From NCBI RefSeq assembly GCF_022807975.1, contig NZ_CP094358.1, forward strand, positions 1,488,001-1,552,000: a stretch of DNA of 64,000 nt, written 5' to 3'. This DNA comes from Abyssalbus ytuae (GTDB lineage: Bacteria > Bacteroidota > Bacteroidia > Flavobacteriales > Flavobacteriaceae). Shown piece by piece: positions 1-64,000 of this stretch. The translations under genes and the position numbers were made by a program. Numbering within the stretch: position 1 is the stretch's first letter; every line of letters begins with the position of its first letter. A model generated the notes under the pieces. It made no database searches. It saw only the letters and a list, made by a program, of their open reading frames with translations, and was not told where the DNA came from.

Positions 1-160
1 CCTGTACATCATTCTCCGAAATATTTCCCACCAAAAAATTATCTTCCACTACCGGAATATGAGTGTATGTCAAATCAGAAAACATACCCCTTACCATTTT
101 TACAGGATAGTTTGGCAATAAGGGTAAAACGTCATTGTTTATATAAGAGTGTATATTCAT
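1..160 (-). CDS. CBS domain protein, partial (N-terminal part)
   Basis: Reading the minus strand from the ATG at 160 gives 53 codons with no stop before the window edge. The peptide begins MNIHSYINNDVLPLL and contains FSDLTYTHIPVVEDN followed by LVGNISENDVQ, the alternating pattern of a CBS domain (H-[IV]-P-V-V-[ED]-x-n-x-L-v-G-x-[IV]). In flavobacteria a CBS gene commonly sits back to back with pdxJ, as here. CBS domains bind adenosyl ligands; the role of this protein is unknown. The C-terminal part lies outside the window. The overlapping plus-strand frame at 67-252 has no family features. Confidence 0.72.
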   Translation of the reverse strand, partial: MNIHSYINNDVLPLLPNYPVKMVRGMFSDLTYTHIPVVEDNFLVGNISENDVQ

Positions 161-225
161 TATTACTCATTAAAAACAAAAGCAAAATAATTAAATTATA
201 TGACAATACAGCATGTATTACTTTG

Positions 226-233
226 TATTTTTG
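226..233 (+). promoter_or_regulatory. Candidate -7 element of pdxJ
   Basis: TATTTTTG matches the Bacteroidota -7 consensus TAnnTTTG and lies 28 nt before the pdxJ start. No clear TTTG -33 element is seen at the expected distance, so this is only a candidate. Confidence 0.35.
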
Positions 234-261
234 CGCTCACAGCTATATTTAATACAAATTT

Positions 262-975
262 ATGACCAAACTCAGTGTAAATATTAACAAAATTGCAACT
301 TTACGAAACTCCAGGGGCGGAAATATGCCCAATGTTGTTAAAGCCGCCATTGATATTCAGGAATTCGGGGCACAGGGAATTACCATACACCCCCGGCCTG
401 ATGAAAGGCATATAAGATACCAGGACGCAAGGGATTTAAAATCGGTAGTTTATACAGAATTTAATATTGAAGGCAATCCTGTTAAAAAATTTATAGACCT
501 TGTATTAGAAGTAAAACCTACCCAGGTAACACTTGTTCCTGATGCTGTTGATGCCATTACTTCAGATGCAGGGTGGGATACTATAAAACATAAAAGTTTT
601 TTGGCAGAAGTAATCAGTGAATTTAAAAGAAACGGTATAAGGACCTCTATTTTTGTAGACCCCGTTGTAAAAATGGTAGAAGGAGCCAAAGAAACGGGCA
701 CTGACCGTATTGAACTGTACACCGAAAGTTTTGCCGCCGAATATGAAAAAGGCAACATGGATGGTATAAAACCTTATACAGAAGCAGCTCTGGCTGCCCG
801 GAAACTCAACCTGGGATTAAATGCAGGTCATGACCTGAGTTTAGAAAACATCCTGTTTTTTAAAGAGAATATTCCCGGTCTGCTAGAAGTTTCAATAGGA
901 CATGCTTTAATATGCGAATCTCTTTATTTGGGATTAGAAAATGTAGTGCAAATGTATTTAGCCAAGTTAAAATAA
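262..975 (+). CDS. pdxJ: Pyridoxine 5'-phosphate synthase PdxJ
   Basis: Condenses 1-deoxy-D-xylulose 5-phosphate with 3-amino-2-oxopropyl phosphate to pyridoxine 5'-phosphate in DXP-dependent vitamin B6 synthesis (cytosol). At 237 aa it is the normal family length. The family N-terminus TKLSVNINKIATLRNSRGG and the phosphate/substrate segment TIHPRPDERHIRYQD are present, as are GLNAGHDL and the C-terminal SIGHALI. It is divergent from the CBS gene. A TPR-AraC regulator starts 29 nt downstream on the same strand, so read-through is possible. Confidence 0.96.
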   Translation: MTKLSVNINKIATLRNSRGGNMPNVVKAAIDIQEFGAQGITIHPRPDERHIRYQDARDLKSVVYTEFNIEGNPVKKFIDLVLEVKPTQVTLVPDAVDAITSDAGWDTIKHKSFLAEVISEFKRNGIRTSIFVDPVVKMVEGAKETGTDRIELYTESFAAEYEKGNMDGIKPYTEAALAARKLNLGLNAGHDLSLENILFFKENIPGLLEVSIGHALICESLYLGLENVVQMYLAKLK

Positions 976-1004
976 CTACGTTTAACTTACTGAAAGCTTA
1001 ATAA

Positions 1005-2798
1005 ATGCACCTTAAAATTTCATATTCATTTTTACTGCCACCACTTGTCCTTATGGTTATAAGCTGTAAAAGGACGCCCCATACTCAAACCAGCCTTTAC
1101 CAAAAAGAAATTGACAGTATTGAATATTATCTCGAAAAAGCAAAAGATAAAAGCCTGGATGCTGAACAAAGAAAAAAATACGCATGGAAAGCTTATGAAT
1201 TCACTCCTGTTTTAAATGATTCGCTTAAAGCTAAATATTACATTAACACAAGCCTCATCTTCTATAAAATTGGTGATTTTGAAGACTTTAAAAACCTCAA
1301 TCATAAATCCCTGACGACAGCCTCAAAAATACACAATAAAAGATTGATGGCAAATTCTCAACATAATTTAGGTCTTTACTACTTAAACAATAAGTATATA
1401 AAAGATAGTGCATATTATTACTTCATTGAAGCTAAAAAAATATATGAAGAATTGAATAATCCCTACAGGATTGGAAACATCTTACTGAATATTAGCATTA
1501 TAGAAAGACGAAATAACAATTTAACCAAAGCACAAATAAGATTAAAAGAATCTACTTATTATTTCAAACTTTTCAATGATTTCAAATCATTGTCTAATAC
1601 TTATAATAATTTAGGAAACATTAGCAGACAAATTGGAAATTATGAACATGCTCTAAAAAATCATCTATTAGCTTTAGATTATCGCACACTATTAAAGAAT
1701 AAATATTTAATTTCCCAATCATATAATAATATCGGTGTTGTCTATAAAGAGCAGAAAAAATATTCTAAAGCATTATCCTTTTATAAAAAAGCTCTTTCAA
1801 TAGACAGTATCTTCTATTTAAAACCTTCTTTTTATGCAAAAGTTATAAATAATTTGGCCTATACCAAACTAAAAGTAAAAGATGAAAATCAACTTCCTAA
1901 TCTCTTTTTCAAATCATTAAAAATAAGGGACAGCTTAAAGGATTTTCCAGGCATTTTAAATTCAAAGTTAAAATTAGCCGAATACTATGAATACAAAAAT
2001 GACACCTCCCAGGCTAAAAAATATGCCTATGAAGCAAAACAACTTGCTGAAAAGCTTAAATTAGATAACGACCTGCTTGAATCCCTCTTAATCCTTTCCC
2101 GGCTGGAAAAAGGAGAAAAAGCCCTTGAATTTACTCACCGATACATTCAAATTCAGGACAGCCTTAAAAATAATGAGATTAACACTGCCAAAAACCAGTT
2201 TGATAAAATTGACCTTGAAATTGAAGAACTCACTCAAATTAAAAACGAAATCTCCTCTCACAAAAAAATTTTAATCATTTCGATTATTGTTTTAACACTT
2301 GCCTTTACCTCACTTTATCTGTTTAAACAAAAACAAAATCAACAAAGATTTAATCTTCTTTTAAATCCATTAAAAACTAAATCAACAAACATTAAAAAAA
2401 CTGAAAATACTCATAAAGTTACTGACCTTGATGAGCATATTGTCAACCACATAACCAAAAGCTTAAAACAATTTGAATCCGGTAACAATTTTTTAGAAAA
2501 AAGCATTACTTTAAACTCCCTGGCCAAACAGCTAAACACCAACTCCAGTTATCTTTCCAAAATCATTAATAGTAATAAACAAAAAAATTTTTCGACTTAT
2601 ATTAATGACCTGAAAATTGACTATGTAATAAAAAAATTACAAGAGAATACAAAATTCAGAAATTACACTGTTAGTGCTATTGCTGAAGAAGCAGGATTTA
2701 ACAATGCCCAATCCTTTTCTAAGGCTTTTTATAAAAAAACCGGTATTTATCCGTCTTATTTTATTACTCAATTAGAAAAATCAGATAAACACAACTAA
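1005..2798 (+). CDS. TPR-repeat membrane-anchored AraC-family regulator
   Basis: 597 aa. The N-terminus is a signal peptide ending in a lipobox-like VISC (Cys21). About 370 residues of tetratricopeptide-type helical repeats follow, with motifs such as NNLGNISRQIGNYEHAL and NNIGVVYKEQKKYSKAL. A hydrophobic segment lies near residues 421-440, and an AraC/XylS helix-turn-helix domain fills the last 105 residues (SLAKQLNTNSSYLSKIIN; VSAIAEEAGFNNAQSFSKAF). This is the common Bacteroidota one-component design: a periplasmic TPR sensor, one membrane span and a cytoplasmic DNA-binding domain. The inducer is unknown. The stop codon directly abuts the ATG of the next gene, so the two are probably co-transcribed. 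Confidence 0.88.
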   Translation: MHLKISYSFLLPPLVLMVISCKRTPHTQTSLYQKEIDSIEYYLEKAKDKSLDAEQRKKYAWKAYEFTPVLNDSLKAKYYINTSLIFYKIGDFEDFKNLNHKSLTTASKIHNKRLMANSQHNLGLYYLNNKYIKDSAYYYFIEAKKIYEELNNPYRIGNILLNISIIERRNNNLTKAQIRLKESTYYFKLFNDFKSLSNTYNNLGNISRQIGNYEHALKNHLLALDYRTLLKNKYLISQSYNNIGVVYKEQKKYSKALSFYKKALSIDSIFYLKPSFYAKVINNLAYTKLKVKDENQLPNLFFKSLKIRDSLKDFPGILNSKLKLAEYYEYKNDTSQAKKYAYEAKQLAEKLKLDNDLLESLLILSRLEKGEKALEFTHRYIQIQDSLKNNEINTAKNQFDKIDLEIEELTQIKNEISSHKKILIISIIVLTLAFTSLYLFKQKQNQQRFNLLLNPLKTKSTNIKKTENTHKVTDLDEHIVNHITKSLKQFESGNNFLEKSITLNSLAKQLNTNSSYLSKIINSNKQKNFSTYINDLKIDYVIKKLQENTKFRNYTVSAIAEEAGFNNAQSFSKAFYKKTGIYPSYFITQLEKSDKHN

Positions 2799-3569
2799 AT
2801 GCAAATATTAAAATCAAACATACTTGGAAAAGGAAAACCTCTTATAATTTTACATGGTTTTCTGGGGATGTCAGACAACTGGAAAACTCTGGGGAAAGAA
2901 TATGCTGAAAATGGTTTTGAAGTACACATAGTAGATCAACGAAATCACGGAAGAAGTTTTCATTCAAATGATTTTTCTTATGACTTAATGGTGTCAGACC
3001 TTCTCTCCTATTGTAATTATCATAATTTATCATCTATAAATCTTTTAGGCCATTCTATGGGAGGAAAAACAGCTATGTTATTTGCTGTAACACATCCGGA
3101 ACGGGTAGAAAAACTCCTGGTTGCTGACATTTCTCCCAAATATTACCCTCCTCATCATCAAACAATTTTAAACGGTTTGGATTCCCTCGATTTTACCACA
3201 ATTGATTCCCGGAGTGATGCCGATAAACAATTAGCAAAACACATCGGCAACTTAGGAATTAGACAATTTCTTCTGAAGAATCTTTACCGGAAAAATAAAA
3301 ATGAGTTTGCTTACAGATTTAACCTTAAATCCCTTATTGAAAATGATGATAAAATTGGAAATACATTACCCGAAGGCAGTATATTTAACAAAAAAACCTT
3401 ATTTTTAAAAGGAGATAAATCTGACTATATTTTAAAAGAAGATGAAGCTCTTATAAAAGAACATTTCCCCAAGTCAACCATAGTGAGCATCACCAATTCC
3501 GGCCATTGGCTGCATGCAGAAAACCCTAAAATGTTTTTTGAAAAATCTATGGAATTTTTAAACTTTTAA
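2799..3569 (+). CDS. Alpha/beta hydrolase, YbfF-type esterase
   Basis: 256-aa alpha/beta hydrolase. Visible landmarks are the oxyanion-loop HGFLGMSDNW, the nucleophile elbow GHSMGG with the catalytic Ser, and the C-terminal GHWLHAENP carrying the catalytic His. The order and length match the YbfF/acyl-CoA-esterase branch. There is no signal peptide, so it is cytosolic. It starts on the base after the stop of the TPR-AraC regulator and ends 9 nt before the FadL-like porin gene, so the three form a probable operon. The substrate cannot be read from sequence. Confidence 0.88.
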   Translation: MQILKSNILGKGKPLIILHGFLGMSDNWKTLGKEYAENGFEVHIVDQRNHGRSFHSNDFSYDLMVSDLLSYCNYHNLSSINLLGHSMGGKTAMLFAVTHPERVEKLLVADISPKYYPPHHQTILNGLDSLDFTTIDSRSDADKQLAKHIGNLGIRQFLLKNLYRKNKNEFAYRFNLKSLIENDDKIGNTLPEGSIFNKKTLFLKGDKSDYILKEDEALIKEHFPKSTIVSITNSGHWLHAENPKMFFEKSMEFLNF

Positions 3570-3578
3570 TCCTTAAAA

Positions 3579-4835
3579 ATGAAAAAACTTATTCTTTCAG
3601 CAACAATATTTTTTATTGTAGTACATATTTATGCAGGAGGTTACAGGGTAGCCTTACAAGGACAAAAACAACTTGCCATGGGGCACACCGGAGTGGCTGT
3701 CATAAACAGTGCCGAACTTGTATTTTTTAACCCCGGCGGCATTACTTACTTGCATGATGATTTTACAGTAAGTGTGGGCATGAATGCTATTTTTAACAAT
3801 ATAACATTCCGCAATGAAGAATTTGGCTGGAATACAAAGGCCGATAACGAAATAAGCACTCCTTTCAGTGCCTATATGGCGTATAAAATAACCGATTGGT
3901 TAAGTGTGGGACTGGGTGTATATACCCCTTACGGAAGCAGTACATCTTTCCCAACTGACTGGGAAGGGTCTCATTTGGTAAACAACATCAGCCTTGCTGC
4001 TATTTTTGTACAACCCACCCTGTCCATAAAATTAAATGACAAATTAAGTATAGGGGGCGGTCCCATATATATGAACGGCAACGTAGAATATAACCGGAAT
4101 CTTAACCGTGGCCTCGTCAATGAGCAGGGACAGCGGTCTAATGTAACAATTGAACAAAGTGGTATTACCGCATGGGGATACAACCTGGGAATGATGTTTC
4201 TTCCCGGTGACAAAACCGTTATCGGAATTAATTACCGATCAGAAATCATTGCCAAAGCCAAAAACGGAGATGCAACCTTCAGGAATATACCTGCCACCCT
4301 CTCTCCTTTGTTCCCAGATCAGGGTTTTAATGCAGAATTACCATTACCTGCCGAACTTACTGTTGGCATATCATATAAAATAACCGACAAATGGTTGGTT
4401 GCAGCTGATTTTAACAGGGTTTTCTGGAATTCATACGAATCCCTGGATATTGATTTTTTAATCAACACACCAGCCTTACCCGACTCCGTAAATCCGCGAA
4501 ACTACCATAATACATCCACCTACCGGTTTGGCGCCCAGTACACAGCCAACAATAAATTTGTATTAAGAGGAGGTTATTATTATGATGAAACTCCGATTCC
4601 TTCCGGTTATTTTGCCCCCGAAATCCCCAGAAATGATTCACATAATTTTACAGGAGGTTTGACGTATAATTTCAACAATAACTTTTCCATAGACTTTTCA
4701 TTATTGTATGTTCATTTTGAAAAACTAACCGATTCTTACAATTATTACCAGGAAAACGGTGTGAATATACCTTTTGGAGGAACGTATGAAAACAATGCTT
4801 TAATACCTGGTTTGGGAGTTACCTATAGTTTTTAA
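3579..4835 (+). CDS. OmpP1/FadL/TodX-type outer membrane transporter
   Basis: 418 aa with a signal peptide cleaved near HIYAGG. It has the FadL N-terminal signature (GYRVALQGQKQLAMGHTG followed by FFNPGG) and many alternating amphipathic strands, ending in the aromatic GLGVTYSF expected of a C-terminal beta-barrel strand. Family members move long-chain fatty acids or other hydrophobic compounds across the outer membrane. It lies 9 nt after the esterase gene, which fits uptake of lipid-like substrates followed by hydrolysis, but the pairing is only inferred. Confidence 0.9.
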   Translation: MKKLILSATIFFIVVHIYAGGYRVALQGQKQLAMGHTGVAVINSAELVFFNPGGITYLHDDFTVSVGMNAIFNNITFRNEEFGWNTKADNEISTPFSAYMAYKITDWLSVGLGVYTPYGSSTSFPTDWEGSHLVNNISLAAIFVQPTLSIKLNDKLSIGGGPIYMNGNVEYNRNLNRGLVNEQGQRSNVTIEQSGITAWGYNLGMMFLPGDKTVIGINYRSEIIAKAKNGDATFRNIPATLSPLFPDQGFNAELPLPAELTVGISYKITDKWLVAADFNRVFWNSYESLDIDFLINTPALPDSVNPRNYHNTSTYRFGAQYTANNKFVLRGGYYYDETPIPSGYFAPEIPRNDSHNFTGGLTYNFNNNFSIDFSLLYVHFEKLTDSYNYYQENGVNIPFGGTYENNALIPGLGVTYSF

Positions 4836-5008
4836 TGGCAGTTTGGTTTAGTCAGTTTATACTCAAGTTTGTTTAATCCTCAAGAACCCGGCCGTATTTT
4901 AATTATTAAAATTAGGGACATTTATTATTTTGATCTTTCCTTTAAAATTTCAAAATTTATTCCTGTCGGTTTTATATCTTTAAGGTAAAATATAAATCCC
5001 TGTTTTTT

Positions 5009-5359
5009 ATGAAATTTATAATTAAAATCCTCTTAAGTGCTCTTGCTGTAATTGTACTTGCAAAGGTATTGCCAGGGGTATCAGTTGACAGCTACCTTAC
5101 TGCCATAATAGTGGCATTGGTATTAAGTCTTCTCAATTTTATAGTGAAGCCAATCCTGGTAATCTTAACCTTGCCGGTTACTATCATAACCCTGGGGTTA
5201 TTTTTACTTATTATCAATGCAATCATAATTATACTGGCCGATAAACTTATTGGAGGTTTCGATGTTACCACCCTCTGGTGGGCTATAATTTTCAGTCTAT
5301 TGTTATCACTTTTGCAGTCAATTTTATACTCCCTGTTAAAAGAAGATAAAAAAGTTTAA
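5009..5359 (+). CDS. Phage holin family 4 (superfamily IV) small membrane protein
   Basis: 116 aa, almost wholly hydrophobic, with about four membrane spans. The run NFIVKPILVILTLPVTIITLG is the signature of the Phage_holin_4_2 / mycobacterial four-TM holin superfamily. These proteins are widespread in bacterial chromosomes with no phage nearby. No phage gene is visible here, so a lysis function should not be assumed. It has its own intergenic space of 173 nt upstream and 94 nt downstream. Confidence 0.85.
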   Translation: MKFIIKILLSALAVIVLAKVLPGVSVDSYLTAIIVALVLSLLNFIVKPILVILTLPVTIITLGLFLLIINAIIIILADKLIGGFDVTTLWWAIIFSLLLSLLQSILYSLLKEDKKV

Positions 5360-5390
5360 TATTTATACTGAATTTCAATGCTTTAAAAAG

Positions 5391-5421
5391 TTGGTTAACT
5401 ATTAAAAATGTTATACTTTTG
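5391..5421 (+). promoter_or_regulatory. Promoter of tig
   Basis: TTG at 5391-5393 and TACTTTTG at 5414-5421, separated by 20 nt, match the Bacteroidota -33/-7 promoter (TTTG ... TAnnTTTG). The -7 element ends 32 nt before the trigger factor ATG. Confidence 0.6.
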
Positions 5422-5453
5422 CAAGCCGATTTTCAGGCTAAAATTTTTTTATA

Positions 5454-6776
5454 ATGAATATAACCAGAGAGCATATTGATGATTTAAATGCAGTTGTAAA
5501 AGTTGCTATTGCAAAAGAAGATTATAATGATAAGGTTGAAAAAGTACTAAACGATTACCGTAAAAATGCCAATATACCGGGTTTCAGAAAAGGACATGTA
5601 CCTATGGGCCTTGTTAAAAAACAATACGGAAAAGCTGTTTTAGTAGACGAAGTAAACAAGCTATTACAAGATGCTTTAAACAAATACTTAACCGAAGAAA
5701 AACTTGATGTACTGGGCAATCCTTTACCCAAACCACAGGATAACCTGGATTGGGACTCCGATGAGTTTTCTTTTGAATTTGAATTAGGACTTGTCCCTAA
5801 CTTTGACATAGAACTTCAAAGTAAAAAACCTCTTACCCATTATAACATTGTTGCTGGCGATAAAATGATTGAGGAGCAAATAGAGCGTATTCAAAAACAA
5901 TACGGTAAATTATTTGCAAAAGATGTTGTGGAAGAAAATCACGAAGTAACCGGTGTATTTGTCAATGAGGAAAAAGAAATCAATAACAGGACTACTTTTA
6001 CATTAGACAAAATAAAAGGAAAAAAAAACCTCGAAAAATTTATAGGAGCAAAAGTTGGTGATATCCTTACTCTTAAAACCAAAAACCTTTTCAAGGATGA
6101 TCATGATCTAATGCACCATCTGAGCGTTAGCCATGAGGATGTCCATGATCTGGATATAGAAGTAACCTTCACCATTGACGAATCCAACGAACGGGAAAAA
6201 GCTGAATTAAATCAGGAATTATTCGATAAATTATTTGGCAAAGACAATGTTAAGTCTGTAGATGAATTGAAGGCTAAAATAAAAGAAGATGCCGAAAAAC
6301 AATTTGTTCAGCAATCCGATCAAAAGTTATTAAATGATGTAACCGAATACCTGATTGAAAATACAAAATTTGACCTTCCGGCCGGTTTTCTTAAAAAATG
6401 GATTCAGCAAACAGGAGAAAATAACTTAACTGAAGAGCAAGCTTCCGAAGAATATGAAAAGTCTGAAAAAGGACTAAGATACCAGCTTATTGAAGGAAAA
6501 GTTATGGATGAAAATAAACTTACCGTAACTTACGATGAATTAAAAGAAGGAGCAAAAAATTATGTGAAAATGCAAATGCTTCAGTTTGGTCAAACCAATC
6601 CTGAAGAAAAAGTCGTTGAAGATATTGCATCCCGAGTTCTTTCAAACAATGAAGAAGCAAAAAGATTGTCAGAACAAATTATGAGTCAAAAGCTGGTGAA
6701 TTTATATAAAGAAAAAGCTAATCTTAAGACTAAAGAAGTTACATACGAAGAGTTTGTAAAAGAAGTATACGGCTAA
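5454..6776 (+). CDS. tig: Trigger factor (ribosome-associated chaperone)
   Basis: 440 aa. The N-terminal ribosome-binding domain carries the signature GFRKGHVPMGLVKKQYG, the exit-tunnel binding loop. A PPIase-like middle domain and a long helical C-terminal chaperone domain follow. It binds nascent chains at the ribosome exit. It is followed by an intrinsic terminator and then clpP-clpX, the conserved tig-clpP-clpX order of many bacteria. The middle domain is divergent from E. coli FKBP-type sequences, as is usual in this phylum. Confidence 0.95.
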   Translation: MNITREHIDDLNAVVKVAIAKEDYNDKVEKVLNDYRKNANIPGFRKGHVPMGLVKKQYGKAVLVDEVNKLLQDALNKYLTEEKLDVLGNPLPKPQDNLDWDSDEFSFEFELGLVPNFDIELQSKKPLTHYNIVAGDKMIEEQIERIQKQYGKLFAKDVVEENHEVTGVFVNEEKEINNRTTFTLDKIKGKKNLEKFIGAKVGDILTLKTKNLFKDDHDLMHHLSVSHEDVHDLDIEVTFTIDESNEREKAELNQELFDKLFGKDNVKSVDELKAKIKEDAEKQFVQQSDQKLLNDVTEYLIENTKFDLPAGFLKKWIQQTGENNLTEEQASEEYEKSEKGLRYQLIEGKVMDENKLTVTYDELKEGAKNYVKMQMLQFGQTNPEEKVVEDIASRVLSNNEEAKRLSEQIMSQKLVNLYKEKANLKTKEVTYEEFVKEVYG

Positions 6777-6808
6777 GGTATTCTAAAAAATAAATACTTA
6801 TCTTTAAG

Positions 6809-6841
6809 GCGTTAAATTGGATAGATTTAACGCTTTTTTTT
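6809..6841 (+). terminator. Intrinsic terminator after tig
   Basis: A perfect 9-bp stem (GCGTTAAAT at 6809-6817 with ATTTAACGC at 6825-6833) encloses a 7-nt loop and is followed by eight T (6834-6841). It lies 33 nt after the tig stop. It also overlaps the 5' extension of the clpP reading frame, which argues against a clpP start at the TTG at 6817. Confidence 0.88.
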
Positions 6842-6867
6842 CAAAAACAAGAAGAGTAAATCAAAAT

Positions 6868-7545
6868 ATGGATTACGGTAAAGAATTTAAACAATTTGCT
6901 ACAAAGCATTATGGAATTAACAGCATGTATTATGATAAATTAATAAGTGCTGTAACTCCTCCTGTCGGGTTAACTCCAAATATTATTGAAGAAAGACAAT
7001 TAAATATTGCAATTTTTGATGTTTTTTCCCGACTAATGATGGACAGAATTATATTCCTGGGAACCGGAGTAGATGACCAGGTTGCAAATATCATACAGGC
7101 ACAGTTATTATTTTTAGAAAGCACCGATGCTTCTAAAGACATACAAATTTACATTAATTCCCCCGGTGGCAGTGTTTATGCAGGCCTGGGAATTTATGAC
7201 ACCATGCAATTTATCAAACCTGATGTTGCAACTATATGTACAGGAATAGCCGCGTCAATGGCCGCTGTATTATTGTGTGCCGGAGAAAAAGGTAAACGAT
7301 CGGCTTTACCTCACTCCAGGGTAATGATACATCAGCCCCTGGGAGGTGCCCAGGGTCAGGCAAGTGATATAGAAATAACGGCAAGGGAAATTTTAAAATT
7401 AAAAGACGAGCTATATCAGATTATAGCTAACCATTCAGGTCAAAGCTTTGAAAAAGTTAGCGAAGACAGTGACCGTGATTATTGGATGAAAGCTAAGGAA
7501 GCTAAGGAATACGGAATGATTGATGAAGTTTTGGTGAGAAGCTAA
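6868..7545 (+). CDS. clpP: ATP-dependent Clp protease proteolytic subunit
   Basis: 225 aa from the ATG at 6868. The frame stays open up to a TTG at 6817, but that extension lies inside the tig terminator hairpin and has no homologous character. The catalytic triad is readable as Ser130 (GIAASMAA), His155 (MIHQPLGG) and Asp204 (SDRDYW). The oxyanion-strand motif [10 protein letters not shown] is present. ClpP forms the barrel protease that degrades substrates unfolded by ClpX, encoded 29 nt downstream. Confidence 0.95.
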
Positions 7546-7574
7546 ATCAATCCTGAAAAAAACTAATTATTACT

Positions 7575-8807
7575 ATGGCAAAAGAAGAACTGGAGTGCTC
7601 ATTTTGCGGCAGAAAAAAAACTGAAACCAACCTACTCATTGCAGGACTGGATGCACATATATGCGACAGATGTATTGAGCAGGCCCATGGTATTGTGTTA
7701 GAAGAAAGTACCCAGGCAAAATCAAAAGAACTTTCCTCTGAACTTACATTAAAAAAACCACAGGAAATAAAAGCATTTCTTGATCAGTATATTATCGGGC
7801 AGGAAACTACCAAAAAAGTAATGTCAGTTGCTGTTTATAATCACTATAAACGATTACTGCAAAAAAATAATAACGATGATGTTGAAATACAAAAAAGCAA
7901 CATCATAATGGTGGGCCAAACAGGTACAGGAAAAACCCTTATGGCAAAAACCATTTCCAAAATGCTCAACGTTCCGTTGGCAATTGTAGATGCCACTGTA
8001 CTTACCGAAGCAGGATATGTAGGTGAAGATGTTGAAAGTATACTTACAAGGCTCTTACAGGCTGCCGATTATAATCTTGAAAAAGCTGAAAGAGGCATTG
8101 TTTTTATTGATGAAATTGATAAAATTGCCCGTAAAAGTGATAATCCATCCATTACAAGAGACGTATCGGGAGAAGGTGTTCAACAAGCCCTGCTAAAATT
8201 GTTGGAAGGCACCGTGGTAAATGTCCCGCCTAAAGGTGGAAGAAAACACCCGGACCAGAAATTTATTGAAGTAAATACTGAAAATATATTGTTTATAGCA
8301 GGAGGAGCTTTTGATGGAATTGAAAGGATTATAACAAGAAGACTTAACATGCAGGCTGTTGGCTATAGTGCTTCTAAAAATGAAGATAATATAGACCAGC
8401 AAAACCTACTGAAATATATCACACCAAAGGATGTGAAAGAATTTGGGCTTATTCCTGAAATCATAGGGCGTTTACCGGTATTAACACATATGGATCCGCT
8501 AGATGCCGAAGCTCTGAAAGCTATTTTAACCGAACCTAAAAATGCCATTGTAAAACAGTATGAAAAATTATTTGCAATGGATGAGGTTAAGTTTGAAATT
8601 ACAAATGACGCAATAGATTATGTAGTAGAGAAAGCTATTGAATATAAATTAGGAGCAAGAGGCCTGCGATCTCTTTGTGAAGCCATTTTAACCGATGCCA
8701 TGTTTGAACTTCCAAGTTCGAAAGAAAACAAATTGAAAGTGACCAGGGATTATGCAGAAGACAAGCTTTCTAAAAATACCATAAAAAAGTTAAAAGCAGT
8801 TTCCTAA
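7575..8807 (+). CDS. clpX: ATP-dependent Clp protease ATP-binding subunit ClpX
   Basis: 410 aa. It has an N-terminal four-Cys zinc-binding domain (CSFCGRKK ... CDRC), Walker A GQTGTGKT, Walker [11 protein letters not shown], and the AAA+ sensor/arginine-finger region GARGLRS. It unfolds substrates and feeds them to ClpP. It lies immediately downstream of clpP on the same strand. A RidA-like gene follows after 26 nt with no visible terminator. Confidence 0.97.
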
Positions 8808-8833
8808 CATAAAATTTCGATGAGATAAACACA

Positions 8834-9217
8834 ATGGCCAGACAACTTATAAGCTCCGGATCAACTTTTGAAAAAGAAATAGGTTATTCCCGCGCAGTAG
8901 TTGATGGCAATTGGGTATTTGTTTCGGGTACTACTGGTTTTGATTACACTACCATGACAATATCCGAACTTGTAGAAGATCAAGCAGATCAATGTTTAAA
9001 AAATATTGAAGAAGCCTTACAAAAATCCGGCGCAACAATGAAAGATGTAGTACGTGTAATGTATATTTTACCTGATGCTTCCGATTTTGAAAAGTGCTGG
9101 CCGGTACTACAAAAATACTTCGGTAAAATTCGTCCGGCAGCGACTATGATTTCTGCCGGATTAGCCGACCCCAGGATGAAAATAGAAATTCAGGTTACTG
9201 CATTAAAACAAGTTTAA
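8834..9217 (+). CDS. RidA/YjgF/YER057c/UK114-family protein
   Basis: 127 aa, the usual length for the family. It contains VSGTTGFDYTT and the C-terminal RPAATMISAGLADPRMKIEIQV, which resembles the Arg-containing pocket of Rid proteins. RidA members hydrolyse reactive enamine/imine intermediates. This sequence (RPAATM, ADPRMKIE) looks more like a RidA-related subgroup than canonical RidA, so imine deaminase activity is not certain. It lies 26 nt after clpX and is convergent with the GH3-like gene. Confidence 0.85.
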   Translation: MARQLISSGSTFEKEIGYSRAVVDGNWVFVSGTTGFDYTTMTISELVEDQADQCLKNIEEALQKSGATMKDVVRVMYILPDASDFEKCWPVLQKYFGKIRPAATMISAGLADPRMKIEIQVTALKQV

Positions 9218-9232
9218 AGCAAAAACTTCTTC

Positions 9233-10753
9233 TTAACTAAGAGTATTCATTTTCAATAATTCTTCCAGATAATCCCTTGAGTTAGACAACCGGGGGACTT
9301 TATGCTGCCCTCCCAATTTATCATTTATTTTTAACCAGTCATAAAACAGGTCTTTTCTGGCTATGTTAAGCCTAATCGGATTAAGGGTAACATTCTTATA
9401 TCGCTTAGCTTCATAATCAGAATTAAGGGTTTTTAAAGAGGTATCTAACAATTCTGTAAACTTTTGAATGCTTTCAGGCTTTCTTCTAAACTCAATAAGC
9501 CATTCATGAGCTCCCTTTTCTTTACCCTTCATAAAAACAGGTGCCACAGTATAATCAACTATTTCGGCGTTGGTATCTTTGCAAGCAACTTTTAAAGCCT
9601 CCTCAGCATTTTCAATTATTAATTCTTCACCAAAAACATTAATATAATGTTTGGTACGTCCGGTAACTTTTACCCTGTAGGGATTTGTGGAAGTAAACCT
9701 TACAGTATCACCAATCAGGTAACGCCATAATCCGGCATTTGTAGTGATAACCATAGCATAATTCTTATCTTTTTCTACTTCCCATAATGGTATTATTTTT
9801 TCCTGTGGAGTTTTATAAACATCCATAGGTATAAACTCATAAAAAATACCATAATCCAGCATCAACAATAATTCATCGGAATCATTACGGTCCTGAATAG
9901 CAAAAAAGCCTTCGGAAGCATTATAGATTTCGTAATATTTAAAATTATTTCTGGGCAAAAGTTTCTGGTATTGTTCCCTGTACGGATTAAAGCTTACTCC
10001 ACCATGAAAGTAAACTTCCAGGTTTTCCCAGATTTCAAACAAATTTCCTTTACCTGTTTTCTCTAAAACGCGATTAAGCAAAACCAGCATCCATGACGGC
10101 ACACCTGCTAAACTGGTAACATCTTCCTGTATGGTTTCGTTTACTATAGCTTCCAGTTTTGTTTCCCACTCACTCATAAGCGAAACTTTATGACTGGGTG
10201 TACTGCTCATTTCGGCCCAAAAGGGTAAATTATCAATTATAATTGCTGACAGATCTCCAAAAAAAGTATTGTTGTTTTCATATAATTCTTTACTCCCTCC
10301 TAACCTTAAGCTCTTACCGGTAAATAATTTTGAATCTTCATTATTATTAAAATAAAGGGAAAGCATGTCTTTGCCTGCTTTAAAGTGACAATCTTCCAGG
10401 GCTTCATCACTTACAGGTATAAATTTACTTTTTGCGTTGGTAGTACCACTGCTCTTTGCAAACCACCGTATGGGTGTGGGCCAGAAAATATTATGTTCCC
10501 CTTGCCTGCTCCTGGTTATCATCGGCTCTATATCTTCATATCTGCTCACCGGAACCCTTTCGGCAAAAGCTTCATATTTGTTTACAGATTCAAAATCGTA
10601 TTTTCTCCCTATTTCTGTATTTTCAGCTATTGATATTAACTGATGTAACACTTCGTACTGGACTTCGGACGGATATTTTAAGAATAATTCTATTTGATGG
10701 TAGCGCTTTTTAAGCAACCATGAAGCAACAGAATTAAAAAGCGGAATTGGCAT
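9233..10753 (-). CDS. GH3 auxin-responsive promoter family protein (acyl-adenylate ligase fold)
   Basis: 506 aa from the ATG at 10753 (MPIPLFNSVASWLLKKRYHQ). An upstream ATG at 10786 would add 11 hydrophobic residues that do not look native. It contains the adenylate-binding motif SSGTTNAKSKFIP and GLWRYLIGDTVRF of the GH3/ANL fold. Plant GH3 enzymes conjugate amino acids to jasmonate or auxin. Bacterial homologues are common in Bacteroidota and their substrates are unknown. It is divergent from DUF2797 with only 45 nt between starts. Confidence 0.9.
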   Translation of the reverse strand: MPIPLFNSVASWLLKKRYHQIELFLKYPSEVQYEVLHQLISIAENTEIGRKYDFESVNKYEAFAERVPVSRYEDIEPMITRSRQGEHNIFWPTPIRWFAKSSGTTNAKSKFIPVSDEALEDCHFKAGKDMLSLYFNNNEDSKLFTGKSLRLGGSKELYENNNTFFGDLSAIIIDNLPFWAEMSSTPSHKVSLMSEWETKLEAIVNETIQEDVTSLAGVPSWMLVLLNRVLEKTGKGNLFEIWENLEVYFHGGVSFNPYREQYQKLLPRNNFKYYEIYNASEGFFAIQDRNDSDELLLMLDYGIFYEFIPMDVYKTPQEKIIPLWEVEKDKNYAMVITTNAGLWRYLIGDTVRFTSTNPYRVKVTGRTKHYINVFGEELIIENAEEALKVACKDTNAEIVDYTVAPVFMKGKEKGAHEWLIEFRRKPESIQKFTELLDTSLKTLNSDYEAKRYKNVTLNPIRLNIARKDLFYDWLKINDKLGGQHKVPRLSNSRDYLEELLKMNTLS

Positions 10754-10761
10754 TTTTGAAC

Positions 10762-10769
10762 TATCTTTA
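10762..10769 (+). promoter_or_regulatory. Candidate -7 element for DUF2797 gene
   Basis: TATCTTTA in the 45-nt divergent spacer is 7/8 to the TAnnTTTG consensus, 29 nt before the plus-strand start. No -33 partner outside the GH3 coding region is evident. Confidence 0.25.
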
Positions 10770-10798
10770 AGCAATAAAAATAGCAAAAATCTTTTATC

Positions 10799-11602
10799 AT
10801 GTATACGGGTGTTTTAACAAAAATGAAAACTGAGTTTACAAACCCAATAAATTACTTTTTAATTTTTGAAAATGACTTCTTAAATATCAATCAATTATTG
10901 GACAGGAAAATAAAAATAAGCTTTATAAAGTATGAATGCTTAAACTGCCATTTAGACAAGCCTATTTACAGGCAGGGGTTTTGCAAGGAATGCTTTTTTG
11001 AAACCCCAAGAGCCGGCGACTGGGTTATGCGCCCGGAATTGAGCAAAGCTCATTTGGGAGAAGAAGACCGCGATCTCGAATTTGAAAAAGAAATGCAATT
11101 ACAGCCGCATATAGTCTATTTGGCAAACTCCAGCGATGTAAAAGTGGGTGTAACCAGAAAAGCCCAGATACCTACCCGTTGGATAGACCAGGGTGCCCAC
11201 GAAGCTATAGAAATTGTAGAAGTTCCTAACCGCTACCTGGCCGGAATAGCAGAAGTCGCTTTAAAAAATCATGTATCTGATAAAACAAACTGGAGAAAAA
11301 TGGTCACAAATAAAATAGTTGATGTAGACCTGGAAGCCGAAAAAGAAAGATTAGCCCCTTATATCCCCGAAGAAGTAAAGCCTTATTTTATTCAAAGTAA
11401 ATCTAAAGAAATAAACCTGTCATTTCCTGTTTTACAATTTCCCGATAAAATAAAAAGCCTCAATCTTGATAAAACCCATGAATATGAAGGGGTTTTAAAG
11501 GGAATAAAAGGGCAATATTTAATTTTTGAAGATGGTACGGTTTTTAATGTCAGAGGTAGTGAAGGGTATGTGGTTAAATTAATTATTAACCTAAATATTT
11601 AA
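10799..11602 (+). CDS. DUF2797 domain-containing protein
   Basis: 267 aa. It has a four-Cys zinc-ribbon-like module (YECLNCHLDKPIYRQGFCKECFFE, about residues 40-65) and the family segment VKVGVTRKAQIPTRWIDQGA, which resembles a GIY-YIG-like core. Its function is unknown. The last 17 nt overlap the 3' end of the convergent sigma-factor gene, so the two transcripts must overlap. The Cys spacing suggests a metal site. Confidence 0.88.
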   Translation: MYTGVLTKMKTEFTNPINYFLIFENDFLNINQLLDRKIKISFIKYECLNCHLDKPIYRQGFCKECFFETPRAGDWVMRPELSKAHLGEEDRDLEFEKEMQLQPHIVYLANSSDVKVGVTRKAQIPTRWIDQGAHEAIEIVEVPNRYLAGIAEVALKNHVSDKTNWRKMVTNKIVDVDLEAEKERLAPYIPEEVKPYFIQSKSKEINLSFPVLQFPDKIKSLNLDKTHEYEGVLKGIKGQYLIFEDGTVFNVRGSEGYVVKLIINLNI

Positions 11603-12449
11603 TTAAAACATTTGAACGACCCGATTTTTTTAATTTTAATAAAGCTGTTGCTTTTATTTGTCGTACCCGCTCCCTTGTGAGAGTCATAGAAGCTCCTATT
11701 TCCTCAAGGGTCATTTGATTATTATTATCCAGCCCAAAGAATAATTTAATAATATCAGATTCACGTTGGGTAAGAGTATTTAAAACAATATTTATTTCAT
11801 CTTTAAGGGAATCGCCCATTAAATCATCATCGGGTTCAGGAACATTATTGGATTTTATCAGGTCATAAAAATTTAACTCCTCTCCTTTTTTTAAAGGAGC
11901 ATCTAAGGACATTTGCCTGCCGGCATTTTTCATGCATAGTTTTATTTCAGTAATTGAAATTTCTACAATTTCTGATATTTCATCAGCTGAGGGTAATCTT
12001 TGATAAGTCTGCTCTAAAAATGCCGAAGCTTTACTAATTTTGTTAAGAGCACTTATTTTATTTAAAGGCAATCGCACAATTCTGGATTGTTCTGCTATTG
12101 CCTGCAAAATAGATTGTCTTATCCACCATACGGCATAAGAAATAAATTTAAAACCTCTGCTCTCATCAAATCTGCTTGCTGCCCTTACTAATCCAACATT
12201 CCCTTCGTTAATAAGGTCTGGGAGAGTTAATCCCTGGCTTTGATATTGTTTTGCAACAGAAACTACAAATCGTAAATTGGCACTAATGAGTTTTTCCAGC
12301 GCTAATTGGTCTCCTTTTCTTATCCTTATTGCTAACTCCACTTCCTCCTCTTCAGTAACCAGATCAATTTTACCTATTTCCTGAAGATATTTATCTAATG
12401 AAACATTTTCTCTATTGGTTATTTGTTTTACTATTTTGAGCTGTCTCAT
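11586..12449 (-). CDS. RNA polymerase sigma factor, RpoD/SigA-family paralogue
   Basis: 287 aa, the same length as the Bacteroidota primary sigma factor. It has region 1.2 (SLDKYLQEIGKIDLVTEEEE), region 2 (LRFVVSVAKQYQSQGLTLPD; ISYAVWWIRQSI), region 3, and region 4.2 (TLEEIGASMTLTRERVRQIK). Several normally invariant positions differ from the housekeeping RpoD as I know it. Examples are the stretch after the region 4.2 helix (ATALLKLKKSGRSNVLIKYLG) and the region 3 linker. It is therefore probably a second, specialised copy rather than the primary sigma. It is the last gene after S21 and NYN/LOTUS genes. Confidence 0.88.
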   Translation of the reverse strand: MRQLKIVKQITNRENVSLDKYLQEIGKIDLVTEEEEVELAIRIRKGDQLALEKLISANLRFVVSVAKQYQSQGLTLPDLINEGNVGLVRAASRFDESRGFKFISYAVWWIRQSILQAIAEQSRIVRLPLNKISALNKISKASAFLEQTYQRLPSADEISEIVEISITEIKLCMKNAGRQMSLDAPLKKGEELNFYDLIKSNNVPEPDDDLMGDSLKDEINIVLNTLTQRESDIIKLFFGLDNNNQMTLEEIGASMTLTRERVRQIKATALLKLKKSGRSNVLIKYLG

Positions 12450-12469
12450 TTTAAATATATTAGATAGTA

Positions 12470-13210
12470 CTAATTTTTTATTCTCACATAAATAAGGTTT
12501 CGGTTGCGTCCGGTATTATTGCGCTGTTCTATTTCAAATTTATTGATAGAATTTATTAAAGGTGTTAATTTTTGAAACCCATAATTTCTCGAATCAAAAT
12601 TGGGTTGCTTCTTTTGAAGTAATGTTCCTACTTCTCCTAAAAAGGCCCAACCATCCTCATCTTCTAGATCGGATATAGTGGATGATATTAACTTAACTAC
12701 TGTGGGTGTTATCTTATCTACTTTGGTGTGCTCTTTTGGTTTATTATCAAATTTGTTATCTAATTCCTCAGGTTCTTTCCTGAGAATTTCTATATAAATA
12801 AACCTATCACACGAAACGATAAAAGGATTGGGGGTTTTCTTCTCTCCAATCCCATAAACTATCATACCAGCCTCTCTAAGACGTATAGCTAATCTTGTAA
12901 AATCACTATCGCTTGAAACCAGACAAAAACCTGTGACCTTCCCTGAATATAAAATATCCATGGCATCAATAATCATGGCTGAATCTGTAGCATTTTTGCC
13001 TGTGGTGTATCCGTATTGTTGTATGGGTGTTATGGCGTTTTCAAGAAGAACTTTTTTCCATTTTATCAGACTTGGTTTTGTCCAATCGCCATAAATCCTT
13101 TTAATAGTTGGATTGCCATATTTAGCAACCTCCTCCAGCAGTTCTTTTACATATTGAGAAGGGATATTGTCTCCATCAATAAGCACTGCTAAACTTAAGT
13201 CAGGTTTCAT
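12470..13210 (-). CDS. NYN-domain protein with C-terminal LOTUS/OST-HTH domain
   Basis: 246 aa. The NYN (PIN-like) nuclease core covers about residues 1-150, with acidic residues in VLIDGDNIP, KNATDSAMIIDAMDI and LVSSDSDFTRLA, the LabA/DUF88-type arrangement. A winged-helix LOTUS/OST-HTH-like domain follows at about residues 170-245 (SSTISDLEDEDGWAFLGEVG). NYN domains are predicted metal-dependent RNases and LOTUS domains bind RNA, so an RNA-processing role is likely. It starts 2 nt after the S21 paralogue stop and ends 20 nt before the sigma-factor start, so the three form an operon. Confidence 0.87.
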   Translation of the reverse strand: MKPDLSLAVLIDGDNIPSQYVKELLEEVAKYGNPTIKRIYGDWTKPSLIKWKKVLLENAITPIQQYGYTTGKNATDSAMIIDAMDILYSGKVTGFCLVSSDSDFTRLAIRLREAGMIVYGIGEKKTPNPFIVSCDRFIYIEILRKEPEELDNKFDNKPKEHTKVDKITPTVVKLISSTISDLEDEDGWAFLGEVGTLLQKKQPNFDSRNYGFQKLTPLINSINKFEIEQRNNTGRNRNLIYVRIKN

Positions 13211-13212
13211 TA

Positions 13213-13407
13213 TTATTCTTCCTGAAGCCTCTTGTATTCTTCTTTGTAAACAGCTTTTGCAATTTCTTCCCTTCTTTGTACAGACTTTTTGGTAAAATGC
13301 TGATTGCTTCTTAGGTTTTGCATAAGTTTGGTTTTCTTATGCTTACTTCTATATCGCTTAAGGGCTCTGTCTATATTTTCTCCTTCTTTTACTGGTATTA
13401 TTAGCAT
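13213..13407 (-). CDS. rpsU: 30S ribosomal protein S21 (bS21), likely paralogue
   Basis: 64 aa, the normal length, with the S21 N-terminus MLIIPVKEGENIDRALKRY and basic helices. Its sequence differs from the usual flavobacterial bS21 in the middle and C-terminus. The leader TTTTTAATATTTTATTT before the ATG has no AGGAGG-type Shine-Dalgarno. Tyr54, at the position described as contacting the anti-Shine-Dalgarno in Bacteroidota ribosomes, is kept. It is the first gene of the S21-NYN/LOTUS-sigma operon, downstream of the csp terminator. Confidence 0.9.
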   Translation of the reverse strand: MLIIPVKEGENIDRALKRYRSKHKKTKLMQNLRSNQHFTKKSVQRREEIAKAVYKEEYKRLQEE

Positions 13408-13420
13408 AAATAAAATATTA

Positions 13421-13456
13421 AAAATTAAAAAGCCACTTACCTTCGGTAAATGGCTT
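13421..13456 (-). terminator. Intrinsic terminator after csp
   Basis: On the minus strand a 12-bp stem (AAGCCATTTACC with GGTAAGTGGCTT, one wobble) with a short GAA loop is followed by TTTTTAATTTTTAAT. It lies between the cold-shock gene and the S21 paralogue, so S21 expression needs read-through or its own promoter. Confidence 0.85.
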
Positions 13457-13472
13457 ATAAATTATAAAAAAA

Positions 13473-13667
13473 TTAATCAATAATTTCTACGTTTACGGCA
13501 TTCATTCCTTTTTTGCCTCTCTCGGTCTCAAATCGCACTTTATCATTTTCGTTGATATTGTCAATTAAACCACTTTCGTGTACAAAGATATCTTCATTGC
13601 TATCTTTAATTGTGATGAATCCAAATCCTTTGGTTCTGTTAAAGAACTTAACTGTTCCTTCTTGCAT
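13473..13667 (-). CDS. Cold-shock domain protein (CspA family)
   Basis: 64 aa, a single cold-shock domain. The RNP-1-like motif KGFGFITI and the RNP-2-like motif DIFVHES are both present. It binds single-stranded RNA/DNA and acts as an RNA chaperone. A 271-nt AT-rich gap upstream could hold a structured 5' leader, as in many csp genes, but I see no clear structure there. A strong terminator follows the stop. Confidence 0.95.
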   Translation of the reverse strand: MQEGTVKFFNRTKGFGFITIKDSNEDIFVHESGLIDNINENDKVRFETERGKKGMNAVNVEIID

Positions 13668-13938
13668 TGTATTAAATTTAAAATGTTTACTATTAAAATC
13701 ATAACTTAAATGATATACTTAACTTTTTAAAAAAAGAAAATATAAAAGATTACAATCTATTACATACCATTCATTATGTATGCATCAGCAGATGATCAAA
13801 AAAATAGGAATAAATTAAACGGTAGGAATAAAGAATTTCTAAAGTAGTTGATACCTAATTGCTAACTGCGTGCAAAGTAACAGTTTTATTTTGAAAAAAT
13901 CTATTTATTTGGTATTTATTTAAAAAAACAAGGGGTTA

Positions 13939-14145
13939 TTATCTATGGCCATTGGGCCGACGATCTAAATCTATTAATCCATTAGGATTGGATTTATAAT
14001 TTTTTACCCGCTCATTAACTATATTTTCGTGCGCCCCCTTCTGATCATTTTTTAAATCAAATAATTTTTCAATAATTTCTTCTTCATTAACTGATAATAT
14101 CCATTTTATCAGTTCTTTTTTCTTAATATCCAGCGTTGTATCCAT
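13939..14145 (-). CDS. Small antitoxin-like protein of unknown function
   Basis: 68 aa, highly charged. The opening MDTTLDIKKKELIKWILSVN resembles the N-terminus of small flavobacterial antitoxin-like proteins found upstream of RelE/ParE toxins. No toxin gene follows: the 271 nt downstream are non-coding. It could be an orphan antitoxin or a degenerate one. A TAAATTTG -7-like element lies at 14157-14150, immediately upstream, which would make the transcript almost leaderless. Confidence 0.55.
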   Translation of the reverse strand: MDTTLDIKKKELIKWILSVNEEEIIEKLFDLKNDQKGAHENIVNERVKNYKSNPNGLIDLDRRPNGHR

Positions 14146-14216
14146 GTGTCAAATTTAATTTATCTCATTCTATTAGATGTTTTCAAAAAAAATGAAGATT
14201 GACACAAAAGAAGAAA

Positions 14217-15161
14217 TTAATCACAGGTTTCTATAAATAATGAACTGTTATTTGTTTCAAAATTATCTGTACTTACCTTTTCTTTCAGCTTTTTATATTC
14301 ATATATTTTAGAAAAATCATCATATTTCATACTACTTTCTCCACCTTTATTTGCCTTTGGAATAGCTTGTGTATCAATAAAAATATTATTCTTTTTATCA
14401 TACTCATAATATGCAGGTAAATTCCCTTCAAATAAATTATATGATTTGTTAACATATATTTTTTGAACATCGTTAAATACCTGTGATATGTATTGCTTTA
14501 AAAACAGCATGTCTTCACTGTTTTCGTCCAAATCTCTTTTTACCGTTGTTTTTCCGTCTTCAAAAGTTAACATCCCCTCATTAAAAACTGCTGTCATGGT
14601 TTTTAACGAATGTAAATATGTATGCGAATTGTTTATTACTATAAAATCATTATAACCAGCATTATTATTAAAAACCCTGACCTCATTTTTATCCGGATAA
14701 TAAATTTTAAACATAAATATAAGCTGTTCCGGCACCCTCTTTAAATTATAAACGTAAGGATAGGCAAAACAGTTTGCATCTTCATTAAATACACGGTTTA
14801 ATTTTATCCAAGGTTCATCTTTTTGATGAAAACCGGCATATACATCTCCGTTTTCAAAATTTTCAAATGAAACCATAGCTGATTTTTTTAACTCTCTGTT
14901 TGTTCTGCCATAAAGCTCAAAAATGGGTTTCGAAAAAGGAGCAAACTCAATTCTGCCATCTTTTAAGAATTTCCACTTTCCAACTTGTATGCCTCCAAAA
15001 TAAGCAATGGCGTATGTACCCTGTTCCATTATAATTAACGAACTTCCTCCCTCAGGGGAAGAACTTCCTAAAGAATATTGTCCTGTTATATTTTGTTCAT
15101 TAATTTGTCCCATACTTACTTTAACAAATAATACCAGTACCAATAAAAATTTCTGTTTCAT
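14217..15161 (-). CDS. Secreted protein of unknown function
   Basis: 314 aa with a clear Sec signal peptide (MKQKFLLVLVLFVKVSMGQ, cleavage near Gly-Gln). The mature part has beta-rich stretches (GKWKFLKDGRIEFAPFSKP) but no family that I recognise. It has its own upstream space of 175 nt and no obvious partner gene. Base composition is like its neighbours. Confidence 0.75.
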   Translation of the reverse strand: MKQKFLLVLVLFVKVSMGQINEQNITGQYSLGSSSPEGGSSLIIMEQGTYAIAYFGGIQVGKWKFLKDGRIEFAPFSKPIFELYGRTNRELKKSAMVSFENFENGDVYAGFHQKDEPWIKLNRVFNEDANCFAYPYVYNLKRVPEQLIFMFKIYYPDKNEVRVFNNNAGYNDFIVINNSHTYLHSLKTMTAVFNEGMLTFEDGKTTVKRDLDENSEDMLFLKQYISQVFNDVQKIYVNKSYNLFEGNLPAYYEYDKKNNIFIDTQAIPKANKGGESSMKYDDFSKIYEYKKLKEKVSTDNFETNNSSLFIETCD

Positions 15162-15366
15162 CCTGTCTTAAATTAGGATGCAAGATAGTAGTTACCTTTA
15201 TAATAAAACTCCCTGTTTACAGGGTTCTTTTAATTATTTTATGACAATGTAAGATAATAATATGTCCTCTTAAATATTGTATTACTTATCTTCTCAGGGC
15301 ATGTAACCTGAATACATATATACCATTAGAAATTGAATGTTTGAATTTCTTAACTTTGTAAAGATT

Positions 15367-16221
15367 ATGCGTACTCTGTCTGAATATAATACCGAATTAA
15401 AGTTGAAGGGATTTAACGTTTTCCAAATTGAGGAAGATGCTAATGCAACACGTTTATATAGCCGAAAAGACTTCTACAAAATTTGTCTTACTACGGGTAA
15501 AAGTAAAATTCATTACGCCGAGCGAAGTTATAAAACCGAAGGAACCATTCTTTTTTTTGGAAATCCTCATATTCCCTATTCATGGGAAACACTTTCTACA
15601 AAGTATAAAGGATACACGGTATTGTTTTCTGAAACCTTTCTAAGCCCAAAAAATCGTTCTGAGAACTTGCAACAATCACCTTTATTTAAAATTGGCGGAA
15701 CTCCAGTTTTAGAGATAACAGAAAAACAAAGACAGTTTTTAAATAGCATTTTTCAAAAAATGATTGAAGAACAACAATCTGATTATGAATATAAAGCCGA
15801 TTTAATTCGTAATTATATAAATTTAATTTTGCACGAATCCTTAAAATTAAAACCGTCTGAAAATTTCAATCAAAATAAAAATGCAGCAGAGCGTCTCACC
15901 AATGTTTTTATGGAATTACTTGAAAGACAATTCCCTGTTGAAAGTCCGGATAAACCCCTTCAACTCACCACGGCAAACGATTATGCAAAAAATCTTTCTG
16001 TACATGTAAATTATCTTAACCGTTCGGTAAAAGAGGTTACCGGAAAAACTACCACTGCGCACATATCAACCCGTGTTATCAGTGAGGCAAAAGCAATTTT
16101 ACAACATACCGACTGGAATATTTCAGAAATTGCATTTGCTTTGGGATTTGAATATCCTACTTATTTTAATAATTTCTTTAAAAAACATACAGGAGTAAAC
16201 CCTTCTTCTTTAAGAGCTTAA
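15367..16221 (+). CDS. AraC-family transcriptional regulator
   Basis: 284 aa from the ATG at 15367 (MRTLSEYNTELKLKGFNVFQ). An ATG at 15337 adds 10 residues, but a TAACTTTG -7 match at 15351-15358 falls inside that extension. It has an N-terminal cupin-like sensor and a C-terminal AraC domain with two helix-turn-helix motifs (VHVNYLNRSVKEVTGK; ISEIAFALGFEYPTYFNNFF). It heads a cluster with an acetyltransferase remnant, a cupin and an alcohol dehydrogenase, which it probably activates. Confidence 0.88.
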   Translation: MRTLSEYNTELKLKGFNVFQIEEDANATRLYSRKDFYKICLTTGKSKIHYAERSYKTEGTILFFGNPHIPYSWETLSTKYKGYTVLFSETFLSPKNRSENLQQSPLFKIGGTPVLEITEKQRQFLNSIFQKMIEEQQSDYEYKADLIRNYINLILHESLKLKPSENFNQNKNAAERLTNVFMELLERQFPVESPDKPLQLTTANDYAKNLSVHVNYLNRSVKEVTGKTTTAHISTRVISEAKAILQHTDWNISEIAFALGFEYPTYFNNFFKKHTGVNPSSLRA

Positions 16222-16258
16222 AAAAGTTTGAATTCTATAAGTATTGGTTTGAAAGTAT

Positions 16259-16291
16259 TTAACCCTTACGGTTAATAGCAGGCTACCTTTG
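16259..16291 (+). promoter_or_regulatory. Promoter with dyad upstream of acetyltransferase-cupin-ADH genes
   Basis: TACCTTTG (16284-16291) matches the -7 consensus. No TTTG -33 element sits at the proper distance. In its place is a perfect dyad TTAACC-N5-GGTTAA (16259-16275), a plausible activator site for the adjacent AraC protein. Confidence 0.5.
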
Positions 16292-16306
16292 TATTAAAAC
16301 ACAAAG

Positions 16307-16877
16307 ATGGTACATTGCAAAGATATTTTTGAACGACTCCGAAATGGTGAAACTATCCCATTCGATGATCCTCAATATACCGACATCAGGAAGGCATCAT
16401 ATGCTACAAAGAAATTACTTGTTCAAATAAACAACACTTCAAACCCTGTTGAAATAAAGAATCTATTGAGTCTTATTACCAATACTGAGATTGACGAAAG
16501 TACGACTATATTTACCCCACTGCATATTAATTATGGAAAGAATATTAAAATCGGCAAAAATGTATTTATAAATTTTGACTGTACTTTCCTAGATTTGGGA
16601 GGAATCACAATTGAAGACAATGTCCTGATCGCCCCCAAAGTTAGTTTATTGTCAGAAGGCCATCCCACCTCAGTAAAAAACAGACAATCACTTACCGTGG
16701 GGCATATTCATATTAAAAAAAAATGCATGGATTGGTGCTAATGCCACTATTTTACAAGGGGTTACAATAGGAAAAAATGCAGTTGTTGCAGCGGGGGCCG
16801 TAGTTTCAAAAAATGTTCCGGACAACACAATAGTAGGAGGAATTCCTTCAAAAATTATAAAACCTGTTAATAAATAA
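16307..16877 (+). pseudogene. Sugar O-acetyltransferase (LacA/NodL/Maa type), frameshifted
   Basis: The frame from the ATG at 16307 encodes the first 138 or so residues of a maltose/galactoside O-acetyltransferase: an N-terminal Mac domain, then left-handed beta-helix hexapeptides such as NIKIGKNVFINFDCTFLDLG. It then shifts at a run of nine A (16715-16723) and ends at 16741. With eight A the frame continues [20 protein letters not shown] and [11 protein letters not shown] to a TAA at 16875-16877. That gives an intact protein of about 189 aa, the family length. It is a recent pseudogene, a phase-variable gene, a slippage-rescued gene or a sequencing error. Confidence 0.88.
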
Positions 16878-16884
16878 TAGCAAA

Positions 16885-17385
16885 ATGAAAAAATTTCAAC
16901 TTATAACAATATTGTTCTTTACAATCATAATTATTTCATGTAATAACAAGAAAAAAACAGAACCTATGAGTACTAAAGCAGATAAAAATAAATTAGAGGC
17001 CATCTTCCCTAAAGGGAATTTAGGGTCAAAAGAATTTTTCACAGGCAATGCATATCACATGAGTCTTGTTAATGCCGACACGATTTTTACCACCGCAGTA
17101 GGCAATGTTTATTTTGAACCAGGGGCACGAAGTAACTGGCATAGCCATCCTGCAGGTCAGATATTAATTATCACAGACGGAATTGGTTATCATCAATTGG
17201 AAGATCATCCCATTGAGATCATAAAAAAAGGAGATGTAATAAAATGCCCTCCTAATGTAAAACATTGGCATGGGGCCAGTCCTGATACCGGTTTACAACA
17301 ATTATACATAGTTCCTAATACAGAAAAAGGAATTGTTGAATGGATGGAAACTGTAAACGATCAGCAGTATAACAGTATTAAATAA
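16885..17385 (+). CDS. Cupin-domain lipoprotein
   Basis: 166 aa. The signal sequence ends in a lipobox-like IISC (Cys19), so it is probably a periplasmic lipoprotein. A single cupin barrel follows, with metal-ligand motifs WHSHPAGQ (two His and Gln) and KHWHGA (His), like the cupins of the carboxymuconolactone decarboxylase/hydroxynitrile lyase group. It starts 7 nt after the acetyltransferase end and ends 7 nt before the alcohol dehydrogenase gene, so they share a transcript. Confidence 0.85.
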   Translation: MKKFQLITILFFTIIIISCNNKKKTEPMSTKADKNKLEAIFPKGNLGSKEFFTGNAYHMSLVNADTIFTTAVGNVYFEPGARSNWHSHPAGQILIITDGIGYHQLEDHPIEIIKKGDVIKCPPNVKHWHGASPDTGLQQLYIVPNTEKGIVEWMETVNDQQYNSIK

Positions 17386-17392
17386 CCGGGTT

Positions 17393-18583
17393 ATGAAATC
17401 AAATAAAAGTAAATCCAGAAGAAATTTTATACAACAATCAGCTTTAGCAGGAGCAGGCATGGCATTGATTAGCCCGATACCGGTTTTTGGAAGCAGTAAT
17501 AATTCAAATAATTTAAAGATGAACAATAATATAAAATCAAAAGGGTATGCAGCTTTTGACGAGTCAGGCACTTTAAAACCCTGGGAATTTGAACGCCGTC
17601 CTGTTGGTAATAATGACATATTGATAGAAATAAAATATGCCAGTATATGCCACTCCGATATCCACCAGATGAAAGGAGACTGGGGACCTCAACAATATCC
17701 CCAAATCCCGGGGCACGAAATAGCAGGAATTGTTTCGGCTGTTGGTAAAAACGTTACTAAATTTAAAGTGGGTGACAAGGCCGGCGTAGGATGTATGGTA
17801 AATAGTTGCATGGAATGTAAAAGCTGCAAACATGGCGAAGAACATTTTTGCGAAAAAGGTGAAACAGTATTTACTTATGGTTATCCCGAAGCTTCTTCTC
17901 CCACAGGAATTTCACAAGGAGGATATTCAACAAATATTGTGGTGCATGAACATTTTGCAGTTCATATCCCGGGCCATATCAGTTTTCAGGAAGCCGCTCC
18001 ATTACTTTGCGCCGGCATAACTACCTACTCACCTCTAATGAATGCCAATTTTAAAGTAGGAGATAAAGTAGGAATAGCAGGTATTGGCGGATTAGGCCAT
18101 ATGGCAGTAAAATTGGCTGTATCCAAAGGGGCAGAAGTATATGCTTTTACTACTTCTCCCGACAAAGTGGAAGACATTAAATCATGGGGAGCAAAAAAAG
18201 CTATAGTCGTGGATAAGGAATTTAAAAATCTTCAGCCTTACAATAAAAAACTGGACTATATGATTAGTACAATTCCATATCAATATGAAGTCGCCCCCTA
18301 TGTAGCATGTGTAAAACCTTACGGACATTTTACCTATGTGGGAATGCCCAATGGATTTGAACTTACATTTAACAATCTTTCCCTGGCAAGTTCCCGTGTA
18401 AACTTTAATTCTTCATTAATTGGTGGTATTCCTGAAACCCAGGAAGTTGTTCATTATTGTGCTGATAATGGAATTAAACCGGAAATTCAAATTATAAAAG
18501 CTACTGAAATTAATACTGCCTGGAAAAAAGTTGTTAAAAAAGAAGCCCGTTACAGGTATGTAATTGATGTGGCAACTTTTTAA
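17393..18583 (+). CDS. Zinc-dependent alcohol dehydrogenase (CAD/YahK type) with Tat-like leader
   Basis: 396 aa. A twin-arginine-type leader (SKSRRNFIQQSALAGAGMAL) precedes a complete medium-chain zinc ADH. Catalytic zinc ligands are Cys86 (SICHSD) and the His of PGHE. Structural zinc Cys are 139, 142, 145 and 153. The NAD(P)-binding motif is GIGGLGHMAVK. The enzyme proper starts about residue 43, where there is an in-frame ATG, so a cytosolic form is possible. Family members reduce aldehydes with NADPH. A periplasmic NAD(P)-dependent enzyme would be unusual. Confidence 0.9.
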   Translation: MKSNKSKSRRNFIQQSALAGAGMALISPIPVFGSSNNSNNLKMNNNIKSKGYAAFDESGTLKPWEFERRPVGNNDILIEIKYASICHSDIHQMKGDWGPQQYPQIPGHEIAGIVSAVGKNVTKFKVGDKAGVGCMVNSCMECKSCKHGEEHFCEKGETVFTYGYPEASSPTGISQGGYSTNIVVHEHFAVHIPGHISFQEAAPLLCAGITTYSPLMNANFKVGDKVGIAGIGGLGHMAVKLAVSKGAEVYAFTTSPDKVEDIKSWGAKKAIVVDKEFKNLQPYNKKLDYMISTIPYQYEVAPYVACVKPYGHFTYVGMPNGFELTFNNLSLASSRVNFNSSLIGGIPETQEVVHYCADNGIKPEIQIIKATEINTAWKKVVKKEARYRYVIDVATF

Positions 18584-18603
18584 AAAAATTAAACATACTC
18601 ATA

Positions 18604-18640
18604 AAAATACGATTTGAGCTCAAACTCAAGTCGTATTTTG
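18604..18640 (+). terminator. Hairpin terminator after the ADH gene
   Basis: A 15-bp stem (18604-18618 with 18625-18639, one G-T wobble) with the loop CTCAAA lies 21 nt after the ADH stop. The 3' arm ends in TTTTG. It probably closes the AraC-controlled cluster. Confidence 0.65.
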
Positions 18641-18792
18641 CTAGTATACTATAACATTTAAAATAGAAATCTAATCCCATTAAATCAGTTGTTGCTTTCA
18701 TACAATACATTCCTCCTTTAAATTGATTAATATCATATTTCCCAAAAGTATGTTTTGGTAAATTTAAAAAGGTAACCATAAAAACACATATA

Positions 18793-19242
18793 ATGAAGGA
18801 TTTAAGGTTAAGACCCAAAGGAAATTATACCTGGGAGGCTCAATGGCAGCAATTATATACTTTAACAGAACATTGGAAATCTGACCTGTTGTTTTATAAA
18901 GACGATTTAAAATTTTTACATCATCTTGTCAATAAATATTTTGTGTGGATTCTTAAAAAGGAAAACATACATAAAATACATACAATCGGGAAAAACCTTG
19001 CCGAGGAAAACAAAAGATGTAATGAATTGCTAAGTAATATAGATACTCATTTAAAGCGTTTGTCAGCCCTCATCGATAATCCTTTTAAATACGACTCGCA
19101 TGCATTAAGAAGCGAACATGAAAAACTGGAAGATAACATTAATTGGTTTATTCAAAATTTCAGGAAACATAAAAAAGAGACTTTTTTAATTACTGAGCAT
19201 GCAGTAGGAAAAGAAAAGTCAGAAAAGTTTTTAACAGCTTAA
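18793..19242 (+). CDS. Hypothetical alpha-helical protein
   Basis: 149 aa with no signal peptide, rich in charged and aromatic residues, and with long predicted helices including a likely coiled coil near residues 75-130 (NLAEENKRCNELLSNIDTHL). I do not recognise a family. It lies 45 nt before an HMA-like gene and the CbpA/CbpM pair on the same strand, so a stress-related role is possible from context only. Confidence 0.65.
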   Translation: MKDLRLRPKGNYTWEAQWQQLYTLTEHWKSDLLFYKDDLKFLHHLVNKYFVWILKKENIHKIHTIGKNLAEENKRCNELLSNIDTHLKRLSALIDNPFKYDSHALRSEHEKLEDNINWFIQNFRKHKKETFLITEHAVGKEKSEKFLTA

Positions 19243-19287
19243 CTGACGGTACATACATAATTATACATAAACCATAATATATAAGTT

Positions 19288-19548
19288 ATGGAACTAATTT
19301 CGGAAAATGTAATACCTGGCAATCACGGTAAAATATTTGCCACGAATGCAGAGAACAAAGAACAGTTGGAACACATTAAAAAACTGGTTCTTGAAGTTCC
19401 CGGCATACAGCATGTAGAAATAAAACATGAAACTTACCCAAGGGAGTTTATTGTATATACTACTACCCTGGTGAGTATCATCGAAATTGAAAAAGCGGTA
19501 AACCGTACCGGCTTGAATGCCATTCCAAAGACCACTTTTGTTTTGTAA
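19288..19548 (+). CDS. HMA-like (ferredoxin-fold) protein lacking CxxC
   Basis: 86 aa. The pattern KIFATNAENKEQLEHIKKLVLEVPGIQHVEI followed by VNRTGLNAIPKT is that of a heavy-metal-associated beta-alpha-beta-beta-alpha-beta fold. The sequence contains no cysteine at all, so it cannot bind copper in the usual way. Similar degenerate copies occur in Bacteroidota next to DnaJ-like genes. It starts 45 nt after the helical unknown and ends 49 nt before cbpA. Confidence 0.65.
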   Translation: MELISENVIPGNHGKIFATNAENKEQLEHIKKLVLEVPGIQHVEIKHETYPREFIVYTTTLVSIIEIEKAVNRTGLNAIPKTTFVL

Positions 19549-19597
19549 ATTTGTTTGTAGCCACCTGTTTTCCAATAATTAATTGAGAACATATTTC

Positions 19598-20491
19598 ATG
19601 GAGTTTATAGACTATTACAAAATACTCGGATTATCTAAAACCGCAACAGAAAGCGAAATAAAAAAAGCATACCGCAAACTGGCCAGAAAATATCATCCGG
19701 ATTTAAACCCGAATGATAAAATTGCTGAACAAAAATTTAAAGAAGTTAATGAGGCCAATGAAGTTTTGAGCAATCCCGAAAACCGGAAAAAATATGATAA
19801 ATACGGGAAAGACTGGAAACATGCCGATGAAATTGAAAAAGCCCGGAAACAGCAGCAGCAGTATCAACAAACTTACAGTGGCAACAGCGGAGGATATACA
19901 GAACACGATTTTTCAGATTTTTTTGAATCGATGTTTGGCGATAGCGGACGGAAATTTGGCGGTAGGAGAACCGTAAAATTCCGCGGAGAAGATTATAATG
20001 CTGAATTACATCTTAACCTGACCGATGTTTTTAAAACCGAAAAACGCACTTTGACGGTAAACGGCAAAAATATTCGCATTACCATTCCGGCAGGAGTATA
20101 TAACGGACAGGTAATTAAAATAAAAGGTCATGGTGGCCCCGGTATCGGCGGCGGGCCAAACGGTGATTTATATATTACCTTCTCCATCATTAACAATACC
20201 CGGTTTAAACGTGAAAATGACGATCTCTATACCACAATAGATTTAGACCTTTACAAAGCCGTATTAGGTGGCGAGATAGAAGTTGAAACATTTGACGGTA
20301 AAGTAAAACTGAAAGTGAAACCCGAAACTCAAAACGGTACCAGGATAAAACTTAAGGGAAAAGGGTTTCCCAAATATAAAAAAGAAGGCCAATTTGGCGA
20401 TTTGTATATAACCTACAATATAAAAATCCCCACCAACCTCGGCCAAAAGGAAAAAGAACTTTTTACACAACTGGCAAAAAACAAACACTAA
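19598..20491 (+). CDS. cbpA: DnaJ-like co-chaperone CbpA
   Basis: 297 aa from the ATG at 19598 ([18 protein letters not shown]); a TTG at 19583 is open but adds only five residues. It has a J domain with the HPD motif (KYHPDLN), a Gly/Gln-rich linker ([17 protein letters not shown]), and two DnaJ C-terminal substrate-binding domains with no zinc-finger. This is the CbpA class, a Hsp70 co-chaperone. It is followed 13 nt later by its modulator CbpM. Confidence 0.9.
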
Positions 20492-20504
20492 AAAAACAAC
20501 GGTT

Positions 20505-20789
20505 ATGCAAGTGTCATCTTTAGTTAAAATCTCAGAGTTTTGTTTTCATCATAATGTAAATGAGTCCTTTGTTAATTTACTGGCTGAACGTGAATTAATA
20601 AATATAACCCTGGTAAAAAATACTCAATACATACATTACGACTACCTCCCTACCCTCGAAAAAATCATACGCCTTCATAATGAACTCGATATTAATGTAG
20701 AAGGCATAGAAGCCATATTACATCTTACCGATAAAATTATTGCCCTGCAACAGGAGGTTTGCGACCTTAAAAATTTGCTCAAAGGATAA
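20505..20789 (+). CDS. cbpM: Chaperone modulator CbpM
   Basis: 94 aa MerR-like helical protein (SLVKISEFCFHHNVNESFVN; LEKIIRLHNELDINVEGIEA) of the size and composition of CbpM, which inhibits CbpA by binding its J domain. Adjacent to cbpA on the same strand, as in proteobacteria. It ends 98 nt before ccoI, which has its own promoter. Confidence 0.85.
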   Translation: MQVSSLVKISEFCFHHNVNESFVNLLAERELINITLVKNTQYIHYDYLPTLEKIIRLHNELDINVEGIEAILHLTDKIIALQQEVCDLKNLLKG

Positions 20790-20822
20790 GTTGATAACAT
20801 TAACAAACATCATTTTTCCCAT

Positions 20823-20868
20823 ATATGATAAAAATCATATTATAACCAACTGTGTTTTATCATTTTTG
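20823..20868 (+). promoter_or_regulatory. FNR-like box and -7 element of ccoI
   Basis: A perfect dyad ATATGAT-AAAA-ATCATAT (20823-20840) resembles the FNR site TTGAT-N4-ATCAA. A -7-like CATTTTTG (7/8) lies at 20861-20868. The dyad centre is 36.5 nt from the last base of the -7 element, the same distance as at the ccoS, hemN and acetyl-CoA hydrolase promoters. No -33 TTTG is seen, as expected of an activator-dependent promoter. Confidence 0.75.
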
Positions 20869-20887
20869 TTGCCGTTAAAAAAATAAC

Positions 20888-23257
20888 ATGAGCGAAAACT
20901 GTTATCATTGCGGCACAGACTGTGGGAAGCAACCCATTGTTTTTGACCAGAAATACTTTTGCTGTAATGGCTGCAAAACAGTTTACGAAATATTTTCCGA
21001 AAATAATCTTAGCTGCTATTATGATTTAGAAAAAAGTCCGGGAGCCATTCCTGCGGAAATAGCAGGCAAATATGATTTTCTGGATAATACTGCCATCGCC
21101 GAAAAATTACTTGAATTTAATGATGGCACCACTCATGTAATTAATCTCTACATACCACACATACATTGCAGTTCATGCATTTGGGTGCTGGAAAACCTTA
21201 ATAAACTTAAAACCGGGGTTAAAAGTTCTCAGGTAAACTTTCCAAAAAAAACAGTTCGGATTACCTGGAACGCCAACCGACTATCATTAAAAGACCTCGT
21301 GATATTATTAAGTTCTATCGGGTATGAACCATATATAAGCCTTGAAGATTATGAGGGAGGCAAAAAACACCTTAACAGGAGCATTATTTATAAACTGGGC
21401 GTAGCCGGTTTTGCCTTTGGTAATATCATGCTTCTTTCGTTTCCCGAATATTTTGAGGTGGATGAATTCTGGTTAAACCAGTATAAGCCGTTCTTTCGGT
21501 ATATTATGCTGGCTATGTCTCTACCTGTGGTTTTCTATGCAGCTTCTAACTACTTCCTATCTGCTTATAAAGGATTACGTTCTAAATTTTTAAATATTGA
21601 TGTGCCCATTGCGTTGGGCGTTCTCGTTCTTTTCATCCGGAGCCTTATTGAAGTAGTTAGTAATACAGGCTCCGGTTTTTTTGACAGCTTAACAGGCCTT
21701 ATTTTCTTTTTACTCCTGGGTAAATTCTTTCAGCAAAAAACCTATAATTTCCTTTCTTTTGAACGGGATTATAAGAGTTACTTTCCCATTGGTATTACCC
21801 GGGTAAAAAACGGAGAAGAGGACAGCATACAGGTATACGACATTAAAAAAGGAGACCGGTTACTTATACGTAATGAAGAGCTTATTCCGGTAGATGGAAT
21901 TCTTATAAATGGCAAAGCCCGTATTGATTACAGCTTTGTAACCGGAGAATCCGATCCCATTAAAAAACAAAGTGGCGACAAACTCTTTGCCGGCGGAAAG
22001 CAATTGGGAGGTGCTATAGAAATGGAAGCTTTAAAATCGGTTTCTCAAAGTTACCTCACCCAGTTATGGAGCAATGACGTTTTTACCAAAGACAAAGCAG
22101 AAGGCTTTAAAAATATTACCGACAGGATAAGTAAATATTTTACCCTGACAATCCTTTTAATTGCCATAAGTGCCGGAGCGTTCTGGCTGTGGAAAGACCT
22201 GGCAAAGGCCATGAATGTGTTTACCGCCATTCTTATTGTAGCCTGCCCTTGTGCCCTGGCACTTTCGGCACCCTTTACACTGGGTAACCTGCTGCGTATT
22301 TTCGGAAGAAAAAAATTTTATTTAAAAAATGCCGGCGTTATAGAACAATTGGCTAAAATTAATACCATTATTTTTGATAAAACCGGAACCATTACTTCCT
22401 CTAAAAAATCCGAAATAACCTATGAGGGTAATAAATTAAGTGAGGTGGAAGAAATATTGCTTAAAAATACGCTCCGCAACTCTAACCACCCCCTGAGCCG
22501 GCAGTTATATGATATATTGGATGCCAATAATATTATTACCCTGGATGATTACCAGGAACATACGGGTAAAGGAATTGAAGGGGCTTCCAAAACCAATAAA
22601 ATTAAAATAGGTTCAGCTGAATTTGTAGGAGTTCCCAAAATCGGTTCTACCAAAAAAACCAGTGTGCATATAAGAACGGAAAAAGGGTATAAAGGAAAAT
22701 ATACCTTTTACAACAAATACCGCGAAGGAGTAGCTCATCTGTTTTCACAATTAAAAAAGGGGTATGATCTTGCCATCCTTTCGGGAGACAATGAGAGCGA
22801 ACAGGAAAATCTGCAAAAACTATTACCGGCTAAAACCAAAATGTTTTTTAACCAGCAACCGGAAGACAAGCTTAATTACATAAAATTTCATCAACAGGAA
22901 GGGGCCAACATTCTTATGGTTGGCGACGGACTGAATGATGCAGGGGCTCTGAAACAAAGTAATGTAGGGGTAGCCGTTTCAGAAAATGTGAATGTATTTT
23001 CTCCTGCCTGCGATGCTATACTGGATGCCTCAAAGTTTAACGAAATATATTATTATCTACGGGCCTCAAAAAAAGCAATGAACATTATTAAAGCCAGCTT
23101 TTTATTGTCCTTCCTGTATAACTTCATAGGATTATCTTTTGCTGTATCGGGGCAATTATCTCCTGTGGTGGCAGCCATTTTAATGCCCCTAAGTTCTATA
23201 AGCGTGGTAGTATTTACTACGGTAATGACTAATTTTATAGCACGTAAACTTCGCTGA
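20888..23257 (+). CDS. ccoI: Copper-translocating P1B-type ATPase, CcoI/FixI type
   Basis: 789 aa. It starts with a Cys-rich metal-binding domain (CYHCGTDC ... FCCNGCKTVYE), then an HMA domain with HCSSC near residue 97. Further on are the transport motif ACPCALAL, the phosphorylation site DKTGTIT, the hinge MVGDGLNDAGAL and about eight membrane spans. It exports Cu(I) for assembly of cbb3 oxidase. Its own FNR-like promoter lies directly upstream. In many flavobacteria ccoS follows immediately, but here 4.5 kb of unrelated DNA intervenes. Confidence 0.95.
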   Translation: MSENCYHCGTDCGKQPIVFDQKYFCCNGCKTVYEIFSENNLSCYYDLEKSPGAIPAEIAGKYDFLDNTAIAEKLLEFNDGTTHVINLYIPHIHCSSCIWVLENLNKLKTGVKSSQVNFPKKTVRITWNANRLSLKDLVILLSSIGYEPYISLEDYEGGKKHLNRSIIYKLGVAGFAFGNIMLLSFPEYFEVDEFWLNQYKPFFRYIMLAMSLPVVFYAASNYFLSAYKGLRSKFLNIDVPIALGVLVLFIRSLIEVVSNTGSGFFDSLTGLIFFLLLGKFFQQKTYNFLSFERDYKSYFPIGITRVKNGEEDSIQVYDIKKGDRLLIRNEELIPVDGILINGKARIDYSFVTGESDPIKKQSGDKLFAGGKQLGGAIEMEALKSVSQSYLTQLWSNDVFTKDKAEGFKNITDRISKYFTLTILLIAISAGAFWLWKDLAKAMNVFTAILIVACPCALALSAPFTLGNLLRIFGRKKFYLKNAGVIEQLAKINTIIFDKTGTITSSKKSEITYEGNKLSEVEEILLKNTLRNSNHPLSRQLYDILDANNIITLDDYQEHTGKGIEGASKTNKIKIGSAEFVGVPKIGSTKKTSVHIRTEKGYKGKYTFYNKYREGVAHLFSQLKKGYDLAILSGDNESEQENLQKLLPAKTKMFFNQQPEDKLNYIKFHQQEGANILMVGDGLNDAGALKQSNVGVAVSENVNVFSPACDAILDASKFNEIYYYLRASKKAMNIIKASFLLSFLYNFIGLSFAVSGQLSPVVAAILMPLSSISVVVFTTVMTNFIARKLR

Positions 23258-23311
23258 TAATTATTTCAGCAATGTCAAAAAATAACGTTTATCTTAATTT
23301 TTTTGAAAGGA

Positions 23312-23597
23312 TTAAAAAATATTATTAATATCCTGTCTACCTATTATTGCCATAATTTCAACGCAACTCTTATTTATTCTATAGTAAATACTATCTGACC
23401 CACAGACACAACGCCTATATCCTTTTTTAATAAAATCTACAGATTCGAATGAAAACGGCTGAAGAGCAATAATCTCAAAATATTTAAAAAAGGTGTTAAA
23501 ATATTTATCAGCCTGCTCAACCCCAATTTTTGATGCCATACTGATGGATTCGTATTAAATCTTCTTTGGCAGCATTACTTAATCTATATTCAGCCAT
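23312..23597 (-). pseudogene. ParE/RelE-type toxin, frameshifted
   Basis: From the ATG at 23597 the frame reads MAEYRLSNAAKEDLIRIHQY then GIKNWG and stops (TGA at 23518-23520 region). The rest of a ParE toxin continues in another frame as GVEQADKYFNTFFKYFE and GYRRCVCGSDSIYYRI to IIGRQDI, ending at 23312. Intact relatives have about two residues before GVEQ, so a 2-nt loss (or a 1-nt gain) near 23525-23533 broke the gene. The start overlaps the antitoxin stop by 8 nt. Confidence 0.85.
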
Positions 23598-23829
23598 TGA
23601 AGGAAGATTTGGATTGCGCCAAAATCTGTTCTTTACTGTCATTAGTAAATCCGCTGTTTTCAGCTTGTTCCAGTTTATTTCTTATCCAGTCAACCTGAAT
23701 TTGTTGTTTTCTGGCCTGCCTGATCAAATCATTAATAAGCTCACTTTTACTGGAGTATTCTTTTCTGTCAACCTGGGCTTTTAACCATTCATCATTTGGT
23801 TGGGTGAGGGAGATACTTTGTCGTGTCAT
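23590..23829 (-). CDS. ParD-type antitoxin (ribbon-helix-helix)
   Basis: 79 aa. It has an N-terminal ribbon-helix-helix (TRQSISLTQPNDEWLKAQVD; SSKSELINDLIRQAR) and an acidic/helical C-terminus that would wrap the toxin. Intact, with its stop overlapping the start of the broken ParE gene, the normal translational coupling. A 26-nt palindrome lies directly upstream and probably serves autoregulation. Confidence 0.87.
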   Translation of the reverse strand: MTRQSISLTQPNDEWLKAQVDRKEYSSKSELINDLIRQARKQQIQVDWIRNKLEQAENSGFTNDSKEQILAQSKSSFNG

Positions 23830-23836
23830 TTTTTTA

Positions 23837-23862
23837 TTTTTGGTGTAAATTTACATCAAAAA
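23837..23862 (-). promoter_or_regulatory. Palindromic operator/promoter of parD
   Basis: A 26-nt palindrome with arms matching 12/13 (core GGTGTAAA-TTTACATC) starts 8 nt upstream of the parD ATG. On the minus strand it contains TAAATTTA, 7/8 to the -7 consensus, so a bound antitoxin would block transcription. Confidence 0.65.
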
Positions 23863-23920
23863 CGAATCCCCTATAAAAAAGTTTACTGTTGTAATTACCT
23901 CAACAAAATATTAACAAACT

Positions 23921-25240
23921 TTAAGGTGTGTTGAGCCGTTCCCATATCATGGACGAAAAATAATTTACTCCTGTTTTAATACACTGTTCGTCCACCATAA
24001 AATTAGGTGAATGTGGCATAGCAATTATTTCTTTTTGAAAATCCGACCCTCCCAGTAAAAAGTATATACCGGGTGTTTTTTCCTGAAAATAAGCAAAATC
24101 ATCACCCCGCCCGTCAGGTATTACCCCAAATAAAGGTATAATGGAAGATTTTCCGTAAATGCCCGCCAGGGTTTCTATGCTTTGGGGGGTCAGGTGTTCG
24201 TCATTCAGTATATTTCCTCTTTCGGTGGAGTACTCAAACCGGGGAGATGAATATTCAATATCCAGCAGAAGGCCTGCAAATTCCGATTGTTCAATTTTTT
24301 GCCGCATCATTGCCGGAACCGAATCCATCAGCTCTTTACTGCTTGCGCTCAAAAAGGCACTTACAGTTAATTTTTTATCCTTCTGTTTGGTTTCAAAATG
24401 TTTGCCTACAGTCAGGTAGTTTTTGTAAATAGTGCTCGGGTTTCCTATCCCAATATCAGAATCCATCAGGTTTCTTGTATCCCGAAATTTACTTTCGGCA
24501 GCCACATTCTGAAGGTCGGAAACCAGGTTTTCAGTAAATTTTATAACAGATTCATTTTCATTACTCCCTTTATAAGTAATATTTATCTGTTTATAATCGG
24601 CAAATAAATAACCGGATTTTGTAGCTACCAGTCCCGATGGCATAGGTGAAATATGGGTTGCATAAATCTCATCAGGCGATATAATTTCATATAATCCATC
24701 ATTTATCATGGCCTGTGCCCCCTGGTAATTTTCTTCGGAAGGCTGAAAGATAAAATAAACCGTGCCCTGTATTTTATCCTTATGTCCGGCAAGCACATTG
24801 GCCATACCAAGTGCAATAGTGGTATGTACATCATGCCCGCAAATATGCCTTACACCCTTGTTGTTTGATGCAAATTCCGAAGTTTCGGCAATATCTGATG
24901 AAAGCGCATCCATATCAGCACGCCAGGCAATTTTTTTCCCTTTCTTGTCCCCCTTTAAAATACCAACAACCCCATACCCGCCAATGTTGGTTTTTACTTC
25001 CATCCCCAGGCGTAGCAAATACTCCTTAACAAGTGCAGAAGTTCTCTTTTCGTTGCCCGCTACCTCCGGGTATTCATGTATGTTCCTTCTTATTTGCACA
25101 AGACTGTCAAAAATACTTTCGGTTTGATGTTGAATGGTTTCATGCACGGAACCCTCTTTAATTTGTCCCCAACCCGGAACCATCATTAAAAAAGAACAGA
25201 TGTAGCCTGCTAATTTCAACCCTTTATTTAAATAATTCAT
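23921..25240 (-). CDS. M20-family metallo-amidohydrolase, secreted
   Basis: 439 aa from the ATG at 25240, which gives a proper signal peptide (KGLKLAGYICSFLMMVPGWG). An ATG at 25264 is also open. Metal-site motifs of the IAA-amino-acid hydrolase/aminoacylase branch are present: RADMDAL, CGHDVHTT, QPSEE and the C-terminal MPHSPNFMVDE. It probably cleaves N-acyl or N-aminoacyl substrates in the periplasm. A Crp-like regulator gene lies 72 nt upstream on the same strand. Confidence 0.9.
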   Translation of the reverse strand: MNYLNKGLKLAGYICSFLMMVPGWGQIKEGSVHETIQHQTESIFDSLVQIRRNIHEYPEVAGNEKRTSALVKEYLLRLGMEVKTNIGGYGVVGILKGDKKGKKIAWRADMDALSSDIAETSEFASNNKGVRHICGHDVHTTIALGMANVLAGHKDKIQGTVYFIFQPSEENYQGAQAMINDGLYEIISPDEIYATHISPMPSGLVATKSGYLFADYKQINITYKGSNENESVIKFTENLVSDLQNVAAESKFRDTRNLMDSDIGIGNPSTIYKNYLTVGKHFETKQKDKKLTVSAFLSASSKELMDSVPAMMRQKIEQSEFAGLLLDIEYSSPRFEYSTERGNILNDEHLTPQSIETLAGIYGKSSIIPLFGVIPDGRGDDFAYFQEKTPGIYFLLGGSDFQKEIIAMPHSPNFMVDEQCIKTGVNYFSSMIWERLNTP

Positions 25241-25312
25241 TTTAAATATGTTTAGTGATATCACAAATATGAAAGTATTTGTACGGGTATGCCTGACACA
25301 TTTGTGACAAAA

Positions 25313-25903
25313 TCACTTTTCTGTAATTCTTTTCCGTATCCTGCTTAACGATTGTCTTTCTATTCCTAAAAATGACGATAAATGTGTAAGGCTTATACGG
25401 TTCATTAAATCAGGATTTTCAGAAATAAAGGCCATGTATCTTTCTTCGGCGGTGTTAAACAAAAAGCCTTCCACCCGGTCGCTTAAAATGGTAAGCACCT
25501 TTTCGGCGACAAGGCGGCCGTACATTTCGCTGTTTTTAAACTTTTTATAACTCTCCACTATAATATCAAAGGGTAGCATAACCAGTATGGAAGGTTCTAA
25601 ACATTGTATAAAATATTTGGTAGGTTTTTGTCTTATAAAAGCAGGATAATCCGTAGCAAATTCATTTTCTTTAACAAAACCCGTGGTTTTTTCATTCCCC
25701 CTGTCATTAATAAAATACCGCCTTAAAAGCCCCTCATAAACAAACCCCATTTGTATTTGTACTTCTCCTTTTTGCAGGTAAAAATCACCTTTATCAAGTT
25801 TTTCTATCGTTAAATGCGGACGAATAAAATCTATTTCTTCCGGGGCGGAGTGAGTGAACTGGTTTAAGTATGAATCAAAATATTGTTTATTGGTTTCCTG
25901 CAT
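25313..25903 (-). CDS. Crp/Fnr-family transcriptional regulator (no Fe-S cysteines)
   Basis: 196 aa. It has an N-terminal cyclic-nucleotide-binding-like beta-roll (LDKGDFYLQKGEVQIQMGFV), a long dimer helix and a C-terminal HTH (ISLTHLSSFLGIERQSLSRI). There is only one cysteine, so no FNR-type Fe-S cluster can form. The recognition helix has Q-x-x-S-R where FNR has E-x-x-S-R. It probably controls the adjacent M20 gene rather than the cco promoters. It reads on the minus strand upstream of that gene. Confidence 0.87.
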   Translation of the reverse strand: MQETNKQYFDSYLNQFTHSAPEEIDFIRPHLTIEKLDKGDFYLQKGEVQIQMGFVYEGLLRRYFINDRGNEKTTGFVKENEFATDYPAFIRQKPTKYFIQCLEPSILVMLPFDIIVESYKKFKNSEMYGRLVAEKVLTILSDRVEGFLFNTAEERYMAFISENPDLMNRISLTHLSSFLGIERQSLSRIRKRITEK

Positions 25904-26085
25904 GCTGAAAAGATATTGCCCGATGTAGTGTAATATACGTTTTACGTTTGGTTACTAATTTAATAAATACCATTATATATACCACGCTTTTATCATTTTT
26001 GAGTCCCGGGATTTGTCCCTGCACACTGCAGGAAGGTTTCCACGGGTAGCGTTCACTAAACTGTGTCATTTACTTTTATAACCCT

Positions 26086-26115
26086 CTTCTACTCATCTGA
26101 TCAGATGAGTAGAAG
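26086..26115. repeat. Perfect 30-nt palindrome
   Basis: The arms (left CTTCTACTCATCTGA, right its exact reverse complement) meet with no spacer. It could extrude as a cruciform or act as a dimer-protein site. It lies between the ompA stop and the crp-like start, about 183 nt upstream of the latter. Confidence 0.85.
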
Positions 26116-26173
26116 CCTTGATTACTTTTATTAAAAAGTATAACCGGTTAAGAGTGATTGGAATGTATATTAC

Positions 26174-26193
26174 GCAGAGTCAGGAGACTCTGC
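26174..26193. repeat. REP-like hairpin
   Basis: GCAGAGTC-AGGA-GACTCTGC, a perfect 8-bp stem with a 4-nt loop. The minus-strand form is similar to the copy at 27560-27579 and to short palindromes often scattered in Bacteroidota genomes. Confidence 0.7.
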
Positions 26194-26247
26194 CTAGCAG
26201 GTCAATATCCCAGAAGGAAAAAAGTACTTTTCAATAATTATAATTTT

Positions 26248-27285
26248 CTATAATTTTCTAAGTTCAACGCGTCTGTTTTCAGCTTTACCTTCCTCTGTAG
26301 AATTATCGGCAACAGGTTTAGATGCGCCAAATCCTTCACTTTTTAACCTGGATTCATCAACACCTTCATCTGTAATTGCTATGAGAACAGATTTTGCTCT
26401 ATTATCAGATAATTTCATATTAGAGGCTTCATCTCCAACATTATCGGTATGGCCTTCTATGCTTATTTTCATATCCGGGTTGGCTTTCATCATTTTAACA
26501 ATTTCAGTGATAATTTCATACGAATCGGCTTTGATTCTCGATTTTCCCGTATCAAAATTTATATGTAATGTTGCAAAACCCTTGTCGCTAATTTCTTTGA
26601 GAATATCATCAGCAGTTATCTTTTCTATTGTTTGAACAAAATCTTTGGCTTCTACAGCACCAATTTGTGCAGTTACCGAATTAGAGTATATCTGAAACCC
26701 TATTCTTTTGGCAGGGGTTTTTAACACGTACATTTTAATAGGGTAATTTACAATATCTCCAACATAAAAATTATTGAAATAGGTATAACGGTCGTTTACG
26801 GACTCACCTTTTTGATTCACTAACTCGTCAGGAATTTTACCGTCAAAAATGAGCTTAGCACCAATAGAATTTAAGTAATCTTGTACACTTTTGTCAAAAA
26901 GGTATTGGTTCCATTCTTTATTCCCTTCTGTCATTATTCCCATTTTTTCCACACGCCCCTCGATATCAAAGAAAGAGTTGCCATCAAACATTTCCAGTTT
27001 GTGAAAGTCATAAGATTCGGTATCGCTGTTGTTTTCGTTAATTTTCATGCCTTTAGGAGGGGTTATATAAGGGTATTCACCTATATCTGACGTTGATTCC
27101 GGAATATCATCCCAAGAGAATTCTTTTTTTTCTTCTTTGTTTGTGGAAACTTCTACTGATTCATTTTCACTCGAATCATGGGTTTCTTCTACCTCCACTT
27201 TCTCACCGGAATTTACTTTTTTTCCATCTTTACAAGCAAAAATTGTAATTGATGATAATATAGTTAGGATAAATATTCTTTTCAT
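26248..27285 (-). CDS. OmpA-family lipoprotein
   Basis: 345 aa from the ATG at 27285 (MKRIFILTILSSITIFACKD), which gives a lipobox with Cys18; an ATG at 27315 adds 10 unlikely residues. An acidic low-complexity linker follows. A C-terminal OmpA/peptidoglycan-binding domain covers the last 110 residues or so (INFDTGKSRI; ISIEGHTDNVGDEASN; NRAKSV; ENRRVEL). It probably anchors the outer membrane to the cell wall. Hairpin repeats flank it on both sides. Confidence 0.9.
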   Translation of the reverse strand: MKRIFILTILSSITIFACKDGKKVNSGEKVEVEETHDSSENESVEVSTNKEEKKEFSWDDIPESTSDIGEYPYITPPKGMKINENNSDTESYDFHKLEMFDGNSFFDIEGRVEKMGIMTEGNKEWNQYLFDKSVQDYLNSIGAKLIFDGKIPDELVNQKGESVNDRYTYFNNFYVGDIVNYPIKMYVLKTPAKRIGFQIYSNSVTAQIGAVEAKDFVQTIEKITADDILKEISDKGFATLHINFDTGKSRIKADSYEIITEIVKMMKANPDMKISIEGHTDNVGDEASNMKLSDNRAKSVLIAITDEGVDESRLKSEGFGASKPVADNSTEEGKAENRRVELRKL

Positions 27286-27315
27286 TTTTGTTAAATTAGG
27301 GTGCGTTGTTCTCAT

Positions 27316-27680
27316 TTTAATAATTAATATAAAGACAATCTTACATGATCATCTGTTCGTATTATGGGGTTATAAGTTATTAATTTTTTAGTTAAATACC
27401 AGATAAGCAATTGCGGGTAAATCTAACGTGCTTAAATTTAAAAAATATTCCTCTCAATAAAAATTAATGTCTCCCCAGCTCTCTTAAACCTCTTATTTCC
27501 GGGGAAGAATAACAAAACAAAAACTTTGGATTAGTAATAAAGTACATGCCTTTTAAAAGCAAAGTCAGGGAGACCCTGTAACAGGCAACCATATTCCAAA
27601 CCTGAAGGGTTTTTGAAGCCCTGCAGGTTTATTTTCCCTACCCCCCTATTCATAAGAAACTGTTAAAAAAAATTCCAATT
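27316..27680. repeat. Intergenic region with REP-like hairpins
   Basis: This 365-nt stretch between ompA and the ccoS promoter has no gene. It holds CAGGG-AGA-CCCTG (27566-27578), which with its flanks resembles the hairpin at 26174-26193. It also holds a 12-bp stem with one mismatch (AAACCTGAAGGG 27598-27609 with CCCTGCAGGTTT 27619-27630). Confidence 0.7.
27598..27630. repeat. Inverted repeat upstream of ccoS
   Basis: 12-nt arms pair at 11 of 12 positions around the 9-nt loop TTTTTGAAG. It lies 51 nt upstream of the FNR-like box. It looks like a dispersed palindromic repeat rather than a terminator. Confidence 0.65.
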
Positions 27681-27724
27681 ATGATAAATATCATGTTTTA
27701 AAGAAAAGTGTACTGTTACATTTG
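27681..27724 (+). promoter_or_regulatory. FNR-like box and -7 element of the cco operon
   Basis: A perfect dyad ATGAT-AAAT-ATCAT (27681-27694) lies upstream of TACATTTG (27717-27724), a perfect -7 element. Its centre is 36.5 nt from the last -7 base. With transcription starting about 5-6 nt further on, the box is at about -42, a class II activator position. The ccoS ATG is 17 nt past the -7 element. Confidence 0.8.
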
Positions 27725-27741
27725 CGTACTTATTAAATGGT

Positions 27742-27927
27742 ATGAGTGTAATATATATTCTAATTACAGTTAGCATTTTTGTGGCTGTTGTTTTCTTAGT
27801 TGCATTTATTGTGGCAGTAAAGAACGGGCAGTTTGATGATAGTTACACTCCCTCGGTTCGTATGCTCTTTGAAGACGAACTGGTAAAAGAAGAATCAGAG
27901 TCCAATTCAAAATCAAAACAATCATAA
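27742..27927 (+). CDS. ccoS: cbb3 oxidase assembly protein CcoS
   Basis: 61 aa. A single N-terminal membrane span (VIYILITVSIFVAVVFLVAF) precedes a short charged tail with DDSYTPSVRMLFEDE, the CcoS signature. Needed for loading cofactors into CcoN in proteobacteria. It starts the ccoS-ccoNO-ccoQ-ccoP-ccoG-ccoH run and ends 3 nt before ccoNO. Confidence 0.93.
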   Translation: MSVIYILITVSIFVAVVFLVAFIVAVKNGQFDDSYTPSVRMLFEDELVKEESESNSKSKQS

Positions 27928-27930
27928 TTT

Positions 27931-30129
27931 ATGGAAGTGCAGCAATTTTACTACGACAACAAAATTGTAAAAAAGTTCCTGTATGCCACCATGTTGTGGG
28001 GTGCCGTAGGAATGCTGGTGGGTTTAATACTTGCCTTTTTATTTTTGTTTCCTAATTTAACCGAAGGTATTTCATGGTTAAGCTTTGGGCGCTTACGTCC
28101 GTTACATACTAACGCAGTTATATTTGCTTTTGTGGGTAATGCCATTTTTGCAGGGGTTTATTACTCTTTGCAGCGCCTGCTTAAAGCAAGAATGTATAGT
28201 GATTTTTTAAGTAATTTTAATTTTTGGGGCTGGCAGTTAATTATAGTTTCGGCTGCCATTACCTTACCACTGGGGTATACCACCTCAAAAGAGTACGCCG
28301 AACTGGAGTGGCCTATTGATATTGCCATTGCTTTGGTATGGGTGGCTTTTGGGGTTAATATGATAGGTACCCTTCTTAAAAGAAGGCAGCGTCACCTGTA
28401 TGTTGCCATTTGGTTCTATTTAGCAACTTTTGTCACTGTAGCAGTTTTACATATTTTTAACAGTCTCGAACTACCAGTAAGCGGATTAAAAAGCTACTCT
28501 GTTTATGCAGGGGTGCAGGATGCTTTGGTACAGTGGTGGTACGGCCATAATGCAGTGGCTTTCTTTTTAACCACCCCGTTCCTTGGCCTTATGTACTATT
28601 TTGTACCTAAAGCTGCAGACAGGCCGGTGTATTCGTACAGGTTGTCTATTGTACACTTCTGGTCCCTTATATTTATATATATATGGGCCGGCCCTCACCA
28701 TTTATTATACTCCGCTTTACCCGGTTGGGCTCAAAGCCTTGGGGTAGTGTTTTCTATAATGCTTATAGCTCCTTCATGGGGAGGTATGATAAACGGTTTG
28801 CTTACCCTTAGAGGTGCATGGGACAAAGTGCGTGTAGACCCTGTTCTAAAATTTATGGTGGTAGCCATTACAGGTTATGGTATGGCTACTTTTGAAGGCC
28901 CTATGCTTTCATTAAAAAATATTAATGCCATAGGTCACTTTACCGACTGGATTATTGCCCATGTACACGTAGGAGCATTAGCCTGGAACGGTTTCTTAAC
29001 CTTTGGTATGATGTATTATCTGGTGCCAAGAATGTTTAAAACCAAATTACATTCTGTTCCCCTGGCCAACTTCCATTTCTGGATAGGTACACTGGGTATT
29101 GTAATGTACGCGTTGCCCATGTATGTTTCCGGTTTCACCCAGGCTTCCATGTGGAAACAGTTCAATCCTGACGGAACTTTGGTATACGGAAACTTCCTTG
29201 AAACCGTAACGCAAATCATCCCCATGTACTGGATGCGTGCCATAGGTGGCAGCCTTTACCTCATAGGAGCACTGGTAGGTATTTACAATGCTATTCAAAC
29301 TATACGAAAAGGAACTGATGTTGAAGACGAACTAGCCGAAGCTCCTGCTCTTACAAGGGTAAGAAAAGGACGCATTGCCGGCGAAGGTTATCATTCCTGG
29401 TTGGAAAGAAGGCCTGTGAAACTTACCATTTTTGCCACTATAGCTATTTTAATTGGTGGTATTGTACAAATTGTACCTACCATTATGGTAAAATCCAATA
29501 TTCCTACCATAAGCAGTGTAAAACCTTATACACCGCTGGAGCTGGAAGGAAGAGATCTTTATATACGCGAGGGCTGTGTATCGTGCCACTCACAAATGAT
29601 ACGTCCGTTCCGGAGTGAAACCGAACGTTATGGCGAATACTCCAAAGCAGGTGAATATGTGTACGACCATCCTTTTTTATGGGGTAGTAAACGTACGGGG
29701 CCGGACTTGTTAAGGGTTGGCGGAAAATATTCCGATAACTGGCACCTTAACCACATGTACGATCCTCAAAGTACCTCGGCAGGAAGTATTATGCCTTCTT
29801 ACCCATGGCTGATAAGAAATAAACACGACCGGTCTAACATAGAGGGTAAAATGAAGGCCATGGTTTCACTCGGAGTTCCTTATACCGATGAAGATATTGC
29901 AGAGGCAAAAGAGAGTATGGATATACAGGCTACCAGTATAGAGAAAAATCTCTATAACGACCCTGATTTTGCAAAAACCTATGAAGAAGATAAACGAAAT
30001 GCCGCAACCCGTGGTGAAGAGTTTGTAGAAATGAAAGACCGCGAAATTGTTGCCATTATTGCTTATCTGCAGCGATTAGGAACAGATATTAAGATAAAAA
30101 ATGTTGAAGAAGTAACCGCTAAAAATTAA
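27931..30129 (+). CDS. ccoNO: cbb3-type cytochrome c oxidase, CcoN-CcoO fusion
   Basis: 732 aa. The first 500 residues or so are CcoN, a polytopic heme-copper oxidase catalytic subunit with the Cu-site region [10 protein letters not shown] and [15 protein letters not shown]. After a linker, a membrane span and CcoO follow, with one c-type heme site CVSCH (Cys549, Cys552, His553), QMIRPFRSE and a distal Met-containing MPSYPWL. This is the terminal, high-affinity oxygen reductase of the inner membrane. The fusion is typical of Bacteroidota. Confidence 0.96.
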
Positions 30130-30133
30130 CATC

Positions 30134-30313
30134 ATGCTAAAATTTGTAAAAGATCATATGGCGACTATAGAAGGAATAGAGATATATCCCATTATTTCAC
30201 TCTCTATATTCTTCTTGTTTTTTGCAGTTCTTTTTTGGTGGGTTTTTACTGCTAAAAAAGACTATATAAACAAGGTAAGTAAGTTTCCATTAGATAATCA
30301 AGAAAATAACTAA
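30134..30313 (+). CDS. ccoQ: cbb3 oxidase subunit CcoQ/FixQ
   Basis: 59-aa frame MLKFVKDHMATIEGIEIYPI ... DNQENN. One membrane span (ISLSIFFLFFAVLFWWVF) is followed by TAKKDYINKVSKFPLDN, the CcoQ pattern. It starts 4 nt after ccoNO and ends 2 nt before ccoP. It is short enough to be missed by a 60-residue cutoff. Confidence 0.9.
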   Translation: MLKFVKDHMATIEGIEIYPIISLSIFFLFFAVLFWWVFTAKKDYINKVSKFPLDNQENN

Positions 30314-30315
30314 CT

Positions 30316-31275
30316 ATGAAAGATTTTGCATCATATTTAAGGGTCATCATCATTGTAGGCCTTGTCTTTATAGCCGCCGAATATTTTATTGATTCAGGTG
30401 ACAAACCTGCGTTTCTAACGTATCCGGAGGTATCAATATTCTTAATTCTGTTTACCGTTACATTAGTGGGAATAGAAATAATGGTGAATGCAATGAATAC
30501 CATAGCAGATGCCTTATTATCTGATGAAAAAAGAAAAGAACTTGAAGCTAAAAAAGCTGCTGCCCGTGAAAATGTATGGTACAGAAAATTGTATAAAGGC
30601 CTTACAAAAGCCAAACCTATTGAAGCCGAAGGAGAAATTATCCTCGACCATAATTATGACGGGATAAAAGAACTTGATAATTCATTGCCTCCCTGGTGGC
30701 TGTACGGGTTTTACATCTCTATTTTGTTTGCCATAATATACCTGGCCCGTTTTCACATTTTCGGCGGAGATAACCAGGCTGAGGAGTATGACAAAGCTAT
30801 GGCACAGGCCCAGATAGATATTGAAGAGTATAAAAAAACTGCTAAAGATCTTGTAGATGTGAATACAGTACAGTTATTAACAGACGCAGGAGATCTGGCT
30901 GCAGGTAAAACTATATTCACCACCAATTGTGTTGCCTGCCATATGGCCGACGGCGGCGGTGGTATAGGGCCTAACCTTACAGATAAATACTGGATTTTAG
31001 GCGGAGGAATTCAAAATGTATTCCGAACCATTTCAGAAGGTGGGCGCGACGGAAAAGGTATGATTGCCTGGAAACAAAGTTTAAAACCGTCGGAAATAGC
31101 CCAGGTGGCCAGTTTTGTGCTTTCACTTCAGGGAACCACTCCTGCCAATCCTAAAGAACCGCAGGGAGATTTATGGGTGGATGAAAATGCACCTGATACG
31201 GAAACCGTACCGGAAGATGCTCCTGAAGAAGTGCCTGTACAGGTGAATGATACATTGAGTGTAGCTTTAAGATAA
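30316..31275 (+). CDS. ccoP: cbb3 oxidase cytochrome c subunit CcoP (single heme)
   Basis: 319 aa. Membrane spans lie near residues 10-25, 38-60 and 128-148. The CcoP motif LPPWWLYGFYISI is at about 124-136. A single c-type heme site CVACH is at Cys205-His209, followed by GIGPNLTDKYW. Proteobacterial CcoP has two heme sites, whereas this copy has one CxxCH. An acidic C-terminal tail follows. It accepts electrons from periplasmic donors and passes them to CcoO/CcoN. Confidence 0.95.
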   Translation: MKDFASYLRVIIIVGLVFIAAEYFIDSGDKPAFLTYPEVSIFLILFTVTLVGIEIMVNAMNTIADALLSDEKRKELEAKKAAARENVWYRKLYKGLTKAKPIEAEGEIILDHNYDGIKELDNSLPPWWLYGFYISILFAIIYLARFHIFGGDNQAEEYDKAMAQAQIDIEEYKKTAKDLVDVNTVQLLTDAGDLAAGKTIFTTNCVACHMADGGGGIGPNLTDKYWILGGGIQNVFRTISEGGRDGKGMIAWKQSLKPSEIAQVASFVLSLQGTTPANPKEPQGDLWVDENAPDTETVPEDAPEEVPVQVNDTLSVALR

Positions 31276-31303
31276 TAAAATATTACAAAAGCATTGTTTT
31301 AAG

Positions 31304-31392
31304 TTGGATTTGCTGCAACGTGCTGATTTTAGCTTGCCGGAGTGTTGTCATCTCTAAATTGTTTGAATTAGTCTTCGGCAAGCTTAATCCAA
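31304..31392 (+). repeat. Stem-loop between ccoP and ccoG
   Basis: AGCTTGCCGGAG (31331-31342) pairs with CTTCGGCAAGCT (31373-31384; one wobble) around a 30-nt loop. The stem can extend through TTGGATT (31304-31310) and AATCCAA (31386-31392). There is no T-run. It may set mRNA stability or partial termination between the structural and assembly genes. Confidence 0.6.
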
Positions 31393-31431
31393 TATGCCAA
31401 CCGTTTTAATAATTGCTTTAAAAAGAATAAA

Positions 31432-32853
31432 ATGTCCTCACAAGAGAAAGAAGTCTTCAGAGACTCCATAGGAACAATTAATGAAGAAGGTAACCGGGCC
31501 TGGGTTTTTCCTAAAAAACCCGATGGTAAGTTTTACGATTACCGTAAATGGGTAAGTTACTTTTTACTGGCATTTTTGTTCCTGTCCCCTTTTATAAAAA
31601 TTAACGGAAACCAGTTTTTATTATTCAATGTACTGGACAGAAGGTTTAATATATTTGGTTTTCCCTTCTGGCCACAGGATTTTCATTTGTTCGTAATATC
31701 CATGATCATAGGGGTAGTTTTTGTTACCTTATTTACAGTGGTCTTCGGGAGGATATTTTGTGGATGGATTTGTCCGCAAACTATTTTTCTGGAAATGGTT
31801 TTCCGACGTATTGAATATTGGATTGAAGGTGACCGGGGTGCTCAGATACGATTAGACAAACAGCCATGGAACGGTGAAAAAATAAGAAAGAAACTTTTTA
31901 AATGGTTTATATTTTTAATCATCTCTTTTTTAATTGCCAACATCTTCCTGGCTTACCTGATAGGCAGTGATGAACTGATTCAATATGTAAAAGATGGCCC
32001 TGCAAAGCATATAAGTACTTTGGTAGCTTTATCAATTTTTACGGCTGTTTTTTACTTCATTTTTGCCTGGTTCAGAGAGCAGGTATGTATAATTGCCTGT
32101 CCTTACGGAAGGTTGCAGGGTGTACTGCTGGATAATAAATCTATTGTGGTGGCTTATGATTATAAGCGTGGGGAAGGTGAAAAGGGACGTAAAAAAATAA
32201 GAAAAGGTGAAGACCGGGCAGCCCTGGGATATGGCGATTGTATTGATTGCTTTCAATGTGTAAATGTTTGCCCCACAGGAATTGATATCAGGAATGGCAC
32301 TCAGTTGGAATGTGTAAACTGTACCGCCTGTATTGACGAGTGTAATACCGTTATGGAAAAAGTAAACCTGCCAAAAGGTTTAATACGGTATGCAAGCGAA
32401 GAGAATATTGAAAGTAAAAAGACTTTCAGGTTTACTGCCCGTATGAAAGGTTATACAGCCGTATTAATTATCCTGATAGGGGTTTTAACCGGAATGTTGT
32501 TTTTAAGAAATGAAGTGGAAGCCACTGTATTACGGCTACCAGGACAGTTATATGAGCACAAAGGCGAACATATAATCAGTAATGTGTACACCTATAAAAT
32601 TGTAAATAAAACCACCAAAGAAATTGATGATGTTGTTCTTAAACTGGAATCGCACAAAGGAAAAGTGGAACTTGTTGCTGGTAATACCTTTACGGTACCT
32701 GAACAGGGAATTGCCGAAGGTACATTGTTTATAGAAATTGATAAAGCATTTTTAGATAAGGATAAAACAAAACTTATCATTGGTGTTTACAGTAAGGGAG
32801 AATTGATTGAAACCACTACCACCAATTTTTTGGGACCGAGAAGTTACCGATAA
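31432..32853 (+). CDS. ccoG: cbb3 oxidase assembly ferredoxin-like protein CcoG
   Basis: 473 aa. It has about five membrane spans, a 4Fe-4S region with IFCGWICPQT and IACPYGRLQG, then ferredoxin-type Cys clusters (CIDCFQCVNVCPTGID; CVNCTACIDECNTV). A C-terminal periplasmic Ig-like domain follows. CcoG reduces copper for CcoN assembly in other bacteria. It is preceded by a 156-nt gap with a stem-loop and followed 21 nt later by ccoH. Confidence 0.95.
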   Translation: MSSQEKEVFRDSIGTINEEGNRAWVFPKKPDGKFYDYRKWVSYFLLAFLFLSPFIKINGNQFLLFNVLDRRFNIFGFPFWPQDFHLFVISMIIGVVFVTLFTVVFGRIFCGWICPQTIFLEMVFRRIEYWIEGDRGAQIRLDKQPWNGEKIRKKLFKWFIFLIISFLIANIFLAYLIGSDELIQYVKDGPAKHISTLVALSIFTAVFYFIFAWFREQVCIIACPYGRLQGVLLDNKSIVVAYDYKRGEGEKGRKKIRKGEDRAALGYGDCIDCFQCVNVCPTGIDIRNGTQLECVNCTACIDECNTVMEKVNLPKGLIRYASEENIESKKTFRFTARMKGYTAVLIILIGVLTGMLFLRNEVEATVLRLPGQLYEHKGEHIISNVYTYKIVNKTTKEIDDVVLKLESHKGKVELVAGNTFTVPEQGIAEGTLFIEIDKAFLDKDKTKLIIGVYSKGELIETTTTNFLGPRSYR

Positions 32854-32874
32854 ATTGATTAAAAATTTAAACGT

Positions 32875-33321
32875 ATGAAAATAAATTGGGGAACAGGAAT
32901 TGTATTAGCTTTCATAGGCTTTATATCCTTTATAATGTACTTTGTTATAAAAGTTAACACGAACGATAAATATAACCATGACCTGGTGACGGAAGAATAT
33001 TACAAAAAAGAGCTTGCTTTTCAGCAACAGCTGGACAAACAGAAAAAAGCAAAAAAAGCAGGCATTATACCTACTATTCATAAATCAAACGAAGGTCTTG
33101 TTGTTAGCTTTCCTGCTAACACGGATTATTCAAAAATTTCCGGAAATGTGTTCCTTTACAGGCCATCTAACAAGCAACTGGATTTTGAAATACCTATTTC
33201 ACTATCTACTTCCAGTTTACTCATACCAAATAAGCACTTGTTAGATGGTCGTTGGAACATTGAAATTGAATGGATAATTGATGGTGAAGAATATTTTTAT
33301 AAGGAAGAATTAACATTTTAA
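32875..33321 (+). CDS. ccoH: FixH/CcoH family protein
   Basis: 148 aa. One N-terminal membrane span (WGTGIVLAFIGFISFIMYFV) is followed by NHDLVTEEYYKKELAFQQQL, the FixH signature, and a periplasmic beta domain. Needed for cbb3 assembly or stability. Its TAA overlaps the next ATG by one base (TAATG), so the two are translationally coupled. Confidence 0.92.
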   Translation: MKINWGTGIVLAFIGFISFIMYFVIKVNTNDKYNHDLVTEEYYKKELAFQQQLDKQKKAKKAGIIPTIHKSNEGLVVSFPANTDYSKISGNVFLYRPSNKQLDFEIPISLSTSSLLIPNKHLLDGRWNIEIEWIIDGEEYFYKEELTF

Positions 33322-34028
33322 TGCTATCATCGGCAATCATATTGGGTTTTTTGGGCAGTTTTCACTGTGTGGGAATGTGCGGGCCTATTGCTTTTGTATT
33401 GCCTTTAGACAGAAAAAATCCTGTTAAGAAATTCTTTCAAATTTTATTGTACCATACGGGAAGGCTGATAACCTACGGATTATTAGGCTTCCTTTTTGGT
33501 ATAATAGGAAAGGGATTGTTTATTAGCGGGCTACAGCAAAGGCTATCGATTGTTATTGGTGTTATTATGATTATAGCAGCTGTTATTCCTTATGGTAAAT
33601 TTCAAAAATATAATTTTTCCAAACCGGCATTTAAAATTCTTGCCCAAATAAAATCTTCACTGGGTACCCAACTAAGGAAAAAAAATTTTACGGCGTTGTT
33701 TTCTATTGGTTTTTTAAATGGTTTTTTACCCTGCGGACTGGTGTATATGGCGCTTTTTGGCGCCATAGCGATGGGAAGCCCGGAAAGAAGTTTTTTATAC
33801 ATGCTTTTGTTTGGCATAGGTACTATTCCCTTAATGAGCGGTGCGGCTTATTTGGGTAATTTTTTATCGGGCACAGCCCGTAAACGTGTACAGCAACTTA
33901 TTCCTGTTTTTGTGGTTATTATTGGTATATTCTTTATTTTAAGAGGAATGGGCCTGGGTATTCCTTATATATCTCCTTCGGAAATACACCTGATGGTTAA
34001 ATCTAATCCTGATTGTGTGACTCCCTGA
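33321..34028 (+). CDS. Sulfite exporter TauE/SafE family (DsbD-like) membrane protein
   Basis: 235 aa with about six membrane spans. Cys-containing motifs GSFHCVGMCGPIAF (first span) and NGFLPCGLVYMALF place it in the small DsbD-transmembrane/cytochrome-c-biogenesis-like branch common at the end of cco operons. It may carry copper or reducing equivalents for oxidase assembly. It overlaps ccoH by one base. The annotation as sulfite exporter is by family name only. Confidence 0.88.
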   Translation: MLSSAIILGFLGSFHCVGMCGPIAFVLPLDRKNPVKKFFQILLYHTGRLITYGLLGFLFGIIGKGLFISGLQQRLSIVIGVIMIIAAVIPYGKFQKYNFSKPAFKILAQIKSSLGTQLRKKNFTALFSIGFLNGFLPCGLVYMALFGAIAMGSPERSFLYMLLFGIGTIPLMSGAAYLGNFLSGTARKRVQQLIPVFVVIIGIFFILRGMGLGIPYISPSEIHLMVKSNPDCVTP

Positions 34029-34068
34029 ATCTTAAACCCTCATTATATACTGTTTCCCCTAAAAGTTT

Positions 34069-34112
34069 ATGACTTATCTCATATGATTCAACTGGTAAGT
34101 ATGTTAAATTTA
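34069..34112 (+). promoter_or_regulatory. Degenerate FNR-like box and -7 element of the acetyl-CoA hydrolase family gene
   Basis: ATGAC-TTAT-CTCAT (34069-34082) has two symmetric differences from ATGAT-N4-ATCAT. TAAATTTA (34105-34112) is 7/8 to the -7 consensus. The 36.5-nt centre distance is identical to that at the ccoI, ccoS and hemN promoters. Confidence 0.55.
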
Positions 34113-34141
34113 AGTATATTTCTAACCTAAAATAAATTACA

Positions 34142-35431
34142 TTGAGAAATAAAAATCTGAAAATTGTAACGGCGTCCGAAGCAGTGTCCCATGTTCAATC
34201 CGGCGATCGTATTTTCTTTCAGGGGGCAGCTATGACCCCAAATTTTTTAATTAATGCATTATGCGAAAGATATAATGAGTTAAAAGATGTTGAAATCTTA
34301 CAGCTCCATACTGAAGGCCCTGCTCTTTATACAGAATATCCTTATAATGAAACTTTTAAAATAAACAGTTGTTTTACCGGTAAAAATGTAAGGGATGCGG
34401 TAAATTCCGTCAACGGGGATTATATTCCTATTTTTTTAAGTGAGGTGCATTTATTATTCAAAAGAAACATTTTACCGCTGGATGTGGCCTTTATACAGGT
34501 TTCTCCTCCTGATAAGCACGGTTGTTGCTCATTGGGGTGCTCGGTTGATGTAACTCTTGCCGCTATTGAAACTGCCAAAACTATTATAGCCCAGGTAAAT
34601 CCCCAGGTTCCCAGAACACATGGCGATGGTATTATTCATGTAAGCAAAATAAGTTATGCGATAGAAATTGATATGCCTTTACGCACTGAAAACATAAAAA
34701 TTCCGGGGGAAACAGAAAAAAAAATAGGTGTTCATGTAGCCGGTTTAATAGAAGATGGTGCCACTTTACAAATGGGAATAGGTTGTATTCCCAATGCAGT
34801 ACTTGCCAATTTAATGAATCATAAAAAACTGGGTATTCATACCGAAATGTTTTCGGACGGAATTCTTCCGTTGGTTGAAAACGGAATAATTACAGGGGAG
34901 GAAAAAAAGAAAAAACCGGGCAAAATAGTTTCCGGCTTTGCTTTCGGTTCACAAAAATTGTATGATTTTATAGATGACAACCCTATGGTACACCTTAAGG
35001 AATCATCCTACACTAATGATACTGAGATTATAAGAAAGAATCCTAAAGTAACGGCAATTAACAGTGCAATAGAAGTTGATATTACGGGACAGGTATGTGC
35101 AGATTCGATCGGGAAATTTCAGTTTTCGGGAGTTGGCGGACAAATGGATTTTATAAGGGGTGCTTCCCTCTCTGAAGGGGGCAAAGCCATTATTGCAATG
35201 CCATCGATAACAAAAAAAGGTATCTCTAAAATTGTGAGTTCCTTAAAAGAAGGAGCCAGTGTTACCACTACCAGGGCCCACGTGCATTATATTATTACTG
35301 AAAACGGTGTGGCCAATTTGTATGGAAAAAATTTAAAACAAAGGGCAAAAGCATTAATAGAAATAGCCCACCCGGATTTTCAGGAACAACTGGAAAAAGA
35401 AGCTTTTGAAAGATTTAAAATATTCAGTTAG
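34142..35431 (+). CDS. Acetyl-CoA hydrolase/CoA-transferase family protein
   Basis: 429 aa. It has CoA-transferase family motifs such as DRIFFQGAAMTPN, VDVTLAAIETA, MGIGCIPNAVL, the Glu region HTEMFSDGILPLVE and GVGGQMDFIRGA. Likely reactions are acetyl-CoA:carboxylate CoA transfer or acetate release. The start must be the TTG at 34142: a stop lies 9 nt upstream in frame and the next ATG is inside the conserved domain. An FNR-like promoter suggests low-oxygen expression, fitting fermentation or CoA recycling. Confidence 0.9.
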   Translation: MRNKNLKIVTASEAVSHVQSGDRIFFQGAAMTPNFLINALCERYNELKDVEILQLHTEGPALYTEYPYNETFKINSCFTGKNVRDAVNSVNGDYIPIFLSEVHLLFKRNILPLDVAFIQVSPPDKHGCCSLGCSVDVTLAAIETAKTIIAQVNPQVPRTHGDGIIHVSKISYAIEIDMPLRTENIKIPGETEKKIGVHVAGLIEDGATLQMGIGCIPNAVLANLMNHKKLGIHTEMFSDGILPLVENGIITGEEKKKKPGKIVSGFAFGSQKLYDFIDDNPMVHLKESSYTNDTEIIRKNPKVTAINSAIEVDITGQVCADSIGKFQFSGVGGQMDFIRGASLSEGGKAIIAMPSITKKGISKIVSSLKEGASVTTTRAHVHYIITENGVANLYGKNLKQRAKALIEIAHPDFQEQLEKEAFERFKIFS

Positions 35432-35442
35432 AAAGCTTACAG

Positions 35443-36804
35443 TTAAACGGTCATGCTGAACACTTGTGTTTCCGGTTTATTTTGTTGAAGTAATACATCA
35501 AACGCCATACAAACATTTCTAACAAAGGGCTTTCCTTTTTCGGTTATTTCCAGTTTGTTATCATGTATTAATACCAGCTCATCTTTTTCCATTTCAGTGA
35601 GCTTATTTAACACCCGGGGTAACTGTTCAAAATACATTGACTCATCTTCCCATGAAGTTTGAAACCTGCACATTAAGTTTAAAATATGCCGGCGCACTAT
35701 AAGATCTTCTCCACTTAATAAATGGCCACGGTATACCGGAATTATATTTTGGTGAACCAGATCATGATATTCTTCTATGTTTTTTACATTCTGTGCAAAT
35801 CCATACCAGCTGTCACTGATACTGGATACTCCCAACCCAATCATAAGTTTTGTTTTGGAAGAAGTATATCCCATAAAGTTCCGGTGGAGATCTCCGTTTA
35901 CCATTGCTTTATAAAGGGAATCTGATTTTAAGGCAAAATGATCCATCCCAATTTCTATGTACCCCATGCTGGTTAACATCTTTTTCCCGGTTTCATACAA
36001 TCTTCTTTTTTCTTCTCCTGTAGGAAGGCTTTTTTCATCATAGCCTCTTTGCCCGTTACCTTTTAACCATGGCACATGTGCATAACTGTAAAAAGCTATC
36101 CGGTGGGGAAGTAGCTGCCGGGTTTTTTCAATGGTTTCAATAATATCGTTTTCGGTTTGATAAGGTAAGCCAAAAATTAAATCATGCCCGATGGAAGTAT
36201 ATCCTGTTTCCCTGGCGTTCACAGTAGCTTTTTCAACATTGGTGAATGGTTGTACTCTGTTGATAGCCCGCTGTACTTTTTCAGAATAATCCTGTATGCC
36301 ATAGCTTACACGGGTAAATCCTAATTTATATAATGTTTCAAGATGTTCCCTTGTTGTATTATTTGGGTGGCCTTCAAAACTAAATTCAAAACCTTTTGCT
36401 TTTCCTGCACATTTAAAGATTCCGTTAATTAATTCTTCCAGGTTTTCAGGAGAAAAAAAGGTTGGGGTTCCACCTCCGAGGTGAATCTCTTTGATTTTAG
36501 GAAAGCCACCCAAAACACCACAATATAAAGTCCATTCTTTCAGCAATGATTCTATATAAGGCTCCTCAACATCATGCCGTCTGGTTATACGTTTATGACA
36601 ACCACAAAATGTGCACATATTTTCACAAAAGGGCAGATGTATATATAAGCTAATCCCTTCTTTATCATTACTTTCTTTAAAAGATTTTTTCACTGACTGT
36701 TCCCATTTTTCTGCTGAAAAAGTTCTTTCATTCCAATAAGGAACCGTGGGATAACTTGTATAACGGGGACCCGCTACATTATATTTTTGAATCAGGTTAC
36801 ACAT
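35443..36804 (-). CDS. hemN: Oxygen-independent coproporphyrinogen III oxidase
   Basis: 453 aa radical-SAM enzyme. The cluster motif is C60-x3-C64-x2-C67-x-C69 (PFCENMCTFCGC), preceded by AGPRYTSYPT of true HemN. HLGGGTPTFF and a C-terminal HemN domain are present. It converts coproporphyrinogen III to protoporphyrinogen IX without oxygen, supplying heme under low oxygen. An FNR-like promoter lies upstream. It is convergent with the acetyl-CoA hydrolase gene, with 11 nt between them. Confidence 0.95.
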   Translation of the reverse strand: MCNLIQKYNVAGPRYTSYPTVPYWNERTFSAEKWEQSVKKSFKESNDKEGISLYIHLPFCENMCTFCGCHKRITRRHDVEEPYIESLLKEWTLYCGVLGGFPKIKEIHLGGGTPTFFSPENLEELINGIFKCAGKAKGFEFSFEGHPNNTTREHLETLYKLGFTRVSYGIQDYSEKVQRAINRVQPFTNVEKATVNARETGYTSIGHDLIFGLPYQTENDIIETIEKTRQLLPHRIAFYSYAHVPWLKGNGQRGYDEKSLPTGEEKRRLYETGKKMLTSMGYIEIGMDHFALKSDSLYKAMVNGDLHRNFMGYTSSKTKLMIGLGVSSISDSWYGFAQNVKNIEEYHDLVHQNIIPVYRGHLLSGEDLIVRRHILNLMCRFQTSWEDESMYFEQLPRVLNKLTEMEKDELVLIHDNKLEITEKGKPFVRNVCMAFDVLLQQNKPETQVFSMTV

Positions 36805-36832
36805 TTATTTATAAGCCGTTTTTCAGGAATGC

Positions 36833-36876
36833 CAAAACTAAAGAGGGAAAACAGCATAAAATATGATAAAAATCAG
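36833..36876 (-). promoter_or_regulatory. FNR-like box and -7 element of hemN
   Basis: On the minus strand CTGAT-TTTT-ATCAT (36876-36863; one mismatch) precedes TAGTTTTG (36840-36833), a perfect -7 element. Its centre is 36.5 nt from the last -7 base, exactly as at ccoI and ccoS. The hemN ATG is 29 nt further on. Confidence 0.75.
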
Positions 36877-36877
36877 C

Positions 36878-37954
36878 TTAGTTTATAAAAGTAAGTTTGG
36901 CTATTCTTCCTTTGCCTGCTGCATAGGCCGTTGTATTATCAATAAATTTTATTGTATAAAAGCCTTCATCTGAAAGCTGTTTCCAGTTCCGGCCCCTGTC
37001 ATTGGAATATGAAATTCCTTTAAAGCCTATTGCAACTATTTCTTTTCCTTCACTGTTTGGTACATACTGTACACAAGAACGGTATCCCGGCTGGGTCTTG
37101 TCTGCAACCAGCTCCCATGTATACCCCCCGTTAAAAGTAATGGCTTTATTGGCTTTATTTTCATCAGGTTTGGAGTAATTGCCCCCAAAAACTATTCCTG
37201 TATTTTCATCATAAAAATCAACCGAGTAAATACCATGACTTCCTCCTTCTCCAATTGGGGTATTAAAAACCTGCCAGGTCAGTCCTTTATCCGGTGAAAA
37301 AAAAACCCTGCTTTTTCCGCCTCCGGTCACCAACCAGGTTTTATCTCCTTTAAGGGCTATATTTGTATTGCTTGCGGCAAAAGCAGCTTCACTTTCTTCA
37401 GTTAAAGGGAGATTTTCGCAAGGTATTTTTTTCCATGTTTCTCCACCATCGCGGGTTATAATTACAGAGAGACAATTTTCGGTGGGATCCCCCATAGCAA
37501 TTCCTTCTTTTTCATTCCAAAAAGCCATGGAGTCGTAAAATACTTTTTCATGGTTTTCCCTGTAAACAGTTTTATCTATCCCTCTTAAATTATCATCTAT
37601 TTTAAACAACAATGCCGGATTACCTATACTTAAAACGAAGGTATGGTTACCAGAAAAAGCAATAGACCTGAAATTAGGTTGTTTTGGGCCATGGGCCAGT
37701 TTTTTGGTTTTTATCCCTTTTTCCCCATTATAAAAACCTATTTCTCCATTTTCGGCTGCAAACCACAGTTTCTTGTCTTTATCAATACCTATTGCCCTTA
37801 CGCTACCGTCCAAAACGCAAATGGTATCAATTTTTACCGTAGAAAAACCTTTGCCCTGTTGTGAAGTAACCAACCAGGAGCAACATACAAGGCTAAAAAA
37901 TATTATAATTTTTTTCAAATAATTATTTAATTGAATCTTTCTTCTTCTTACCAA
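36878..37954 (-). CDS. Secreted YCF48/BNR-repeat beta-propeller-like protein
   Basis: 358 aa with a signal peptide. Repeated blocks such as TRDGGETWKKIP, FSPDKGLTWQVF, TFNGGYTWELV and SNDRGRNWKQL are BNR/Asp-box type (DxGxTW), as in YCF48-like and sialidase-like propellers. The role is unknown. The ATG at 37954 overlaps the end of the asmA gene by 32 nt. A TTG at 37918 would give a cleaner signal peptide (KKIIIFFSLVCCSWLV) with no overlap. The two genes are co-transcribed. Confidence 0.82.
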   Translation of the reverse strand: MVRRRKIQLNNYLKKIIIFFSLVCCSWLVTSQQGKGFSTVKIDTICVLDGSVRAIGIDKDKKLWFAAENGEIGFYNGEKGIKTKKLAHGPKQPNFRSIAFSGNHTFVLSIGNPALLFKIDDNLRGIDKTVYRENHEKVFYDSMAFWNEKEGIAMGDPTENCLSVIITRDGGETWKKIPCENLPLTEESEAAFAASNTNIALKGDKTWLVTGGGKSRVFFSPDKGLTWQVFNTPIGEGGSHGIYSVDFYDENTGIVFGGNYSKPDENKANKAITFNGGYTWELVADKTQPGYRSCVQYVPNSEGKEIVAIGFKGISYSNDRGRNWKQLSDEGFYTIKFIDNTTAYAAGKGRIAKLTFIN

Positions 37955-40562
37955 AAATATTTTTGATCAAGCCCTCTGCCGCATCTTTAACCACATCTTT
38001 TGTGGCAGTTTTAGTTGAGTCTTTCCCTACTTTAGTGCTGTCTTTAGAGGTAATATTTTTGTTTATTATTCCGGACAAAGCATCTTTTACTTCATCCTTA
38101 CCTTTATTTATTAATTTTTCTTTTTGCTTAGCCACCAATTGCTGGGTTAAGCCTGAAATAGCTGTAGTTAAGTTTGTAGAAATATTGGGGTCTGAATAAC
38201 TGCCTCCAATGGTTGCAGTTACCGGCACGGTAATGTTTTTTGCATCTTCATCTCCAAGTTTTTGAAGCAATGAGGTTACTTCGCTTCCAAGATATTGTGC
38301 CGGAACATTTATAGTTGCATAATAATTAAGACTTTTGTCAAAACTATGGCTTCCTGAAATGTCTATGGTGATATCCTTATACTGAAGCTGAAAAGGCTCA
38401 ACACTTACTTTACCATTATCAAATTTAAGCTTTGTTTTGACATCATTCATATTTATTTCTTCAAAATTTATGAAATTTAACTTTTGCTCTAAACCTGATA
38501 AAAGTTTTCCTCCTTTGGGAAGTATGGATGTTGTTAAAACCTCTGCAATGGCATTACCCGACAACGATATTAACTGAGGCGTTAAATTATTATTGAGGTT
38601 ACCTGAAAGAGATAGTGTGGAATTAAGTTCGCCTTCTATGGCGTTGGCTATAGGACTTAAGGCTTTAAAAAGCTCTAAACCGTTAAATGATTTTGCTATA
38701 TCAAACTGCTCTATTCCCAGGTTCATTTTAAATACCGGCGTTTCTTCTTTGGTAGAAACATTTCCGTTTACAATAACTTTTCCGTCAAAAACATCGGACT
38801 TAAGATCTTTTACTGTGGCCGTTTCATCTTTTATTACTAAGGTTCCTGCTACATTTTTAAGGGTGAGATTATCGTAAATTACGGTTTTTGCCTGGGCATT
38901 AACCGTACAGTTTAAGAAGGAAGGGATTTTTACTTTCTCGTCTGATACGACTACTTCACCGTCCTCTTTTTTAGTTTCTTCAACAGTCATAAAATCATTA
39001 ACAGAGAATGTATTAGACGATAAATCAAAGTTTCCTTCAATATCACCTTCACTAAAAATAAAACCCAATAGATTGTTTAAGGTACCGGTTGCTATAAAAT
39101 CGGTATTACCCGTTTTCGCATCAAATTTATTGAGCCTGATCACCTGTGGGTTAAAATCTATATTGGCCCTGTTAATTTGTACAGGATGTTTCATTTCGGG
39201 AGAAGAAAATTCAAAATCCCTTAAATCAAAAGTACCATCAATTTTAGTGTTCTCATATTTTTTGTTTTCAACAGAATTCATATCAAAGGCTGCTTTAACA
39301 TCGGCAACCAAGACCCCGCTTAACTGATTTTCTTCAGGTACCGGATAGGCTTTTGATAAATTGGCCAGATTGAGGGTGCCCAGTACTTCTCCGTTTACCA
39401 GCATGTTTTCTGTAAGGTTACTAAGCTTTGCTTTTGCACTAAAGGTATCCTGATCAATTTTAAATGATAGCTTATTGATATCTACATAAGTATCATTTAC
39501 CAAACCTGACTTATTTACCACATTGGCTGATACATCAATGTTATTTACCCTTTTTGGTAATTCAGGGTACTTAAATGATGCATTTTCTGAAGTAATCTTT
39601 ACATCAAACGTGGGTATGTGCTCATCATCTACCACCCCCAGCAATACACCTTCCACAATAAATTCGCCTGTGGTATTTACATTGTCAATATTCTTAGAGT
39701 ATTCTTCGGGTATTACGGCTAAAAAGTTTTTGAATTCGGTAGATTCGGTTTTAAAACCGATTTTCATTTCCTGCCCTTTATCAATAAGTTTTAAATAGCC
39801 GTCAAATATTAAGGGCAACCTGTTTATAATTGCCTTATTATCCTGAAAAGTATATTTGTTTTCTTTTAAATCTATACCTAATACGGCATCTAAATTTATA
39901 TGGGTATTGTTAAGATAATTTTTATCTCCTACTGTCATTAAAACATCAGAATCGGTTTTAGTATCAAGGTCAAACAAGTCTTTGGAAAAATCACCTTTTC
40001 CAAAGTGTGCAAGGTCATTGAGTTGCAGTTTAAATTTACTTTCTTCGTTACTATATGAAATATTGCTGTTTGTTATTTCGTATTCTTTTACATTAAAATG
40101 AAATCCTCCGCTTGTGGTGTCTTTTTCTTTTACTGCTTCTTCAGTCTCTTTACTTTTTGAAATATCGTAATTAGCTACATTTTCATTGTTCAGTTTTAAA
40201 TGTAAATCAGCGCCATTCACTTTAAAGCTGTTTACTATTATTGTTTCATCTGACTTTTTAAAAAGCTCTTTGACCGACATTTGCAGGTATGTTTCTTTAG
40301 CGGCAAATAACGTATCTCCTTTAAAAGGCTCAAAGTTTACGAGGGAGACATCTTTAATTACGACAGTAGCGTTCGGAAAATTTCTCAGTATACTTATATC
40401 GGCTTCGGCAAAATCAAATTGTGCATTAATATTGTTATTAACCTGATTTTTAATAATGCCTACTATTTTGCCTTTAAATATAAATGGCAATGCTATAACG
40501 GTTCCAATTAACAACACAACCACTACAGCCAGTATTTTAAGAATTTTTTTTGTCTTTTTCAT
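37923..40562 (-). CDS. AsmA-family protein
   Basis: 879 aa. One N-terminal membrane span (ILAVVVVLLIGTVIALPFIF) precedes a long beta-rich periplasmic region typical of AsmA/TamB-like bridge proteins, with an AsmA N-terminal block (VVIKDVSLVNFEPF) and a C-terminal AsmA_2-like block (INMNDVKTKLKFDNGKVSVE). Ends in a Lys/Asp-rich tail. Relatives are thought to move phospholipids between membranes. It is upstream of the BNR-like gene. Confidence 0.88.
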   Translation of the reverse strand: MKKTKKILKILAVVVVLLIGTVIALPFIFKGKIVGIIKNQVNNNINAQFDFAEADISILRNFPNATVVIKDVSLVNFEPFKGDTLFAAKETYLQMSVKELFKKSDETIIVNSFKVNGADLHLKLNNENVANYDISKSKETEEAVKEKDTTSGGFHFNVKEYEITNSNISYSNEESKFKLQLNDLAHFGKGDFSKDLFDLDTKTDSDVLMTVGDKNYLNNTHINLDAVLGIDLKENKYTFQDNKAIINRLPLIFDGYLKLIDKGQEMKIGFKTESTEFKNFLAVIPEEYSKNIDNVNTTGEFIVEGVLLGVVDDEHIPTFDVKITSENASFKYPELPKRVNNIDVSANVVNKSGLVNDTYVDINKLSFKIDQDTFSAKAKLSNLTENMLVNGEVLGTLNLANLSKAYPVPEENQLSGVLVADVKAAFDMNSVENKKYENTKIDGTFDLRDFEFSSPEMKHPVQINRANIDFNPQVIRLNKFDAKTGNTDFIATGTLNNLLGFIFSEGDIEGNFDLSSNTFSVNDFMTVEETKKEDGEVVVSDEKVKIPSFLNCTVNAQAKTVIYDNLTLKNVAGTLVIKDETATVKDLKSDVFDGKVIVNGNVSTKEETPVFKMNLGIEQFDIAKSFNGLELFKALSPIANAIEGELNSTLSLSGNLNNNLTPQLISLSGNAIAEVLTTSILPKGGKLLSGLEQKLNFINFEEINMNDVKTKLKFDNGKVSVEPFQLQYKDITIDISGSHSFDKSLNYYATINVPAQYLGSEVTSLLQKLGDEDAKNITVPVTATIGGSYSDPNISTNLTTAISGLTQQLVAKQKEKLINKGKDEVKDALSGIINKNITSKDSTKVGKDSTKTATKDVVKDAAEGLIKNIFGKKKKDSIK

Positions 40563-40681
40563 TGTATGATTTTTTTAACACAAATAAGTATGATTAGATG
40601 AGGAGAAAATCTTCTTTTATATTTTATTACATTAAATAAAAGGCATTTTTTTGAAGTAGCAGGGCTCATTTCGATGTAATA

Positions 40682-41389
40682 TTATTGCAATTGAATTTCT
40701 TCGGATAATTTAAGCTTGAATTTTTTTCTGAAAACATATACCAGCAAATACAATAAAGGTGTATCCAGTACCGCAATAAAAATCTTAAACAAAAAACCAC
40801 TTATCAATAATCCGTAAAACATACTCCATGGTAACACCTTAAAAATGCATAGCAATAAAATTACAGTAAAAGTATCAACAAATTGCGAGGTAAACGTGGA
40901 AAAATTATTCCGGATCCACAAATGTTTACCTTTTGTATACGCTTTCCAGAAATGATATATTTTAATATCAATATATTGTGCCAGTAAATAAGCAAGCATA
41001 GATGCCAGCACGGCCACCGGCGAAAGGGCAAATACACTGGAAAAGGTTTCATCATTTACCGGCGAATCTGTAAGCGCAGGTACTTGATTCGCAATAAAAA
41101 TAATGAGCATAGAGAAAAAAGAAGCAAAAATACCTGCCGTCACTACCTGGTTGGCTTTCTTTTTCCCATAAATTTCAGAGATAAGATCGGTTATTAAAAA
41201 GGTAACCGGGTACGGTAATATACCTACCGAGAGTTTAAAAAGAGGGGCTCCGAAAATGGTTACATCCCCAAAAGGGTACCAGTAAAAAAACTTTTGAAAT
41301 ATAAGGTTTGAAACAACGAGAGAGGTTATAAACAACGCACCAAGATAAAGATATACTTTAAATGCAATTTTTTTATCGTAATGCGCCAT
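40682..41389 (-). CDS. Queuosine precursor transporter (YhhQ/VUT family)
   Basis: 235 aa with about six membrane spans. Family motifs PYPVTFLITDLISEIYGKKKA and a conserved FTSQFVDTF are present. It imports the 7-deazaguanine precursors preQ0/preQ1 used for tRNA queuosine. It lies 9 nt after sppA on the same strand, so it is co-transcribed. Confidence 0.92.
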   Translation of the reverse strand: MAHYDKKIAFKVYLYLGALFITSLVVSNLIFQKFFYWYPFGDVTIFGAPLFKLSVGILPYPVTFLITDLISEIYGKKKANQVVTAGIFASFFSMLIIFIANQVPALTDSPVNDETFSSVFALSPVAVLASMLAYLLAQYIDIKIYHFWKAYTKGKHLWIRNNFSTFTSQFVDTFTVILLLCIFKVLPWSMFYGLLISGFLFKIFIAVLDTPLLYLLVYVFRKKFKLKLSEEIQLQ

Positions 41390-41398
41390 ATAACCTGT

Positions 41399-43162
41399 TT
41401 ACTTTATATTTATTTCAAAAGGCAGCCTTGCCTGTACTCCTTTAAGTTTAGTAAATTTATTCACTCCTTTCAGCATTTCATAGGCTTCCTCCCCTATTTC
41501 TTCTTTTATAATTTTTTCTTTTACCTGTGAAGACTTTACGCCGGGAATTGCCCCTAAAATTTCTTCAAGGCTTTGTTCAAACACAGGATACTCTTTAATT
41601 GAATAGTCGGATACTTCCGTTAACCCGGCAGCATATGCAACAGCACTGTCCAATCCCCCGATTTCATCAACCAAACCTATTTTTTGTGCCTGTTCCCCGC
41701 TCCACACTCTTCCTTGTGCTATGCTGTCAACCCTGGCCACCGGAATATTTCTTCCGTTGGCTACTTTGTGTATAAAAGTTTGATACACTTCCTCAATACT
41801 TTCGCTGGCATAATCTCTGAACTCTTTGGTAACAGGCTCAAACACACTGTAGAGGGTAGAATTTTTATTTGTGTTTACCTGCTCTGCATTAATCCCCCAT
41901 TTGTCAGCAAGTACGCTTACATTTGGTACTACCCCGAATACTCCTATGGAACCGGTTATGGTGGAAGGTTCGGCAAATATCCTGTTGGCACCGGCTGAGA
42001 TATAGTAGCCTCCGGAAGCAGCTAAATTACCCATAGATACAATTACGGGTTTAATTTTTTTTGCCATTTCCACTTCTCTCCATATAATATCTGAAGCAAG
42101 GGCACTGCCCCCCGGAGAATTCACCCTGAGCACAACAGCCTTCACCTCATCATTGTTTGCGGCGTCTCTTAATGCATCAGAGATAACTCCCTGGCCTACA
42201 AATTCTTCATTACCTTTACCGTACTGAATTTCGCCTTCGGCATATATCACCGCTATTTTATCGCCGTATGATATTCTTTTTTTAGATACGTATTCGGAAT
42301 ACTCATAAATATCTACATAGTTAATTTCTTTATCTTCCTCCACTTCCATAGCACTTCTTATTAAACTTTCGTATTCATCAAAATATTTCAATCCGTCTAT
42401 TAATCCGTTTGAAGAAGCAAGTTTAGGGGTGCGGGCTGCTAAAGAATCGGCCATCATATTTAGCCGGGCTACAGAAATATTTCTGCTTTCGGAAATATCA
42501 TTTAATACAGAATGCCATATAGAATTTAACAACTCTGATATTTGCTCCCTGTTTTCTTTACTCATCTCATTATTTAAAAAGGGCTCAACGGCGCTTTTGT
42601 ATTTACCGTGACGGATTACTTCCATTTTAAAACCTGTTTTTTCCTGTAAATCTTTAAAAAACAAAACTTCGGAAGAAAGTCCCCTGTAGTCCATTTCCCC
42701 GACAGGATTTAAAAAAACCGAATCGGCTACCGATGCCAGGTAATAATCTTTCTGCATAAAATAATCTCCATACGCATATACAAATTTTCCCGAGCTTTTG
42801 AACTCTTTCAATGCATCTCTCAAAGCTTTTATTTGTGCAGTACCATTTGTTAAAAAAGTACTGTTTATGGTGATTCCTTTTATTTTATTATCGTTCCTGG
42901 CATAATGAATAGCACGCAGTATACTGTTTAACCCGTTATATTCTTCATACTTATAATCAAAATCTACAAAATTGAATTTCCCGCCGTAATCCTTCAGCGG
43001 TTCGGTAAGTTTCAGGTCGAGAACAGAATTATTTTTTACGCGAATAATTTCTTCTTTGCTTCCGGCCACTATGGCTACAAAAATTAAAAAAAGCATAAAA
43101 ATTATTCCCAAAGCAATTAAAGTCCCTAAAATTGAGGCAAGCAAATTCCTTAAAAATCTCAT
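41399..43162 (-). CDS. sppA: Signal peptide peptidase SppA (67K type)
   Basis: 587 aa. One N-terminal span (LGTLIALGIIFMLFLIFVAI) precedes two S49 protease halves. The catalytic Lys is in RHGKYKSAVEPF of the first half and the nucleophile Ser is in GNLAASGGYYIS of the second. This fits the tandem 67-kDa type that degrades cleaved signal peptides at the inner membrane. A TATCTTTG -7 element lies upstream. Confidence 0.95.
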   Translation of the reverse strand: MRFLRNLLASILGTLIALGIIFMLFLIFVAIVAGSKEEIIRVKNNSVLDLKLTEPLKDYGGKFNFVDFDYKYEEYNGLNSILRAIHYARNDNKIKGITINSTFLTNGTAQIKALRDALKEFKSSGKFVYAYGDYFMQKDYYLASVADSVFLNPVGEMDYRGLSSEVLFFKDLQEKTGFKMEVIRHGKYKSAVEPFLNNEMSKENREQISELLNSIWHSVLNDISESRNISVARLNMMADSLAARTPKLASSNGLIDGLKYFDEYESLIRSAMEVEEDKEINYVDIYEYSEYVSKKRISYGDKIAVIYAEGEIQYGKGNEEFVGQGVISDALRDAANNDEVKAVVLRVNSPGGSALASDIIWREVEMAKKIKPVIVSMGNLAASGGYYISAGANRIFAEPSTITGSIGVFGVVPNVSVLADKWGINAEQVNTNKNSTLYSVFEPVTKEFRDYASESIEEVYQTFIHKVANGRNIPVARVDSIAQGRVWSGEQAQKIGLVDEIGGLDSAVAYAAGLTEVSDYSIKEYPVFEQSLEEILGAIPGVKSSQVKEKIIKEEIGEEAYEMLKGVNKFTKLKGVQARLPFEINIK

Positions 43163-43188
43163 TCTTTTTTAATTATTAACATTGTGAA

Positions 43189-43196
43189 CAAAGATA
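43189..43196 (-). promoter_or_regulatory. -7 element of sppA
   Basis: On the minus strand TATCTTTG, a perfect TAnnTTTG match, lies 26 nt before the sppA start codon. A -33 TTTG is not obvious. Confidence 0.5.
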
Positions 43197-43356
43197 AACT
43201 TTTGTGAATTTCTTTTAGTTACTTTGTTATCAGATTATCAAATGGTCATATATAATTTTTTCATTGAAGCTTAATTACAGATTAATTTCTCAGCCGCATT
43301 TTCGGACACCTTTTATATTACGGGGTTTATGGGGCATTCAAAGTTTTTTAAAATAA

Positions 43357-44499
43357 ATGAATTATTTGAAAAGAGCATATTTATCACTGGGAAGTAATGT
43401 AGGAAATAAGATTGAGAACCTTCAGAACGCAGTTGAAAATTTACAAAAGAATGCCGGACAGGTTGTTTTGTTTTCCAAAGTGTACCAAACTCCTTCCTGG
43501 GGTTTTAAAAGTGACGACTTTTTAAATGCCTGCATAGCTGTAGATACAGCATTACAACCACAGGAACTACTTGAGGTAATATTAAACACCGAGGAAAAAC
43601 TGGGACGTATAAGAAATGTAGATGAAGGTTATACAGCAAGAAGTATTGATATAGACATTTTGTTTTATGACAATGAATTAATAAATGAACCGGACCTTAT
43701 AGTGCCACATCCGCATATAGAAAAAAGAAAATTTGTTTTAAAACCACTAAATGATATTGCTTTTGGATATGTACACCCTGCTTTTAAAAAAACCATAAGT
43801 CAACTTTTAAGTGAATGTAACGACGACAGTGTTATAAAACCCACTTCTCTATCATTAAAACCAATTAAAAAAAGAAGTTTTTCTCATCTTAATTTTATTG
43901 CTATAGAAGGCAATATAGGAGCGGGCAAAACTACCCTGGCAAATAAAATAGCTCGGGATTTTAACGGAAAACTTATTCTTGAGCGTTTTGCTGACAACCC
44001 TTTTTTACCCAAGTTTTATGCTGATATGTCCCGTTATGCCTTTCCGCTGGAAATGTCATTTCTTGCCGACAGGTATCAGCAGTTTATGGAGGATACATCG
44101 CAACTGGATTTGTTTAAAGATTTTATGGTGAGTGATTACGAAATTTTCAAATCGCTTGTTTTTGCTAAAATCACTTTACAGGAAGAAGAATTTAAACTGT
44201 ACAGGAAGCTTTTTAATCTTATGTATAAGGAAGTAAGGAAACCAGATGTATATGTTTTTTTGTATCAAAACACTGAAAGATTATTACAAAATATAAAATT
44301 CAGAAACAGGGATTACGAACAAAGCATTCAACCGGATTACCTGGAAGCTATTAATCAGGGTTATATAGATTTTATAAAATCGTATTCCGGTTTAAATTCT
44401 CTTATTATTGATATTTCAGAACTGGATTTTGTCAAAAATCAAAGTGATTATTATTACATAATAGACAAAATTTATAATTTTTATAACAATACGAACTAA
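43357..44499 (+). CDS. folK: FolK-deoxynucleoside kinase fusion
   Basis: 380 aa. Residues 1 to about 145 are 6-hydroxymethyl-7,8-dihydropterin pyrophosphokinase (LSLGSNVGNK; DIDILFYDNE; PHPHIEKRKFVLKPL). After a short linker, residues about 172-380 are a deoxynucleoside kinase (Walker A EGNIGAGKTTLA; a DRYQ substrate motif; RNRDYEQSI lid). It thus couples folate synthesis and nucleoside salvage in one chain, an arrangement seen in other flavobacteria. It is divergent from sppA and is followed by a terminator. Confidence 0.94.
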   Translation: MNYLKRAYLSLGSNVGNKIENLQNAVENLQKNAGQVVLFSKVYQTPSWGFKSDDFLNACIAVDTALQPQELLEVILNTEEKLGRIRNVDEGYTARSIDIDILFYDNELINEPDLIVPHPHIEKRKFVLKPLNDIAFGYVHPAFKKTISQLLSECNDDSVIKPTSLSLKPIKKRSFSHLNFIAIEGNIGAGKTTLANKIARDFNGKLILERFADNPFLPKFYADMSRYAFPLEMSFLADRYQQFMEDTSQLDLFKDFMVSDYEIFKSLVFAKITLQEEEFKLYRKLFNLMYKEVRKPDVYVFLYQNTERLLQNIKFRNRDYEQSIQPDYLEAINQGYIDFIKSYSGLNSLIIDISELDFVKNQSDYYYIIDKIYNFYNNTN

Positions 44500-44607
44500 A
44501 ATAAAGCTTTTTTTAAGATTTTTTTTGCATATAACAAAAACGTTTAGTTACTTAGTTCCTGATTTACACAAGAAACTAGCTAACTTTACTTAATAAATCA
44601 ACAATCA

Positions 44608-44631
44608 GGGGCTCGGAAGAGCTCCTTTTTT
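44608..44631 (+). terminator. Intrinsic terminator after folK-dNK
   Basis: Stem GGGGCTC (44608-44614) with GAGCTCC (44619-44625; one G-U pair), loop GGAA, then TTTTTT (44626-44631). It overlaps the end of the convergent trmH-type gene by two nucleotides. Confidence 0.85.
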
Positions 44632-45169
44632 AATTCTCCCCGGCCTGTATTTTACTAAATAAATCCCACACCACTACCCCGGCACTTACCGAAATATTAA
44701 GCGAATGTTTTGTTCCGTATTGAGGTATTTCAACAACCTTGTCACTGGCCGACACTACCTCCTGCGATACTCCTTTTACTTCATTACCAAATATAACCGC
44801 ATACTTTTTTCCTTTCTCAATATTGAAATCATTTAGCATCACTGCATTTTCTGCCTGTTCTACTGATAATGTCATTATTCCTTGTCCTTTAAGTTTATTT
44901 ATCACTTCCATAGTATTTTCCGCATACTCCCACTCTACACTGTCGGTAGCTCCCAAAGCAGTTTTATGAATATCTTTATGAGGTGGCGTTGCAGTAATAC
45001 CACACAGGTATATTTTTTCAACCAAAAAAGCATCTGCAGTTCGAAAAACGGAGCCAATGTTGTTAAGGCTTCTTATATTATCCAGTACAATTATTAACGG
45101 CGTTTTATCTGCCTGTTTATACTCCTCTGTACTCAGCCTTTTTAACTCACTGTTTTTTAGTTTTCGCAT
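44630..45169 (-). CDS. TrmH/SpoU-family RNA 2'-O-methyltransferase
   Basis: 179 aa SPOUT methyltransferase. Motif 1 is DNIRSLNNIGSVFRTAD, motif 2 is VIFGNEVKGVS and motif 3 is IPQYGTKHSLNISVSAGVV, which form the trefoil knot SAM site. It probably modifies rRNA or tRNA. It is divergent from mutS and convergent with folK-dNK. Confidence 0.93.
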   Translation of the reverse strand: MRKLKNSELKRLSTEEYKQADKTPLIIVLDNIRSLNNIGSVFRTADAFLVEKIYLCGITATPPHKDIHKTALGATDSVEWEYAENTMEVINKLKGQGIMTLSVEQAENAVMLNDFNIEKGKKYAVIFGNEVKGVSQEVVSASDKVVEIPQYGTKHSLNISVSAGVVVWDLFSKIQAGEN

Positions 45170-45415
45170 TTTAAATGTATTTCAGGCAAAATTAGTGTTT
45201 CTTATATTCCTTTAAAAGTTACATGCTATATTCATAAATAACTCTTTTCTTTATTTTTCTTAATTAAAAACTCTACCAATAATCAACAAAAGTTGTGGAT
45301 AAACTATTTCCATGCAAATAGTAATAAACCTGAAAAAATTATAAATTCGCTTATTAATAACAACAGGCTTTGCCTGTATCTTCCTGAAAAAAAATTACAA
45401 TTAATTATAAGAATT

Positions 45416-48028
45416 TTGGCAACAGCAAAAAATAAAAAAGAAACTCCCTTAATGAAGCAGTATAACAGCATTAAAGCTAAATATCCTGATGCTTTATTAT
45501 TGTTCCGGGTAGGTGATTTTTACGAAACATTCGGGGAAGATGCCGTAAGAGCTGCCAAAATTCTAGGCATTGTATTAACACACCGGAATAACGGGGGTGA
45601 TAAAACCGAACTGGCAGGTTTTCCGCATCATTCTTTAAATACATATTTACCCAAACTGGTCAAAGCAGGAGAAAGGGTAGCCATTTGCGACCAGCTGGAA
45701 GACCCCAAGCAAACCAAAACCATTGTTAAAAGGGGGGTGACAGAACTGGTTACTCCCGGAGTAGCTTTAAATGATGATATTCTGACTGCTAAGTCCAACA
45801 ACTTTTTATGCTCGGTTTATTTTGGAAAGAAAAATACGGGGATTTCATTTTTAGACGTTTCTACAGGCGAATTTTTAACAGCCCGGGGAACAGAGGAATA
45901 CATTGATAAATTATTACAAAACTTTAATCCGAGTGAAATTCTTGTCTCCAAAAAATATAAACAGGATTTTCATCTTGCCTTTGGAAAAGAGCATCATACT
46001 TTTTACCTGGAAGACTGGATCTTTCAGGAAGACTATGCCAATGAGACCTTAAACAAACATTTTAAAACCATTTCCTTAAAAGGATTTGGTATTGACCACC
46101 TAACCGAAGGTATTATTGCCTCAGGGGCAGTACTGCACTATCTTTCCGAAACACAACATAACCAGTTACAACATATTTCGGCTCTAACGCGTATTGCCGA
46201 AGAAGAATATGTATGGATGGATAAATTTACCATCCGCAATCTTGAACTGTATCATTCTACCTCGCCCAATGCCGTAACATTGCTCGATGTTATCGATAAA
46301 ACTATTTCACCTATGGGAGGAAGGTTATTAAAAAGATGGCTGGCCCTGCCCTTAAAAAATCCCGACAAAATAAATCAGCGCCTCCAGGTGGTAAACCATC
46401 TACTGAGTAACGCGGAGGTGTTACAAAAAATACAACATCAAATTAAACAGATAAGTGATATTGAACGGTTAATTTCCAAAGTAGCTACCGGAAGAATAAA
46501 CCCGAAAGAAGTTATTTATCTTAAAAATTCCCTCGAAGCTATAGTTCCGGTAAAAGCACTTGCAGAAAACAGTAAAAATGAGTCTCTTAAAATCATAGGC
46601 GATAAACTGCACTCCTGTGAAATGCTTCGCAACAAAATTAAGCAAATGCTTAATGAAGATGCCCCTGTGCAGGTTACCAAAGGTAATGTGATAGCAAAGG
46701 GATACTCTGAGGAACTGGACGAATTGCGTAACCTTGCCTTCTCCGGAAAAGACTACCTGGACAAAATGCTGGAAAGAGAAATGGAAAAAACCGGCATTAC
46801 TTCCTTAAAAATAGACTCAAACAATGTTTTCGGGTATTATATTGAGGTACGCAACACGCATAAAGATAAAGTGCCGGACGACTGGATCAGAAAACAAACC
46901 CTGGTAAGTGCCGAAAGATACATTACCGAAGAACTTAAAGAGTATGAAGCCAAAATATTAGGCGCTGAAGAAAAAATCCAGATACTGGAACAACAACTTT
47001 TTACCCAACTTGTGGTATGGATGAACGAGTACATACAACCTGTGCAAACCAATGCCACACTCATTGCCAGACTGGATTGTTTATGCAGTTTCACACAATT
47101 GGCTAAAGACAACAAATATATTTTACCGGTTATTGATGATTCCCATGATTTGGAAATCAAAAACGGCCGCCATCCGGTTATTGAAAAACAATTACCTCTT
47201 GATGAAATTTATATAGCCAATGACACCAGCCTTAACAAAGATGATCAGCAAATAATAATGATTACCGGGCCCAATATGAGTGGTAAATCGGCCATATTAA
47301 GGCAAACAGCCCTTATTGTGCTACTGGCACAAATGGGAAGTTTTGTTCCCGCTGATGCTGCCCGAATTGGTATTGTTGACAAAATATTTACCCGTGTCGG
47401 AGCCAGTGATAATATATCTATGGGTGAATCTACTTTTATGGTTGAAATGAACGAAACAGCTTCCATTCTTAACAACATTTCCGACAGAAGCCTTGTATTA
47501 CTTGACGAAATCGGACGCGGAACCAGTACTTACGATGGAATTTCCATTGCGTGGGCTATCTCCGAATATCTGCATGAACATCCTTCCAGGCCCAAAACAC
47601 TATTTGCTACCCATTATCATGAATTAAATGAAATGACAGAAACCTTTAGCCGGATAAAAAACTACAATGTTTCAGTAAAAGAGCTGGAGGACAATGTTTT
47701 ATTTTTGAGGAAACTCGTACCGGGCGGCAGCCAACACAGTTTTGGAATACACGTAGCGAAAATGGCAGGTATGCCTCAGCAGGTAATACGCAAAGCTAAT
47801 AAAATATTAAAAAAACTTGAAAAATCGCATAGCAGTGAAGAGCTGACGGATAATTTAAAGTCGGCTCAAAACGAATTGCAGTTAAGTATTTTTAACCTGG
47901 ACGATCCGCTTTTAGAAGAAATAAAAGAAGAAATTTTACATACAGATATTGACACCCTTACACCGGTAGAGGCTTTAATGAAGTTAAATGAAATCAAAAG
48001 AATGCTGATAAAAACCAAAAAAGCATGA
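45416..48028 (+). CDS. mutS: DNA mismatch repair protein MutS
   Basis: 870 aa if started at the TTG at 45416 ([20 protein letters not shown]), which fits the family N-terminus. The frame is open up to a TTG at 45293, but that extension has no homologous character. An ATG at 45452 is also possible. It has the mismatch-binding Phe motif ([13 protein letters not shown]), Walker A GPNMSGKS, and the ABC-ATPase [12 protein letters not shown]. It recognises mispairs and recruits MutL. Confidence 0.93.
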
Positions 48029-48130
48029 TTTAAATTGAATTATTTCCGGCAATTAGCCCTTTAATATCAAACTGTTAATTATTCATTTCATATTCATAAT
48101 AATCTTTTTAATTCTTTTTTTAAAAAACAC

Positions 48131-48160
48131 TTTGCTTTTTATAGAAATGTATTAAATTTG
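48131..48160 (+). promoter_or_regulatory. Promoter of the tRNA-Gly/tRNA-Leu unit
   Basis: TTTG (48131-48134), 18 nt of spacer, then TAAATTTG (48153-48160): an almost ideal Bacteroidota promoter. It ends 44 nt before tRNA-Gly. Confidence 0.75.
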
Positions 48161-48204
48161 CATCCGCAATAAACAATTGCAACGTTCTTTAAAATATAAC
48201 AATT

Positions 48205-48277
48205 GCGAAAATAGCTCAGCTGGTAGAGCGCAACCTTGCCAAGGTTGAGGTCGCGGGTTCGAACCCCGTTTTTCGCT
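48205..48277 (+). tRNA. tRNA-Gly (anticodon GCC)
   Basis: 73 nt folding to a full cloverleaf. The acceptor is GCGAAAA/TTTTCGC and the D-arm GCTC/GAGC. The anticodon stem CAACC/GGTTG has the loop TTGCCAA (anticodon GCC). The T-arm is GCGGG/CCCGT with TTCGAAC. CCA is not encoded. It is followed 47 nt later by tRNA-Leu. Confidence 0.96.
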
Positions 48278-48324
48278 CTACAAACATGCTGATTGCTGTC
48301 AGCTTTTTGTTTTTAATGTCCGAT

Positions 48325-48410
48325 GCAGAAGTGGTGGAATTGGTAGACACGTTGGACTTAAAATCCAATGGACAGTAATGTCCGTGCGGGTTCAAGTCCC
48401 GCCTTCTGTA
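48325..48410 (+). tRNA. tRNA-Leu (anticodon TAA)
   Basis: 86 nt, class II. The acceptor is GCAGAAG/CTTCTGT. The anticodon stem TTGGA/TCCAA has the loop CTTAAAA (anticodon TAA). The long variable arm is TGGACAGTAATGTCCGT, with T-arm GCGGG/CCCGC and TTCAAGT. CCA is not encoded. A strong terminator follows at once. Confidence 0.96.
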
Positions 48411-48413
48411 CTT

Positions 48414-48450
48414 AAAAAGCCTTTAACCTTATTGTTAAAGGCTTTTTTTT
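48414..48450 (+). terminator. Intrinsic terminator after tRNA-Leu
   Basis: AAAAAGCCTTTAAC (48414-48427) pairs perfectly with GTTAAAGGCTTTTT (48434-48447) around a 6-nt loop, with a T-run to 48450. Confidence 0.92.
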
Positions 48451-48522
48451 ATAACATACCTTTTTCTCCTTTAACGTCTTTTTATTTGTAATTTTATCTG
48501 GAAAGCATTATTACCTTTACTT

Positions 48523-49275
48523 ATGAAAGAAGCATTGGATAAATTCTCAAAACAGGCTGCTACCTATAAAAAATTCCGGCCTACCTATCCCGCACAATTA
48601 TTTGACTACATCTATTCTTTGTGTACTCATAAAAACACTGCCTGGGATTGTGGTACAGGCAACGGACAGGTAGCTCTTGAGCTTGCCAAAGTTTTTAATA
48701 AAGTATTTGCAACTGACATCAGCGAAAAACAAATACACAATGCTCCACGAAAAGAAAATATTTTATACAGGGTTGAAAGGGCAGAAAAAACATCCTTTCC
48801 CGATAACACTTTTGATCTGGTTACAGTAGCACAAGCACTCCATTGGTTTGATTTTAATTCCTTTAACCAAGAAGTAAAACGAGTACTTAAACCCAGCGGA
48901 ATTGTTGCTGTATGGGGTTACAGCCTATTAAGAATTAATCCCGAAATAAATAAGATTATTGATAACTTTTATACCCAAATTATAGGTGAGTACTGGGATA
49001 AAGAACGTAAACATGTGGACAGCCGGTATGAAACCATAAATTTTAATTTTGAAGAAATAAACATAACCCAAAAATTTGAAATAGAAACGCAGTGGACCTT
49101 CCAGCAACTGCAGGGTTATTTTAACTCCTGGTCAAGCGTGCAAAATTATATGGAAAAGAATAACGGCCACAACCCCGTAACCCGACTTATGGAAGAAATA
49201 AATCCTTTTTGGCTAAACTCCCAAAAACAAATTGTATTTCCCGTCTTTGTACGAATAGGGAAAAACGTACTGTGA
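48523..49275 (+). CDS. Class I SAM-dependent methyltransferase
   Basis: 250 aa. SAM-binding motif I is AWDCGTGNGQVALELA, followed by acidic ATDISEKQI and motif IV TVAQALHWFDF, as in the UbiE/Methyltransf_11 group and yeast TMT1-like trans-aconitate methyltransferases. The substrate is unknown. It stands alone after the tRNA terminator, which may mark a core/accessory boundary. Confidence 0.88.
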   Translation: MKEALDKFSKQAATYKKFRPTYPAQLFDYIYSLCTHKNTAWDCGTGNGQVALELAKVFNKVFATDISEKQIHNAPRKENILYRVERAEKTSFPDNTFDLVTVAQALHWFDFNSFNQEVKRVLKPSGIVAVWGYSLLRINPEINKIIDNFYTQIIGEYWDKERKHVDSRYETINFNFEEINITQKFEIETQWTFQQLQGYFNSWSSVQNYMEKNNGHNPVTRLMEEINPFWLNSQKQIVFPVFVRIGKNVL

Positions 49276-49477
49276 TTTTAAAAGACGAACTAATGTGTTC
49301 TCCATATGATTACGGAAGATACCATGTATTTAAAATTATCTTATTTATAAAAAACAATTTATATTAGTTACACTTGTGACCAATTCCTTAAATACAGTCA
49401 ACCATTTTGACGTATTAATAAGGGTAATTATATAGAAAACATAGGTAGTTATTTAAAAACTTTCTGTAGAAACCTCA

Positions 49478-50329
49478 ATGCAACAAATTCCTGTAAGACA
49501 TATTAACGAACTTGACTTTTCCGAAAATTTTAATATTCGAAAAATTGAAACATTACTTTCGGAAAACAATATGGTTCAGGAACTTCACAGGCACAATTAT
49601 TTTTTTGTTCTGTTTTTGGAAAAAGGAAAAGGAGAACACACCATTGATTTTATTTCCTACCCAATAACCGACCATTCAGTTTTCTTTTTACGTCCGGGAC
49701 AAGTACATAAACTCAATCTAAAAAAAAGAAGTACCGGTTACTTAATACAGTTTAATCGGAATTTCTACATTCCGAAGGAAGATTCCTCAAACTTTGTATT
49801 GCGAAAGGTAAGCTACAAAAATTATTGCCCGCTTGATTCCGCAAAATTTAAAAAGCTACTCTCGATTTTAGCATTCATTTTTGAAGAATATACATTCAAA
49901 CAAAAACGATACGAAGATGTAATCAAAGCAAATTTGGAAATTCTTTTCATTGAAATAGTAAGACAAAGCCAAAATCCTAAAAGTATTTCAGATAACAGTA
50001 ATCAATATCATCAGGATCGTCTTGAAGAACTTTTAGATTTATTGCAAACCCATATTGCTACTAATAAACAGGTAACCGAATATGCAGAATTCATGAACCT
50101 TACTACATTTCAACTGAATAAAATAATCAAAGAAACCATTGGTAAAACCTGCTCACAACTTATAAATGAGCAAATAATTCTTGAAGCCAAAAGAAATCTA
50201 TTGGCAACAACCAATAAGGTAAATCAAATTGCATATAACCTGGGATACGAAGACACTTCCTATTTTATCCGTTTTTTCAAAAAACACACAGGATTTTCAC
50301 CTGAAACATTCCGTAAAAACTTTAAATAA
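49478..50329 (+). CDS. AraC-family transcriptional regulator
   Basis: 283 aa. It has an N-terminal cupin sensor (HRHNYFFVLFLEKGKGEHTI; FLRPGQVHKL) and a C-terminal AraC domain (YAEFMNLTTFQLNKIIKETI; NQIAYNLGYEDTSYFIRFFK). It heads a cluster with an SDR-like protein, a small membrane protein and an FAD oxidoreductase, and is probably its activator. There are 202 nt upstream without a gene. Confidence 0.9.
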   Translation: MQQIPVRHINELDFSENFNIRKIETLLSENNMVQELHRHNYFFVLFLEKGKGEHTIDFISYPITDHSVFFLRPGQVHKLNLKKRSTGYLIQFNRNFYIPKEDSSNFVLRKVSYKNYCPLDSAKFKKLLSILAFIFEEYTFKQKRYEDVIKANLEILFIEIVRQSQNPKSISDNSNQYHQDRLEELLDLLQTHIATNKQVTEYAEFMNLTTFQLNKIIKETIGKTCSQLINEQIILEAKRNLLATTNKVNQIAYNLGYEDTSYFIRFFKKHTGFSPETFRKNFK

Positions 50330-50378
50330 GTCCCATATAACTCAATTTTTGTCCTACCCACTCTCCGGCTATTCGAAA

Positions 50379-50386
50379 TAATTTTG
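50379..50386 (+). promoter_or_regulatory. -7 element before the SDR gene
   Basis: TAATTTTG matches TAnnTTTG and ends 25 nt before the SDR ATG. No TTTG is visible at -33, consistent with dependence on an activator such as the upstream AraC protein. Confidence 0.45.
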
Positions 50387-50411
50387 CTGAAAATCATAAA
50401 TAAAATCAGAT

Positions 50412-51008
50412 ATGAGAATAATTATCGTAGGCGCCTCAGGCACTATGGGTAAGTTCCTGACGAATGTCCTGAAAAAGGAAAATCATGATATAATCAGGGC
50501 AAATCGTTCTTCAGGAGATGTTCAAGTAGATATTACTTCCCCCGTCTCCATCGAAAATATGTTTAAAAAAGTAGGGCTATTTGATGCTTTAATTTCTACA
50601 GCCGGTCCAACTTTTATAGGTCCCTGGAATAAACTATCTGACCAAACATTCCGAACCGGGGTTGAGGGTAAAATGATGGGACAAATAAATCTTGTACTCA
50701 TCGGACAACACTACATCAAACCCGAAGGTTCTTTTACGTTAATCACAGGAGCATTAACCCATCAACCGCAACAAAATTTTGCCAATGCATCGGCAGCAAA
50801 TGGAGCTATAGAAGGCTTTGTACGTGCAGCTGCCATTGAAATAGAAAACGGCATTCGAATCAATGCCGTTAGTCCGACAGTAATTGAGAACTCGCCACAA
50901 TACTTTCCCTATTTTCCCGGCGAAATCCCCACAACAATGAAACAGCTGGAATCTGGCTTTCGGAAAAGTCTGTTCGGAACAGTAACAGGACAAATTATTA
51001 ATCCATAA
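50412..51008 (+). CDS. Short-chain dehydrogenase-like protein lacking the usual YxxxK
   Basis: 198 aa. It has the NAD(P)-binding start MRIIIVGASGTMGKFL, ISTAGP and GIRINAVSPTVIENSP of short SDR proteins. At the normal Tyr-x-x-x-Lys site the sequence is NFANASAANGAIEGF, so the catalytic Tyr and Lys are absent. The same change seems usual in this roughly 200-aa subfamily. It is either a non-classical reductase or a binding protein. It is 10 nt upstream of the small membrane protein gene. Confidence 0.85.
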   Translation: MRIIIVGASGTMGKFLTNVLKKENHDIIRANRSSGDVQVDITSPVSIENMFKKVGLFDALISTAGPTFIGPWNKLSDQTFRTGVEGKMMGQINLVLIGQHYIKPEGSFTLITGALTHQPQQNFANASAANGAIEGFVRAAAIEIENGIRINAVSPTVIENSPQYFPYFPGEIPTTMKQLESGFRKSLFGTVTGQIINP

Positions 51009-51018
51009 CAAATATACC

Positions 51019-51234
51019 ATGAAAATAAAACTGATTCAGGCTTTTAAAATCTGGATAGTGATCTATCCGTCTATTACTGTGTTTTATATGCTAATGGGAA
51101 AATATTTGTTAAACATTCCATTATACCTGCGCACATTTATCTTAACCTTGATTTTAGTCCCGTGGATTATCTTTGTCGGTTTGCCTCTTCTGAATATCTT
51201 GTTAAAAACCATTTCAAAAAATGAAAAACCTTAA
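51019..51234 (+). CDS. Small membrane protein (two spans), unknown
   Basis: 71 aa with two hydrophobic segments (IWIVIYPSITVFYMLMGKYL; TFILTLILVPWIIFVGLPLL) and a basic C-terminus. I do not recognise the family with confidence. It overlaps the start of the FAD oxidoreductase gene by 14 nt and follows the SDR gene by 10 nt, so it belongs to this operon. Confidence 0.7.
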   Translation: MKIKLIQAFKIWIVIYPSITVFYMLMGKYLLNIPLYLRTFILTLILVPWIIFVGLPLLNILLKTISKNEKP

Positions 51235-52243
51235 CAGACGTACATTCATAAAACAAAGTGGAATCGTTGTAACGGCTTTTACCTTACCGTCTGGCTTCAA
51301 CAATCTTTTAAAAAACAATAGTATGACAGAAATAAAAAACTTTGATGTAATAATCGTAGGTGGCAGTTATTCAGGACTTGCTGCCGCAATGGCATTGGGC
51401 AGAGCTTTGAGAAAAGTACTGGTTATTGACAACGGAAAACCATGTAACAGACAAACACCACATTCGCATAATTTTATCACCCAAGACGGAAAAACACCCC
51501 TGGAAATAGCAACCCTTGCCAAACAACAGGTGGCAGAGTATAATACAATATCGTTCTATAACGGTTTAGCTACAAACGGAAACAATACTGAAAACGGCTT
51601 TGAAATTCAGACCTCATCAGGAGATAAATTTACTGCAAGCAAATTAATTTTTGCAACAGGCATCAAAGACATAATGCCCAAAATTAAAGGTTTTGAAGAA
51701 TGTTGGGGTATATCAGTGCTTCATTGTCCGTATTGTCACGGATATGAAGTAAAAAACAAAGCAACCGGTATTTTGGGAAATGGCGAATACGGCTTTGAGT
51801 TTTCTAAACTCATTTCAAATTGGACAACAAACGTAACACTTTTTACCAACGGAAAATCCACATTGACCAAAGAGCAAACCAAAACACTGGAAAAACATCA
51901 AATCACAACGGTTGAAAAAGAAATTAAAAAATTAGAACATACAAACGGTTATCTCCGAAACATCGTTTTTAAAGACGAATCAACAAGTTTAATAAAAGCA
52001 ATTTACACAAAAACTCCCTTTAAACAACACTGCCCTATTCCCGAACAACTGGGTTGCGAACTAACTGATGAAGGTTATATAAAAACTGATTATTTACAGA
52101 AAACAAATGTCAAAAATATTTATGCGTGTGGAGATAACACAACTCGTATGAGAACAGTGGCAAATGCAGTATCAATGGGAACCACAGCAGGAATGATACT
52201 AAACAAGGAATTTATATTGGAAAGATTTTCTTATAACTATTGA
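51221..52243 (+). CDS. Thioredoxin-reductase-like FAD oxidoreductase with Tat-like leader
   Basis: 340 aa. A leader with NRRTFIKQSGIVVTAF resembles a twin-arginine signal. The enzyme proper begins near Met35 (MTEIKNFDVIIVGGSYSG). FAD motif GGSYSGLAAA, redox Cys pair HCPYCHGYEV (Cys169, Cys172), NADPH-site GNGEYGFEF, and FAD motif IYACGDNTT. The class is usually cytosolic, so the leader is odd and the internal ATG may give a second, cytosolic form. It ends the AraC-headed cluster. Confidence 0.87.
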   Translation: MKNLNRRTFIKQSGIVVTAFTLPSGFNNLLKNNSMTEIKNFDVIIVGGSYSGLAAAMALGRALRKVLVIDNGKPCNRQTPHSHNFITQDGKTPLEIATLAKQQVAEYNTISFYNGLATNGNNTENGFEIQTSSGDKFTASKLIFATGIKDIMPKIKGFEECWGISVLHCPYCHGYEVKNKATGILGNGEYGFEFSKLISNWTTNVTLFTNGKSTLTKEQTKTLEKHQITTVEKEIKKLEHTNGYLRNIVFKDESTSLIKAIYTKTPFKQHCPIPEQLGCELTDEGYIKTDYLQKTNVKNIYACGDNTTRMRTVANAVSMGTTAGMILNKEFILERFSYNY

Positions 52244-52571
52244 AAACAGTCGAGTTAAAAAATTATAATTGGAGCTTTTGCCACCCTAAAAAATATTAAT
52301 CTGACTTTCATTGTGAAAAGTGCAACTAAGAAAATTCTTTTATGCTTTTTGATAATATTTATAACCATTTAAATTCTCCTTATTCCCTCCCCTGTAATTT
52401 ATTTTGCTGAAGAATACTAATTAGATATTGTAAATGAAAAATGTTATCTTGTTATAAATCAATTACAATTGATTTTTTCCGGAATTTTAAAGTGATAAAA
52501 CATAAAATGTATTGACATAGCAAGTAGGCAACAAATAATAAACAGGCTCTGAAAATAAAAAGTCGAAATTT
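52244..52571. other. Intergenic region, nothing recognised
   Basis: 328 AT-rich nt between the FAD oxidoreductase and a DUF4332 gene. I find no gene, tRNA, strong hairpin or good promoter in it. Confidence 0.6.
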
Positions 52572-53246
52572 ATGGGATACTATATAGACCTAGGGAAAAT
52601 AACCATTGATGATTATAAGACAAAATTACAATCAGCATATTTACCCCCAAGCCGGATGGTCCTTAAAGAAAAATTAGATGAACGATTCGAATACTTTAAG
52701 AATATAGGGATAAAAAATGTGAAAGAACTAGTTCAATTGCTCAAAAAAAAAGAAAAGTTTGCAGAACTATCAAAAGTTGAATGTTTTTCAGGTGATTATT
52801 TGACTATTTTACTCCGGGAACTAAAAAGTATTCTGCCAAAACCCAATAAGATTGCTGATTTTACAGAAATAGCAAAAGATGCCATTAGCAAGTTGGAGAA
52901 AACCGGGATTACAAATACACAAAAACTATACGACAAGGTCATAAAAAAATCAGACAGGAAGAATCTTGCTGATTCGACCGGGATAGATGATCAGGAAATT
53001 TTGCAATTAACTCAACTAACTGATTTGTCAAGAATTAAATGGGTTGGAGCAACGTATGCACAAATACTTTACAATTTAGGAGCAGATACTGTAGAGAAAG
53101 TTACCAATTCTGATCCGGTTGATTTACATGTAAGAATAAATCAAATGATAAAAGAGAAAAATATTTTTAAAGGAAGCATAGGATTAAATGATGTTAAAAT
53201 ATTAATAGAATCGGCAGGTGAATTACCTTTAGAAATTGAATATTGA
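52572..53246 (+). CDS. DUF4332 (helix-hairpin-helix-like) protein
   Basis: 224 aa, all helical. Repeated helix-hairpin-helix-like units such as LSRIKWVGATYAQILYNLG followed by TVEKVTNSDP and the earlier IGIKNVKELVQLLKKKEK are the DUF4332 pattern. Function unknown; HhH units often bind DNA. No signal peptide. It stands alone. Confidence 0.8.
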   Translation: MGYYIDLGKITIDDYKTKLQSAYLPPSRMVLKEKLDERFEYFKNIGIKNVKELVQLLKKKEKFAELSKVECFSGDYLTILLRELKSILPKPNKIADFTEIAKDAISKLEKTGITNTQKLYDKVIKKSDRKNLADSTGIDDQEILQLTQLTDLSRIKWVGATYAQILYNLGADTVEKVTNSDPVDLHVRINQMIKEKNIFKGSIGLNDVKILIESAGELPLEIEY

Positions 53247-53443
53247 AAAATGAAAAACTCGGTGGGCATCTTGACATTTCTATCAAGCTTGACTAGATAA
53301 AAGCATGCAAGTCCAATCCCGGCTATTGTTTATTGCTCACATTTTACAATCGGAAAATCCTTCCAAATTATTTATCTTAGTTGCAGTGAGAAAATGACTT
53401 ATGCCCTTTTTCATAACAAACCATATACAACCTGTCAATAATT

Positions 53444-53908
53444 ATGAAAAAATTAATATTACTTTTAATAATTCTTACATCTTGTAAAAGTAATTCACAG
53501 GATATTAAAGAAATCAAGTATTCTGATCTTGATATTATTATTTCAAAAGATTCTGCTATGGTCTTTTCAGTAAATAATAAACTTTTAAACGGAAAATACA
53601 AATTTATCTATGAAGGGTCAACGCATTACGCTTTAGGGAAATTTGTAGATGGACGAGGTGAGGGAAAATCAGAATATTATATTGATGGAATGCTAAAAGG
53701 AACTAATGAATTACAAAACGGACTTCAAAATGATCTTTCCATAATTTATGATAAAACCGGAGAAGTAAAATGGAAAATTGAAATGGTCAATGGAAAAAAA
53801 CACGGGCTTTGTTGGACTAAAGATGTAGGAGAAGAATATTATATTATGGATAAAAAAGTAACTAAAGAAGAATTTGAAGATTATGAGCAAAATAAAAAAA
53901 GGCAATAA
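53444..53908 (+). CDS. Lipoprotein with MORN-like repeats
   Basis: 154 aa. Signal sequence with lipobox-like LTSC (Cys14). The mature part has strand pairs such as GKFVDGRGEGKSEYYIDGML and GEVKWKIEMVNGKKHGLCWT like the MORN/toxin-antitoxin YwqK type. The function is unknown. It is the first of a run of separate secreted or lipoprotein genes on the plus strand. Confidence 0.7.
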   Translation: MKKLILLLIILTSCKSNSQDIKEIKYSDLDIIISKDSAMVFSVNNKLLNGKYKFIYEGSTHYALGKFVDGRGEGKSEYYIDGMLKGTNELQNGLQNDLSIIYDKTGEVKWKIEMVNGKKHGLCWTKDVGEEYYIMDKKVTKEEFEDYEQNKKRQ

Positions 53909-54011
53909 AAACTATTATCAACAAAGTATTATAGCCCATTGCTTATAGTTTTCCTTCCGGATTTTCACGCAACTAAACCACACACTAACCCATTGCTCTA
54001 ATTTAACCCAC

Positions 54012-55202
54012 ATGAGAACAATCCCCATAAAAAACACTGCCGGCCTTATCCTACTAGCCTTAACCCTGATAGCTTGTCATTCTCCGGGGTATATATCAGG
54101 AAGATTAGAAGGAGCAGAAAAAAAAGATATAAAAGTTTATCTGATCGAGCCTGAAACCTTACGCGAGGTTGCTGCTTCATACTTTGGAAAAGTCATAGAT
54201 TCTGCCGTTGTAAATTCTGATGGCAGCTTTGAGTTTCATAACCTGCCGGAAACAAAAGAACCTGTATTGCTGGAATTAACTGTACAACTATCTGGAAAGG
54301 CCCCTAATTATTTACAATCTGAAGATCCAATAAGGTCTAACTATATGCCAATTCTATGGCAATTAGGAGAGCCTGTTCAGATCACTGCCAAAGCAGATGA
54401 ATTTCAAAAAAGTTTTTCAATTGAAAACCCTTCAGAAATTAATAAAGCGCTATTAAATTTAAGAGACGTCAATGAAAAAGCTCACCAAACCTATCTTGCA
54501 GGAAAGCATTGGCAAATAAAAGATGGTAGTCAATTATTGGAAAAAGAACACGCTATCTTACAATATCAAACGGAACTGATAAAGTTTGCTGACAGCACAC
54601 AATACCTTATGCCGGCATTAGTGGCATTAAGATGGGTAAGTACCGAGAATCATTATGAACGTGTCCCTGAGTTTTTAGTGAATCAATGTAATAAATGGAA
54701 GAAAAAACAACCTGGCCACCCATGGGTAAACCAGCTATGTAAAGAAAGTGATCCCTCTGAGTTACCTGTTTTAGCAGGAGATGTATTTCCAAATCTAAAG
54801 TTTCCCCTGCTCACAAAAGATACGCTTTCTCTTAAAGAATTACTGGGCAACAAGCTCACTATTATAGACTTGTGGGCATCCTGGTGTGCCCCCTGCCGGA
54901 AGGAAAACCGGGAAATACTAGTCCCTGTTTGGGATAAATACCATGACCAGGGTTTACAAATTGTTTCTTACGGCCTGGAAAGTGATGAGTCTGCCTGGAG
55001 AGAAGCTGCAGAGCGAGATGGGGCAGATCAATGGTTTCAGGCATCAGATTTACAGGGAGATGATGCCCCTTTCTTAAAAAAAATACGTATTCAGACCATT
55101 CCGGCTAACTTTATTCTTGATGATAAAGGTGTAGTTGTGGCTAAAAATATTCATGGAAAGGCTTTAACAGATTTGGTAAAAAGTTATATGGAAAAGGAAT
55201 AA
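54012..55202 (+). CDS. TlpA-family thiol:disulfide oxidoreductase lipoprotein
   Basis: 396 aa. The lipobox LIAC (Cys22) follows a signal sequence. An N-terminal beta domain of the DUF4369 type is followed by a helical linker and a C-terminal thioredoxin fold with the active site WCAPC (DLWASWCAPCRKENRE). It probably reduces disulfides in the periplasm. Such genes are common in Bacteroidota. Confidence 0.88.
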   Translation: MRTIPIKNTAGLILLALTLIACHSPGYISGRLEGAEKKDIKVYLIEPETLREVAASYFGKVIDSAVVNSDGSFEFHNLPETKEPVLLELTVQLSGKAPNYLQSEDPIRSNYMPILWQLGEPVQITAKADEFQKSFSIENPSEINKALLNLRDVNEKAHQTYLAGKHWQIKDGSQLLEKEHAILQYQTELIKFADSTQYLMPALVALRWVSTENHYERVPEFLVNQCNKWKKKQPGHPWVNQLCKESDPSELPVLAGDVFPNLKFPLLTKDTLSLKELLGNKLTIIDLWASWCAPCRKENREILVPVWDKYHDQGLQIVSYGLESDESAWREAAERDGADQWFQASDLQGDDAPFLKKIRIQTIPANFILDDKGVVVAKNIHGKALTDLVKSYMEKE

Positions 55203-55275
55203 AGGCAAATACCGGTAAAAACAAATACATTACTCAATAACATTCTACACTCTATAACAAAACATTCTTAAAATA

Positions 55276-55635
55276 ATGAGGCCAAAAGAATTAATCCAAA
55301 AATGGGTTGAAATATTTAACGAGGGAAATGCCAACAAAATTGCAGAATTATATCATACGGACGCTATTAATCACCAGGTAGCTAACCAACCCGTTAAAGG
55401 AAAAAAAGCCATTAAAGAAATGTTTGAAGCGGAATTTAATATGGCAGAAATGACCTGTATTCCTGAAAATATATTTGAAGATGGAAACTGGGCTATTCTG
55501 GAATGGAAAGACCCTTTGGGTTTAAGAGGTTGCGGATTCTTTGAAGTAATTGACGGAAAAATAAAGTTTCAAAGGGGGTATTGGGATAAATTATCTTTTT
55601 TAAAAATGCATAACCTGCCAATTCCCCCTGAATAA
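55276..55635 (+). CDS. SnoaL/NTF2-like protein
   Basis: 119 aa. The opening WVEIFNEGNANKIAELYHTDAINH is the NTF2/SnoaL fold signature. A conserved cone-shaped pocket is expected but its ligand is unknown. No signal peptide. It is 73 nt after the TlpA-like gene and is possibly a separate unit. Confidence 0.8.
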   Translation: MRPKELIQKWVEIFNEGNANKIAELYHTDAINHQVANQPVKGKKAIKEMFEAEFNMAEMTCIPENIFEDGNWAILEWKDPLGLRGCGFFEVIDGKIKFQRGYWDKLSFLKMHNLPIPPE

Positions 55636-55694
55636 AATGCAAGCATACAACACCCTATACACAAACCATTATTACCAATTTTGAAAAACCACAA

Positions 55695-56588
55695 ATGAGA
55701 AAAACATTAAAAACATTCATTGCGATTTTGATTTCGCAAGTAGGATTTAGTCAAGATTACCAATCTGAATTTCTCAAATACTGTCAAACCAATGACACTA
55801 TTAATCAGCTAAAAATTTTGACAGAATGGAAAAAAGCTAATCCGAAAGATGCCGAACTTTATACCAGCTTTTTCAATTATTATTTTGCGAAATCAAGACG
55901 AGAAATAGTTCAATTAACCTCAACACCTCCGAATGGAGAAGGACTTGAACTTAAAGACAGTTTAAACCAAACAGCAGGTTATATAGGAAGTCAGATTCAT
56001 TTTGACCAAAATGAGGTGAATAAAGGATTGGAAAAAATCAACCAGGGAATCGAATTGTATCCGAATAGACTTGATATGAGATTTGGAAAGATTTATGTTT
56101 TAGGACAACTAGAAGATTGGAACAGCTTTACTTCAGAAATCATCAGGTCAATTCAATACTCATCTAAGAATAATAATAACTGGACCTGGATAAACAATGA
56201 AAAACAAGAAAACGGGAAAGAGTTTTTTCTTTCCTCACTTCAAGACTACCAACTCCAACTTTATAACACAGGAAATGACGATTTACTTGTAAATATGAGA
56301 AATATTGCGAATGAAATATTAAAATACTATCCAAACCACATAGAAAGTTTATCAAATCTTTCAATCACGTATTTGCTGACCGGAGAATATGATAAGGGCC
56401 TTGAACCACTTTTGAAAGCCGAAAAATTAAACCCTCGGGATTACATTATCCTTTCTAACATTGCCCAGGCATACAAACTAAAAGGCGACACAAAAAAAGC
56501 AATAGAATACTATAAAAAAACAATTGAATTTGGCGATGATCAAGCCAAAGAATATGCAAAACAACAAATAACTGAACTCAAAAATTAA
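55695..56588 (+). CDS. Secreted TPR protein
   Basis: 297 aa with a signal peptide ending near VGFSQ. The C-terminus has two TPR units (LLTGEYDKGLEPLLKAEKLN; NIAQAYKLKGDTKKAIEYYK). The N-terminal half has helical repeats without clear TPR consensus. Probably a periplasmic scaffold; no partner is evident. Confidence 0.75.
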   Translation: MRKTLKTFIAILISQVGFSQDYQSEFLKYCQTNDTINQLKILTEWKKANPKDAELYTSFFNYYFAKSRREIVQLTSTPPNGEGLELKDSLNQTAGYIGSQIHFDQNEVNKGLEKINQGIELYPNRLDMRFGKIYVLGQLEDWNSFTSEIIRSIQYSSKNNNNWTWINNEKQENGKEFFLSSLQDYQLQLYNTGNDDLLVNMRNIANEILKYYPNHIESLSNLSITYLLTGEYDKGLEPLLKAEKLNPRDYIILSNIAQAYKLKGDTKKAIEYYKKTIEFGDDQAKEYAKQQITELKN

Positions 56589-56630
56589 AAATCATATACA
56601 CCAACGAAAGTTGCACTTTGAGAAAACATT

Positions 56631-57332
56631 ATGCGAAAATTAATATTTCTACTCTTTATCGGATTATCGGGCTGTAATTCTTCAAAAAAGAAGTCAGAAA
56701 ATAATATTCAATCTGAAAAAACTGAACCTGAAATTGTTGTTAAACTATCGGGGAAAGAAATAGTTTCTGAACTTGACAAACTGGGTTTTTTTGATATTAC
56801 AGACAAATCAGAAATAGAAACAGTCAAAAAAGAATTTGCGGAATCTAAAGATAAATGGAACTTTTTTTCCAGAACTATGCGAGGAGAAACCACAAATTAT
56901 ACTGACAACCGTTTTTTTGCTGTCGATTGCGAAACATTATTTGAAGTGGGTGGGCTAACTGAATATTTAGATAAAGTCAAGTTGTCATTCGAAAAATTAG
57001 GATTAAAACTTGATTATACCAATGAAAAAAGTGAACAAACAGAAAATTACTGGAAACACACTATCAAATTAAACGAAACTCAATATACAGCATTTGAAGG
57101 AGCGTTTACCAATTATGACTGGAGAATTGCATACGTAAACTTTATAACAATGCTCAACACTGAATTGAAAAATCAGGGCAGCAAAAACAGGTTTTATCCG
57201 ATAAAATGCGACAATGATGGAGAAATGGTTTTGCTAACATTCAAACAATTTGAATTTGTCAAAAAACATTTTCCAAACGACAATGAACATCCGAAAAAAT
57301 TATCAGAATGGAAAAAACTAAACGGATTATAA
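56631..57332 (+). CDS. Lipoprotein of unknown function
   Basis: 233 aa. A signal sequence with lipobox LSGC (Cys15) is followed by a Lys/Ser/Glu-rich linker and a mixed fold with no family that I recognise. It stands 42 nt after the TPR gene. The 3' flank carries one copy of a 46-nt direct repeat. Confidence 0.65.
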   Translation: MRKLIFLLFIGLSGCNSSKKKSENNIQSEKTEPEIVVKLSGKEIVSELDKLGFFDITDKSEIETVKKEFAESKDKWNFFSRTMRGETTNYTDNRFFAVDCETLFEVGGLTEYLDKVKLSFEKLGLKLDYTNEKSEQTENYWKHTIKLNETQYTAFEGAFTNYDWRIAYVNFITMLNTELKNQGSKNRFYPIKCDNDGEMVLLTFKQFEFVKKHFPNDNEHPKKLSEWKKLNGL

Positions 57333-57377
57333 AAACTGCACCCAATAATTATAATTAATACTCATTTCCCATACGTC

Positions 57378-57423
57378 AAATCCTCATGCTGAACTATTAC
57401 CGGTTTTTATTTAGTAAATTAGT
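57378..57423 (+). repeat. 46-nt direct repeat, copy 1
   Basis: Matches 60078-60123 at 43 of 46 positions (core GCTGAACTATT and GGTTTTTATTTAGTAAATTAGT). It lies in the intergenic gap after the unknown lipoprotein gene; the copies are exactly 2700 nt apart. Confidence 0.85.
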
Positions 57424-57480
57424 GACTCAAACACAGAACAAACCACATACAAACTAAAGGCAATAATTTATAACCACTAA

Positions 57481-58833
57481 ATGAAGTTAACTTTACTCTT
57501 GTTTTTTTCAGTTTTTTCAGCTCTTGCACAAAATATCAATGGAAAAATTTTGGAAACGGAGACTAATAAACCGATAGAATATGTGAATGTTTATTTAGAA
57601 AAAGACGAAAGCGGAACAATATCTAATGAAAAAGGCGAATTCAATTTAGAACTTAATTCAAAAATCAAACCAACCGATACTATTCGTTTTTCTATTATTG
57701 GCTATACAACAAAATACCATACATTTTCAAAACTTAAAGAACTTAATTTTATAGTTAATTTATCAAAAAAGACAGAGAATCTTAATGAAGTAACTGTTAC
57801 ATCAAAAAGGGAATTGAAATCAACAATCCCATATAAAAAATTATCTTCACTAAAAAAAGGAATCTATTGTTTTGGCTCTACACTAATTGATAATAAAATA
57901 TTTGTAATCGGAGGTGATAAGTCATTTATTGAAGATGCCGCAAAACAAACTCTTCAGGAAGTCAGTTATATCCCGGAAGCTACTTTCCTAGATTTTATAA
58001 AAAAATCCAGAAGTAATTTTTCATGGGAAAAATATAATGACGAATTACAAACCTATAATATAGAAAAAGATACCTGGTTAATATCAAACTTAAAGTTTAG
58101 AAACAGAGCATATCACAAAATAATTTACTTTAATAATAAAGTGTACGTTTTGGGTGGTAAAACATTGTCAAAAAGCAAAGAATATCAATATTTAGATAAT
58201 AAAATTGAAGTTTTCAACCTCAATACAAACCAAATTGTTGTTGACAACGTTAATCCGCACCAAGCAATAAATTTTGCTGCATTTGCCTATCTGGATAACA
58301 TTATTGTAATGGGAGGTTCTATTAAACTAAAAAATAATGGAGAAAAAATTTATAGTGACGAAACTCACCTTTATAATATTACTTCCGGGTATTGGTACGA
58401 GTTACCTAAAATGACTAAACCGAAAGAAGTCAATGGAATAATAATTAAAGATAAAATTTATCTTGTTGGTGGATTCAATAAAACACCACTAACCGAAATT
58501 GAATCTTATGATCTCACTAATGGGAAATGGAATAAAGAAGGTGATTTGTTTTCCGGTATAGAAGCGCCTGCCCTAACGTATTGCAACAATATTATTTACA
58601 TTTTCAGTAATGGTAAAATTTTAACTTATAACATCGTAACCAAAGTTTTAAATGAATATAAAATTGAGTTATATGTAAAAGGTTCTCAAATGCATTATTA
58701 TCAAGATAACCTTTATATACTGGGTGGCTTTAAAGAATACGATTATACAAAATCACCTTCTGCTAATTTTAGCTTAATCAAATTGAATGACTTTTCTAAA
58801 ACCAAAATCATTAATTCAAAAAAATTTAATTAA
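57481..58833 (+). CDS. CarboxypepD_reg-like plus Kelch-repeat secreted protein
   Basis: 450 aa. Signal peptide, then a CarboxypepD_reg-like beta domain (GKILETETNKPIEYVNVYLE; ISNEKGEFNLEL), the linker LNEVTVTSKRE that usually leads into a TonB plug, then Kelch-type repeats (VYVLGGKTLSKSKEY; NIIVMGGSIKL; KIYLVGGFNKTPLTEIESYD). No TonB plug or barrel follows. The C-terminal half probably forms a beta-propeller, perhaps for sugar or protein binding. Confidence 0.82.
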   Translation: MKLTLLLFFSVFSALAQNINGKILETETNKPIEYVNVYLEKDESGTISNEKGEFNLELNSKIKPTDTIRFSIIGYTTKYHTFSKLKELNFIVNLSKKTENLNEVTVTSKRELKSTIPYKKLSSLKKGIYCFGSTLIDNKIFVIGGDKSFIEDAAKQTLQEVSYIPEATFLDFIKKSRSNFSWEKYNDELQTYNIEKDTWLISNLKFRNRAYHKIIYFNNKVYVLGGKTLSKSKEYQYLDNKIEVFNLNTNQIVVDNVNPHQAINFAAFAYLDNIIVMGGSIKLKNNGEKIYSDETHLYNITSGYWYELPKMTKPKEVNGIIIKDKIYLVGGFNKTPLTEIESYDLTNGKWNKEGDLFSGIEAPALTYCNNIIYIFSNGKILTYNIVTKVLNEYKIELYVKGSQMHYYQDNLYILGGFKEYDYTKSPSANFSLIKLNDFSKTKIINSKKFN

Positions 58834-58851
58834 AAACTATTGACAACATCG

Positions 58852-59484
58852 ATGACCGTTATGCCCAATTTAAGAACAAATAGATATCTATTTAAATACA
58901 GAAACCTATCAGAGGTGTTGTATGACTCCCTTATTCCTGACCCTTTTTATTTTACACTAGAGCAAACTGTATCTGGAAACAACGGAGAAAAAAGAGAAGC
59001 AGTATTAAGATACATGGACTACTCAATTATAGAAAGCGAACAATTTGGAAAAATCTTTATTCCTAAAAACCACGAGTATGGAGCTTCATTATGGTCAATA
59101 CCTCTTAACAACAAAGAAGAAATTATTAAGAAAAAAAAGAAAAAAGAATTTATTATAAATAATCTTGGAGAAAATTCCTGGTTATATTACAAATCTGTTG
59201 TTGAATACATGAGTTTAAAATCGTGTAATTTAGTTTCATCTGACTCCTGGTATTTATCTATTGTTGGTCTCAAGCCAAGTCACCAAAACCAGGGACTTGG
59301 TAAAACACTAATAAATCCGGTTCTGGAGAAAACTGACAGTAAAGGAATCATGACTTATTTGGAGACATTTAACCCAAGAAATATGAAGTTCTATGAAAAA
59401 TTAGGTTACAAAACAATAAAATCATTTAAAGAGCCAACTATCAAATCGGATTATTGGATTATGGCAAGACAACCTGATAAATAA
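58852..59484 (+). CDS. GNAT-family N-acetyltransferase
   Basis: 210 aa from the ATG at 58852; a TTG at 58840 is open but adds four residues. The acetyl-CoA loop LSIVGLKPSHQNQGLGKTLI and the C-terminal YLETFNPRNMKFYEKLGYK are the GNAT signature. The substrate is unknown. It follows the Kelch gene closely. Confidence 0.85.
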   Translation: MTVMPNLRTNRYLFKYRNLSEVLYDSLIPDPFYFTLEQTVSGNNGEKREAVLRYMDYSIIESEQFGKIFIPKNHEYGASLWSIPLNNKEEIIKKKKKKEFIINNLGENSWLYYKSVVEYMSLKSCNLVSSDSWYLSIVGLKPSHQNQGLGKTLINPVLEKTDSKGIMTYLETFNPRNMKFYEKLGYKTIKSFKEPTIKSDYWIMARQPDK

Positions 59485-59497
59485 GAAGTGTAATATT

Positions 59498-59890
59498 ATG
59501 ACCCGATTTACAATCATACTCTTAATTACTTTTTTCACAATCTCTTGTAATTCAAAAAAAGGCTATGAAGACTATAATGAAAATGATTTTTACGAAGTTC
59601 AGGGAATTGTAACTTATGTTGAACATTCAACTGACCCGTTTGACTCACCTCAAATTAAAAATATTAAGTTTAACTATTTTCTGGATCTTGAAATACCATT
59701 AAACGGTGCTGAAAACGGATTAAATATTTTTAAAATAGCTAAAGGCTATCCAGTAATAGTCTACGTTCACAAAGACGACACAAATACAAGTTTTTATGGA
59801 AAAATTGGACTTGTTGACAGTTTGAATGAAAAAGAAATAATTTATTTGAAAAATAAGATGTCTGTCGCTTTTGAAAAAAAGATTAACTAA
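59498..59890 (+). CDS. Small lipoprotein of unknown function
   Basis: 130 aa. Signal sequence with lipobox TISC (Cys17). The mature domain (GIVTYVEHSTDPFDSPQIKN; IAKGYPVIVYVHKDD) is unlike any family I know. It ends 2 nt before the next small frame. Confidence 0.65.
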   Translation: MTRFTIILLITFFTISCNSKKGYEDYNENDFYEVQGIVTYVEHSTDPFDSPQIKNIKFNYFLDLEIPLNGAENGLNIFKIAKGYPVIVYVHKDDTNTSFYGKIGLVDSLNEKEIIYLKNKMSVAFEKKIN

Positions 59891-59892
59891 AA

Positions 59893-60114
59893 ATGAATAC
59901 AAATATTATTCGACAGATCCTAGATATTCAGACCCAAGCTGAAAGATTAATTTCCAATAAAGCTGATTTACCTCAAATTGAAGAGTTTGCAAAATATAAT
60001 GATGAGCTTAAATCCTTTTTACTAACAAAAATCAAAGACAATTTCATCTTGAATTATATAAAAGAGATTCCAACTCTAAATCCTCGTGCTGAACTATTCC
60101 TGGTTTTTATTTAG
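59893..60114 (+). CDS. Small helical protein, probably C-terminally truncated
   Basis: 73 aa, helical (NIIRQILDIQTQAERLISNK; FAKYNDELKSFLLTKIKDNF). Its last 12 codons lie inside the 46-nt direct repeat at 60078-60123, so the native C-terminus may have been replaced. The start is 2 nt after the lipoprotein stop. Function unknown. Confidence 0.55.
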   Translation: MNTNIIRQILDIQTQAERLISNKADLPQIEEFAKYNDELKSFLLTKIKDNFILNYIKEIPTLNPRAELFLVFI

Positions 60115-60123
60115 TAAATTAGT
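60078..60123 (+). repeat. 46-nt direct repeat, copy 2
   Basis: 43/46 identical to 57378-57423, same orientation. It overlaps the 3' end of the small helical gene and supplies its stop codon (TAG at 60112-60114). Confidence 0.85.
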
Positions 60124-60237
60124 ACCCAATCCGCCCGCCGGCAAAAACATACAAAAAACCGTTATGCAACATTTAAAAATAATGCCAGGCAACACAGTGA
60201 ATATTTTTATAATCTATAATTTCAAACTTTATTTATT

Positions 60238-62157
60238 ATGAAAAAACTCTGCTTCCTAATAATTATAACCTTGCTAACTTTTCAAACCAACTTCGCACAA
60301 ACCTGGTATGCCGGATTAAAATCCTTACAATTGAAGGATAGTACAAGAATTTACAAACCAAACACAAAATTAACTCATCACTTGCATTATCGTCCTGTCG
60401 ATTTAGACATTTGGTACCCATCAAATAATAAAAAAGGCAATCGGTTAGCCTTTGGAGATATTTTCAAACTATTTGAACAACGTGCAGTTAATTATCAGGA
60501 TAATGAAGATTACACCGGTATAACCAATGAACTAGCACAATTCTATGTAGCGGAATTAGGAATAGGAACTGATGGAGAAAAATTACTCAATGTCAAAACA
60601 AATACCTATGCCAACCTGAATCCTTCACCAAGAAAACACCCTCTCATTTTATATATGTCCGGATTTAACGGAATGGGGTTTGAAAATTTTAAAGTTCTGG
60701 AAAAACTGTCCCAAAACGGGTATATAGTGGTTGCAATCTGGTCTGTGGGCAGATACCCGGGAAATATGACTAATGAAATGGCTGATATGATGGAACAAGT
60801 TTACGATGCTGAGTTTGCAATTCGTTACCTACAAGAAAAAGATTTTCTGAATGCCGACTTTAATAATATCGGAATTATAGGGTATAGCTGGGGAGGCTTA
60901 AGTTCGGCAACATTTATCAATAGAAACAAAAAAGTTAAAGCCTTTGTTTCATTTGACGGAACAGAAACACATTATTTTGGAGAAGATGATGAAAATGACC
61001 AGTTCCTTCACGAAATCCACGATTCAAACCTCATAAACCCAACAGCACAAAACATACAATACCTGTATTTAGAAAGTGGAGATAAACTTGATGAATTTCA
61101 ACCATCAAAGGAATATAATTATTTCAAAAAATTAAATTCTGACAAATACTATTTGCGTTTCAAAAACAGTTCGCATGCAGATTTCACCTGTATTCCTTCC
61201 ATCCTCAATGCTTCAAAAAGCTCGGTTAAAATTTATGATAATATTGAAAGTACCACCTTATCTTTTTTTGAAAAATCACTACAAAACAAAGATATATTTA
61301 CTTCTCTCTGGAAAAATTTAAAGACCTTAAGCTCTACCACACAACAACCCTATGATATTTCATCAAACACGCAGGTATCAATGGAGATATCCGGTTTAAT
61401 AACTGATAAAAAAACCAATAAACCTTTACCCTATGTAAATATTGGAATTTTAAACCGTGAAAACGGAACTGTCACAAATACCCAAGGTAAATTTATTCTT
61501 CCCTTAAAAGAAGAATGGCTAAACGACACACTAAGAGTTTCATCTATTGGTTACAAACCAATAGACATTTTAATGGAAAAAATTAAACGAAAAAACGACA
61601 CCCTTTTAATAAAGCTAGAAGAACAAATTGATGAATTAAACGAAGTGGTAATTACAGCAAAAGGATTTAAGAAAAAAACTCTCGGAAACAAAACCGAATC
61701 CGGTTTTATAAGTACAGGATTTAGCTATGACCAGTTAGGTGCTGAAATGGGAATAAAGATTAACATCCGAAAAAATCCAACCTATGTAGATGCTTTTAAC
61801 TTTAATATTCCTTATAACAGATTAAATACAAAATCCATTTTCAGAGTTAATTTTTACAACATAAAAAATAACAAACCAGAAGAAAATATCCTGAAAGACA
61901 ACATTTTGGTTCCCATTAAACCTAAACAAACCGGAAAAATCACTGTTGATTTAAAACCTTATGACATAGTTTTAACCAACGATGTAATTGTAACTCTTGA
62001 GTGGGTAGACACTGAAGGGGAAACCAATAAAGATGAAGCCATATTTTTTTCAATGGGATTGTTAAATAGTGGAACTCTTTATAAAAAATCAAGCCAGGCA
62101 AAATTCAGGAAACATAGTAGTATGGGGGTTGGATTTAACATTGACGTGAGATATTAA
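60238..62157 (+). CDS. Secreted alpha/beta hydrolase fused to CarboxypepD_reg-like domain
   Basis: 639 aa. Signal peptide, then a PAF-acetylhydrolase/dienelactone-hydrolase-like domain with nucleophile elbow GYSWGG near residue 220 and a late SSHADF His. From about residue 385 a CarboxypepD_reg-like beta domain follows (SGLITDKKTNKPLPYVNIGI; GTVTNTQGKFILPL), the linker LNEVVITAKG, and a C-terminal beta region of about 150 aa with no TonB barrel. It probably acts at the cell surface or in the periplasm on an ester or peptide. Confidence 0.85.
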   Translation: MKKLCFLIIITLLTFQTNFAQTWYAGLKSLQLKDSTRIYKPNTKLTHHLHYRPVDLDIWYPSNNKKGNRLAFGDIFKLFEQRAVNYQDNEDYTGITNELAQFYVAELGIGTDGEKLLNVKTNTYANLNPSPRKHPLILYMSGFNGMGFENFKVLEKLSQNGYIVVAIWSVGRYPGNMTNEMADMMEQVYDAEFAIRYLQEKDFLNADFNNIGIIGYSWGGLSSATFINRNKKVKAFVSFDGTETHYFGEDDENDQFLHEIHDSNLINPTAQNIQYLYLESGDKLDEFQPSKEYNYFKKLNSDKYYLRFKNSSHADFTCIPSILNASKSSVKIYDNIESTTLSFFEKSLQNKDIFTSLWKNLKTLSSTTQQPYDISSNTQVSMEISGLITDKKTNKPLPYVNIGILNRENGTVTNTQGKFILPLKEEWLNDTLRVSSIGYKPIDILMEKIKRKNDTLLIKLEEQIDELNEVVITAKGFKKKTLGNKTESGFISTGFSYDQLGAEMGIKINIRKNPTYVDAFNFNIPYNRLNTKSIFRVNFYNIKNNKPEENILKDNILVPIKPKQTGKITVDLKPYDIVLTNDVIVTLEWVDTEGETNKDEAIFFSMGLLNSGTLYKKSSQAKFRKHSSMGVGFNIDVRY

Positions 62158-62418
62158 AAGCAATGTACATCATCAACTATACTATACTTCACTCCCCCAC
62201 TTTCCATCATTAATGACTCACCCCATATTGTAAAATATACTTTACCTGTTGTGGTATAAATTAGTTTATTTATCGGTACAGGTTATAATTATACGTTGAT
62301 GTAAAAGATAATGTCTGGCTGCACGGAACCCCTTGTTCCTTTTTTCCTTCAAATCTACTGAGGACGGACAGTTTGAAATGATCCTATACTATGCCTTCTT
62401 CTACCTACAAAAATAAAA

Positions 62419-62495
62419 GCCCGTATAGCTTAGGTGTCCTCTCGCCTCAAAGAGCGTTGCGGTTGTTTCCAATACCGCCACCATACCATACGGGC
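62419..62495. ncRNA. Candidate branched structured RNA or DNA element
   Basis: A closing stem GCCCGTAT (62419-62426) with ATACGGGC (62488-62495) encloses two smaller hairpins. These are AGGTG/CGCCT with loop TCCTCT (62432-62447) and GCGGT/ACCGC with a 10-nt loop (62459-62478). The three-stem arrangement is consistent with a multibranch RNA on either strand. No known RNA family is recognised. Confidence 0.4.
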
Positions 62496-62651
62496 AAGCT
62501 TTTTAATCATCATCTTTGGTCTCCGGCCTGCTGCACCCGTAAAAGCTTTTATAAGTCCTGTACATTCAGGAACATCCTTCCCCGCCAGAACGGATCTTTC
62601 GGGCTGGCCCACCAGAACAGCTCTGTCGGGCTCTCGGAAACCCCGTAATCA

Positions 62652-62834
62652 CTGGTGCACGAATGTTCCGACCATCCTAAAACCCAAGAACGCTGGTGCA
62701 CACATGTTCTGACTATCCTAAAACCCAGGAACCCCGGTGCACAAATGTTCCGACCATCCTAAAACCCAGGAACCCCGGTGCACAAATGTTCCAACCATCC
62801 TAAAACTCAGGAACCCTGGTGCACACATGTTTCA
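62652..62834. repeat. 41-bp tandem repeat, four units plus a partial
   Basis: Units start at 62652, 62693, 62734 and 62775, each exactly 41 bp, and a partial fifth starts at 62816. Each opens with [CT]-C/T-GGTGCAC, contains ATGTTC and CCTAAAAC-C, and ends near GGAACC. The units are contiguous, with no spacers. 41 is not a multiple of three, so it is not a coding repeat. GTGCAC and GTTCC/GGAAC give each unit a hairpin-forming core. Confidence 0.9.
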
Positions 62835-62911
62835 CCCTTCCGCCAACTAAAAACCCGAAGGCAGTAGTAATTACCTCCCGACTGTGATCATTCAATCCCC
62901 TATCATCACTC

Positions 62912-63562
62912 TTAACGGTAGGCATCTACCAGTTCGGCAAGTTCCCGGTAAACAGTTACCAGGGTTTCATCGGCAGCTACTTTCGTATAGGCAAAAAACA
63001 TGGTATACAATTCTTCTAACGCAGCAACCAAAGCAGGTGCTGCGGCCGAAGCCGATTGTGTAGCGGAATATTTTACAGTACTTTCAAGATACTCTTTGGA
63101 TGCTGCCTTAAAGTTTTCATTCGCCACTTTAATCTTATCAACCCACCGTACCAGGTGAGGCATCCCCTGCATATCTACCGTTTCCAACTCTGCCAACAGG
63201 TTATCAATAGCAGCAGTCTCTTCATCATAAGGCAGCCTGTTAATATCAGCACTGTACTTTCTGGCTACCTGCCGGAGTTTCCCTACTATCTCCTGCAGTA
63301 CTGTATCTTCCTGCGGATAGTTTTTTTCGATTTTTATGCCCATAAAAAGGCTGGAGAGATACTTATCCCTGATGTTATCCAATGCTCTTTTATCCGATAC
63401 AGTAAATTCCTTTAACATTCCCGAACGAAAGGGTTCAAAAGCAGCCTCTACAGCAGCCACATAAGTCGCTATCTGCTCAACAGGTTTGGTAAGTTCCAGT
63501 GTTTGTTCCGTTAATGTTTGTAATTGTCCCAGCCGGAGTTGGGGAATAGATATTATTTCCAT
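62912..63562 (-). CDS. DUF6261-family protein
   Basis: 216 aa, helical, with QLRLGQLQTLTEQTLELTK at the start and long amphipathic helices (MPHLVRWVDKIKVANENFK), matching the DUF6261 type seen in Bacteroidota, often in several copies per genome. No function is known. No signal peptide. Its 3' end faces the tandem repeat and the structured element. Confidence 0.78.
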   Translation of the reverse strand: MEIISIPQLRLGQLQTLTEQTLELTKPVEQIATYVAAVEAAFEPFRSGMLKEFTVSDKRALDNIRDKYLSSLFMGIKIEKNYPQEDTVLQEIVGKLRQVARKYSADINRLPYDEETAAIDNLLAELETVDMQGMPHLVRWVDKIKVANENFKAASKEYLESTVKYSATQSASAAAPALVAALEELYTMFFAYTKVAADETLVTVYRELAELVDAYR

Positions 63563-63859
63563 AAAGAAAGTTTTAATTTGTAATCTTCTTCTTTAAGAAT
63601 ATTAAAAATAGAAGAAAGAAGCTACGCACCTATGCTAAAATCAATAAGTGTAACGCAGGAAGAATAAGTGGGCGGATTTAATGATTAGTTGGCAGTATTT
63701 ACACTGACCTTGCCTGCACAGGAATGACAAAGTACAGGAAGTTTTCTCACTGGGAAAAAACACCTGCAAATAACTATCTTAGCTGCAGGTTAATACCGGT
63801 TCCTCTGCTCCGGCAACAACCCTGTATAAAACAGGCAACCAATTTAAGTACTATATTCA

Positions 63860-64000
63860 ATGAAACAATCAATAATACATATTGCCCTGGTAATAAGAAA
63901 TTATGATGAGGCTATCGATTTTTATACCAACAAATTAAATTTCACATTAATTGAAGATACTTACCAACCGGAACAAAATAAAAGGTGGGTGGTAATAGCA
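63860..64000 (+). CDS. VOC-family (glyoxalase/bleomycin resistance) protein, partial
   Basis: 47 codons from the ATG at 63860 run off the window end. The start MKQSIIHIALVIRNYDEAID followed by FYTNKLNFTLIEDT is the VOC-fold beginning with the first metal-site His (His7). The 297 nt before it hold no gene that I can support, only a short inverted repeat (ACCTGCA ... TGCAGGT near 63759). Confidence 0.85.
   Translation, partial: MKQSIIHIALVIRNYDEAIDFYTNKLNFTLIEDTYQPEQNKRWVVIA

Follow-up and report, generated by a model that had tools for sequence, protein, structure and literature searches.

In Bacteroidia, ribosomal protein bS21 has been described as sequestering the anti-Shine-Dalgarno (anti-SD) sequence, and in F. 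johnsoniae it is autoregulated through an extended Shine-Dalgarno (SD) sequence (available sections of PMC9976891). What, then, is the role of a second bS21 gene that is followed by genes for a putative ribonuclease and a sigma factor and preceded by a cold-shock gene? The preliminary description of this locus, which belongs to a 64,000-nucleotide stretch of the Abyssalbus ytuae genome (the window), had proposed a specialized expression module.

Gene organization of the locus

ORF calls and Pfam searches confirmed the proposed trio of an S21 paralogue, a NYN/LOTUS protein, and a sigma-70 paralogue (Table 1), with intergenic gaps of 2 nt (rpsU2/nyn) and 20 nt (nyn/sigma). The csp gene was also found, as proposed, just upstream behind a terminator-like hairpin, which ends 22 nt before the rpsU2 ATG. 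The rpsU2 product scored 54.4 bits against Ribosomal_S21 (cut-off of 27) and also matched TIGR00030. There is a 17-nt overlap between the sigma gene and the DUF2797 gene, which is convergent with it; a DUF2797 gene also adjoins S21 paralogues in several relatives that have neither NYN nor sigma there.

Table 1. Features of the rpsU2 locus (window coordinates).
Feature	Position	Strand	Evidence or remark
rpsU2 (S21 paralogue), 64 aa	13213..13407	-	PF01165 Ribosomal_S21 9.8e-15
NYN-LOTUS protein, predicted ribonuclease, 246 aa	12470..13210	-	Pfam NYN 2.9e-38, OST-HTH/LOTUS 1.5e-19
RpoD-derived alternative sigma factor, 287 aa	11586..12449	-	Pfam Sigma70_r1_2, r2, r3, r4
csp, cold-shock protein, 64 aa	13473..13667	-	CSD 3e-18
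Intrinsic-terminator-like hairpin, csp/rpsU2 gap	13430..13456	-	12 pairs, T tail
Promoter-like element GTTnCTTTG/A common to cassettes	13873..13881	-	214 nt 5' of csp
Long leader (5' untranslated region), csp-first transcript	13668..13872	-	Partial alignability with other cassette leaders
DUF2797 gene, convergent neighbor, outside cassette	10799..11602	+	DUF2797 4.8e-92

Primary copies of both housekeeping genes were present elsewhere in the genome. The canonical rpsU (C1:3361501), located upstream of xerC, is the second rpsU of the genome, and the canonical rpoD (L004, C1:3306505) is flanked by rpe and coaD; the two genes are separate and share no operon. A third RpoD-like sigma factor is encoded at C1:298108.

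The NYN-LOTUS protein and the sigma factor

The MARF1 NYN domain was the best structural match of the predicted NYN fold, and the predicted LOTUS domain resembles 2kpm. Acidic residues D12, D14, D76, D82, D101, and D103 were invariant in a 35-row alignment. We regard the protein as a predicted ribonuclease with a conserved acidic site. In a tree comparing 19 rows of cassette NYNs with 39 others, the cassette sequences fell on one side of a branch (19/19, support 100/99), and a quick tree of a larger set again set the 19 rows apart from 88 others. By these trees, cassette NYNs form one clade across several genera.

The cassette sigma factor is 65% identical to the RpoD of the same genome and 61% identical to its third sigma factor. 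Sigma-70 regions 1.2, 2, 3, and 4 are all present, as expected of an RpoD-like group 2 sigma factor, and the region 2.4 motif KFISYAVWWIRQ was invariant in 15 rows. The phylogeny placed cassette sigmas apart from RpoD: 18 S21-associated sigmas formed one side of a branch (98/99) that excluded both RpoD and rpoD2, and this was also the case (99/97) for a set of 22 including G026, G125, G158, and G244. The latter four sigmas emerged as new finds when 298 genomes were searched with a profile; none is linked to S21, and their genomes harbored canonical S21 only, among the matches listed. A decayed NYN tail is located just upstream of the sigma gene in three of the four and a weak trace in the fourth, pointing to genes lost from an earlier cassette. 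The six top S21-linked sigmas retrieved by the search (G251, G213, G121, G241, G000, and G194) were members of the profile, and the search is therefore not an unselected test of the link between sigma and S21. Two sigmas of the same type (G176 and G120) did not rise above the RpoD plateau.

Conservation and spread of the cassette

Gene order was examined at the best 80 of 105 loci ranked by NYN similarity. S21 directly preceded NYN in 15 of the 80, and sigma directly followed NYN in 12 of these 15, one of the 12 (L036) being split by a frameshift. Gene order is thus kept in relatives. For the 298-299 genomes sampled, the numbers of adjacent S21-NYN pairs are lower limits. In G245 and the Robertkochia loci, NYN has no adjoining sigma gene, indicating that sigma is not needed for the S21-NYN association. 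As judged from gene order, csp, terminator, rpsU2, nyn-lotus, and sigma constitute a conserved Flavobacteriaceae cassette. We infer that marine relatives have in common a set comprising a spare S21, an RNA-cutting protein, and a spare sigma factor, often behind csp.

Could three unrelated genes have become neighbors by chance and have been kept so through common descent? At 65 of the 80 loci, S21 was not detected next to NYN (L062 and L078 have less than 400 nt upstream of NYN), as this explanation would allow. The flanks of the cassette mostly differ between genera, although its NYNs belong to a single clade, and eroded NYN remnants persist between or before the partners, which makes chance adjacency unlikely. 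In two closely related genomes, moreover, the intact block occupies different points of the same region, and sigma factors of the rpoD2 group also adjoin S21 paralogues. Chance adjacency is largely contradicted by these observations, and we consider it very improbable.

For cassette gene pairs in register with finite and non-zero dS, dN/dS ranged from 0.02 to 0.14, the NYN and sigma pairs all being of the Flagellimonas type; an out-of-register sigma pair with an indel (L037-L038, 0.33), an S21 pair without differences, and an S21 pair with saturated dS were left out. In the tested pairs, these ratios indicate purifying selection on the cassette genes.

The distribution of the cassette is patchy. 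In Flagellimonas-type genomes its position varies, and the repeats that flank it likewise make up arrays of serine-recombinase genes; bS21 is often encoded on phage-type contigs (best 80 of 96 relatives). These features would be expected of an accessory or defence unit that is mobile and guards transcription and translation when phages attack, for instance by replacing a bS21 or sigma targeted by the phage. Such a function is improbable. PADLOC has no family for NYN or S21, its matches of sigma to MzaA and of csp to CSD_V reflect common domains, and membership in a known defence system was rejected on this basis. NYN was not found in the viral contigs searched, and the 80 viral S21 loci examined (best 80 of 96) had neither NYN nor sigma nor csp in their vicinity, which led us to reject a phage origin or phage copies as well. 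The csp leader, for its part, points to temperature or RNA stress. One S21 locus of the viral set, L201, contains xerC and hpf and probably represents host DNA.

rpsU2 lacks the extended Shine-Dalgarno sequence

The anti-SD duplex energy of rpsU2 was +2.6 kcal/mol vs -21.3 kcal/mol for the canonical rpsU of the same genome, calculated with a 16S tail sequence that was assumed for this genome. An extended SD was present in all eight canonical rpsU genes examined and in none of the 45 paralogues, the energies ranging without overlap from -21.3 to -23.3 kcal/mol (n = 8) and from -9.8 to +2.6 kcal/mol (n = 45), respectively. These S21 counts leave out 26 short entries also present in longer form and then nine duplicate loci. 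The canonical rpsU of this genome thus resembles the autoregulated F. johnsoniae gene, whereas rpsU2 differs from it by the absence of an extended SD (available sections of PMC9976891). Loss of the SD feedback signal, which the preliminary description did not mention, is, on sequence grounds, the strongest mechanistic feature of the cassette. A hidden SD regulon was not detected in the window's genome, where strong SD-start patterns showed no excess (24 vs 32 in the backward-pattern control); across 12 genomes, the patterns were above the control in some (34 vs 15 in G007) and below it in others.

These data bear on a doubtful though possible explanation, according to which rpsU2 is only a back-up: linked to csp, it would provide extra bS21 whenever SD-dependent canonical synthesis lags, as it might in the cold, and would leave ribosome specificity unchanged, and NYN and sigma would have separate roles and only a promoter in common. 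The escape of rpsU2 from SD feedback fits this explanation, as do the retention of Tyr54 in 43 of the 45 paralogues and of most of the fold, the existence of csp-S21 pairs without NYN or sigma (L140, L141, and L143), and the simple version of such a pair represented by Francisella cspC-rpsU1 (available part of PMC9578407). A pure back-up is less readily reconciled with changes common to the paralogues at positions fixed in the eight canonical bS21 proteins, namely 24 (D to R/K, 44/45), 28 (T to Q, 31/45), 41 (P to K, 35/45), and 60 (D to R, 21/45), or with specific NYN and sigma clades staying with rpsU2 across mostly unrelated flanks. The S21 tree did not resolve the cassette proteins as a clade, its 64 columns being too few.

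The csp gene, hairpin, leader, and upstream motif

Two CSP genes were found in the genome, csp and another with 51% identity to it. A csp gene lies directly before S21 on the same strand in 13 distinct loci; of the 24 loci with a cassette or a csp-S21 pair, 11 lack csp immediately upstream of rpsU2. A strong hairpin of differing sequence occupies the same place in 10 of the 13 csp-S21 gaps (raw count), two others containing weak hairpins and one no hairpin. Within the 5-kb region scanned, four terminator-like sites were detected vs 2.3 (sd 1.6) in shuffles.

The motif GTTnCTTTG/A, defined post hoc and a candidate promoter by sequence alone, was found at -320 to -150 in 21 of the 24 cassette or csp-S21 loci, vs 5 of 24 in a backward-read control, and in none of 21 other S21 paralogues, two of which have it elsewhere (L146 at -150, just outside, and L164 at -48). 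It is common to csp-first and rpsU-first cassettes. The motif differs from the TAnnTTTG of canonical rpsU, which begins at -38 to -46 in all eight genes and also occurs near the start in L157, a cassette, and in some further paralogues. By eye, csp-first and S21-first leaders can be aligned, with weak conservation beyond the motif; two loci devoid of csp have, respectively, a leader resembling that of L032 (L043) and a retained leader and hairpin (L034). No Rfam family matched positions 10500-14500, placing the leader in no recognized RNA family. Consensus sigma-70 promoters in the region numbered 16, fewer than in shuffles (23.1), and the strict Bacteroidota promoter pattern, searched in the 700 nt upstream of S21, was absent in the window and present in 3 of 28 listed loci.

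Comparison with known systems

The nearest analogues appear to be the E. coli rpsU-dnaG-rpoD operon and Francisella cspC-rpsU1. Further pairs of S21 with csp or an RNA-binding-protein gene occur in alpha-proteobacteria and cyanobacteria. According to the available part of PMC9578407, the E. coli operon couples translation and transcription initiation; in this operon and in the Francisella rpsU2 operon, as in the cassette, rpsU comes first, a nucleic-acid enzyme is in the middle, and sigma-70 is last. Unlike those of the E. coli operon, the cassette genes are paralogues, the middle gene encodes a NYN-LOTUS protein instead of a primase, and csp leads. The cassette is not a macromolecular synthesis operon, which comprises dnaG, the primary sigma gene, and rpsU. 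The same part of PMC9578407 describes Francisella ribosomes as heterogeneous for bS21 and places cspC directly upstream of a paralogous rpsU, a likeness to the cassette, although it names no NYN or sigma there.

In the excerpts of PMC9976891 at hand, no Bacteroidota are among the taxa listed as having rpsU paralogues. Bacterial proteins combining the same two domains, LK-nuclease (DUF88/NYN) and OST-HTH, were depicted in 2010 as standalone, lacking conserved neighborhoods with other known RNA-processing systems (available part of PMC2848206); the cassette NYN clade, in contrast, has a conserved neighborhood with S21 and sigma. The combination had been put forward as undescribed. No account of it was found in the literature searched, but the E. 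coli operon and Francisella cspC-rpsU1 resemble parts of it.

A proposed switch in initiation

The idea of a specialized expression module is partly borne out by housekeeping copies located apart, conserved gene order, distinct NYN and sigma clades, purifying selection in the tested pairs, and a motif and leader in common. The stress-related part of the idea, a conjecture, draws on the csp link. We propose, with reservations, that NYN and sigma joined an S21 paralogue once, in Flavobacteriaceae, to form a csp-coupled expression cassette that switches initiation. In this view, the switch would be coupled to csp, possibly induced by cold, and would lie outside the bS21 feedback loop, acting on the initiation of both translation and transcription.

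In the proposed sequence of events, the cassette follows a single promoter-like motif and a leader some 200 nt long. This csp leader would respond to a signal, cold being the likeliest, with increased expression of csp; either the cold-shock protein or the low temperature as such would allow RNA polymerase to read through the terminator. Read-through by a cold-shock protein is not a given, since B. subtilis CspB and CspD favored termination over antitermination at the sites tested (available text of PMC8307031). Ordinary bS21-replete ribosomes would make bS21-2, because the rpsU2 mRNA has no SD. In F. johnsoniae, initiation of wild-type ribosomes on rpsU is strongly temperature-dependent, with an Ea of 42.9 kcal/mol vs 18.3 kcal/mol for a C-terminal truncation (available sections of PMC9976891). 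After entering 30S subunits, bS21-2 would probably still hide the anti-SD, since it keeps Tyr54; translation of the feedback-controlled canonical rpsU would be lowered and bS21-2 would take over. The cassette sigma would redirect part of the RNA polymerase and the NYN-LOTUS protein would remove selected RNAs, the outcome being a coupled change in transcription and translation initiation.

A stronger form of this proposal, which we regard as speculative and rather unlikely, is a two-level switch in which SD-free bS21-2, released by csp-dependent read-through, enters ribosomes, shuts off the feedback-controlled canonical rpsU, and thereby replaces canonical bS21 in the ribosome pool, sigma re-aims RNA polymerase, and NYN-LOTUS clears old messages. 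If true, a single operon would bring the cell into another state of initiation, in transcription and translation alike. Since Bacteroidota bS21 hides the anti-SD and feedback reading that state sets the bS21 level, an SD-free second bS21 tied to a cold-shock protein, a putative RNase, and a sigma factor would offer a natural experiment on bS21 feedback and specialized ribosomes, and one clade of bacterial NYN-LOTUS proteins would gain a functional context.

Gene content and conservation of the cassette

The S21, NYN-LOTUS, and sigma-70 genes of the window are separated by 2 and 20 nt. The A. ytuae genome, a single contig of 4.37 Mb, yielded one NYN gene, two csp genes, two S21 genes, and three RpoD-like sigma genes. 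The second S21 copy (C1:3361501) precedes xerC, and the window sigma is 65% identical to an RpoD-like protein encoded between coaD and rpe and 61% identical to the third. Since further S21 and RpoD-like genes are present elsewhere in the genome, those of the window are paralogues, as the preliminary description had supposed.

Coordinates of the cassette and of associated features
Feature	Sequence or loci	Position	Strand
csp	window	13473-13667	minus
Terminator-like hairpin, between csp and S21	window	13456-13430	minus
S21 gene	window	13213-13407	minus
NYN-LOTUS gene	window	12470-13210	minus
Sigma-70 gene	window	11586-12449	minus
DUF2797/GH3-S21 neighborhood	window	9233-11602	
DUF2797/GH3-S21 neighborhood	L140, L142, L143, L145, L146, L164, L165, L167, L168		
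Integron-like array	L315 (G325:C2)	895500-915000	
Integron-like array	L317 (G323:C1)	13000-32900	
Integron-like arrays	L343, L345, L349, L351		

Relatives were collected by an NYN-based scan of 84,980 species (one genome per species), which detects only matches to peptide patterns of the window protein. S21 directly preceded NYN in 15 of the best 80 loci analyzed (of 105 relatives), and sigma directly followed NYN in 12 of these 15, one being frameshifted. The gene order is thus kept in relatives, and the S21-NYN-sigma cassette is real and conserved. Neither of the two outcomes that the preliminary description had named as refuting it was observed. The genera concerned include Robertkochia, in which sigma is not beside NYN, Mangrovimonas, Seonamhaeicola, Aestuariivivens, Muricauda/Flagellimonas, and Croceivirga. 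The neighbors of the 15 loci mostly differ from those of the window; some flanking genes are common to close relatives (locus pairs L034/L036, L032/L043, and L049/L053). Among 299 Flavobacteriaceae genomes, 130 contain an NYN homologue, which adjoins an S21 paralogue, beyond the window, in at least four (G121, G245, G176, and G251). Muricauda sp. NBRC 101325 harbors two full cassettes on different contigs (L037 and L044). Relatives of NYN-LOTUS with 72-77% identity also occur in MAGs assigned to Calditrichia, Caldithrix, Neomarinimicrobiota, and Thalassovita (L040, L048, L060, and L081), through either transfer or mis-binning. The preliminary description knew of no earlier account of the combination, and no description of rpsU-NYN-sigma was found in the open literature, subscription journals lying mostly outside the search. 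One article reports no conserved linkage of bacterial LK-nuclease/OST-HTH genes to other known RNA-processing systems (PMC2848206).

Origin and apparent erosion of the cassette

In the NYN tree, 19 cassette proteins were separated from 39 other rows by a branch with support of 100/99; a quick tree with 88 other rows gave this branch an SH-aLRT of 99. Likewise, 18 S21-associated sigmas were separated (98/99) from 18 RpoD and 13 proteins of the distinct RpoD-like group rpoD2. The cassette is most likely of single origin. A sigma profile search of 298 genomes returned ten rows above the RpoD plateau. Six adjoin an S21 paralogue (G251, G213, G121, G241, G000, and G194) and provide no independent count because the profile itself included all of them. 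The four newly found sigmas (G026, G125, G244, and G158) are not beside S21; upon their addition to the tree, they joined the 18, and a single branch (99/97) set all 22 apart. Directly upstream of three of the four lies a decayed NYN 3' end (E values of 3.6e-6, 5e-6, and 9e-5), the trace in G244 being weak (E 0.03), and an NYN fragment remains between S21 and sigma in G241. These remnants beside sigma genes indicate that the cassette seems to erode in place. At L280, L281, and L283, where the orphan sigma gene follows a decayed NYN 3' end, several hundred surrounding bases are alike across the three genomes. In G194 and G009, an NYN from outside the cassette clade stands before the S21 paralogue, and the association of NYN with S21 therefore probably arose more than once.

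In five genomes (G120, G121, G153, G169, and G176), the gene immediately upstream of an S21 paralogue is rpoD2 (product 78-83% identical to RpoD), and DUF2797 and GH3 adjoin the pair in four of these; a sixth genome, G028, has the pair but neither neighbor. The corresponding loci are L156, L160, L165, L167, L187, and L286 (DUF2797 and GH3 adjoining in 4/6). Since the window cassette also adjoins DUF2797 and GH3, an S21 paralogue may have occupied this site before the rest of the cassette. In several Flavobacteriaceae, S21 paralogues retain DUF2797 and GH3 as neighbors whether or not NYN and sigma are present.

Mobility in Flagellimonas-type genomes

In Flagellimonas-type genomes, the cassette forms a block of ca. 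2.2-2.4 kb, including the leader, with unrelated flanking sequences and an 18-bp repeat at its end. Copies of this repeat flank the S21-NYN-sigma block in L049 and L053. The block (5268-7660 and 5272-7660, respectively) occupies two different points of a collinear region 93-96% identical, with the repeat at the junctions. Four such genomes contain 11-27 copies of the repeat each (control, 0); it was not found in the A. ytuae genome. In two genomes, arrays of the repeat lie behind a serine-recombinase gene. The repeat bears on the spread of the cassette in relatives, not on the window copy.

The arrays are integron-like, with a serine recombinase (PF00239) in place of the tyrosine integrase. 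One 18-bp site lies just before the recombinase gene, followed by 14 or 15 in the opposite orientation. The 14 sites of L315 delimit 13 intervals, 12 containing exactly one ORF (≥60 aa), all on the strand of the recombinase. The recombinase was detected in 15/397 Flavobacteriaceae at E 1e-40. In 12 fetched recombinase loci, one without sites and one (L342) repeating part of L317, 43 downstream sites had a single orientation, and upstream sites were opposite in five cases and the same in two (both in L347), some of these matches (≤3 mismatches) possibly being due to chance.

Selection and protein features

Estimates of dN/dS were 0.03-0.05 for NYN (Flagellimonas-type pairs only), 0.05-0.09 for sigma (in-register Flagellimonas-type pairs only), and 0.02-0.14 for S21 (pairs in which dS was finite and above zero). 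Branch lengths indicate that the cassette sigma evolves much faster than RpoD. Region 2.4 is identical in 15 sigma rows, but eight of the 15 carry another residue (A, T, P, S, or K) at the Arg position of TRER, a motif of the region 4.2 helix, where the window sigma retains Arg. The predicted NYN model (mean pLDDT 77) best matched the NYN domain of MARF1 (E 4e-6; TM 0.72 on target), an endoribonuclease (PMC6294520), and the NYN-LOTUS model also matched bacterial LOTUS structures. The acidic residues of NYN do not vary across 35 rows.

Upstream sequences and regulation

The motif TAnnTTTG starts 38-46 nt upstream of all eight canonical rpsU genes and also precedes a few S21 paralogues, one in a cassette (L157, -36). 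A second, promoter-like motif, GTTnCTTT(G/A), derived from the same data, was present at -320 to -150 relative to the first gene, either csp or S21, in 21/24 cassette or csp-S21 loci, the exceptions being L030 (one-base variant present), L033, and L148. In this range, it occurred in 0/21 other S21 paralogues and in 5 of the 24 regions read backwards; outside it, copies were located at -150 in L146 (just outside) and -48 in L164. It was absent within 420 nt of nine other csp genes, unlinked to the arrangement or second copies. By eye, among loci lacking csp, L043 has a leader similar to that ahead of csp in L032, and L034 retains both leader and hairpin. In 13 distinct csp-S21 gaps, the hairpin was strong in ten, weak in two, and absent in one (raw counts). 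Its sequence varies by locus, the T run being broken in L144. In most gaps, the hairpin lies so close to the ATG that little room is left for a promoter; L140 differs in having TAnnTTTG in this space.

Shine-Dalgarno (SD) pairing was computed between the 22 nt preceding the start codon and an assumed 16S tail sequence. With this tail, energies were -21.3 to -23.3 kcal/mol for eight canonical rpsU genes and -9.8 to +2.6 kcal/mol for 45 S21 paralogues, including +2.6 for the window S21. In F. johnsoniae, the rpsU SD drives autoregulation of bS21 by ribosomes lacking bS21, and substitution of Tyr54 by Ala raises SD-dependent translation (PMC9976891). The paralogues, that of the window included, have lost the SD on which this feedback depends. 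Tyr54 is retained in 43/45 S21 paralogues, which have further substitutions in common, including those at positions 24, 28, and 41.

The cassette has a sharp, testable regulatory feature, and we infer its function as follows. A csp signal would lead to read-through, the S21 paralogue would enter ribosomes, feedback takeover would ensue, and the sigma would then act. Cold is our best guess for the triggering signal on three grounds: csp is present in the cassette, Francisella also has a cspC-rpsU1 pair (PMC9578407), and in F. johnsoniae a drop in temperature strongly slows SD-dependent initiation by bS21-replete ribosomes (PMC9976891).
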